DNA from: a virus
Virus record (IMG/VR): IMGVR_UViG_3300034112_000940
Coordinates: 1 to 35,004 of that record
Reading direction: 5' to 3' (one strand)
Length of the DNA stretch: 35,004 bases
The position numbers were made by a program, and so were the translations under genes. The notes under the pieces were generated by a model, which ran no database searches, was not told the DNA's origin, and was given only the letters and a program-made list of their open reading frames with translations. Positions 1-35,004 of the stretch are shown here, piece by piece; the first letter of the stretch is position 1; every line of letters starts with the position of its first letter.

Positions 1-476
1 GCTTTCCATACTGGTACAAAGTTCCCTTCTGTTGTCTTAGTATACAATATAGTGTTGTGTTTGAGAAGAGCCCTCATCTCATTTTTTGAAGGCATGTTAT
101 TAGAATATCCTGATTCTAATATAAACTCATGAATGTCCATTATGTCCGATTCACTATACATAAACTTATACCATGTACTATCTGGATTACCTATTGGATA
201 TACTTTCTGAGGATATCTTATCTTGCCGTCCAAAATATAATCTTCTATAGTAACCTTATGCTTACCAAGCAGTTGAGCTACCTGACTAGTTGAGTATGCA
301 TTCTCCATAGTTTTTAAAACTTGTGAATAAGAGTATAGCAATCTCTTTTTATCTGGATAGCACCAAGCAACCATCTGGTCTTTAGATCTTGAATGACTTA
401 ATACTTTATGTATCTTGTTATTTAAGAAGAAATACCGAATGCTCTTAGCTGATTGTTTTCTCTTTTTTCTATCCAT
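1..476 (-). CDS. Partial helix-turn-helix DNA-binding protein (3' end outside window)
   Basis: This reading frame opens with ATG at 474-476 and is still open at base 1, giving at least 158 residues. The N-terminus is very basic (MDRKKRKQSAK). Around residues 65-115 there is a MerR/excisionase-like helix-turn-helix pattern (AYSTSQVAQLLGKHKVTIEDYI, split here as AYSTSQVAQLL and GKHKVTIEDYI), in which a helix that selects the domain is followed by a second helix and a wing-like IRYP stretch. It overlaps the zinc-ribbon gene by 55 bases and has a weak AGG site 5-6 bases before the ATG. The role is probably DNA binding, for example regulation or a small terminase-like function, but I do not recognise the family. 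Its place after the 1.45 kb promoter suggests it is not part of the virion structure operon. Confidence 0.6.
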   Translation of the reverse strand, partial: MDRKKRKQSAKSIRYFFLNNKIHKVLSHSRSKDQMVAWCYPDKKRLLYSYSQVLKTMENAYSTSQVAQLLGKHKVTIEDYILDGKIRYPQKVYPIGNPDSTWYKFMYSESDIMDIHEFILESGYSNNMPSKNEMRALLKHNTILYTKTTEGNFVPVWK

Positions 477-610
477 TTACCTAGTGCACTCGTATCCTTA
501 TTAATCATCCATCTTTTACCGCACATCATGCAGAAAAGCTCTACGTGTAGTTTTTGTGAAAATACCCTATCTACAAAAACTCTCCCCTGACACTTATTGC
601 ATTTCATCAT
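422..610 (-). CDS. Small zinc-ribbon protein
   Basis: A 62-residue protein with two CxxC knuckles: CNKC near residues 4-7 and CMMC near residues 27-30. They are separated by about 20 residues of strand-forming sequence, and each is followed by a Gly/Lys/Arg turn (CQGR, CGKR). This is the pattern of a single zinc ribbon, probably binding one zinc ion. The ATG overlaps the stop of the metallophosphoesterase gene (ATGA), which indicates translational coupling, and the 3' end overlaps the helix-turn-helix gene. The function is unknown. Small zinc ribbons of this kind in phages often act in nucleic-acid or protein binding. I see no other domain. Confidence 0.6.
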   Translation of the reverse strand: MMKCNKCQGRVFVDRVFSQKLHVELFCMMCGKRWMINKDTSALGKWIEKRENNQLRAFGISS

Positions 611-1407
611 AGTGTAAATAGCTTCCCATCAACAACACATGAGTAATCTGGTGCCACATGGATCATTTGAATATGTGGGTAGTCATTTACAATATGTGCA
701 ATGGCAAAACCCTTTTGCCAATCATGGTGCTGCATATATTTCATTCCATCTGATTTTTCATCACACATGTGGCCAAGCTCATAACCTCGAAGAGTTTCTC
801 CCTGTCCACCGTTTCTTAACTCATAAGTAACTAAGTGTGATGCTATTCTATGAGAGTGGCCTCTCATCAAAGATATCTGAAGGTCTTCCATATCTTTTCT
901 TACTGAACCAGTTGAAGCAATTGAAAGTCCATGATGAACATGTATATCTCCAAAGCGGCGCTTAGGAAGTTCATTATAATAAATATACTCATAGCCTAGA
1001 GAATCTAGGCTCCACATTGATTCTGGAGTTACTTCAGAAATGTACTCTGGCAACTTAGCATCTACATAATTAAATATTCTAATATCATGATTTCCTAATG
1101 CTGAAAAAAGCTGAGCATCTGGAAGCATCTCTCTTGTCTTTGCATAAAAGTCTCTTGCGCCCTTTGCTTCATGCCTCATCATCGGAACAATAAGATCTTT
1201 GCTATCATTCTTATGATAGTTTAAAAACTCTGCTGATTTGCCCTCAGTATACTTGCTATAGCAAGCCTGATCATCTGTGTCTCCGAGGTAATCAACGACA
1301 TCTGGTTTAAACCACTTCATGACTTTAAACCAAAGCGCAATCATCTTATCATCTTGATACGGAAATTGTTGATCGGATGATATCATCCACTTTAAATCGT
1401 TGCTCAT
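607..1407 (-). CDS. Calcineurin-like metallophosphoesterase
   Basis: A 266-residue protein with the ordered metal-binding motifs of calcineurin-like phosphoesterases: an N-terminal Asp (SSDQQ, where DxH is usual), GDTDD (GDxxD), LGNHD (GNHD), an HVHHG block and RGHSHR (GHxH). These ligate two metal ions in the active site. The substrate cannot be told from sequence; phage relatives include nucleotide phosphatases, DNA-repair nuclease-like proteins and phosphatases of unknown target. The first motif has DQQ instead of DxH, which may weaken one metal site. An AAGGG ribosome binding site lies 5 bases before the ATG. It is the first gene downstream of the promoter and hairpin at 1429-1488, so it is probably expressed separately from the tail genes. 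Confidence 0.85.
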   Translation of the reverse strand: MSNDLKWMISSDQQFPYQDDKMIALWFKVMKWFKPDVVDYLGDTDDQACYSKYTEGKSAEFLNYHKNDSKDLIVPMMRHEAKGARDFYAKTREMLPDAQLFSALGNHDIRIFNYVDAKLPEYISEVTPESMWSLDSLGYEYIYYNELPKRRFGDIHVHHGLSIASTGSVRKDMEDLQISLMRGHSHRIASHLVTYELRNGGQGETLRGYELGHMCDEKSDGMKYMQHHDWQKGFAIAHIVNDYPHIQMIHVAPDYSCVVDGKLFTL

Positions 1408-1428
1408 TAAAACCCTTAATATATATAA

Positions 1429-1448
1429 AAGCCACGATATCGTGGCTT
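1429..1448 (-). terminator. Intrinsic terminator at end of structural operon
   Basis: A perfect inverted repeat forms an 8-base-pair GC-rich stem (AAGCCACG/CGTGGCTT) with an ATAT loop, followed on the minus strand by TTATATATATT. It lies about 50 bases after the last tail-module stop codon and just before the metallophosphoesterase gene. It probably ends the late transcript. The T tract is interrupted by A residues, so read-through is likely. Confidence 0.65.
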
Positions 1449-1460
1449 AATGTTATAGCA

Positions 1461-1488
1461 ATTGTAACATATTAAATCAATGTGTCAA
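1461..1488 (-). promoter_or_regulatory. Sigma-70-like promoter, TTGACA-N16-TACAAT
   Basis: On the minus strand a perfect -35 (TTGACA, 1483-1488) is followed by a 16-base spacer and a five-of-six -10 (TACAAT, 1461-1466). The predicted start lies near 1454, only about six bases before the 1429-1448 hairpin. The promoter would drive the metallophosphoesterase, zinc-ribbon and helix-turn-helix genes. The hairpin would then sit at the very 5' end of the RNA, too early to terminate it efficiently. Confidence 0.55.
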
Positions 1489-1496
1489 TAGATACT

Positions 1497-1922
1497 TTAA
1501 GGTTTGCTTATAACCTTTTTACCTGCACTCAACCAGTGAAAATTAACTGGTCCAGATATAGTTTTTTCAGCATACACATTTAGTTTAGTTGATCCCGACC
1601 ACTGTCCAGAAATAGACCATCTCATGTTATTAGTTTTAGGATCTTGGTTTCTTGGTGTTGCAACAACATAAGCAATTTCATATTCTGGTCCCCAACCTAA
1701 ATCAATTTCGATTGAGCTAACTTTTCCGCCAGGTAATCCAGTTTCAAATGTAACTACGCCAGCTTCTAAATGCATTCTAGTTGACTGTGTGATACTACCT
1801 GCAGTTGTTGTACTAAGCTTATAAGTCTCATCAGACTGAAGCTTAATGCTATCTATTTGTGTTTGAAGATCCTGTAATTTTTTAGGATCTACTGGCTCTC
1901 CATCTTGGAATGTAACTGTCAA
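1497..1922 (-). CDS. Putative coiled-coil plus knob tail/fibre protein
   Basis: A 141-residue protein. Residues about 12-45 form an amphipathic coiled coil (KKLQDLQTQIDSIKLQSDE), and the rest is rich in Thr, Ser, Gly and aromatic residues with alternating strand patterns ending near VNFHWLSAG. A short trimeric coiled coil followed by a compact beta knob is common in phage tail fibre tips, and the ending resembles the last strand of such knobs. The start is TTG, preceded at 8 bases by GGAGG and directly abutting the stop of the previous gene (TAGTTG). It is the last gene before the terminator at 1.44 kb. I do not recognise a named family; the fibre role is inferred. Confidence 0.55.
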   Translation of the reverse strand: MTVTFQDGEPVDPKKLQDLQTQIDSIKLQSDETYKLSTTTAGSITQSTRMHLEAGVVTFETGLPGGKVSSIEIDLGWGPEYEIAYVVATPRNQDPKTNNMRWSISGQWSGSTKLNVYAEKTISGPVNFHWLSAGKKVISKP

Positions 1923-2111
1923 CTAAATTTCCTCCACCTTTGACTCTATTTGATTAGAGTACTCAGAAATAGCTTTTTCTTTTTCTTGATTTTGATTTAT
2001 AATTGTAGTAAGCTCTGCTCTTAGCATTGCAATCTGCAATTCATGATGAGCCGCCATCTGGCCAATTCTTTCTTGAAGAGCAGTTATAATTAATTCTTCT
2101 TTAGAAGACAT
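1923..2111 (-). CDS. Small coiled-coil protein
   Basis: A 62-residue protein predicted to be almost entirely helical, with heptad-like hydrophobic spacing (LIITALQERIGQM, IAMLRAELTTII) and a highly charged C-terminus. There is no signal peptide or membrane segment. It lies between another small helical protein and the coiled-coil/knob protein, with tight spacing, so all three could be parts of one tail-tip assembly or a chaperone set. The function is unknown. The ribosome binding site (AGGT) is modest. Confidence 0.5.
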   Translation of the reverse strand: MSSKEELIITALQERIGQMAAHHELQIAMLRAELTTIINQNQEKEKAISEYSNQIESKVEEI

Positions 2112-2123
2112 TTTTTACCTAAC

Positions 2124-2345
2124 TTATTCTGATAGAGAAGTTAGCTCTTCGACAAGAGCCTCTATTTTTTTATTAACTGAAGCAATTTGCACATTAATAG
2201 ATGCAATACCATCTGTAGATGGAGTTTCTGCTGCTTCCTCTTCCATTAAATTTACCTGTAAATTATACTTTGAGTATGCAAGCGTTCTCAGGTGAGACTC
2301 AATTATTGAGCTTTTTTCTTCATTGGTTAATACGTATTCTGCCAT
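2124..2345 (-). CDS. Small helical protein
   Basis: A 73-residue acidic protein with helical segments at both ends (YVLTNEEKSSIIESHLRTLA and INVQIASVNKKIEALVEEL) joined by an acidic, Thr/Ser-rich linker. It has a very good ribosome binding site (AAGGAGG) 7 bases before the ATG, and an extended -10-like TGGTATAAT sequence lies just upstream. No family was recognised. It may be a small structural or chaperone component co-expressed with the fibre-associated genes around it. Confidence 0.55.
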   Translation of the reverse strand: MAEYVLTNEEKSSIIESHLRTLAYSKYNLQVNLMEEEAAETPSTDGIASINVQIASVNKKIEALVEELTSLSE

Positions 2346-2371
2346 TTTACTTCCTCCTTGTTTGTCATATT

Positions 2372-2380
2372 ATTATACCA
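2372..2380 (-). promoter_or_regulatory. Extended -10 promoter candidate TGGTATAAT
   Basis: TGGTATAAT follows directly on the TAA stop of the upstream gene. The same 14 bases on the plus strand (TATTATACCATTAC) recur at 12591-12604, in the same relation to a stop codon. No good -35 is visible at 16-18 bases, as can be the case for extended -10 promoters. It would feed the three small genes from 1497 to 2345. Confidence 0.4.
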
Positions 2381-2617
2381 TTACCATTTACCTATTGGGC
2401 AAACCGCTCCCTTTAATCTTGTTTTCGCTGGCATAAAGCAACCGCATTCTTGGCAGGTCTTTACCCCGTCATTAAATTTAGGGCAGGCTTTACATAAAGA
2501 ATACCTGGCACTTGACTCTTCTTCTGAAGAATACTCTGTGTTTGGATTTAAAAAATCCCAGGGTTTTACTTCATTTGAAGAAACAAGCTTTTTTGCTTGC
2601 TCCCATTTACTAGCCAC
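2381..2617 (-). CDS. Cysteine-rich DUF6171-like small protein
   Basis: A 78-residue protein with a C-terminal cysteine cluster: CKAC, then CQECGC, then a final CP preceding GKW. The order CxxC, CxxCxC, Lys, CPxGKW resembles the DUF6171 type of small putative metal-binding phage proteins. Five or six cysteines could bind one zinc ion or an iron-sulfur centre. The start is GTG, overlapping the end of the upstream gene by 8 bases, with an AGGGA ribosome binding site. It belongs to the small accessory group after the fibre and oxygenase genes. The biochemical role is unknown. Confidence 0.6.
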   Translation of the reverse strand: MASKWEQAKKLVSSNEVKPWDFLNPNTEYSSEEESSARYSLCKACPKFNDGVKTCQECGCFMPAKTRLKGAVCPIGKW

Positions 2618-2843
2618 TTATTTCCCTCAATTCAAACGACTGGCCGTTCCAAAAATAATTAGCGCCAGCTTTTGGTAAATCTGGAATATCAATTGCAATG
2701 TCTTCCATATCTACTAAAATTGGTGTGCTAGAAAGACCAGCTCTTAATAGATCAGTTCCAGGGCCAGCGATATTAAACCACCCAGCATACTCACCATCAA
2801 CAAGAACCATGTATGTACTTCCTTGCATGTCTGACTTATTCAT
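2610..2843 (-). CDS. Hypothetical small protein, fibre-adjacent
   Basis: A 77-residue protein with a strong ribosome binding site (AAGGAG, 6 bases before the ATG). It starts with a strand-rich segment (YMVLVDGEYAGWFNIAG), continues through a proline-rich middle and ends with YFWNGQSFEL, a short beta hairpin pattern like those found in small tail-attached proteins. It lies between the oxygenase and the cysteine-rich protein. I do not recognise a family. A tail-fibre assembly role is possible only by position. Confidence 0.5.
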   Translation of the reverse strand: MNKSDMQGSTYMVLVDGEYAGWFNIAGPGTDLLRAGLSSTPILVDMEDIAIDIPDLPKAGANYFWNGQSFELREISG

Positions 2844-2902
2844 AATATCTCCTTAACACAATGAATCATATCATTTATTGCAATAGATGTCTAGTAAAAA
2901 AT

Positions 2903-3484
2903 TTATTTGCCAAAGGATATTACCGAGTGCTTCACTCCGCTTACTACTGGCAAAACCCTGTGTATATAATCTGAGCTGGAAGGGAATATTATCAGGCTAT
3001 TCTTTTGAGGCTTTATCGGTATGCTGTATGCTTTATCTTTAAACTGAATTTCCCCTCCCTCATAATCATCATTTATATAGTAAACAAACGATATAGTAGA
3101 CGGGTGGCTTTTTCCATCGTCACTGTGCCATGTGAGCTTTTGAGACTGCTCATACTTTAATATCTCCCACGGCTCCCTTTCTTTTATCTTTATTCCAGTT
3201 GATCTTACAAAATGCAATATACACTTAGATAATGCTAGATCTATTTTTTTATTAAGAACTCTTTTTGCATTATTGTAATCGGATTTGTCTTGCAAGTTTG
3301 TGTATAATGAAAAAACAGTGCACGAACGCAAGGAGGGGTCATAGTCATGATTATTTATTGTTGCGGACTTATAGTCTTGATTATAATCAGAAAATATACT
3401 ATTTAGCTCAGTAAGAATTTGCAAATCATTTTCTATTGCATTCTTATACATAAATATTTTATTTCCCAGGTCTTCTACCTTCAA
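2903..3484 (-). CDS. 2-oxoglutarate/Fe(II)-dependent oxygenase (prolyl-4-hydroxylase-like)
   Basis: A 193-residue protein with the double-stranded beta-helix oxygenase signature. The iron ligands are His120 and Asp122 (WHSDD) and His175 (YIHRVLPV). Lys185 (GVKHSV) sits where the 2-oxoglutarate-binding Arg/Lys is expected. The core strand YEGGEIQF, typical of the prolyl-4-hydroxylase/PKHD group, lies between them. Such enzymes hydroxylate protein side chains or small molecules, coupled to decarboxylation of 2-oxoglutarate. The start is TTG, preceded by GGGGG. It lies 14 bases after the giant fibre gene, so the fibre is a natural candidate substrate, but that link is an inference from position. 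Confidence 0.85.
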   Translation of the reverse strand: MKVEDLGNKIFMYKNAIENDLQILTELNSIFSDYNQDYKSATINNHDYDPSLRSCTVFSLYTNLQDKSDYNNAKRVLNKKIDLALSKCILHFVRSTGIKIKEREPWEILKYEQSQKLTWHSDDGKSHPSTISFVYYINDDYEGGEIQFKDKAYSIPIKPQKNSLIIFPSSSDYIHRVLPVVSGVKHSVISFGK

Positions 3485-3498
3485 CTTGTTCCCCCATC

Positions 3499-6400
3499 TT
3501 ATGTCTTTTCGCTGAAGTTGTGAGCCATTAAGCCCTCAACAAAGTATATGTCTTTATTTTCAATATTAATTGAAACTGTTTCGACTATTTCATCAACTAA
3601 AATTTTTGAGGTAACCGTAACGTTATCTAAATTCTCATTCATAACTGTATCACCCACATTTAAGTCTTTAACCTCAATAAATTTCCAAACACCGTTTTGT
3701 CTTGCTGGAATAATATGCTCGTACGTTATCTTAATTGTATCATTTATTAAGTAGTACTGTCCATAAGATCTTATAATAACATTTGTTACATTTGCTACAG
3801 TCTTAGTTGTTCCAGAAATATCTTCGGATGACCAGAGAGATAGATTGCTTATGTCAGCTTCGTTGTCGCCAACACCTGGAACGTCTGCTGCCATTACTTC
3901 ATCTCCAATATAAAGGTCTTCAATATTTTTAAATGTGCCATCTGCCATCTGTATTTTAGTTCCTACAACGTGACATCCACCACCGCCTGTATCAATTGTG
4001 TCAATGGTATCAATTGTATCAATTGTATCAATTGTGTTAATAGTATTAATTGTATCAATTGTGTTAATAGTATTAATTGTATCAATTGTATCAATTGTGT
4101 TAATAGTATTAATTGTGTTAATAGTATTAATTGTGTTAATAGTATTAATTGTGTTAATAGTATTAATTGTGTTAATAGTATTAATTGTATTAATAGTATT
4201 AATTGTGTTAATAGTATTAATTGTGTTAATAGTATTAATTGTGTTAATAGTATTAATTGTGTTAATAGTGGTACAGTTTCTGTATTCTATTTCAAAACTA
4301 CTAACTTCTCTGGTAGACAAAACATTGCAGCTTGAATTAATACATGTTTCTATAGCAGTCCAAGTTCTAATTCTAGCCTGTTCTCCTTGGCTACATGACC
4401 CCCATGACCCCCATGCGCTATAACTTCTATCACCAGTTGTACATCCTGCCGTGCAGCATGGCGCATACTCAAACTCAGTTCCGCTAACCTCTTTTGTTGA
4501 TGAAGTGCAATTAACTGTATTGCTTGTTTCAATTGCCGTCCAGGTTCTAGAGCGTGTTCTTTCTCCTTGGCTACAGTTTCCGTATGCAGACCAGGCACTA
4601 TATGTCTTTGGACCAGTGGTAACGCTAGCAGTACAACAATCTATACACTCAATATCATTTCCAGAAATAGTAGTTACTTCATTTGTGCAGCTTGTTGTAA
4701 AACAAGATTGTTGAGCTGTCCAAGGTCTTGTTCTGCAAATCTGTGAGGTAAATAGATTACAGCTTCCATACGCACCCCAGGCCCCATAAGTCTTTTCACC
4801 AGTTGTACATACCTGAGTGCAACATGATGTGTACTCATACTCAACACTATTTAATTCATTTTGAGAAATTATATTACAGCTTGAATCGATACACGTATTT
4901 ATTGCAGTCCAAGATCTCTGTCTTCTTCTCTCGCCATTACTGCAACTTCCGTATGCAGACCAATCACCGTAGGTTTTAGTACCCAGAGTACACCCAGCTG
5001 TGCAGCATGGCGCATACCCAAACTCAGTTCCGTTTACTTCTTTTGTTGATGATGTGCAGTTAATTGTATTGCTTGTTTCAATTGCCGTCCAGGTTCTATA
5101 GCGTGTTCTTTCTCCTTGGATACAGCTTCCGTATGCAGACCAGTCACTGTATGTCTTTGGGCCAGTGGTGACGCTGGAAGTACAGCAATCTTTATAATCG
5201 ACATCATTTCCAGATCCTGGACCAACCGTAGTAACACAGCTTGAGTTTATAGTAGTAGCTGTTGCTGTCCAGGGAATTAGTCTTCCTATTTGTCCAGTAT
5301 TTAAATTACATGTACCCCATGGGCCAGGTGTTCCGTAAGTTTTTGGTCCATAAGTTGTAGAAGGTGTACAGCAGCTTGTGTCCTGTTGCTCTGTACCACT
5401 TATTTCTGTTGTTGTTTCAACACAGCTAGTATTTGTTGTTATTCTTAGTGCAGTCCAGGTTCTTGATCGAGTTCTTCTAGGATCAGCTCCATAACACTCG
5501 CCGTATTCAGACCAGGCACTGTATGTCTTATCCCCGTCAACTGTGCTGGCAACACAACAATCTTTAAACTGCTGCTCATTCCCAGACTCTTGAGTTGTAG
5601 TGGTAATGCAGTCTCTGCTGTAATTAGTTCTAGTAGCAGTCCATGGTACTAGTCTAGTTATTCCTACGTTAGGAGTACACGTACCCCAAGGACCAGGAGT
5701 TCCATAAGTCTTTTCGCCTAAAGTTGAGGTGGCAATACAACAATCTATGTATTCTGTTTCTGAGCCAGAAAGCTCAACAGTAGTAACTACGCAATTTTGA
5801 GAAGTAGTTTTTTGTTGCTGTGTCCATTGTCTAGTTCTTGGTCTCTTAGGATCTGCAGGGAAAACTGTACACAATCCAATAACCCATTCTGTATAAACCT
5901 TTGGCTCCAGCACGACCTTTTGACAACATATTTCTGTTTTAGAGCAGGTTATAGAGTATCCGCTAGCGCCTCCAGATTTATCCGATAACTCAATTGTTGG
6001 CCCAGAACAAACTACTGGCTGAGTATTTCCATATGTTAAGCAGTACCATATGGAACCTATTTCTGTACATAGAGTGTCGGATGTAGCTTGCTCATAAGAG
6101 ACTGCAGTTAAATTGACATTATCTATTTTTTCAGTTGTAACAGTTAGGCAGGAATCTCCACTGCTTGTTATTCCAGATACTGAAATTACATCTGCAGATA
6201 TGGATGCTGACCCTAAGCTTACATTTGCTGTTATAGTAAATCCAGATAAGCTGCTATAGTTTGCTATATATACCTTATAACTATTTTCTGTAATATCATA
6301 AGGCTCTCCAAGAATTGCCTCTACGCCAGTAGAAATTGTTCTAAAGCTTTTAGAAACCTCGTCGCTTTTGTACTTATCTCCTTCTCCAGCAAGTGCCGTT

Positions 6401-7647
6401 ACCAAAACGGTATACAGTCTGTTTTCCGTTAATCCAAAAGGGCTGGCAGAAGTACTTGTTGTTGAGGCTAATGGATAGCCAGGCAAAGAGTTACCTGTAA
6501 TAGAATCAATTAGATCAACCTTGTATCTTTCTGCATCTGGTGAATACCAAGAAATGTCTGCGGAGCTTTTTGTTCTATTTGATATTGTTATTTCTGGGTT
6601 TTCTATTTCCCTAGGAGGGGTAAATACATATGAAGCAACTTGTTGGGTTTCATTAAAATCTAGCAGGTGCTGCTCCAAAGAAAGGCTGGGATTATAATAG
6701 TAATCTTTTGCAACTGCATAAACATTAATTATATAGTCTTCACCAGAATCAATCATTGCTTGTGTATACTGTACAAAACTAGAGTACTGGTGATTTGGAA
6801 GTACGTCTTCGCTTTTCAGATCTCCTATCCTTGTACCATAAAAATCAGTAAACTCAACTATTTGCTTTCCAATAAACTCATCAGTCCGAGATGAAGAAAA
6901 ATATTGTCCATTTGGATATGATGATGCAGATGATGTTAGGTACTGCCATTTAAATCCAAATATTTTAAATTCAGGCATGCTAAGTGTTTCATCTTCAATT
7001 ATTTGATCTCCAGTGCTGTATGTGTGAAATCCAAATGTTAGTTTTGGGAATATTCCGTTTGCACTTGGATACCATGTAGTTGCCTCTAAGTAATCCGACT
7101 CTTCTGGATTTTTATCTTCTGCAGCTTGAATCTTTGCTCTAAACCCAACTTTATTTTTAATGTCTTCTAAATTAATTACTGGGCGCAATGCAGTATTCGT
7201 TGGAACCTGATCTAGGTAGTCAGAGTCTTTATATTCTAGATACTCTAATTCTTGAGTTATTAAATCTGTTTGATCTGCCCACCCGCCAAGGGCAGCCTTT
7301 TGAATTTTTATTAAAAAGGATTTAGGGTCTTCGTACCACTTTCCTCTTCTGACATACATCTTGTCTTGCTGAGTGCACTGATACTCTGACTCTATCGATG
7401 ATGGAGATATAAATACAAGACCCACGTCTGATTTTGGATATGGGAACGCTGCTCCAAATATTCTTCTCCAGATGCCGCTTCCTTCGTATCTCCATATGCT
7501 TTTAAGTTTTACCCAGCCACGATCAGCCACGTTGACTTCTCCACCGAAGTCATTTATTCTTCTAAAAATATTTTTTATTTTTACCCAGCCATTAGTGGCT
7601 ACAGAAACCTCACCGCCTGAGTCGTTAATTCTTCTCCAGATTGTCAT
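3499..7647 (-). CDS. Giant minor tail/fibre protein: FN3, thrombospondin-like repeats, TIN repeat, C-terminal Hint domain
   Basis: A 1382-residue protein made of clear blocks. Residues 1-65 hold two copies of a roughly 25-residue unit (WRRINDxGGEV...GWVKxKxI). A beta-rich body follows, with a fibronectin III-like domain near 345-440. Residues about 583-1126 are nine cysteine-rich repeats of about 60 residues, each starting KTY(S/G)xW and resembling thrombospondin type 1 (WSxYGxC, then RxRxWTA, then paired cysteines). Residues 1127-1219 are 31 Thr-Ile-Asn/Asp tripeptides. After GGGG, a Hint domain begins at Cys1225 (GTKIQMADG, GDEVMA) and contains TYEH and a final AHN. The protein probably forms a receptor-binding or decorative tail-tip fibre whose C-terminus is removed by self-cleavage. 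It lies between the FN3 tip gene and the oxygenase gene. The domain assignments are pattern-based; the structure of the thrombospondin-like part is the least certain. Confidence 0.85.
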   Translation of the reverse strand: MTIWRRINDSGGEVSVATNGWVKIKNIFRRINDFGGEVNVADRGWVKLKSIWRYEGSGIWRRIFGAAFPYPKSDVGLVFISPSSIESEYQCTQQDKMYVRRGKWYEDPKSFLIKIQKAALGGWADQTDLITQELEYLEYKDSDYLDQVPTNTALRPVINLEDIKNKVGFRAKIQAAEDKNPEESDYLEATTWYPSANGIFPKLTFGFHTYSTGDQIIEDETLSMPEFKIFGFKWQYLTSSASSYPNGQYFSSSRTDEFIGKQIVEFTDFYGTRIGDLKSEDVLPNHQYSSFVQYTQAMIDSGEDYIINVYAVAKDYYYNPSLSLEQHLLDFNETQQVASYVFTPPREIENPEITISNRTKSSADISWYSPDAERYKVDLIDSITGNSLPGYPLASTTSTSASPFGLTENRLYTVLVTALAGEGDKYKSDEVSKSFRTISTGVEAILGEPYDITENSYKVYIANYSSLSGFTITANVSLGSASISADVISVSGITSSGDSCLTVTTEKIDNVNLTAVSYEQATSDTLCTEIGSIWYCLTYGNTQPVVCSGPTIELSDKSGGASGYSITCSKTEICCQKVVLEPKVYTEWVIGLCTVFPADPKRPRTRQWTQQQKTTSQNCVVTTVELSGSETEYIDCCIATSTLGEKTYGTPGPWGTCTPNVGITRLVPWTATRTNYSRDCITTTTQESGNEQQFKDCCVASTVDGDKTYSAWSEYGECYGADPRRTRSRTWTALRITTNTSCVETTTEISGTEQQDTSCCTPSTTYGPKTYGTPGPWGTCNLNTGQIGRLIPWTATATTINSSCVTTVGPGSGNDVDYKDCCTSSVTTGPKTYSDWSAYGSCIQGERTRYRTWTAIETSNTINCTSSTKEVNGTEFGYAPCCTAGCTLGTKTYGDWSAYGSCSNGERRRQRSWTAINTCIDSSCNIISQNELNSVEYEYTSCCTQVCTTGEKTYGAWGAYGSCNLFTSQICRTRPWTAQQSCFTTSCTNEVTTISGNDIECIDCCTASVTTGPKTYSAWSAYGNCSQGERTRSRTWTAIETSNTVNCTSSTKEVSGTEFEYAPCCTAGCTTGDRSYSAWGSWGSCSQGEQARIRTWTAIETCINSSCNVLSTREVSSFEIEYRNCTTINTINTINTINTINTINTINTINTINTINTINTINTINTINTINTINTINTINTINTIDTIDTINTINTIDTINTINTIDTIDTIDTIDTIDTGGGGCHVVGTKIQMADGTFKNIEDLYIGDEVMAADVPGVGDNEADISNLSLWSSEDISGTTKTVANVTNVIIRSYGQYYLINDTIKITYEHIIPARQNGVWKFIEVKDLNVGDTVMNENLDNVTVTSKILVDEIVETVSINIENKDIYFVEGLMAHNFSEKT
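3517..3975 (-). other. Hint (hedgehog/intein-type) self-processing domain
   Basis: Residues 1225-1377 of the fibre protein. Block A is Cys1225 followed by VVGTKIQMADG, the nucleophile of the N-to-S acyl shift. Block B is TYEH (TxxH). The final block is AHN, where Asn1377 could cyclise. The residue after Asn is Phe, not Cys, Ser or Thr, and only five residues follow, so protein splicing is unlikely. N-terminal cleavage after GGGG is the expected reaction, as in Hint and bacterial intein-like domains. Confidence 0.85.
3991..4269 (-). repeat. 31 tandem 9-bp units encoding (Thr-Ile-Asn/Asp)n
   Basis: Exactly 279 bases made of 31 in-frame 9-base units, often paired into an 18-base unit by alternating Thr codons (ACA/ACT). 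The Asn version dominates at the N-terminal side, and the Asp version clusters next to the GGGG-Hint junction. The array keeps the reading frame and probably grows and shrinks by slippage. It may form a thin beta-solenoid-like or extended stalk; the fold is not known to me. Confidence 0.95.
4273..5901 (-). repeat. Nine thrombospondin-like coding repeats
   Basis: Nine units of roughly 180 bases encode the cysteine-rich modules of the fibre protein (residues about 583-1126). Units 5 and 8 are the most alike: about 190 bases near 4448-4636 and near 4990-5176 are nearly identical, which points to a recent internal duplication. Units 2 and 4 form another related pair (KTYGTPGPWGTC). Confidence 0.85.
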
Positions 7648-7659
7648 ATTTCTACACCA

Positions 7660-10600
7660 TTAAATTCTTGAAAGCCATATATCTCCAGGATTAAAGCTTA
7701 CAGATGTACCGCCAACGTCTCTAGTTAAAGCACCGTTAGGAAGGTTTCCTCCTCCATAATGAAATGCTCTACCAGTAGTCAAGTATCCATCTTTATCCTG
7801 CACAACAGTTGTGTCTCCGCCATACCCATCATTATTTGATGTTACGCTTAATCTGATTTTAAAGGCAGCATAAGGTTTTTGATCTGGATTTATTGAAAAA
7901 ATTCCATTTTCGTAAACAACTGATCTGTTTCCTAAACTAAAGCTTCCAGCACCTTTTGTTACCCCGCCTGGTCCTGTTGCTGGTATAGTTGTAGATTTTC
8001 CTAGTAAATAATCATTTGAAAAACTTTCACCTGCTCCTAAAAATATATTTGATGCAACTAAATCTGTTTGAATATTAAATGTTCCATTAGGGTTTTCTTG
8101 GGTAGGAGTTGAATAGGTTATTTTTCCGCCAGCTAATCTAAATGCACCAGATGAAGATATGTAATCAATATTTCCTGGGTTGCCGCTTCCCGATCCTGGA
8201 TATACTGTATTCCATTCAGCAGGTGTTGTAAAGTAATGATTTGACCCAACAATGTTTCCGCCAATAATAGAGCCTTGTTCTCCATTAAGTGTTACTTGAG
8301 ATAATGTATTTGTAGACTTAATATTTGCAGAATCGATTGTCCAGCCGCTTGTAATCTTATATCCTGTAGTATTACCTGCAGCAATATCTGCGGCTGTTGT
8401 AGGAACAGCTGTTCCGAAACCTCCTTGACCTGCAAATAGTGCTCCTTTAATAACTGCATCTACTGCAGTCATTTTACCTGAGTAGGTAACAGAGAAATTA
8501 GGAGAGACCGTTCTAGATCCTCCAGCCCAAATCATTACTGTTGAATCTGATGATGTATTTGGAGCATATAGTCCAACATTTCCACCATAGTTAATGGATG
8601 AGCCAGATGCATCCTTTGACAATGTCCATCCAGCTATTAATCCTTTTACTGCTTTAATTCCATTCACTGTATCCAAAGAAACAAATTGTCCGTCTGCTGT
8701 GCTTGTTACCTGAATACCAGTTCCAATTTTAGCACCGAGTTGATCTTTTAAAACTCCAAACTCTATCTTTCCTTGGTCTGTGTTCAAAAGTATTTGGCCG
8801 TCGCCGAAGTTAGTAGGAGATGTGTCACCAGTTCTTGTAGCCGATCCACCTATTTGAATAGAACCTATCACTCCATTGTCTACATATATGCTTCCTCGTA
8901 TATTAGCATCATTGGCTTTTAGTAATCCAGTAGTTGCTGCAACTTCAAACCCTGAGCCAACTTTTATCTTACCGCCAGTAATATCAATATTGTTTGCTTT
9001 AACATATCCATTAGGCTTAACGTAAAATTCTGCTGCATCAGATCCGCCTGCTGAAGGTGAGCCTGCCCAAAATGAATAGGTGCTTCCTGGAGACATTCCC
9101 GCATATCTCATAGATAAAACAGCAGGGGTTCCTACAGAAACCGTGTTTCCCTTTTCTATCTTGTCTAAAGAAATTTCCCATCCGCCAATGCGTCCTTTAT
9201 TTGTTATAATTCCATTTAATGTATCGAGCTGAAACAGCTGTCCACTTGCATCTGTCCCCTGAATTCCATACTCATTTATAAATGCACCAGATGAATTTTT
9301 TAATTGTCCTACTTCAAATTTATTGGCACCAGAATAAACTCTTAGTTGGCCAGGAACTGTAGCACTTCCAATATCAACTGATCCAGTAAAGTTTCCAGCA
9401 TTTGCATTTACAGTTCCAGTTACTGATAAATCCATTCCGTCCCAAACCATTTTGTCTGTTGTTCCACCGACTGTAAAGTAAGCAGCACTCGACTCATTAG
9501 TATTTCCTTGCACATACCAATAATTATTTGGCGCTACGTAAAGTCCTTTTTGAGAATTATCTCCGTCAATTCCATATCCAAGCTTCATGTCTCCAGCGGT
9601 TATTGCTACATCTGGAAGCAAGGAGTTGCTGACTGGAGATACTACAGGATCATAAGTTCTCCATGCGGTTTCATTTGTGTTTCCGTAAATATCAAATGTG
9701 CTAACAGCAATCTCATATGTCTTTCCGCCTTTTAGACCATAAAGATAAGAGGAAGTTTTGGTTCTTCCTGGTACAGACATGTATGTGTAAGGACCTGTTG
9801 ATCCCTGTATCCTAAATCTAATTCTATATCCAGCAGTGTCTGGATCTGTATTTTCTGTCCATGTAAATAAAACTTTTTTATCAAAAGAAAATAAGCCGTT
9901 AGAGTCATCGGATACTGTAGCTGATTGCAATTCAAAATCATTCTCTGGAGGGTTGTCATCAAATGCAATTGAATCTATTGGCTTTACTGTTTTCTCTAAA
10001 GAAAAATTAGAGTAGCAGCCAAATTTTCCAACGTATCTTATTTTTACTATCTTATCTGCAAAAGGGCTTGTGTCAAGCTCGGTGCCTTTTATTGCTGGGC
10101 TTGGGCCAGAATAAACTAAAGTTGATTGCTGGCTACCAGCATCTCTCGCATAAACTTCTGTTGCTACCGCCCACGATGGTGCTGTCCATATAACAGTGTA
10201 ACCAGCACTTATGCCAAATGCGTCATCAATGGTGGGAGTTAATCCAGTTCCTTGGCATCCAATTGTGGGAGTTGTGAATGATACTCCAGCAGTAAAGTTT
10301 CCAGCAATATCTCTAGACTGAAAAAGCCCAGTGTATGAGGGTGTTAAATTTAAATAACCAAAATTTAGAAGAAAATCAGAATATGGTATTTTTAAACTAT
10401 GAGTTCCAGAAGCAGATGGAGGCTCGCCATAAAATATTGCTGATGTTGGAGGAGTTAAAGTATTTGTTAAAGTAATCTTAAATCTATCTGGAGGGTTTGT
10501 TAAAGGCATTGTGTATGGTATAACAAGGTCCTCTCCAGACCAGGTTACATTTCCTAGAACTACTTCGTTTGGAGGCTCTTTATCAAATGTTTGAGGATCA

Positions 10601-11391
10601 AATATCTTTGCTGTTTTTACAGAAGAGTCCAGACCCTGGCAATCGGAATATGATAAGTGATTAACTTTAACATAAACATCATTTATTGTATCTAGGCCTA
10701 TATCGGCAGGGCCAATTCCAGTATACCTTTGAACCCAATTGTAAGGGTTATTGGTTAAAGATACAAAAACTCTTGTCTCTCTATACGTTAAAGCTTTTGA
10801 TAGATCATCTTGCCAAGATACCATTATTCCATCTATAGTACTTGCCACTTTCCATTTATCGTCTGGTATAGAGTTTGCACATATTGGATCAACATACGGT
10901 GCTAGCGTTACTGGGCATTGGTCTGAGCTTCCATCACCATACACACTTTGAATAGTAAAAGATGTAAATTCTGTTCTAAATTTATTTCCAAACTGAAAAA
11001 TATTATTTTCTTTAGTAAGAACCCATGAATAATTTAATGATGAGCCAGATGCTGGAATAAGTTGAGATCTTGTATATCCACCAGCAGTTAGCGACACTAC
11101 ATAATTTCTTACACGGTCATCATTTTTTGTCCATGTTAAATTTAATCCAGCCGTTGCATCCCATGTGGCGACTACGTTTATTGGGCAAACCCTTGAGGGT
11201 GCAGGTGTAGTAAAATTAAATCTGTCTGAAAATTCGCTTGTTCCCAAAGACTTATCGCTATATATCCAAGCAGCCTGCAATGCATAATCAGTATTACAAT
11301 CTAGATCTGGGATTACAACATCCCAGTAGTCTCCATCTTGACTCTGAGTTATTCCTAGATCTGGATATTGTTCTGACACATTAAACCCCAA
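7660..11391 (-). CDS. Fibronectin III-rich tail tip / minor tail protein
   Basis: A protein of about 1243 residues. The first half (about 1-590) is a chain of about six fibronectin III-like modules (for example LNLTWTKNDDRVRNYVV and TWTENTDPDTAGYRIRF). The second half is made of glycine-rich strand repeats of the kind seen at the end of tail-tip J-like proteins: FEVGQLKNSSGAFINEYGIQ and FGVLKDQLGAKIGTGIQ are two copies of one unit, each followed by a LDTxNGI...GGW or AGW motif. It would lie outside the particle at the tail tip and take part in host contact. The annotated start is TTG at 11391, overlapping the upstream gene by 11 bases. GTG at 11379, preceded by GGGG, is an equally good start. 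The first fibronectin module seems to lack its early strands. Confidence 0.8.
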   Translation of the reverse strand: MGFNVSEQYPDLGITQSQDGDYWDVVIPDLDCNTDYALQAAWIYSDKSLGTSEFSDRFNFTTPAPSRVCPINVVATWDATAGLNLTWTKNDDRVRNYVVSLTAGGYTRSQLIPASGSSLNYSWVLTKENNIFQFGNKFRTEFTSFTIQSVYGDGSSDQCPVTLAPYVDPICANSIPDDKWKVASTIDGIMVSWQDDLSKALTYRETRVFVSLTNNPYNWVQRYTGIGPADIGLDTINDVYVKVNHLSYSDCQGLDSSVKTAKIFDPQTFDKEPPNEVVLGNVTWSGEDLVIPYTMPLTNPPDRFKITLTNTLTPPTSAIFYGEPPSASGTHSLKIPYSDFLLNFGYLNLTPSYTGLFQSRDIAGNFTAGVSFTTPTIGCQGTGLTPTIDDAFGISAGYTVIWTAPSWAVATEVYARDAGSQQSTLVYSGPSPAIKGTELDTSPFADKIVKIRYVGKFGCYSNFSLEKTVKPIDSIAFDDNPPENDFELQSATVSDDSNGLFSFDKKVLFTWTENTDPDTAGYRIRFRIQGSTGPYTYMSVPGRTKTSSYLYGLKGGKTYEIAVSTFDIYGNTNETAWRTYDPVVSPVSNSLLPDVAITAGDMKLGYGIDGDNSQKGLYVAPNNYWYVQGNTNESSAAYFTVGGTTDKMVWDGMDLSVTGTVNANAGNFTGSVDIGSATVPGQLRVYSGANKFEVGQLKNSSGAFINEYGIQGTDASGQLFQLDTLNGIITNKGRIGGWEISLDKIEKGNTVSVGTPAVLSMRYAGMSPGSTYSFWAGSPSAGGSDAAEFYVKPNGYVKANNIDITGGKIKVGSGFEVAATTGLLKANDANIRGSIYVDNGVIGSIQIGGSATRTGDTSPTNFGDGQILLNTDQGKIEFGVLKDQLGAKIGTGIQVTSTADGQFVSLDTVNGIKAVKGLIAGWTLSKDASGSSINYGGNVGLYAPNTSSDSTVMIWAGGSRTVSPNFSVTYSGKMTAVDAVIKGALFAGQGGFGTAVPTTAADIAAGNTTGYKITSGWTIDSANIKSTNTLSQVTLNGEQGSIIGGNIVGSNHYFTTPAEWNTVYPGSGSGNPGNIDYISSSGAFRLAGGKITYSTPTQENPNGTFNIQTDLVASNIFLGAGESFSNDYLLGKSTTIPATGPGGVTKGAGSFSLGNRSVVYENGIFSINPDQKPYAAFKIRLSVTSNNDGYGGDTTVVQDKDGYLTTGRAFHYGGGNLPNGALTRDVGGTSVSFNPGDIWLSRI

Positions 11392-12241
11392 ACGAAAGGT
11401 CTAGTTTAAATTCTATTGATGCTTCTCTTCCAATTACTTTAATCATTGTTGAGTCTAGTATAGATCTGGCAATGAGACCGTATTCTGGATCAAAGGTGTC
11501 CTCGTCATTTATTCTAAGACCATCCATAGATACAGATGTTTGAGCAGTTGTTGGAGTAACAATAATTCCTAACTTAACAACACTTTGTGGATTAAATGTT
11601 CCTGTTGATACCCCAGTAGACATGTTTAAATTCTTTATATTGTTTCCAACTGAGTGTCCAGTAAATGTAAATTCTAAGTAATCGGTATTTGAGCTATAGA
11701 GCCTTACCTTCAATGAGGACAGGTTTGCATCATTTGCTTTGTATGAAAATGATAATGTATCTAATGGGTTGTACCCAGATATATCCATACTATCAAGTAT
11801 GTAAGTGTACTCTTTTGGGGCCGCCCCATTTGATGTAAATGTTAACGAACTATCTCCAACTCTAAAGTTTGTTTGATCTAGCTCTGGCTCTGGACTCCAC
11901 TGGTATGGCAATTCAAAGTTAGATATAAATTTGCTTTCATATAAATTTCTTGAATAAGACTGGCCAGAGTAGATTCCAATTTCATTAATCTTACCTGCAA
12001 TGTTTGTAGGAAGTGTAGCTGAATAGATTACTGTATATTTTATTGGTGATACAGAAGAGTCTATATCGATCCCTCCGACCCTAATTGGAACACGATAGAA
12101 CTCAAAACCAAGTCTTGAGTTTGTATCTGACAAAGCATATTCAGTTCCTGTTGCAATTCCAATAGCCATTTCTTTTGAAGAAAATGATGAGTTACCAGCT
12201 ACAAAATTAGTAAGAAATCTTTTACCAAATTTAGTTATCAT
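11381..12241 (-). CDS. Minor tail protein with carbohydrate-binding-like region
   Basis: A 286-residue protein. The N-terminal part (MITKFGKRFLTNFVAG, then AIGIATGTEYALSD and LGFEFYRVPI) resembles baseplate or tail-tip proteins that arrange adhesins. The central part (about 125-235) is a beta sandwich-like stretch (LSFSYKANDANLSSLKVRLY, YLEFTFTG) similar in pattern to carbohydrate-binding modules. The C-terminus ends SIEFKLDLSFGV. The ATG overlaps the upstream stop (ATGA) and is preceded by a good GGGAGG site. Placed between the hub-proximal small protein and the fibronectin protein, it probably connects the tail tip to adhesins. The sugar-binding idea is inference. Confidence 0.65.
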   Translation of the reverse strand: MITKFGKRFLTNFVAGNSSFSSKEMAIGIATGTEYALSDTNSRLGFEFYRVPIRVGGIDIDSSVSPIKYTVIYSATLPTNIAGKINEIGIYSGQSYSRNLYESKFISNFELPYQWSPEPELDQTNFRVGDSSLTFTSNGAAPKEYTYILDSMDISGYNPLDTLSFSYKANDANLSSLKVRLYSSNTDYLEFTFTGHSVGNNIKNLNMSTGVSTGTFNPQSVVKLGIIVTPTTAQTSVSMDGLRINDEDTFDPEYGLIARSILDSTMIKVIGREASIEFKLDLSFGV

Positions 12242-12585
12242 GATCTTCCTCCCTGCTTATCTGATATTGTTATTGCGTATAAGAAACCATCTATCTTCTC
12301 TTCGCTTGAATTGTAAATTCTAAACTTAGCTCTTGCTCTTTGCATTCCAGATGCATCCTCATACAGCTCAAATCCTTTTAAAACTATGTCTGAAAGCTGA
12401 GGCCTTTTACCGCCTTTGGGATCGTCGTCTCCATCTTCGTCCCCAGGAGATCCTACAGAACTGTTTGATCCAAATGGAAAGGACTGAGTAATGGACTTAG
12501 TCTCTCCAGACTTGCCCTTCCAAACTTCGGCTAAACGAGGGTCATCATCAAAGATGACTGGTATTTTTCCTACTTCAATTCCCAT
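12238..12585 (-). CDS. Small tail-tip-associated protein with acidic linker
   Basis: A 115-residue protein with an N-terminal segment (VGKIPVIFDDDPRLAEVW), a disordered Gly/Asp-rich linker (GSPGDEDGDDDPKGGKRP) and a C-terminal beta-rich part (IVLKGFELYEDASGMQRARA). It has no membrane segment or signal peptide. It lies directly between the 1100-residue hub protein and the minor tail protein, whose start it overlaps by 4 bases. An extended -10-like sequence lies upstream but no clear Shine-Dalgarno is seen before its ATG. The function is unknown; a linker or chaperone of the tail tip is possible. Confidence 0.55.
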   Translation of the reverse strand: MGIEVGKIPVIFDDDPRLAEVWKGKSGETKSITQSFPFGSNSSVGSPGDEDGDDDPKGGKRPQLSDIVLKGFELYEDASGMQRARAKFRIYNSSEEKIDGFLYAITISDKQGGRS

Positions 12586-12591
12586 TTATTT

Positions 12592-12600
12592 ATTATACCA
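12592..12600 (-). promoter_or_regulatory. Extended -10 promoter candidate TGGTATAAT
   Basis: TGGTATAAT occurs 9 bases after the TAA stop of the hub gene and 6 bases before the next ATG. The surrounding 14 bases are identical to those at 2371-2384. There is no -35 match. Transcription from here would give an almost leaderless mRNA for the 115-residue protein, which lacks a Shine-Dalgarno. Confidence 0.35.
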
Positions 12601-12608
12601 TTACGCCA

Positions 12609-15600
12609 TTAGATTGCTCTACATGAAAGCGTAGTGGTTACCCCCTCACTATATTGCAAGGAGCATCTAACAACTAAATATTTAGTATCTGTTTCAGACA
12701 TGCCCAAAACTGGGTATTTAATACTTATAATATCGCCAGCAGAAATTAAAGGGTTTCCAAAAACTTCTATGTCCACAAACCTTCCTTTATTTAATACGCT
12801 TGACTTTATCCAATCTGCTAAAGTTTTTGCGTCCTCTTCAGACTGAATCCAAGAAGATTCAAAAACAACAAATTCTTTATTTGAGGAGTCCTCTGACTGA
12901 TCTGTATCGTAGTCTATGGCGCCAGACCTTCTTATAGAATTTCCCAAAACATAAAAACTTGTATTATTACTATCATCTAAAACTACAGTAGTTGAAGTGT
13001 TATTTAAAACGTAAGATTCGGCACCGAAAGGCTGTAACCTTTGATCTAATATTTTAACATATTTATTTAATGCGGTTCTAAAAGTAATTGGTACGGCTGG
13101 TCTAGACTCATCATCATAAGACTCTTTTACTTTTCTTATTTCTCTAGCGGTAGTTCCGAATTCAAAAAGGGCACCGTTTTCGTCGGCAGCGGTTTGGCCA
13201 GCATTGTAAATTAAATCTCCAAATAGCATAGAAAGAGTATCATCAGCATAAACACCATTGTATTCATAATTCCTGGTTAAAGATATATTTTTGTATACAT
13301 CTTCATCAATACTTTTAGCATACAGATATTCAAAATAAGCAATTCCCTGACCACAGTGTAGTCCAACATTTTTTGTTATTGAAAGAGGTGGAATAGTTAA
13401 ATTAACAGAATCACTTCCAGAATCAATTGCTTCAATTTTAAATCCATTAATAAAGACAGTAATTATATTTTTTAAAGATTCTTTTTTTACCAGTACATCT
13501 ATATTGTAAGAGCTGCCAGCGTAAATTCCAGCCAATGTTTTGGTAGATGTCTGCTGGCTATCTTTTAAAACTGTAAGCTTATTATTATTAACTCTAACAA
13601 CCATAATATCTTTTTGAAGGCCAGAAAATGCAGTTGTGCGTACAAGCACGTAGTAACCATTTTTGCCAGTTGAGTCTAAGCAAAATCCAATGCCACCTAC
13701 CTGCTCTGGTGTATTAAGCTGGCTATCAAAAAACATCCTTGTTCCAAATGAAACAAAAGGCTTTGTAGTATCTACTGAATTAAAATCTTTAACTGCAATA
13801 TCAAAAGTTTTTTTATCTTTATCTAGATTTGAAATTGCTAAAAAGCTTTTTGCAATTGTTTCTTCTTCGGTGTTTGCTGGAGTTGTAATACTTCCCACAC
13901 CAGGCTTTAGCTTTGCTACATCTGGAGTAGCTAGGGTAATATTATATTTATTAAATCTATTTGAATCATTTTGCCCAGGCTCATTTATGTAAGAGTTTAA
14001 AGTTTTTTTGTGAGACATTTTAGAGGTGGACAAAGCTCCTCTGGTTTTTATATTATACTCTCCAGTAGGATAAAAATATTTATAACCTGGTTTAGCTAAA
14101 GCTGAATACTTCCATATGTCAGATTGATTTTTAATTAGCACTCTAACTGGAGGCTTATCACGTGGAGGAGTAAATGTTGTGTCTTTCTCTTCAGGTACAT
14201 ACTGATACCAGACTCCATCATACTCAATAACTTCTCCGTTTATTAAAACATAACCGTTAAACTGATCTAAGATTTTATCTACTCTTGCAGAATTTATTGT
14301 ATTTTGATTAAGCTGAAACTTTGTACTGTCGTCATTGATATCTGTTGCAAGGGAGCCAGCACCTAGAAATGAAGATTCAGATTTCCACAAAGGAGAGGAT
14401 GATTCTGAATTGGTAGAAACAAATGCTGTTTTATATCTTACTCTAACATTATTAGCTGAAAAAAGCTCCTTGGTAGACAACCTAATTATGTTAGGCGCAT
14501 ATTCTACATTAGATCCAGACTTGATTTCCTCATTTGTAAATATCCATGAGGTAGGTAATTCTTTGTCGTATATAAAGTTTCTAGTATAAAAGTTTAATAC
14601 ATTGTATTCATCTACAAATGCATTCATCTGTATGTCTCTACATAGCTCTTGCAAAACTTCCCAGACTGTTTGTTCACCGTCCGACCACCAATAAACTAAA
14701 GATGGAATAGAGTCGTCATCAACCTTCCCATCTGTTTTTTTAATATTTATCTTGTAATTAGAAAATCCAACTGAGTCTAAAATTCTTTTAATTACTGAAG
14801 TTACAGGTGAAGACTCTACTAAAAGCTGAGGACATATAGTATCTTGAAGTATTTTTGCAGCATCTGTTGCATCTATGGATGCTTCTCCAAACTCTGATAG
14901 TGACCAAGAGGCTACATAAAAAACTCCTTGAGGTACCTTTTGCACGGAAGATCCGTCTCCAATATTTATGTGTGGTCTTATAATTGCATTCTTAAACAAA
15001 TATAGTTTTGAGTTATCTATTGGGCCAAACCTATCATATTCAACTATCTGCCTAGATGTAGTATTGTATTTTGTTATCAAAAGGCTGAGGTAGTTTGCCG
15101 TTATAACCCCAACTGGAACAATAGAGGTATCATCTGAAGTAGTTTCTTTATTTACTGTAAACGAAACAATGTCTGAATCTATTGACATAACCCATCTTGG
15201 ACTTAACTCAATTACTCCCAAAAACTTTCCTGTATTTGAATTAACTGCAGCTAAAGATATCTTTTTAAAGTATTGAGTTGTTGTATATGTAGTAGGTTCT
15301 GCAGTTGACCATGTAGTTCCATCATAATATATTATTGCTTCCCCGCCTTTATAATCTGGCGCTTCTTTTTGGGTGAGAGTTGTGCCAGATACCGTTATGG
15401 TTGTGTTATCTTGCTTAACTCCAGTTATTGTCCATGATGTGGGTGTGTCGTGGCTAGTTTCAAATCTGGCAACAATCTTATTGGCGGGAACTAATTTTGC
15501 AGTAGTCTTTGCTTCATCTGAAAAATACTCTAAAGAAATATCTATATTAGTGTTTTTAGGCGCTAACCAATATTTATAAACCATATCTGGTCCAGGATAA

Positions 15601-15911
15601 TAAAGCCTTGGCCTTGTTCCAATATCTAAATCCCTTGGTCTTTCAAAAGAATCAACGGGGGTGTCTGTGTTATTATTTGTATGAACTAGATATTTAATTC
15701 CTGGAGATAGTGGTCTAAATGGCTTATAAATAGTATCTATTGGAAATAGCTTTTTAAAAGCAGGACCAAACGGGTTTGTTAAAGCAGATGATGTTGCTTT
15801 TATATATTCAACCATAGAGTTAAGATTGTATTCAATTGTAGCTCCAGCTGAAGTTGATAGCGAATATCCTTTTTTAATTAAATCTTTAGTTTCATTTGAT
15901 ACAGTTATCAT
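12609..15911 (-). CDS. Tail hub / Tal-like minor tail protein with a LamG-like insert
   Basis: An 1100-residue protein following the Dit-like gene, with overlapping stop and start. The first third (MITVSNETKDLIKKGYSLS) is a hub-like beta region. Residues about 400-560 include a phage hub segment (QTVWEVLQELCRDIQMNAFVDE). Residues about 700-860 look like a concanavalin/LamG-type sandwich (VSFGTRMFFDSQ, VGGIGFCLDSTGKNGYYVLV, ITVFINGFKIEAI). The C-terminus (ISAGDIISIKYPVLGMSETD) is typical of tail hub proteins of siphoviruses. It probably forms the tail tip base through which DNA passes, and the LamG-like insert may bind glycans. No peptidase motif was found. Confidence 0.7.
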   Translation of the reverse strand: MITVSNETKDLIKKGYSLSTSAGATIEYNLNSMVEYIKATSSALTNPFGPAFKKLFPIDTIYKPFRPLSPGIKYLVHTNNNTDTPVDSFERPRDLDIGTRPRLYYPGPDMVYKYWLAPKNTNIDISLEYFSDEAKTTAKLVPANKIVARFETSHDTPTSWTITGVKQDNTTITVSGTTLTQKEAPDYKGGEAIIYYDGTTWSTAEPTTYTTTQYFKKISLAAVNSNTGKFLGVIELSPRWVMSIDSDIVSFTVNKETTSDDTSIVPVGVITANYLSLLITKYNTTSRQIVEYDRFGPIDNSKLYLFKNAIIRPHINIGDGSSVQKVPQGVFYVASWSLSEFGEASIDATDAAKILQDTICPQLLVESSPVTSVIKRILDSVGFSNYKINIKKTDGKVDDDSIPSLVYWWSDGEQTVWEVLQELCRDIQMNAFVDEYNVLNFYTRNFIYDKELPTSWIFTNEEIKSGSNVEYAPNIIRLSTKELFSANNVRVRYKTAFVSTNSESSSPLWKSESSFLGAGSLATDINDDSTKFQLNQNTINSARVDKILDQFNGYVLINGEVIEYDGVWYQYVPEEKDTTFTPPRDKPPVRVLIKNQSDIWKYSALAKPGYKYFYPTGEYNIKTRGALSTSKMSHKKTLNSYINEPGQNDSNRFNKYNITLATPDVAKLKPGVGSITTPANTEEETIAKSFLAISNLDKDKKTFDIAVKDFNSVDTTKPFVSFGTRMFFDSQLNTPEQVGGIGFCLDSTGKNGYYVLVRTTAFSGLQKDIMVVRVNNNKLTVLKDSQQTSTKTLAGIYAGSSYNIDVLVKKESLKNIITVFINGFKIEAIDSGSDSVNLTIPPLSITKNVGLHCGQGIAYFEYLYAKSIDEDVYKNISLTRNYEYNGVYADDTLSMLFGDLIYNAGQTAADENGALFEFGTTAREIRKVKESYDDESRPAVPITFRTALNKYVKILDQRLQPFGAESYVLNNTSTTVVLDDSNNTSFYVLGNSIRRSGAIDYDTDQSEDSSNKEFVVFESSWIQSEEDAKTLADWIKSSVLNKGRFVDIEVFGNPLISAGDIISIKYPVLGMSETDTKYLVVRCSLQYSEGVTTTLSCRAI

Positions 15912-16498
15912 ACCTGCTCCAAAGATATGTCAACACTCCAAAATGTTTGTAGTCCTCTTTTAATAACTGAAAAACTGCAAGATGTAAACATTACTGTGTA
16001 AGTATAGTCATCTGATAAGGCTCCATCAGATTGCTCAATTAAATCTGTACTAAAAACTGTTGGGTTTAATTTAATTCTAAAAGGTAGTCTACCAGCAGAA
16101 CTTTCATAAAAGTTTTTTAAATCTTCTGCGCCCCAGGCACCGTCAACTGTTTCATTTCTAAAAGAAGGTAGCATTTCCCATGAAATATTTATGGTAAGTT
16201 TATCAGCAACAAAATATTTTCTGAGTGTGCCATTTGACATTCTAGACGATTGCTCAATTCTGTTTGTATCTATTGAGATTGGCTGTCTATTATGCTCAGT
16301 AACTCTTCTAAATCTTAATTGATTTTTAGAGCTGTAGGACAAGTTGTTTCTAGTTGCTACAGATGATGTATATGAATTACCTGGTGCAACAACAGACGCT
16401 CCTTTGTAATCAAATGAGTTGTTTGCTGTATCAATTGCAAATGGGTCTAGTGCCTCTATGTATAAAATTGAGCCTTTACTTAAATTTTGAAAACTCAT
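15908..16498 (-). CDS. Distal tail (Dit)-like protein
   Basis: A 196-residue beta-rich protein directly after the tape measure gene, with which it overlaps by one base (TAATG). Its position fits the distal tail protein that caps the tube and starts the tip. Notable segments are KLTINISWEMLP, GAWGAEDLKNFYESSAGRLPFRIKL and the end CSFSVIKRGLQTFWSVDISLEQV. The last has the alternating strand pattern of a tube or distal tail core. The ORF ends inside the start of the hub gene by 4 bases. The Dit assignment is from gene order; no strong motif supports it. Confidence 0.6.
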   Translation of the reverse strand: MSFQNLSKGSILYIEALDPFAIDTANNSFDYKGASVVAPGNSYTSSVATRNNLSYSSKNQLRFRRVTEHNRQPISIDTNRIEQSSRMSNGTLRKYFVADKLTINISWEMLPSFRNETVDGAWGAEDLKNFYESSAGRLPFRIKLNPTVFSTDLIEQSDGALSDDYTYTVMFTSCSFSVIKRGLQTFWSVDISLEQV

Positions 16499-19400
16499 TA
16501 TGACCCAACCTTTCTATTTACTCCAGCTGCCATTTCTTTTAATCTCATCTCATTACGTATTTCTAGTGCAACATCTTTTGCTGTCACGTTTGTTCCATTT
16601 AATTCTACATTTATATTATATACTGATCCTGTTGCTGCCGCCGTAGCATTTGGATTAAATGGATTCATGTTAGCTGGGATAACTGCTTCATCTTTATGAA
16701 GCATCGCAAGCATATTTGCAGGAACCATATTAATTCCATTTTCAAACATCGGTACGCCAAGGTTTGAAAGAGATTTAGTAACAAAACCACCGTTGGCAAG
16801 GATTAGTCCGCTAGGTGGATCAATTGTTTGAGAAGATGTAGACTTTGGAATACCACCGAAAGGAACTTTTCCTAGTGAGGTTTTTAAACCAAATCCTGGG
16901 GAACCAACTTTCCAATTTGTAACTATGTCTCCAGTTTTATAACCAGTGTATCCTCTGCTAGATAAGAATTTTACAAAATCTTCATTGTGTAAATACATTG
17001 AGCTTCCACTAATTTTTGATCCTGTTGCTTTATTAAATGCCGCTGCCTCTAATGCCAATCCAGCATCGTCAATCGGTCCTTTACCTAAAGCTGTTTTAAT
17101 CCAAGCAAATGGTGACAAGCTTAGTTTATGTGCCACTTCTCCAAATTGTGCGCCCTCAAATATCCCCTTAGTGGATCCATAAGTGCCAAGACCAAAGTTT
17201 GCCATTGCTGGGCTTTTTCTTCCTATTGATGGCTGTAATGAATCTATAGGAGAATGAGCAAAATGTGTAAACGCTTTTGCTTCTTTAATATTTGCTAACA
17301 TTTTAGCAATTTTTGCTACTCCACCAGGACCAAATGGAACACCTAATTGCGTTGGCTGTGGCCCCCCAACATACTTTACTCCAAATAGAATTCTATTTAA
17401 GAATGATTGTTTTGGGTCTGGCTTTGCATGATACCCAAACGAAGATACTGGACCACCGTTTGCAAACATGAGTGGCCCTAGTCCATAGGCTCCATTACCG
17501 ATACCGCCCATAGAGGCTCCAGAGCCTGCAAGGCGCATAGGGTCTTTGTCTAGACCCATTCCTGGGCTTGTAAATGGCTTGCGTGGCTGCTCAAGCATCT
17601 GATGCATGTAGTCTGAATGCTGTGGAACCTTTCCAGTAAACTTAAGTCCTGGTATTTCTGTTCCGCCCCAAATATCCATGCCTGGACTACGTGGTCCAAT
17701 AAATCTTGAAAGCTCTCCCCAGTATTGTCCAAAAGGATTTCCTATCGGTCTTCCAGATCTTGAATATGGAACACCTGGTTTCTTTTGTCTTGGTGATGTA
17801 AGAATTGGACCGCCATCTGCTCTTCTAAGTGCTTTGTGCCAACCATCTACAACATCTGCACCACCAGCGGCGTCTACAGCCTTTGCACTAAATACATACT
17901 CTCCATCTGAAAGCATTGCTGGAATAGAATCCGATGTTGCCGTTCCTGGACCAGTAACTTTTCCTCCTGGATTAAAGTGTTTTATATATCCGCCATCTGC
18001 TTTTTGCAAAACTGCTGGCAATAAGTCATCTGCGCCAGCTCCCTGCCCCCTATATGTCTTTCCTTTATATGTAAAGAACTGATCTGCTCCTAATTTATTG
18101 TCCTTCATTAAAGCTCTTCTACCTTGAGAATTTAAGCTTCCGTCTTCTTGCAAATACTTATCATACTTGCTACCTTTAACTTCTAATGCTTGAGCCTTTG
18201 ATCCGTATTTAATATCACCCTTATACTTACCTAGTGCTTCCACAAGGTCGTCACGTAATTTTCTCAAAGTAACATTTCCAGTTATAGCAACTGCTAGCTT
18301 GCTTACAGCTGCAATATCTTTATTAAACTGGGAAAGAGAATCATTGTTTACTGTTGTATTTGTTGAAAGAATAGGTCTTCCCTGTGCATCAAATCCAGTT
18401 GGAGATCCAGTAGTTACTGTTTCAGGAACTTTTGGCTTTCCGTCTGAATTAAAATATCCTGGGAATGCATTTCTTATTGTTTGTGCAAGCAGGCCTGGTC
18501 CAGTACCAGCCTTTTGCATTTCTTTTAGGAAACTAATAAGCTGTTTCTTAATATCTGCTTCTTCTTCAACTCTATCTTTACCTGAAAGAAGCTGTGCGTT
18601 AACAGCTCTTGTACTAAGCTCGTTATACGTTAGCTGGAATTTTTCAAGAGATTCTTTTATATCAGCTGCTACTGCAGAGTTATCTTGATTATTTTGAAAA
18701 ACAGTATTCTTTTTATCTTGTGCGTCTTGTATTGCTTGTGCATCTTTTTCTAAAGGTGCCTTTGCTTTATTTGCTGCATCCTCTATTGCTTTTTGAGCAA
18801 GGTCGGCTTGTCTATTAAGTGTGAGTTGATCTATATCCAACTTGGCTTGATTTGCTGCAGCCATGTCTCCACGAGAGACAGCATCTGCATATTCTATCTG
18901 AAGCTTTTGTAATTGCAATGCATAATTTGATGCATCTTGAGTTGCTCTTAAGGCCTCCAGCTTTTTATTTTTTTCTTCATCTATAAGCTTAATTTTTTTA
19001 GCAATTGCTTTTAATTCTTCCTGTGCACTTCTTTGAGAAGCTGCATTTGCTCTTTGAGCTGCTGCAGAAGTTGCAGCAATTGTTTTTTGAAGTTTAGATA
19101 AAGCAGATCCAACAGTCGCGTATGTGGTAGCAGAATCAGCAGCTTGTGTTAGCTGGGAGATTCCTGTTCCGATTGCTGAAGTAAATCCAGCAAGTTTTGA
19201 TGCTAGAGTAGAATCTATTTTGCTTAGATCAATATTTATTCCAGCAGTAAAAAGTTTCCACTTTGCAAGTATTCCCTTTATAGTGTCTGATTCATTAATG
19301 ATTCCCGCTAGCAAAGGTTGTGTTTTTTGAAGATTTAAGTATACGTCTCTACCTATTTCTTTATTCATGCCTGGGTTATTTGTTTCTGCTTTAGACATAA

Positions 19401-22400
19401 CCATTTCATAAGCTTTAAACTCATCTATAACATTTCCAAGCTCATCTTTTGTTCCAACTAAAGATTTTGTTGCTTCAGAAAATACACCTATTAGTCCTTC
19501 AAAACCGTTTCCTACCTCTTTATACCAATCAGCAGTTCCTGTTCCTTTGCTTAAGGTGTTTACCAAATTTCCAACAGAAAATTCTGCCGCTGTAGCTTTA
19601 TCTGTTATTGCTCCAAATTCTGTATTTGCAAGCAGTTTGTATGCTTGAGAGGCTTTATTGCTATTTGCTAAAGCACCGTATATTTTTTTATTTGCTTCTT
19701 CAACGCTCATTCCAGCAGCAACCATTTGTGCTTTTTGATTATTAATTAATCTTTGTGTTTCTGCTGTTGTTTCTGATCTATTTAAGGATTCAATTACATC
19801 TTTTAATTGTTTTCCTTCTTCTTTTGCCTTCTTTAGTTCCTCTATTGATTGAGGTAGTCCAGGCATACCAATTGAGTTTCCTTCTGCACCCTTGGCTGCT
19901 GCGGTTGCTAATTTTTGTTTATCTATGTAGCCTTGCATGGTTTCTTTAAGATTAAAATACTTTATTCCAGCCTGCTCCGCAGCTTTAGCTGTCATAGAAA
20001 GTCCTATAGAAGCATCTTGCTGAGCATCTTTATAATCCTTATAAATTTTAAATGCTGCAGTTGCAACCGTTATTGCTGCTCCTATTAAACCAAAGCCCTT
20101 AGCAAATCTTGCAAGCATAGCTCCAAATTTTGCTAGCCCGCTCATTGACAATGAAAATCCTTTTAGCGCAGTTCCAGCAGACTTTATGCCAGTACCAACT
20201 TTACCCCATGGAAGCATTGGAAGTATTGAAGTAGCAGCCATAACACCCATGCCAACATTCATACCTGACATTTCTTTTCCTAGGATGTTAACCTTTTCTT
20301 TGCTCATCAATGCCATTCCGCCCATTGATCCAGCCATTCCAATTCCCATTTGAGAACCCATACTCATACCATTGTATCTTCTTGGGATATTTATTCCTTC
20401 AGCTTTAGCTTGCTTTGCGGTCATTACGTTTCCGTCTACAAGGTACTCTGTTCTTCTCATTCCTAGAGTTCCTACTTTTCTAGACTGAATATTATCGCCC
20501 AAATCCTTGTAATTTCCAACAAAACCTGGGCCAAAGAATCCTTGTGCTGGTGCTTGTCCAACAGGATATCTAGCTGCTGCAAATGCATTTTGCTCTCTTA
20601 TGATTGCGTTTTGTGCTCTTCTGGCAAAATTTAATGTTGATGTGGCAGCTGATCTTACAGAACTGCTCATGGTTGTAGCAGTATTCTTTATAGACTGAGT
20701 AATAACTCTTGCATTTATATCTATAGCTTTTGCTAGCTGCATAGAGTCTACCTTAATTGAATTTCCCATAGATCTAAAAGCTGCTGATAAATATTGAGTT
20801 TTCATTGCTGCTGAATTTCTAAATGGGTCGATCATATTGTTAACCATTACTTGTCCAGGGTTGTAGAAGCTTGTTGTTCCAGATCTAACTGCTTCTCTTC
20901 CTAATCCTGTTGTTAAAGCCTGTTGACCAGTAATTTGACGAGATGAAGCCCTAGATCTTTCTGCTGCTAAATCTCTTTCTCTTTGTGCACGTTGTTCCGC
21001 TTCCCAATTAGCTCTTGCAGCAGGGTTTCCTGGTCTACGTGAACCATCTTTTCGACCATAGGCACGTCTTCCTGGCTTAATTGGGCCGCCACCAACTGGA
21101 CCTCCAGCATTAAGATATTTTGGATTAGCATGCACGGCATGATATTGACTCCAATCAACCTCTATACCATCATCCAATCTTTTAAGCATTGCTTGATAAG
21201 GAGGTCTAAGATCTACAGGTAAATCATTTATTATTTTTAATAATTTTGGACGAGCATCTTCTAATATTTTCTTCATTCGTCGACCATATTTTTTCGGACT
21301 CATCTTAGAAATTATTGGTGCAGTGTCACGTGCGAAATCTTTTCTTGCTCCACCTTTAACGGCAAGTAGATTAATCATTGCTTGCTTTTCCATAGAGTTC
21401 ATTTCATCAGCTGTTGCAAGACGTGTATTGCCAGATGCTTTAGGTAATACTCCAGCTTGCCCAACATCTGGATTAAAATTACCATACACGTTTGCTCTAG
21501 ATAAATCTTTGTTGTTTAAAAGAAGAGAATTAGCAAGCTGTCTGAGCACTGTATCTTCATCCCATGGCACATTAGTGTTTGCAAAGCGTGGGTCGTAATC
21601 TGATTCTAAAGCAAGTAGCTTGGTTCTTTTTGTTGGATCTACTGGATTTGCAACTGTCCTAGCTGTTTGTACTGGAGAATGTATTCCAAAAAGATCTCTT
21701 GCAATTTGAGTGCCAATTGGCTCATGGACGGCAGTTAATTCATTAGGAACACCTTTAACAAAAACTTTTTTGTTACCGACCTTATACAATCCAGATACAC
21801 CAGGTACAGGATAACTCATCCCTGTGCTTGCAGAAATTTGATGCCCATACTCAGTTACTGGCATATCGGCAAACTTGCCTAGCGAGCTTCTTGAGCTTAA
21901 TTCTCTTGCCTTTGCTAAAATCTTTAATTGTTTATCTGGTGCAAGCAATCTTAATGCAGGAGCAATATTTCCATAATTTGATCTGCCCCTAGATATGTAT
22001 CCACCTGGAATCATTCCGCCAAGATTGTATCCACCCATAACAAGCCTAGGAGGTCTTGTTGGTAGCCATCTTTGTCTTTTTGCAGCTGCTTCTAAAAACA
22101 TCCGTAAAGAATTTTTTTGCTCTTTAGTTGCCCTAACAACTCTTCCTGATTCATATTCAGATTTGGTTTTAAACTTTCCATCATCTTGAACTGCGGCATA
22201 TAGATCATCTACTGTTGCAAACTTATCCATTCCTGTGCGCTTTAAGGCTAGCTCGAAGTTTTCTCTTGCATCTGCTGCATTTAAATTTAGAACATCTCTA
22301 GAGAGACCAATTCCTTCAAGTCTGCTCATTATGTTATTTATTCCAGGAGGTAGTACTGCAGCTAATCCCATATAGCCACTAGTCATATATCCAAGATCTT

Positions 22401-25400
22401 TACGTCTTCTAAAATGTGCTCTTTCATGCAATCCTTGAATAATTGGCATACCATCTTTATTTTTAAATGTTGTTGGTGAAACCGCTTCTATTAAATCCTT
22501 TACTCCAACAAAATTTGGAAAACGATTTTTATCCATCATAGCATCTCTAACATCATTTAGCTTATAATTTAAAGCGTTGCTCTTGCTTTCTTGAGCTGTT
22601 TTAGCATTCTTAACACGTAACTTTGGATACTTCTTTTCTAAATTTTGTACCTGTTTAATTCTTATCTTAACGAACTCTTCATCAGATCCACCAGACATCA
22701 TCTTTGCTTTATCAAAGTTAGATGTTGCTTTCTTAATAGCTTCATCTACTGGCATTCCTGCAGTTCCAGCCAGCTCTGCTGCATCCAGCATAATCATTCT
22801 AATTCTTAGATCATCTTCATATCTTGGATTATTTATAAATCTTAAATATTCTTTGTATTGTTTTTTAAATAGTCTTTCGTCCATCTTGCTAGATGGTGTC
22901 TTATCTGTCTTCTTCCCATAGCCAGGAATACCGTTCATAATCTGCCCACCAAAATTGTATCCGCTATTTGCTGCATCAACTGCTGCATAAAGCTCAGGCA
23001 TTCTTTGAATTTGAGGACCAAAAACTACTTCCCGTGGAGTAAGAGCTGCTGTAATATTTCCACCGTCATTTAAATATGTGCTTGGAGCCATTGCAACTAA
23101 TGGGGCATTTGCTGGATCCATTGCAGCTTGCTGGTTCAAAACATATCCGCCTAGTGGAACACTTCCCAATCTATCATCATAGTCTACTGAAGATGGTCCT
23201 GAAACCACTGTTTTGTTTGGACCAAATGATTCAATGTCTCCACCTATATTAAATTTAGGCATTCTTGTTGTTTGAATACTGTAAGGTGCGCCAAATGTTC
23301 TTACACCACGGACTCTTCCAAACTCTTCCATGACGGCAGCATTTGTCTTTTTCTTATACAAATCTCTAAGTGTAAACTGTCCATTAGCATCAACAACTGG
23401 TTGATCCATCATTGGAGCTCTTGTTAAATCAATTGTTCTTCCTCGTCCAGCAGCATACATACTTACTGCTGATCCCATGTCTGCTTCTATTTGTGCATTA
23501 AGTGCAAGTATTCTTGCTTTTGCTTGATCAACAGTAATTTCTGCATTTCTCATTTGTTGAACAATTAATGCAGATTGAGTTGCTGCGCTATCTGCAAATC
23601 TTTGAGTTATTGGAAGAATATCATCGAATGTATCTAGCAGTTCTCTGCTTACCGTTCCACCCATTGCAATTGTTTTCTTTAGATTTGCAACTTCTTGCTC
23701 TGTTTGCATTCCTAGAGTTGCCATCAACGCATGGAATTTTGCAGCCTCTGGCGCAACAATTCCTGTTGATATTCCCTTTACACTTGTTAGCCCTTCAACA
23801 TTCGGAAGTCTATCGTGCATATAAATTTGAGGGGTTCTAGATATTCCTCTATTTACTGGTATAGCTCCTGGCACACCACCAAACAAGGTGGCTGGGTTAT
23901 TAGGATCTCTTGGTCTAATGTGAGACATTGCTCTAGTATTAAGATCTCCAACATATGGATCGTTAGGGTCAACTACTCTTCTTCCATGAGCAGGAGCAAC
24001 AATTGCATTTCCAGCAACTGTAGACACTCCTGCGTTTACTGGAACTGCGCTCTTCATTGATGCTGCTTGAAGGTTTTGATAATCTAAAACAAGTTTTTGT
24101 AATGCATTATGAAGAACTTGAGCTGCAGCGGCATCTGAATAAAATGCATTCTCAACCATTTCTGCTGCTTTTTGAGCAGCAATAATTTCTGGAGTAAGCA
24201 TCTTCCATCCATTTGCTCTCATAAAGAAAGATCTAAGCTGGACTATTCCCTTTGTTATATAACCAAAGAAGTTAGCAAGTACACCAGTTAACATAATTAG
24301 TGGACCAACTAATGCTGTAAATCCTGCCATAAATGTGAGAGCTTTTTTAATTGGTGTTGGCAACTCAGTAAAGAAGTTTAGAATTTTTGATGCTGCATTT
24401 ATAAGCTTTGTTGCTACTCCAAGAAACTCTTCTCCAACGCTTGCAAGCTCTGCTTTAAGGCTTTCCATTGCCTTTCTATATTTACCAGATGCAGACTCTG
24501 TAATCATTCCTAATTCTCGCTCTGCAATTCCCGCCAAATCTGAAGTACTTGCTTTCATTAAATCCATAACCTGAAGCGTCTGGCTTCCTTCTTTTCCAAG
24601 GTTGTTTAGGAGTGCGCTCATTCTTGCAAACTGGAATTTACCAAACATTTGTTCTAGTGCTCTAGCTTTGCTTAAAGGATCTAGTTTGTTAAGAGCTGTT
24701 TGTAAATCTGTAAGCATTCCAGTTGTGTTTCCAGTATTTTTTGCAACCATACCCAGAACATCTATGCCGAAATCAGACATCATGCCAACTGTTTGCTTTG
24801 TTGGATTAATAAGAGAAGCCAAACCTGACTTTAATGCGTTTGCACCTTCAGATGCGTTAATTCCACCCTCTCTCATTGCAGTCATGTAAAGAGCTAAATC
24901 TTCAATGCTGCCTCCGAGCTGCTGTATAACTGGACCAGCTTTTGGAATTGCTTCCACTAAGTCATTAAGTGTTGTAGAAGTCTGGTTTTCAACTGCGTTA
25001 AGAAAGTTAATTGATTCTGTAAGCTGTTGTGTATTTTGCTTAAAAGCTGTTTGAATTGAAAGAGTAGCCTTCATGGCATCTTGTCTATCTACTTCTCCAA
25101 GGATTGCAAGTCTGGTTGTTTCTTCTATGGAACCTAAAAGGTCGTTGCCCATCTTTCCAGTTGCCGCAATATCTGCACCTAGGGCAATCGTATCTTTAAA
25201 AGAAGCTCCCATTGTTTGAGATAAAGATTTTGCTGTCTGTACAACTTCTTCTCTAATTGCTTTTAAGTCGGTTGCAGAAGTTGCAGCTAGCCCACCATAA
25301 ACTTTTGTAAGTCTTACAAGCTCTTGGTCTGCTTCTCTAAAAGCTTTTCCTGCTGCAGCACCGAACATTGTTAATGGAACTGTAAGTCCAACTGTAAGCT

Positions 25401-25953
25401 GACGACCTGCCCACTGGGTATTTTTACCCCAGTTAATTAAAGATCCTGCTCCTTCAGATAGTGCACGATTCATTATCTGAAGTTCCATGCGAGCTAGCTG
25501 TGCGCTATTTTTTACGGCATCCAAACCTCTTGGAATCATAACGTTGTACTGCATTAGACCTTGAGCATTTCTACCTAAAGGTTGTAGAACTGAGTTTTGA
25601 AGCATTACCTGCTCTTTGGCAAGCTCCCTTATCATTCCCTTTTGAGTTGTAGCATGCTCTCTAAATGTCTGGAAATAGTTCTTAAGCTTTAATCTTCCAG
25701 AGTCTAGGTTTTTACCAAACTTATCTACATCAGAATTAAGGTTTACAAAGTGACTAGAAAACTGTCCGCTTCCAGTTAGTGTATCTCTAAATAAGTTATT
25801 TGCTAATTTTGTTGAAGCAGATATTGCTCTATTCGATGAAAGAAGTTCTCTTTGTAATTGTTGGAGACTAGAACTAGCCCTGTGTACTTCAGACACAAGG
25901 CTAGACAAGTCGGCTTTGGCGACTATACTGGTTACAATTTGTTCGTCAGCCAC
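16498..25953 (-). CDS. Giant tape measure protein with embedded enzyme-like domains
   Basis: A 3151-residue protein, longer than most tape measure proteins. Residues about 120-560 match the TP901-type tape measure core (AFREADQELVRLTKVYGG, IAATGKMGNDLL) ending in a hydrophobic stretch (ALTFMAGFTALVGPLIML). The C-terminal two thirds hold at least ten short Gly-Gly linkers (NIGGDI, NFGGQI, NLGGMIPGGY, NAGGPV, ADGGYI, NPGGKV, ADGGPI, ANGGPV, ANGGFV). Between them lie an HERAH motif (1176-1180), a HipA/kinase-like region (about 1365-1605), hydrophobic helices near 1850-2000, a coiled coil (about 2290-2420) and an ADP-ribosyltransferase-like region (about 2890-3030). It sets tail length and may carry cargo into the host. 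The start is GTG with AGGAG at 6 bases, overlapping the chaperone stop by one base (TAGTG). Confidence 0.9.
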   Translation of the reverse strand: MADEQIVTSIVAKADLSSLVSEVHRASSSLQQLQRELLSSNRAISASTKLANNLFRDTLTGSGQFSSHFVNLNSDVDKFGKNLDSGRLKLKNYFQTFREHATTQKGMIRELAKEQVMLQNSVLQPLGRNAQGLMQYNVMIPRGLDAVKNSAQLARMELQIMNRALSEGAGSLINWGKNTQWAGRQLTVGLTVPLTMFGAAAGKAFREADQELVRLTKVYGGLAATSATDLKAIREEVVQTAKSLSQTMGASFKDTIALGADIAATGKMGNDLLGSIEETTRLAILGEVDRQDAMKATLSIQTAFKQNTQQLTESINFLNAVENQTSTTLNDLVEAIPKAGPVIQQLGGSIEDLALYMTAMREGGINASEGANALKSGLASLINPTKQTVGMMSDFGIDVLGMVAKNTGNTTGMLTDLQTALNKLDPLSKARALEQMFGKFQFARMSALLNNLGKEGSQTLQVMDLMKASTSDLAGIAERELGMITESASGKYRKAMESLKAELASVGEEFLGVATKLINAASKILNFFTELPTPIKKALTFMAGFTALVGPLIMLTGVLANFFGYITKGIVQLRSFFMRANGWKMLTPEIIAAQKAAEMVENAFYSDAAAAQVLHNALQKLVLDYQNLQAASMKSAVPVNAGVSTVAGNAIVAPAHGRRVVDPNDPYVGDLNTRAMSHIRPRDPNNPATLFGGVPGAIPVNRGISRTPQIYMHDRLPNVEGLTSVKGISTGIVAPEAAKFHALMATLGMQTEQEVANLKKTIAMGGTVSRELLDTFDDILPITQRFADSAATQSALIVQQMRNAEITVDQAKARILALNAQIEADMGSAVSMYAAGRGRTIDLTRAPMMDQPVVDANGQFTLRDLYKKKTNAAVMEEFGRVRGVRTFGAPYSIQTTRMPKFNIGGDIESFGPNKTVVSGPSSVDYDDRLGSVPLGGYVLNQQAAMDPANAPLVAMAPSTYLNDGGNITAALTPREVVFGPQIQRMPELYAAVDAANSGYNFGGQIMNGIPGYGKKTDKTPSSKMDERLFKKQYKEYLRFINNPRYEDDLRIRMIMLDAAELAGTAGMPVDEAIKKATSNFDKAKMMSGGSDEEFVKIRIKQVQNLEKKYPKLRVKNAKTAQESKSNALNYKLNDVRDAMMDKNRFPNFVGVKDLIEAVSPTTFKNKDGMPIIQGLHERAHFRRRKDLGYMTSGYMGLAAVLPPGINNIMSRLEGIGLSRDVLNLNAADARENFELALKRTGMDKFATVDDLYAAVQDDGKFKTKSEYESGRVVRATKEQKNSLRMFLEAAAKRQRWLPTRPPRLVMGGYNLGGMIPGGYISRGRSNYGNIAPALRLLAPDKQLKILAKARELSSRSSLGKFADMPVTEYGHQISASTGMSYPVPGVSGLYKVGNKKVFVKGVPNELTAVHEPIGTQIARDLFGIHSPVQTARTVANPVDPTKRTKLLALESDYDPRFANTNVPWDEDTVLRQLANSLLLNNKDLSRANVYGNFNPDVGQAGVLPKASGNTRLATADEMNSMEKQAMINLLAVKGGARKDFARDTAPIISKMSPKKYGRRMKKILEDARPKLLKIINDLPVDLRPPYQAMLKRLDDGIEVDWSQYHAVHANPKYLNAGGPVGGGPIKPGRRAYGRKDGSRRPGNPAARANWEAEQRAQRERDLAAERSRASSRQITGQQALTTGLGREAVRSGTTSFYNPGQVMVNNMIDPFRNSAAMKTQYLSAAFRSMGNSIKVDSMQLAKAIDINARVITQSIKNTATTMSSSVRSAATSTLNFARRAQNAIIREQNAFAAARYPVGQAPAQGFFGPGFVGNYKDLGDNIQSRKVGTLGMRRTEYLVDGNVMTAKQAKAEGINIPRRYNGMSMGSQMGIGMAGSMGGMALMSKEKVNILGKEMSGMNVGMGVMAATSILPMLPWGKVGTGIKSAGTALKGFSLSMSGLAKFGAMLARFAKGFGLIGAAITVATAAFKIYKDYKDAQQDASIGLSMTAKAAEQAGIKYFNLKETMQGYIDKQKLATAAAKGAEGNSIGMPGLPQSIEELKKAKEEGKQLKDVIESLNRSETTAETQRLINNQKAQMVAAGMSVEEANKKIYGALANSNKASQAYKLLANTEFGAITDKATAAEFSVGNLVNTLSKGTGTADWYKEVGNGFEGLIGVFSEATKSLVGTKDELGNVIDEFKAYEMVMSKAETNNPGMNKEIGRDVYLNLQKTQPLLAGIINESDTIKGILAKWKLFTAGINIDLSKIDSTLASKLAGFTSAIGTGISQLTQAADSATTYATVGSALSKLQKTIAATSAAAQRANAASQRSAQEELKAIAKKIKLIDEEKNKKLEALRATQDASNYALQLQKLQIEYADAVSRGDMAAANQAKLDIDQLTLNRQADLAQKAIEDAANKAKAPLEKDAQAIQDAQDKKNTVFQNNQDNSAVAADIKESLEKFQLTYNELSTRAVNAQLLSGKDRVEEEADIKKQLISFLKEMQKAGTGPGLLAQTIRNAFPGYFNSDGKPKVPETVTTGSPTGFDAQGRPILSTNTTVNNDSLSQFNKDIAAVSKLAVAITGNVTLRKLRDDLVEALGKYKGDIKYGSKAQALEVKGSKYDKYLQEDGSLNSQGRRALMKDNKLGADQFFTYKGKTYRGQGAGADDLLPAVLQKADGGYIKHFNPGGKVTGPGTATSDSIPAMLSDGEYVFSAKAVDAAGGADVVDGWHKALRRADGGPILTSPRQKKPGVPYSRSGRPIGNPFGQYWGELSRFIGPRSPGMDIWGGTEIPGLKFTGKVPQHSDYMHQMLEQPRKPFTSPGMGLDKDPMRLAGSGASMGGIGNGAYGLGPLMFANGGPVSSFGYHAKPDPKQSFLNRILFGVKYVGGPQPTQLGVPFGPGGVAKIAKMLANIKEAKAFTHFAHSPIDSLQPSIGRKSPAMANFGLGTYGSTKGIFEGAQFGEVAHKLSLSPFAWIKTALGKGPIDDAGLALEAAAFNKATGSKISGSSMYLHNEDFVKFLSSRGYTGYKTGDIVTNWKVGSPGFGLKTSLGKVPFGGIPKSTSSQTIDPPSGLILANGGFVTKSLSNLGVPMFENGINMVPANMLAMLHKDEAVIPANMNPFNPNATAAATGSVYNINVELNGTNVTAKDVALEIRNEMRLKEMAAGVNRKVGS

Positions 25954-26354
25954 TAATTACTCCTAGAGTATCCTAACCCTGCGCCAATTCCAAATCCAGC
26001 TTTTGCTGCGAAGGGCCCTTGTAAACCAACAACATCATCTGCTGATGCATTTATTCCAAGTGCTCTTCTTTGGATATCTTCAAAGGTAGAACCTTTTTCT
26101 TTTTCTTCTACACCATCATCTAATTGTATTCCTTTTAGTGACGCTGCAAATTTTCTTTGGTTATGCTCTTTCTCATTTATCGCTGTTATGGTTTGAACCA
26201 ATTCTGGCATTGATAAATTTTCTTCTAATTCTTCGTAATTCTTCCAGTGACCCAGAAGAAAAACTTGTCCTTCTAAAGCGGCTAAATCTAGTTCTGACCA
26301 GCCAGTACCGCTGCCGCTATTAGGTTTGGGTCGTCCATCTTGATTCCTCCGCAA
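25953..26354 (-). CDS. Tail assembly chaperone, frameshifted C-terminal part (GT)
   Basis: This 133-residue frame lies -1 relative to the preceding chaperone and is probably translated mainly by frameshifting at CCCAAAC. The fusion has 99 residues from the first frame plus 123 from this one, about 222 in all. It is acidic and helical (WSELDLAALEGQVFLLGHW, EELEENLSMPELVQTI), as GT-type chaperones are. A TTG at the 5' end could start it independently, but no ribosome binding site supports that. It sits immediately upstream of the tape measure gene, the usual place for this pair. The chaperone bridges the tape measure and tube proteins during tail assembly and is not in the finished virion. Confidence 0.85.
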   Translation of the reverse strand: MRRNQDGRPKPNSGSGTGWSELDLAALEGQVFLLGHWKNYEELEENLSMPELVQTITAINEKEHNQRKFAASLKGIQLDDGVEEKEKGSTFEDIQRRALGINASADDVVGLQGPFAAKAGFGIGAGLGYSRSN

Positions 26355-26620
26355 ACTTCAAGGATTCTATTAATTGTTGGAACATCCAATGCATCTTCTA
26401 GCTTGTCAAGATCAGCAACTAGGTCTGGAAGCTGTGTTTCTAGTGCTACTCCGCATGCTTCAACCAAAATTCCAAGTGTTGCTGTTTCATCTTCTGCATC
26501 TTGAACTTTCTTAATTACTTCCATAAACTTTCGTAGCTGCTTGATTGATAGTGGCTTGAGCTTTACTTTAGCTCCGCTTTGTAGTTCAATCTCTTCTACA
26601 TCATATACTGTTGTTGCCAA
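26288..26620 (-). CDS. Tail assembly chaperone, upstream part (G)
   Basis: A 110-residue protein, the zero-frame product of the chaperone pair. It starts at TTG with a strong AAGGAGG site. Features are a small beta start (TTVYDVEEIELQSGAKVKL) and a helical remainder (LSIKQLRKFMEVIKKVQDAED). A CCCAAAC slippery heptamer at 26324-26330 diverts a fraction of ribosomes into the -1 frame, near codons Pro98 and Asn99. The gene lies after the tube gene, downstream of a terminator-promoter pair at 26649-26708, so it can be set at a lower level than the tube protein. The family is well known in siphoviruses; the assignment rests on position, size and the slip site. Confidence 0.8.
   Translation of the reverse strand: MATTVYDVEEIELQSGAKVKLKPLSIKQLRKFMEVIKKVQDAEDETATLGILVEACGVALETQLPDLVADLDKLEDALDVPTINRILEVCGGIKMDDPNLIAAAVLAGQN
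26324..26330 (-). promoter_or_regulatory. Programmed -1 frameshift site CCCAAAC
   Basis: The heptamer is in the correct phase (C CCA AAC). Both tRNAs can re-pair after slipping back one base (CCC AAA), and the -1 frame then runs open to 25953. The zero frame stops 13 codons later. This is the standard arrangement for the chaperone frameshift of phage tails. Confidence 0.9.
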
Positions 26621-26648
26621 TTTATCCTCCTTAAGGATCGTCTAAATT

Positions 26649-26677
26649 ATTATAGCATAACCATTATAAGGGTACAA
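26649..26677 (-). promoter_or_regulatory. Extended -10 promoter before chaperone genes
   Basis: The minus strand has TTGTAC (26672-26677), a 17-base spacer and a perfect TATAAT (26649-26654) preceded by TGC, i.e. an extended -10 (TGCTATAAT). It directly follows the terminator at 26681-26708. The start would lie near 26642, giving a leader of about 20 bases with AAGGAGG before the TTG start. Confidence 0.6.
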
Positions 26678-26680
26678 CAG

Positions 26681-26708
26681 CAAAGCCCCCAATTTCTTGG
26701 GGGCTTTG
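26681..26708 (-). terminator. Terminator after major tail protein
   Basis: A 10-base-pair perfect stem (CAAAGCCCCC/GGGGGCTTTG) with an 8-base loop lies 19 bases after the tube gene stop. The minus-strand tail (CTGTTGTA) is a poor T tract, so termination is probably partial. The stem core matches the terminator after the capsid gene. Confidence 0.7.
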
Positions 26709-26727
26709 ATATTAATTATTAATATAA

Positions 26728-27489
26728 TTAAATTGCTAGAACGCGGTCAATAATCTTACCGTATTCTGAACCAGCGTGAGCTGAGTCACCTGATGGTAGA
26801 AGACGGAATGTTACTGGGAATGTTGTTGCTGCTGTACGAGCCAAAGAGAACTGTGACTGTTCAACAGACAAAACACGACGTGCATAATATACACGCTCAG
26901 TTGCTGATGCTTCTGAAGTTGGAGCCTGTCCAATTGCAATTAGTTGACGCTCTGTTGGAGCTGCACCTAGTGCACCTGCTTCCAAACCTAGTGTGTCAAC
27001 TGCTGTTGCACCTGTTCCTGCTGATGTAAGTGTTGATCCCTTTTGACCAAATACTGCAAGAACGTTCTCTAGAGTACCTTCTGCCATTTCTGTTGAGATC
27101 TGAACCATCATTGCAGACTTAAACAGCTTAGCTGTATCTAGCAACTGGTCAACAGTTACTGAGTCAAATGTTGGTTGGTAGCTGATCTGTAGACCGTTAT
27201 TTGTGTAACCAACGTTACGGTAAGCTCCACCAATTGCTGGTGTTGATTCTGAAGGTGTTGCTGTCTGAGTAGCACCTGTTGTTGTTAAGACTTTATTTAG
27301 TGTTGTAGTGTAAGACTCTCCTGATGAGAATGCTGGTACAAAACGGTTCTTTGATGCAACAAAAGCGTTTGCTTCGCCTGCATCCATGCTTGAATCGTAA
27401 CCAGATACTGTTGAGTCTTCTACTGACAAGAATAGTGGTGATGCTCCAACAAGAATGTTGCGGGCGTCTCCTGTATTTTGATATGCCAT
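26728..27489 (-). CDS. Major tail (tube) protein
   Basis: A 253-residue protein starting MAYQNTGDARNILVG. It is alanine/threonine/serine-rich with alternating strands and no lipid or membrane features, and its size fits a siphovirus tube subunit. I chose ATG at 27489 because AGGAGG lies 10 bases before it. The longer ORF start at 27513 would place that Shine-Dalgarno inside the coding region. It lies between the tail terminator gene and the chaperone genes, the normal position. Codon use looks more biased than in its neighbours (many GCT, GTT, ACT), as for a highly expressed gene. It is bracketed by its own promoter candidate and a terminator. Confidence 0.85.
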   Translation of the reverse strand: MAYQNTGDARNILVGASPLFLSVEDSTVSGYDSSMDAGEANAFVASKNRFVPAFSSGESYTTTLNKVLTTTGATQTATPSESTPAIGGAYRNVGYTNNGLQISYQPTFDSVTVDQLLDTAKLFKSAMMVQISTEMAEGTLENVLAVFGQKGSTLTSAGTGATAVDTLGLEAGALGAAPTERQLIAIGQAPTSEASATERVYYARRVLSVEQSQFSLARTAATTFPVTFRLLPSGDSAHAGSEYGKIIDRVLAI

Positions 27490-27563
27490 AATTGTATTGC
27501 CTCCTGATTTCATATGAAATTAATATATATATTTTGGCTGGCTAGGCCCTTTCCTCTGTTCTA

Positions 27564-27592
27564 ATTTTACTCTACTAGCTTATAAAAGGCAA
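27564..27592 (-). promoter_or_regulatory. Promoter candidate before major tail protein, TTGCCT-N17-TAAAAT
   Basis: TTGCCT (27587-27592), a 17-base spacer and TAAAAT (27564-27569) on the minus strand. The same TTGCCTTTT start and 17-base spacing occur before the protease gene at 33191-33219. It lies just after the tail terminator gene and leaves a leader of about 65 bases before the tube gene. Confidence 0.45.
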
Positions 27593-27593
27593 A

Positions 27594-28103
27594 CTAGGCA
27601 AATCTACCTTTGCCATCTAATATTCTTGAGTACTTTATCTCTAATATGACATCTGCTGCATAGAATCCTTGGATTTCTTCTGATGGGGCTGTAGATGATA
27701 TATCTGCTACCTGAATGCTATAGAACTTGAATTTATCTGATAATCCCGCCCACTTATTAACATCTCTTGCAGACTCATCCATTCTTCTAAACTCATCAGT
27801 TAGGAAGTTTCTCATCTCAACAATATCCAGAATGTCTGGTGAATATAGGGTTAATAGGATTTGCTCGCAACATATCATCCAGTTATTCTCATAGGACATA
27901 CCTACCTTGTCGTAGACTATGTGCTTCTTACCGCTCAAGAATTGATTCATTTCTGGCTGTTGCTGAACTGGCACTATTGGAACAAGAGCTTCTCCAAGAT
28001 TGTCTGAATAGTACTCATCTTCATCAAATATACCAAGAAGTGTGAGTCTGTTCCATAAGAACTTTCTTATTTCAAACATTGAATCTAATTTATAATTAGC
28101 CAT
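27594..28103 (-). CDS. Tail terminator protein
   Basis: A 169-residue protein directly upstream of the tube gene, the standard place of the tail terminator that caps the tube at the head end. It starts with a helix (SMFEIRKFLWNRLTLLGIF), continues with a mixed alpha/beta core (ILLTLYSPDILDIVEMRNFLT) and ends with strands (YAADVILEIKYSRI). The helix-plus-four-strand layout fits the gpU/terminator fold in pattern only. Its ATG overlaps the previous gene by 8 bases. The confidence comes from order and size rather than a sequence motif. Confidence 0.7.
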   Translation of the reverse strand: MANYKLDSMFEIRKFLWNRLTLLGIFDEDEYYSDNLGEALVPIVPVQQQPEMNQFLSGKKHIVYDKVGMSYENNWMICCEQILLTLYSPDILDIVEMRNFLTDEFRRMDESARDVNKWAGLSDKFKFYSIQVADISSTAPSEEIQGFYAADVILEIKYSRILDGKGRFA

Positions 28104-28887
28104 TTACTAACCTCGCAAATGCTGCCGATGTAGCAGCTTCTGCTTCATTTGCCAGCTGATTTGGCGAGAAGCTATATTTAACTGTTCTAATTTGTGCTGG
28201 AACACCTAATGCTCTAGATAATGATGAGTTAAATAATCTTTGAAATCCCGATTTTTTTATTGACATGTTGACTAGCTGTCCAGTAAAGAAGTATCTATAC
28301 TGTGCAAAGAATGCATTTTTAGTTGCCGCTCCGCCTGGCTTTCTAACAGTAACTGATTGCCCCTTTGGCATGAATATAGTATATCCATCTATATCAAACA
28401 CAAGTCTTTCTGAAAATCTTGGAGCAATAACTACAGTCTTTCCTTGCTCCATTATTTCAGCCTTTTTTACAAAGACATGCTTATTCTTAGAATTTTCAGA
28501 AGGTACGAAAGATTTAGAATCGGTCAATTCATAATTGAGTTTTAATGATAAGCCATCTGCTGGAAGTTGTTTTAATTTAAACAATCTTGCCTCGTCTTGA
28601 CCCACCCTGTCCCACTCATAAACGTGATGAAAAGATTTTGGGGAAGTTCTTGATTTTGCATCAATATAATCACCAAAGTCAACTTGCAATTGATCAAATA
28701 TTACATTTCTAAATGCTGATTGGAATTGAGGATTTGATGCTAGCTTTGCCATAACATTTGTTTTATAAAATAATGCTGCAGATATCTGAGCTACTGTGCT
28801 ATCTTTTATAGCACCGCTTGCGGGTTTGTTAGACATTAAGCTAACTAGACCGCTTGCTGCTTTAATAGCTAAAATTTCAGATGCCAA
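28096..28887 (-). CDS. Tail-completion / HK97 gp10-like neck protein candidate
   Basis: About 263 residues from a TTG at 28887. The ORF is open to 28941, but that longer form would overlap the previous gene by 65 bases; the TTG overlaps it by only 11. The central part (FHHVYEWDRVG, LFKLKQLP, LSLKLNYELTDS) and a Phe/Arg/Lys-rich second half (APRFSERLVFDIDGYTIFMP, FFAQYRYFFTG) are beta-rich. The gene order head closure, this gene, terminator, tube is that of the gp10-like neck protein. The protein is longer than the usual 110-190 residues. The assignment rests on position. Confidence 0.6.
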   Translation of the reverse strand: MASEILAIKAASGLVSLMSNKPASGAIKDSTVAQISAALFYKTNVMAKLASNPQFQSAFRNVIFDQLQVDFGDYIDAKSRTSPKSFHHVYEWDRVGQDEARLFKLKQLPADGLSLKLNYELTDSKSFVPSENSKNKHVFVKKAEIMEQGKTVVIAPRFSERLVFDIDGYTIFMPKGQSVTVRKPGGAATKNAFFAQYRYFFTGQLVNMSIKKSGFQRLFNSSLSRALGVPAQIRTVKYSFSPNQLANEAEAATSAAFARLVNG

Positions 28888-29302
28888 TTTGCTGGTTCTC
28901 CGCTCTCTGCAATGATGCGTTATATCCGACAACATTTCCAAAAGGATCTGATATAGGGGTTGTTCCTACTACATCAAACACTGTTGGTGTGTCGCTTGGG
29001 TAATTTAGCTCGTACCATATAGGCTTACCGCTAGCATCTCTAATATTTTTTACTTTATCTCTTGGGGTTAATCTTTCTGATGTTCTAACTTCTGCATATT
29101 GATTATTAGAATATTTATTTGAAAAATTTTGATTATCGTTTGTTCTGTTTCTACTTTCTGTAACTATTCCTCTGGCATAGCAGTCTAATGTTTTTATATA
29201 GGAAAACTCTCTAACAATTGCACCAGTATCTTTATTTTGTTGCTCTTGTTGTCTATATACATCCATTTTCATGGTCATAAGACCACTAACTGCCTCAAAC
29301 AT
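28877..29302 (-). CDS. Head closure protein
   Basis: A 141-residue protein. The N-terminus starts with a short helix then MKMDVYRQQEQQNKDTGAIV, a strand pattern typical of head-closure (SPP1 gp16-like) proteins. The C-terminus has KPIWYELNYPSD, FDVVGTTPISDPFGNVVGY, where a Val-Gly-Pro-type turn and DPFG are usual in this class. The ATG overlaps the connector stop by one base (TAATG). It would plug the connector and receive the tail. Confidence 0.7.
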   Translation of the reverse strand: MFEAVSGLMTMKMDVYRQQEQQNKDTGAIVREFSYIKTLDCYARGIVTESRNRTNDNQNFSNKYSNNQYAEVRTSERLTPRDKVKNIRDASGKPIWYELNYPSDTPTVFDVVGTTPISDPFGNVVGYNASLQRAENQQIGI

Positions 29303-30285
29303 TATAGTAATACCATTTGAGTTGTAACGTAGTCTGCTAGAAGCTTGTCAGCATAGGAAGATCCCGTTCCGCTAAATGCTTCAGAGGAATACTCAAAATC
29401 CCAATCTGTTGTAGATATTTTCTTAATATATCTTTCTCTCCAGACTCTGTCTTTTGCAAAATACATCTTCATCAGCTCTACTGAGGCATCACGCACTTCG
29501 TTTGGAACGTTATCCCACCCAAATCTAGCGTAAACTTTATAAGATTGAGATCTTCTAAATATGTTTGGCGAAGAGTCATTTATTGACGGAGGAACCATTC
29601 CGTTTGCAATATACACATCATTATTTAATATTGATGACTGATTAACTCTTATTCCAAACCCACTTGCGGTATTCTCTATAACCATTCCCAATGAGTTTAT
29701 GTTATTAATATTATCTATTAACAACTGGTCATTGGCATATAATGTGTGTAGCCTATTTATTTTAATTGGGAAAGATAATGTATCTGAATCATCACCAATA
29801 GTAGAAAAGTTTGAGTCATATAAATAAAACTTTTGGCCAGTATATCCTTCTATTATGTTTCTAGCATATCTTTCAGCCAATTTTAGCTCTTGATAAGTTT
29901 TATGGTTTGGATCATTAGAGTCTGAGCCAAAACCTATCTCCTGTGCTGCCTCTTGAATATCTACATATGGAGTAACTACATCAAGGTACGTAGTACTAGA
30001 GTAAGCAACTGAGTCATACTGCCAATCCCAAACTAACTTAAACTTTCTATTTCTTGTTGAATGCTGCACTGGCAGATAAACACTAAATGATCCTTGGTCA
30101 ACTTCACTCGCTTCTGCTGTTACAGTAGCAATAATTGATGAGGGACTAATCTGTGGAGAAACAAGCGGATCGCCAGTTATGTCATAAAATTTTACAACTA
30201 CGGATGATGTTGGCGTTATAGCTTCACCTTTTACGTAAAGTTTTGTTGTTGCTGCCGTGCTTGTGTTTATGTATATCTCTGCCAT
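29302..30285 (-). CDS. Head-tail connector with N-terminal Ig-like domain
   Basis: A 327-residue protein with two parts. Residues about 1-105 are a beta sandwich-like module (TKLYVKGEAITPTSSVVVKF, GSFSVYLPVQ, TTYLDVVTPY) of immunoglobulin type. From about 110 on it has the helical connector pattern (VDIQEAAQEIGF, YQELKLAERYARNIIEGYTG), as in gp6-like adaptors that ring the portal. The C-terminus (VRDASVELMKMYFAKDRVWRERYIKK, shown here in part as VRDASVELMKMYF) is helical. No good Shine-Dalgarno lies before the ATG; the nearest AGGAG is about 25 bases away. The Ig part would project from the neck. The connector call is fairly firm; the Ig fold is from pattern. Confidence 0.7.
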   Translation of the reverse strand: MAEIYINTSTAATTKLYVKGEAITPTSSVVVKFYDITGDPLVSPQISPSSIIATVTAEASEVDQGSFSVYLPVQHSTRNRKFKLVWDWQYDSVAYSSTTYLDVVTPYVDIQEAAQEIGFGSDSNDPNHKTYQELKLAERYARNIIEGYTGQKFYLYDSNFSTIGDDSDTLSFPIKINRLHTLYANDQLLIDNINNINSLGMVIENTASGFGIRVNQSSILNNDVYIANGMVPPSINDSSPNIFRRSQSYKVYARFGWDNVPNEVRDASVELMKMYFAKDRVWRERYIKKISTTDWDFEYSSEAFSGTGSSYADKLLADYVTTQMVLL

Positions 30286-30294
30286 GTGTTAGGC

Positions 30295-30693
30295 TTAGTT
30301 GTAGTACTCCTGTACTTCTCTAGGTGTAGCCAATCTAAACCCTTCCTCCTTATCAAAAATTTCTTGAGCCAAATCTGGCTTCATTGCTACAAATGGGTGC
30401 TCGATGGTGAATGTAAATCCAAGTGCATCGTATCTGTAGTTTGGTCGATCCATCTTTACAAGAACCATATCTTCATCAAGCTTTTGATTTGGATCAAGTC
30501 TAGGAAGAATTTCATCTGCATCTTCTTTTGCGTTCTCTATGTTTTTAAGTGTACCTTGGTAAACTGACCAAGTTACTCCTTCTTCTGTTAGTGCTGCAAT
30601 AACATCTGCTTTATTTTTTAGTCCATCAACATCAACTGCGAAGTCCGCTGCTAACGTCTTTAGATCTTTGACCTTAAGTGTGTCAAATGACAT
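30295..30693 (-). CDS. Small head protein with SAP/HeH-like N-terminus
   Basis: A 132-residue protein. Residues about 5-40 (LKVKDLKTLAADFAV, NKADVIAALTEEG) form the helix-extended loop-helix pattern of SAP, HeH and Rho-N-type domains, which in phage head modules often appear in small structural proteins. The acidic middle is followed by a beta-rich C-terminal part (ALGFTFTIEHPFVAMKPDLAQ). It has a good AAAGGAG site and its own promoter and terminator unit (30721-30776). It could be a minor capsid or decoration protein; the role is inferred from position after the capsid gene. Confidence 0.6.
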   Translation of the reverse strand: MSFDTLKVKDLKTLAADFAVDVDGLKNKADVIAALTEEGVTWSVYQGTLKNIENAKEDADEILPRLDPNQKLDEDMVLVKMDRPNYRYDALGFTFTIEHPFVAMKPDLAQEIFDKEEGFRLATPREVQEYYN

Positions 30694-30720
30694 GTGTATA
30701 CTCCTTTGGTATGTATATAA

Positions 30721-30749
30721 ATTATAGCACTATAAAATTAAAATGAAAA
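30721..30749 (-). promoter_or_regulatory. Extended -10 promoter after capsid gene
   Basis: A perfect TATAAT (30721-30726) preceded by TGC, a 17-base spacer and TTTTCA (30744-30749) on the minus strand. The -10 is the same extended TGCTATAAT as at 26649. The -35 overlaps the stem of the terminator at 30745-30776. It would serve the connector genes downstream. Confidence 0.6.
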
Positions 30750-30776
30750 GCCCCCAAAATTAATTGGGGGCCTTTC
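30745..30776 (-). terminator. Terminator after major capsid gene
   Basis: A 13-base-pair stem with one G-U pair (core GCCCCCAA/TTGGGGGC) and a 6-base loop lies about 20 bases after the capsid stop. The minus strand then reads CTTTTCATTTTAATTTT, a good T-rich tail. The core stem is the same as that after the major tail gene. Confidence 0.8.
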
Positions 30777-30796
30777 GGTAGTTATTTCTTATTTAA

Positions 30797-31846
30797 TTAA
30801 GAAGCAACCTTAACGTCTTTTACGACTACCCATGCATCTGCTTGCTCAATTTGGGTACCCACACGAGTATACATTGTATATTCGATTGAGTCCTTCTTTG
30901 GCCAGAAGAAGCGGTAAACAGTTACATCACGCTTGATACCAATAACAACGTTATTTGGGAATGTCAAGTGGACGTCTCCGTGCTCTCCTGTTGGTGTTGC
31001 ATATGAACCTGTCTGTGTTTCCTTAAGTAGTGGAACTTCAACAATTGGAATACCAAATGCGAATGGTGCCACATATCCTGCTGGACCACCTAGACCACCC
31101 TGGTCTCCACGGATAATGCTTGAAGCAATATCTTGTGGGTTAACGTTCTGGATGTTCTGTGATGTTGAGTACAAGTAGTCTTGAATTAGGTTTGAGCCTG
31201 CAAGGAAGCGTAGGTCTGGACGACGTTGCTTGTACTTACGTGGCATAGCCTTTAGTGCCTTGTTGAAGATGTCACGAGACACGTTTGCGCCCGCTCCAGC
31301 TACTACACGACCATTTGTCTTTGCAATCTTGACAATACCATCAAATGCCTTGTATAGGTTATCTGAAGATAGCGCTGTGTTACCGTTAAGGACTACATCC
31401 TCTAGGTCGTTACCAGCCTGTGTTGCCATAAGTCTTGCAATGTGATCTTCTAGATCAGCACCCTCAATGTTATCTTCTAGAGACTCAGTTGAAAGTTCCC
31501 AATCTAGGCGAAGCTTCTTTGTTGTGAGAGAAATCTTTGAGAACTGTACGGCTGCATTTGAGCCAGTGTTCTCTGCTTCGGATGCAAGCTTCATAAGCTT
31601 CTCTCCGACGCCGATACGATCAATCTCTGTAGTGTCAGCTCTCATTCGAACTGTACGTGCTACTTTACCGATTACTGTTGCATCGAACATGTAATCAAGG
31701 AATCTTGCGGATTGCTCAGGATTGAGCAAGCCTCCCTTACCCTCGGAACCTACGTGAATTCCGTCGGTAGGGTTTGCTGAGCCTGTCATTCCACCTGTTA
31801 GTGTTGTGTTTGCTTCAGCTGCTTTTGCTAATAGTTCATTACTCAT
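30797..31846 (-). CDS. Major capsid protein, HK97 fold
   Basis: A 349-residue protein. The first 20-30 residues are polar and Gly/Thr-rich (LTGGMTGSANPTDG), followed by GGLLNPEQSARFLDYMFDAT and the core VARTVRMRADTTEIDRIGVG, which are HK97-fold features (N-arm, then E-loop and P-domain). Near residues 105-150 it continues with TTKKLRLDWELSTESLEDNIEG and the spine helix EDHIARLMATQAGNDLEDVV, typical of actinophage capsid proteins. It follows the protease/scaffold gene by 18 bases and is bounded by a strong terminator downstream. Codon use is more biased than in its neighbours. Cleavage by the upstream protease is likely short, since there is no obvious long N-terminal delta domain. Confidence 0.9.
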   Translation of the reverse strand: MSNELLAKAAEANTTLTGGMTGSANPTDGIHVGSEGKGGLLNPEQSARFLDYMFDATVIGKVARTVRMRADTTEIDRIGVGEKLMKLASEAENTGSNAAVQFSKISLTTKKLRLDWELSTESLEDNIEGADLEDHIARLMATQAGNDLEDVVLNGNTALSSDNLYKAFDGIVKIAKTNGRVVAGAGANVSRDIFNKALKAMPRKYKQRRPDLRFLAGSNLIQDYLYSTSQNIQNVNPQDIASSIIRGDQGGLGGPAGYVAPFAFGIPIVEVPLLKETQTGSYATPTGEHGDVHLTFPNNVVIGIKRDVTVYRFFWPKKDSIEYTMYTRVGTQIEQADAWVVVKDVKVAS

Positions 31847-31864
31847 TAGTTTTTCACCATACCC

Positions 31865-32395
31865 TTATTTTGTTAATTCGCTAACGGAACCGAGGAAAGT
31901 GCCGTTCCATTTTGATTTTTTGATTGTTGTTACTCCAACTGACCCGCCAAGGTCAGAGGACTTCTTGATTGCAGTGTCTGATTCTACTGCGTCTACTCTT
32001 TTTTCAACTGTGTCCATGATGGACTTAATTGAATCAACTGCTGTTGAGAGTTCTGTGTGCTTTTCTGCTAATTCTGAAATTCTCAAATCAACATTCTTGC
32101 TAAAAGCTTCGACTGTCTCCTTGATTGTTGAAACCTGAGCAGCGTTTGCCTCAGAGGCCTTTTCCAAAGTCTCTGAGAAGAAACCCTTAAGGTCGCCTAG
32201 CATCTTAACAAAATCAGGTGATTCCTGTTCTGTTAGTTCTGCTGATTTTTCCAGAACTTCGGCAGAAGTTACTTCAGCTACAACTTCAGCAGACTCTTGT
32301 TCTACTGGTGCAACTTCTTCAATAATTTCTGCAGGTGTTTCTACAACTGCTTCTTCTACTACTGGAGTTGCTTCTGTTACATTAAGCTTTTCCAC
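31865..32395 (-). CDS. Predicted internal-start scaffold protein
   Basis: An in-frame GTG at 32393-32395 (residue 263 of the protease fusion) is preceded at 7 bases by AAGGAGG (32403-32409). The product would be about 176 residues, the acidic and coiled-coil scaffold without the protease. Lambda C/Nu3 uses the same arrangement. The internal site is a much better ribosome binding site than that of the full gene, which has none. It is predicted only. Confidence 0.6.
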   Translation of the reverse strand: MEKLNVTEATPVVEEAVVETPAEIIEEVAPVEQESAEVVAEVTSAEVLEKSAELTEQESPDFVKMLGDLKGFFSETLEKASEANAAQVSTIKETVEAFSKNVDLRISELAEKHTELSTAVDSIKSIMDTVEKRVDAVESDTAIKKSSDLGGSVGVTTIKKSKWNGTFLGSVSELTK

Positions 32396-33181
32396 TTCAT
32401 TTCCTCCTTCTGCAATTGCCATATTTATGTTTGTGTTGTCAGGCAATGTTTGCAATCTTGATCTACGTGAATCAAGAATCTTCTCTATTTCTTTTCCTTT
32501 GTTTACGTCGTTTGATTCTACCCATCCAATGAGTTCTGTTTTTTTACCAGTAACTGGAGATATGTATTCTGATTCTGTTGACATAAATACAGAATCGCTT
32601 TCTGCACAATAAAAAATATTTTCCATTTTAACATCTGCTGCGATGCCTTTAAAAATCATTTGTCCATTTACTTTTTCAATAGATAAAATGTTACATAGTT
32701 CATTTGCTGGTGAATCAACGATTGATAGTTCAACTAGTGCATAGTCTTTGATAAATCTTACTGATGCTCCTGTTGATTTGTTTACTTCGTTATCTGATTC
32801 AATAATCTTTCCGCCGATGGAAAATCCTGTTAGTGTTCCGTCTAGAACCTTTTCCCAAGTATCCTGAGCGCCCTTAGAAATGTATGCATCAACGTAAACA
32901 CCGTTGTAAAATTCTTTTGTTGCAGGGTCATAAAAAGTTTCTGGTCTAAATGATGCCACCTTGCCAACTGCAAGTGGCTGATGCATTTCTCTTAAGTTAC
33001 CTCTAAAGCTTTCAAACGCTTTCATGCTAGCTTCTTGGGTAACGACATCACCAGTCTGATCCAGGTTATCTAATGTTGCGAATCCTGAGACTGTTCTTTT
33101 TTCTCTATTGACCTTCGTAAATGGAACTGATAAATTAATAGCATTTCCATTAGAAGACCAATGTGACTTTTCTATGATCAT
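31865..33181 (-). CDS. Prohead protease fused to scaffold
   Basis: A 438-residue protein. Residues about 15-170 are the HK97-type prohead protease: His67 (REMHQPL), Ser121 (GFSIGGKI) and the conserved strand ELSIVDSPAN. From about 170 to 250 comes a linker, then an acidic, Val/Glu-rich part (VVEEAVVETPAEIIEEVAPV) and a coiled coil (ETLEKASEANAAQVSTIKET, DLRISELAEKHTELS) as in a scaffold. The C-terminus ends in a basic, Gly-rich tail (KKSSDLGGSVGVTTIKKSK) that could bind capsid. There is no Shine-Dalgarno before the ATG; the promoter lies just upstream. An internal start at residue 263 would make free scaffold. Confidence 0.88.
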   Translation of the reverse strand: MIIEKSHWSSNGNAINLSVPFTKVNREKRTVSGFATLDNLDQTGDVVTQEASMKAFESFRGNLREMHQPLAVGKVASFRPETFYDPATKEFYNGVYVDAYISKGAQDTWEKVLDGTLTGFSIGGKIIESDNEVNKSTGASVRFIKDYALVELSIVDSPANELCNILSIEKVNGQMIFKGIAADVKMENIFYCAESDSVFMSTESEYISPVTGKKTELIGWVESNDVNKGKEIEKILDSRRSRLQTLPDNTNINMAIAEGGNEVEKLNVTEATPVVEEAVVETPAEIIEEVAPVEQESAEVVAEVTSAEVLEKSAELTEQESPDFVKMLGDLKGFFSETLEKASEANAAQVSTIKETVEAFSKNVDLRISELAEKHTELSTAVDSIKSIMDTVEKRVDAVESDTAIKKSSDLGGSVGVTTIKKSKWNGTFLGSVSELTK

Positions 33182-33190
33182 ATGTTATAT

Positions 33191-33219
33191 ATTATAGAGA
33201 TTGTTGTATCAAAAGGCAA
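33191..33219 (-). promoter_or_regulatory. Promoter before protease/scaffold, TTGCCT-N17-TATAAT
   Basis: TTGCCT (33214-33219), a 17-base spacer and a perfect TATAAT (33191-33196) on the minus strand. The predicted start is near 33184, only about 3 bases before the ATG at 33181, and no Shine-Dalgarno is present, so the mRNA would be nearly leaderless. It matches the promoter before the tube gene in -35 and spacing. Confidence 0.65.
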
Positions 33220-33237
33220 ATAAGTAGTTGAGTAGGA

Positions 33238-34818
33238 CTAGTTGACTTGTCTTCCATCTCCCTTTGCATTTCTGCCCTCCCCAGATTTATCTGGAGAATT
33301 GGCCGATCTTTCTTGGTCACGTGCTCGGCTTTGATTAGCCTGAGCCTTAACTTCGGCTGCCTGGGCTGCTAAATCTACTGGAACATCCCCGCCGTCCCTT
33401 GGGACCATTCCCATTCTAACTCTAATCTCATTTGGAGTTATTACCTGGAATCTAAGATATCTTTCATCAATCTTTGACTGGGTGTCTGCATCTGTAAGAC
33501 TTAACTCGTTAAATTTAAGCTCTAGCGCATCGGTCATTTCCTGAATAATTTTATTTAATTTCTTTTCTAGATTTTCTTGAGCTGGTCTACAAACTTGCTC
33601 TTTAAATGTTTTATCTGCGTCTCTAGCGGCGGCAAGGTTTATGCCTGCTGGGGTACCAATTTTGTTAATTGGAACTCTGTGAGCCATTAGTATTTCATCT
33701 CTATTAGACTGGCGGTATATATTAAATGAAGACTCTTGTGATCCCGCCTCAATTGGCTCCATCTTAAACTCAGTCTTTGAATCTGGAGAATCTGGAGGAA
33801 GAGGAATATACAGGGACCTATGGTTCTTTCCTCTTAATCCTACCTGAAAAAACTCAAGCAATTTTCTTTCTGACTCTGTAGAAAGCTTTGCTCCTTTTAC
33901 TGTAATAATATAACGGGGAACCGCTTTATTTTCAAAGTAATCTAAGTTATATTTACCAGCAAATTCGTTTCCTGCCATTGCATTTTGTGCAGCAATAATA
34001 TCTGGAATTCCATAGTAATTATTCTTAGGGGTGTACTTCTTTAAATGAATTATTTCATTAGGTCTATCTTCTTGGCCAGCAATTGGGTTTACAGTTTCTG
34101 TGTCTCCAAAGTTTCTAAAGAATACGGCCTTGCCGTAAAGAAGCTGTATAAAACCGTCTCTAAGGCGTCTGACACGCATTGTTTTGGAAGGTATGTGTCC
34201 TATGTACCCTATCTTGCCAGTCGTCGTTCTACCGACCTCCAGATACCCATTACCAGTAGCCTCTATGTCAGTGTAGAACTTTATAAGTGTTTCTTTAAAT
34301 GTTTCATCTTCATTGCAATCTTCTAGCCAGCGATGTAAGTCTTGCTTAATTCTATTTAGCTTCTTACGTGCTCTTTCTAGCTGTTTTTCATCTTCTATAT
34401 CTTCAAGTGTGTCTGTAGTTTTTTTAGATTCAATAAAGTCAAATCCCAGACCTACAATGTTAGCAACCTTTGCATTTATTGCTGCATAGTTGTAAGGCGA
34501 AATCTCATAAATTGTTGAAAGATAATCTAAATTATATTCTGGTTGGATTAGGTCAAATGTTGCGTATCCACTGACTGCTTGCTGATGCTGAAGCTGCTGG
34601 CTTACTGATCCATCTTTACCAGTAAAAGCTTTTTGAAGATCTCTAGAAACTTTTCTTCTAAATGACGCTCCAAGCCCTGATAGCTTTAATACTTCTTCTG
34701 CGTCTATATCAAACAGGTCGTCAGATTTTTGGCTAGTAGGATTATTAAATCTCATCCAGTCTGCAACGCTAGATATCTCTACATTGTCTGATAATAAGTC
34801 TTCTTGATATTCTTTCAT
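33238..34818 (-). CDS. Portal protein (PBSX/HK97-like)
   Basis: A 526-residue protein. Residues about 100-330 contain the portal core: YEISPYNYAAINAKVANIVG, RWLEDCNEDETFKETLIKFY, EATGNGYLEVGRTTTGKIGY, EIIHLKKYTPKNNYYGIP and IIAAQNAMAGNEFAGKYNLD, the last two being the region found in PBSX-type portals. Its central segment RDEILMAHRVPINKIGTPAG and the later helical part fit the crown and stem. The C-terminus is a disordered, charged tail (RARDQERSANSPDKSGEG). The ATG overlaps the stop of the upstream gene (ATGA). It is the dodecameric DNA entry ring at the head vertex. Confidence 0.9.
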   Translation of the reverse strand: MKEYQEDLLSDNVEISSVADWMRFNNPTSQKSDDLFDIDAEEVLKLSGLGASFRRKVSRDLQKAFTGKDGSVSQQLQHQQAVSGYATFDLIQPEYNLDYLSTIYEISPYNYAAINAKVANIVGLGFDFIESKKTTDTLEDIEDEKQLERARKKLNRIKQDLHRWLEDCNEDETFKETLIKFYTDIEATGNGYLEVGRTTTGKIGYIGHIPSKTMRVRRLRDGFIQLLYGKAVFFRNFGDTETVNPIAGQEDRPNEIIHLKKYTPKNNYYGIPDIIAAQNAMAGNEFAGKYNLDYFENKAVPRYIITVKGAKLSTESERKLLEFFQVGLRGKNHRSLYIPLPPDSPDSKTEFKMEPIEAGSQESSFNIYRQSNRDEILMAHRVPINKIGTPAGINLAAARDADKTFKEQVCRPAQENLEKKLNKIIQEMTDALELKFNELSLTDADTQSKIDERYLRFQVITPNEIRVRMGMVPRDGGDVPVDLAAQAAEVKAQANQSRARDQERSANSPDKSGEGRNAKGDGRQVN

Positions 34819-35004
34819 TTTTTACCACCATTCAGTCTAGCCATCTCTTCTTTATGAACACCAATGTCCAAAGGATCTGGGGTTAGTCCCCACCTCAATC
34901 TTTGCTTTTGATACTCGAACTCTTCATCATCAATTTGTCGGCTTCCTTCAATAAACTTAGGCTGACCAACATCAATTCCATAGTGTGCTACAGCTGAGGC
35001 TAGC
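34815..35004 (-). CDS. 3' end of a gene upstream of portal (partial)
   Basis: The last 62 residues of a gene that enters the window at 35004 and stops at TGA 34815-34817, overlapping the portal ATG (ATGA). The visible end reads LASAVAHYGIDVGQP, then EEFEYQKQRLRWGLTPDPLD and HKEEMARLNGGKK. Gene order would make it the end of the large terminase or another gene next to it, but the fragment has no diagnostic nuclease motif, so the function is left open. Confidence 0.55.
   Translation of the reverse strand, partial: LASAVAHYGIDVGQPKFIEGSRQIDDEEFEYQKQRLRWGLTPDPLDIGVHKEEMARLNGGKK

Follow-up and report, generated by a model that had tools for sequence, protein, structure and literature searches.

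Several described tail systems resemble parts of the tape measure protein (TMP) analysed here. In T5, the TMP pb2 is cut after R1127, three residues before a Gly-Gly pair (GG); the cut splits a C-terminal muralytic domain from the tape, and the residues preceding it dock in the opened tip (PMC10038345). In JBD30, the hook of the TMP gp46 was proposed to anchor the tape once the C-terminus is cut off, the cut site being a predicted one that lies 18 residues before the next GG (PMC11445458). P23-45 has a 5002-aa TMP fused to a virion RNA polymerase that is active early in infection (PMC10770324). Polyvalent proteins of phages and conjugative elements combine kinases, GNATs, zincin-like peptidases and wall hydrolases, and cassette-like recombination was suggested for them (Iyer et al. 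2017, PMC5512222); their described carriers are portal, MuF, N4-type RNA polymerase and conjugation proteins, and the accessible text of that paper gives 0 hits for 'tape measure'. The Sle1/Tme proteins of contractile injection systems in Actinobacteria are TMP-derived, with an exchangeable C-terminal functional domain (PMC13277306). A survey of mosaicism, in its accessible text, could confirm no genuine recent case in TMPs and warned that coiled coils and split ORFs lead to false TMP mosaicism (PMC10684548). We found no report of a TMP that carries arrays of kinase or GNAT cargo in the open-access literature, which does not by itself prove their absence.

The window, i.e., the whole stretch of 35,004 nucleotides that was analysed, encodes a real TMP of 3151 aa. 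Indeed, the protein has the PhageMin_Tail core of siphophage TMPs and matches 13 PHROG tape-measure families (best phrog_10030, aa 155-669, E 7.9e-117). In addition, its gene sits between tail-assembly and distal tail genes, with family matches downstream to a minor tail protein (12609-15911, PHROG) and a tail protein (11381-12241), and it was syntenic in 32/32 loci checked, with matched flanking genes and conserved gene order. The predicted layout, based on models of domains and linkers, would run from the tape core through D1, the kinase-fold D2, further tape (no recognised cargo in aa 1641-2650) and the hook to a C-terminal cargo bay and a short conserved tail (Table 1). Compared with this layout, JBD30 gp46 has a homologous hook, with a proposed cut and an anchored new C-terminus, and differs in having only 92 residues after the hook, in which its authors, in the accessible text, found no enzyme (PMC11445458). 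T5 pb2 is alike in the separable muralytic domain and differs in carrying a wall hydrolase alone, and the hook profile has no match at its cut (PMC10038345). P23-45 shares the giant TMP carrying an enzyme; however, this is a single N-terminal enzyme with no swapping reported in the accessible text, whereas several block kinds, internal and C-terminal, are found here (PMC10770324). As in polyvalent proteins, which are predicted to enter the host with DNA, disparate enzyme domains occur in one long polypeptide, the carrier here being a TMP (PMC5512222). In contrast to Sle1/Tme, which belong to bacterial injection systems and have one functional domain, a phage TMP here combines the tape with domain arrays (PMC13277306).

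Table 1. Features of the TMP gene, with positions in the window and residues of the 3151-aa protein
Feature	Residues	Position	Strand	Basis or remark
TMP gene	3151 aa	16498..25953	(-)	ORF, GTG start
PhageMin_Tail tape core	239-438	24640..25239	(-)	Pfam, E 5e-27
Pre-D1 joint, GG904/935/964/1002	900-1016	22906..23256	(-)	GG positions, break
Block D1	1024-1297	22063..22884	(-)	mostly helical predicted domain, swapped among relatives
Joint, GG1307/1312/1317 (NLGGMIPGG)	1298-1330	21964..22062	(-)	pLDDT < 50
Block D2, predicted kinase fold	1331-1614	21112..21963	(-)	model m53ee15ff37fb
Joint, GG1617/GG1621	1615-1640	21034..21111	(-)	pLDDT < 50
Hook unit (FNPGGKVTGPGTATSDSIPAMLSDGEYV...LRRAD)	2660-2713	17815..17976	(-)	JBD30 homology
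Putative cleavage/joint site LRR-ADGGP	2710-2716	17806..17826	(-)	analogy with T5
Block B	2716-2832	17458..17808	(-)	recurrent module
Joint GG2833 (MFANGGPV)		17446..17469	(-)	break at aa 2835, 10 partners
Block D3, C-terminal cargo of the window	2885-3034	16852..17301	(-)	no Pfam, NCBIfam or PHROG match
Joint GG3055 (LANGGFVT)		16780..16806	(-)	homology to long TMPs restarts at aa 3047-3067
C-terminal tail of long TMPs (LHKDEAVIPANMNPF...)	3067-3151	16501..16755	(-)	conserved

The first-pass annotation had described the TMP as a string of effector-like domains separated by recurring xxGG motifs. All ten places that it named are correct to within five residues (GG at 904, 964, 1002, 1307/1312/1317, 1617/1621, 2654, 2663, 2714, 2833 and 3055), and it overlooked further GGs at 935, 1088, 1534, 1878, 2697, 2763, 2816, 2863, 2877 and 3033. 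From aa 881 onward, GG alone is not enriched (24 observed vs. 23.2 expected from composition, P 0.47), and the count of GG followed by Pro or a hydrophobic residue is 17 vs. 10.3 expected (P 0.02). Since GG counts remain at the level of composition, the linker argument needed testing on relatives; the recurring motif is real, and it rises above chance because of family evidence, namely the flanking consensus, the coincidence with homology breaks and low AlphaFold confidence. This confidence falls below 50 at aa 1003-1023, 1298-1330 and 1615-1640, flanking two confident domains. The claim of GGs separating globular stretches is overstated in that some GGs mark no joint. As an example, GG1534 was rejected as a linker, being an invariant motif within D2. 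The pattern TSDSIPAMLSDGEYV, said to be common in other TMPs, is present at aa 2673-2687 and is indeed widespread, since 910 records match the surrounding 61-aa stretch (E<=0.1) among the 50,697 searched for phages.

Homology breaks were analysed among relatives, for which 83 TMPs were extracted, 62 were kept as complete (incomplete TMP ORFs being removed beforehand) and 43, ranging from 2775 to 4573 aa, remained after dropping those at least 95% identical. The joint consensus, built from the 35 of these 43 TMPs that have the hook by sequence pattern, is [KR]-[FYM]-[AH]-x-GG-x-V. Breaks are enriched near GGs: where at least 8 partners agree (n=254), 42.1% of the breaks have a GG at most 8 aa away vs. 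16.3% in the null, a value reached by 0/2000 shifts, and these breaks are not independent since the 43 queries are related. The pre-D1 joint has a break at aa 1006 common to 16 partners, the joint at aa 1298-1330 has one at aa 1308 common to 8, and the hook has breaks at aa 2661 (26 partners) and aa 2687 (24 partners). Note that a GG and a joint are not equivalent, as some GGs are no joint and some breaks fall away from GG: 76% of all 1104 breaks, and 58% of those with at least 8 partners, lie more than 8 aa from any GG, including strong breaks of the window's TMP at aa 1722 (10 partners) and aa 3111 (8 partners), and the variable stretches aa 1721-2000 and 2561-2652 have no GG boundaries. A derivation of all joints from the hook was considered, and the similarity found by hhalign was weak (E 0.0074 with a probability of 5%, and E 0.026 with a probability of 2%); the first of these values is that of the pre-D1 joint region, which resembles degenerate hook units. 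In five distant TMPs (L112, L113, L117, L119 and L120), D1 is missing and a hook-like unit lies directly before D2.

Module swapping was observed both inside the protein and at its C-terminus. D1 of the window and of relative L021 are only 27% identical in amino acids and 44% in DNA between flanks with 94–95% DNA identity, the D1 alleles being distantly homologous to each other. The model of the window's D1 has a pLDDT of mostly 60-96. No useful sequence match to D1 or D3 came from Pfam, NCBIfam, PHROGs, PADLOC or PDB, and a similarity of D1 to a Vibrio phage protein annotated as 'pyruvate phosphate dikinase' (six near-identical records, ~100 aa aligned, E 6e-3) was judged uncertain. Downstream of the hook, which is the last common joint, 15/35 TMPs have 80-118 aa and 20/35 have 365-1781 aa with unrelated modules (CHAP, LysM, HExxH, GNAT-like). 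CHAP and LysM exceed the Pfam cut-offs in 6/18 and 3/18 relatives scanned, respectively; an HExxH motif is found in 8/43 TMPs and GNAT-like modules in 9/43, the GNAT and zincin assignments scoring below Pfam cut-offs. L083, L098 and L101 may each contain a second kinase-like module, as suggested by motifs and one Pfam ABC1 match (E 0.15), and the 'ART-like' labels of modules in L016, L083 and L100 were given by eye only. Block B is 87-92% identical in L006, L008, L021 and L027 and absent from short TMPs. As an example of C-terminal exchange, window and L005 DNA are 98% identical over aa 2663-2696 and 90% over the C-terminal tail (also 90% in amino acids), despite the different cargo in between. 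In the window, this cargo is D3, which has no Pfam, NCBIfam or PHROG match and whose relatives are 99-100% identical copies only; its model is poor (mean pLDDT 46.9). In A7, the C-terminal alignment used for prediction, the L012 row is misplaced. A resemblance of D3 to ADP-ribosyltransferases, suspected by eye and supported by no analysis, was discarded. Blocks bounded by linkers thus vary independently (exchange of D1; gain, loss and exchange at the C-terminus), and one continuous co-evolving domain that never gains or loses modules at linkers was looked for among the relatives and not found. Since relatives add, drop and exchange enzyme-like blocks at GG joints, the protein that sets tail length has the look of a package of modules delivered to the host.

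Judged from sequence similarity, the hook unit is homologous to aa 1019-1067 of JBD30 gp46 (i-E 5.6e-15 in a one-sequence search; PDB 8rk3, phmmer E 0.0012), where the JBD30 hook spans aa 1022-1066, and it also occurs in Gordonia and Tsukamurella phages. Cultured phages that combine it with an enzyme are Gordonia phages Twonlo and Orchid, Tsukamurella phage TIN2 and Streptomyces phage Blueeyedbeauty. In isolates, a wall-hydrolase domain lies C-terminal of the hook match in 4/5 TMPs checked, the one in Blueeyedbeauty being weak. The window's LRR-ADGGP recalls T5's VPR/AEGGM with its mapped cut after R1127, and by this analogy the TMP may be cleaved at the hook joint; the window's TMP yielded no protease motif, the hook profile had no match near the cut of the T5 TMP, and no homology was detected to pb2 near R1127, where local alignment was no better than shuffles (P 0.58). 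The joints could instead be mainly recombination hotspots, with conserved DNA at GG units and a structural role of the motif (hook or docking) that involves neither cleavage nor unfolding. The near-identical DNA shared with L005 at the hook fits such hotspots, as does the retention of the hook in short, cargo-free TMPs (15/35) and in the 910 phage records; however, the amino acid consensus, with a basic residue at -4, is retained at joints of quite different DNA, and T5's mapped cut falls at just such a basic-residue/GG place. We regard hotspots as a somewhat doubtful main explanation, and one that is compatible with delivery of a modular polypeptide rather than exclusive of it.

Block D2 was recognised first from its invariant residues and then by its fold. 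Indeed, K1400, E1411, D1483, N1488 and D1496 are identical in 43/43 TMPs (45/45 rows of alignment A5), and from motif spacing we take them to be the catalytic Lys, the helix-C Glu, the catalytic-loop Asp and Asn and the metal-binding Asp, respectively. The D2 model resembles the CotH kinase 5jd9 (Z 11.5 over 208 residues, rmsd 3.8), CtkA (Z 10.7) and PI4KIIalpha (Z 9.7), the best Foldseek hit in PDB having an E of 2.7e-3 with none below 0.001, and these comparisons argue for a predicted protein kinase-like fold of the PI4K/HipA/CotH group. D2 had no match at E<=0.01 in 50,697 phage records, the six near-identical Vibrio records touching D1 alone, and a pattern-limited scan of bacterial genomes gave 44 pattern matches and 0 confirmed. 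The model has a helical C-terminal part, whereas the polyvalent kinase group was described, in the accessible text, without a C-terminal subdomain (PMC5512222). D2 is the sole block of the window with an assigned fold. The effector string of the first-pass annotation was overstated for the window, in which D2 alone has a predicted enzyme fold. The cargo of the relatives includes recognisable enzyme domains; at the family level, at least two disparate domains, as in polyvalent proteins, are found (kinase-fold D2 plus CHAP/LysM).

It could also be argued that the variable blocks serve only virion structure or entry (tape lengthening, tip assembly, wall digestion) and that no effectors act inside the host. 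CHAP and LysM act on the wall, muralytic domains are known in TMPs (T5, PMC10038345; transglycosylase, SLT and M23 in isolates), and block B, which has no recognisable enzyme, recurs in many long TMPs. However, the kinase-fold block with its invariant catalytic set and the GNAT-like and HExxH modules have no evident wall role, and we consider an entry-only function of all blocks unlikely. It is very improbable that the C-terminal region is merely fast-evolving and repetitive, its modules being artefacts of alignment or metagenome assembly, since, despite the published warning of false TMP mosaicism (PMC10684548) and the two variable stretches lacking GG bounds, replaced blocks come from different families (CHAP, LysM, GNAT-like), D1 is exchanged between nearly identical flanks, and different metagenome records, with continuous ORFs, have the same architectures (L006/L008/L010, L013/L014/L018, L016/L017/L020 and L029/L030/L031).

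We therefore think it fairly likely that the TMP, besides setting tail length, serves as a polyvalent delivery polypeptide of modular build, and the independent variation of blocks gives the interpretation of the first-pass annotation partial support. The flexible consensus segments would link the blocks, and phages of this group would recombine there, so that each lineage would obtain its own enzyme set. During assembly, the conserved C-terminus would sit in the tail tip with the chain threaded through the tube. At infection, the tip would open and the C-terminal cargo would exit first, i.e., CHAP/LysM wall hydrolases where present and different enzymes in other lineages; the hook would then either retain the chain or be where it is cut, and the remainder, including D1 and the kinase-like D2, may enter the envelope or cytoplasm and refold. 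Such delivery, with its order of exit and the activity and targets of the enzymes, is what we infer, and TMP biology suggests that the cargo would be injected into the host alongside the DNA. More tentatively, TMPs of uncultured actinophage relatives might form a polymorphic effector platform, the phage counterpart of polymorphic toxins, in which a conserved tape and hook carry an exchangeable enzyme array, cut or released at [KR]-[FYM]-[AH]-x-GG joints. Its delivery would follow a fixed sequence, from the wall hydrolase to the kinase and other host-takeover enzymes, and the kinase, being universal, would hit a host target at entry.

Altogether, these results bear on two open questions, namely the packing of enzymes next to the DNA in siphophage tails and a possible delivery role of TMPs that goes beyond a pore. 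Here, flanks of nearly the same DNA enclose exchanged versions of D1 and of the C-terminal cargo, in contrast to the unconfirmed TMP mosaicism of the survey in its accessible text (PMC10684548). Since the hook occurs in phages of laboratory hosts (Gordonia, Tsukamurella and JBD30), the idea of cleavage is testable at once. If the cargo is delivered, the joints would mark where to split a TMP into testable domains, and TMPs would join portal/MuF proteins and virion RNA polymerases as a third home of early host-takeover enzymes.

Segments of the tape measure protein (TMP) that are bounded by Gly-Gly (GG) linkers vary independently among homologous TMPs, in line with the modular organisation that the first-pass annotation had suggested for the region covered here (residues 899-3151), with the D1 block and the C-terminal cargo exchanged between conserved flanks. 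As an example, the window and L021 (a related viral locus) share 94% DNA identity ahead of D1 (residues 671-1002) and 95% past it, in D2, but only 44% DNA and 27% amino acid identity inside D1, and identity switches right after GGQIM.G..GYG and right before N.GGMIPGG. The window and L021 versions of D1 are distant homologues (hhalign probability 97.9%), so this change is an allele replacement of an old module; D1 is absent from five distant TMPs. In addition, locus L005 is 98% identical to the window in DNA over residues 2663-2696 and 90% over 3067-3151, with different cargo in between, and locus L012 has the first 48 residues of D3 in common (52% identity), followed by a GNAT-like module instead. 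The genes flanking the TMP were conserved in all 32 loci checked, and the compared TMP genes are therefore orthologous.

Coordinates of the TMP, its blocks and other features of the window
Feature	Nucleotides	Strand	TMP residues	Remark
TMP ORF	16498-25953	-		3151 aa
PhageMin_Tail match			239-438	
D1			1024-1297	model mostly helical
D2			1331-1614	predicted kinase-fold domain
Hook			2660-2713	conserved unit
Block B	17458-17808	-	2716-2832	PYGRYWGEL...DPWGGTEIP...HQLAEQP...GSGASMGGIG
D3			2885-3034	
Large protein	7660-11391	-		1243 aa, downstream of tail genes
Large protein	3499-7647	-		1382 aa, downstream of tail genes
Metallo-phosphoesterase family protein	607-1407	-		near tail genes; phrog_221, E 2.8e-51

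The ORF is a tape measure protein by its sequence matches, which include 13 PHROG tape measure families (the best spanning residues 155-669), and it lies in a linear virus record of 35,004 bases among portal, head protease, capsid and tail genes in their usual order. Among the matches listed, the nearest isolates are Streptomyces phages (best capsid protein identity ~58%, TMP N-terminus 31-34%), and we infer an actinobacterial host in fresh water. PHROG gave no match at E ≤ 0.001 for either of the two large proteins.

Searching with 700 aa of the GG-motif region returned 37 viral loci, and a D2 alignment search added others (113 stretches confirmed, 80 loci kept), yielding 83 TMP ORFs including that of the window. 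The 62 complete ones were reduced at 95% identity to 43 non-redundant TMPs, 2775-4573 aa long. The first set of relatives was collinear over residues 1 to ~2697 and wholly different at the C-terminal end. The hook was recognisable by pattern in 35 of the 43 TMPs, with 80-118 residues from hook to TMP end in 15 and 365-1781 in 20, and the insertions represent different proteins: CHAP and LysM exceeded the Pfam cut-off in 6 and 3 of 18 relatives scanned, 8 of 11 CHAP spans retained the Cys/His pattern, HExxH occurred in 8 of 43 TMPs and GNAT-like modules in 9 of 43 (best Pfam score below cut-off, E 0.0022). Block B, which has no known domain, recurs in many long TMPs and is absent from short ones; that of locus L027 is 92% identical to the window's, other L027 parts being far less so. 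The C-terminal part of the TMP of locus L101 (at least 4677 aa) contains two tandem copies of a ~60-aa cargo segment (HLKKKIFESFPKKPYPTRNPGG...), as well as a second kinase-like motif.

All ten GG positions listed by the first-pass annotation were recovered within 5 residues. From residue 881 onward, GG alone is not enriched (24 observed vs 23.2 expected), and GG followed by a hydrophobic residue or Pro is mildly so (17 vs 10.3, P 0.02). The flanks of GG are far from random across 213 distinct contexts from hook to C-terminus (35 of the 43 relatives): position -4 favours R (3.8-fold) and K (2.5-fold), position -3 F (6.1-fold), position -2 A (4.0-fold) and H (5.2-fold), and position +3 V (7.3-fold); 52% of contexts have a basic residue between -5 and -3, vs 31% expected. 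Sharp identity breaks were mapped for all pairs among the 43 TMPs; these are not independent of each other, and 24.1% of all 1104 lie within 8 aa of a GG (null 16.2%), rising to 42.1% of the 254 common to at least 8 partners (null 16.3%, maximum of 2000 shifts 24.0%). Note that the majority of single breaks lie away from GG, as do the strong window breaks at residues 1722 and 3111. Tape stretches 1721-2000 and 2561-2652 are highly variable among relatives and have borders without GG.

An AlphaFold model of residues 1003-1640 (45 sequences) showed two confident domains, with pLDDT below 50 at the GG joints (1003-1023, 1298-1330 and 1615-1640). The D2 model resembles kinase folds (CotH kinase Z 11.5, CtkA 10.7, PI4KIIalpha 9.7, HipA/HipT near 8-9), Foldseek being weaker (best E 2.7e-3), and K1400, E1411, D1483, N1488 and D1496 are identical in all 43 TMPs. 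Among viral predicted structures, Foldseek ranked highest a portal-annotated protein of 1201 aa (E 2.2e-4) and an uncharacterised phage protein of 955 aa, and these matches may fall in any part of the model. A weak match to D1 (E 6e-3) came from a Vibrio phage protein (L126, 3104-5197) that is encoded close to the large terminase gene and carries the annotation pyruvate phosphate dikinase. D3 had no family match in Pfam, NCBIfam or PHROG, its search returned only 99-100% identical copies, and its model is poor (mean pLDDT 46.9).

The hook unit around TSDSIPAMLSDGEYV has matches in 910 of 50,697 phage records, and it also matches residues 1019-1067 of the JBD30 TMP (PDB 8rk3). There, the authors predict a hook at residues 1022-1066, serving as the tape's anchor after extrusion of the C-terminal part and cleavage at R1066 (PMC11445458). 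In T5, the cut was mapped after R1127 and releases a muralytic domain (PMC10038345). In our analysis of the sequence, the site reads VPR|AEGGM, with GG 3 residues on, in a TMP with only 5 GGs, where 1.9% of positions lie 1-5 residues ahead of one. The window hook ends in LRR-ADGGP, which may be likened to this site by analogy. The hook profile had no match at the T5 cut region, and in JBD30, 18 residues separate the predicted cut from the following GG. Five isolate TMPs were also checked: wall-hydrolase domains occur in four of them, in every case on the C-terminal side of a hook match; the match in Blueeyedbeauty is only partial.

Altogether, the simplest account is that the TMP doubles as a modular delivery polypeptide, in which conserved tape, hook and end would be combined with exchangeable enzymes linked through flexible GG segments; delivery, cutting, order of cargo exit and enzyme activity are proposed steps. 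Enzymes on TMPs are already described for T5 (PMC10038345) and P23-45 (PMC10770324), as are polyvalent injected proteins (PMC5512222) and exchangeable TMP-derived effectors of injection systems (PMC13277306), and the open-access papers searched yielded no phage TMP combining several swappable enzymes.
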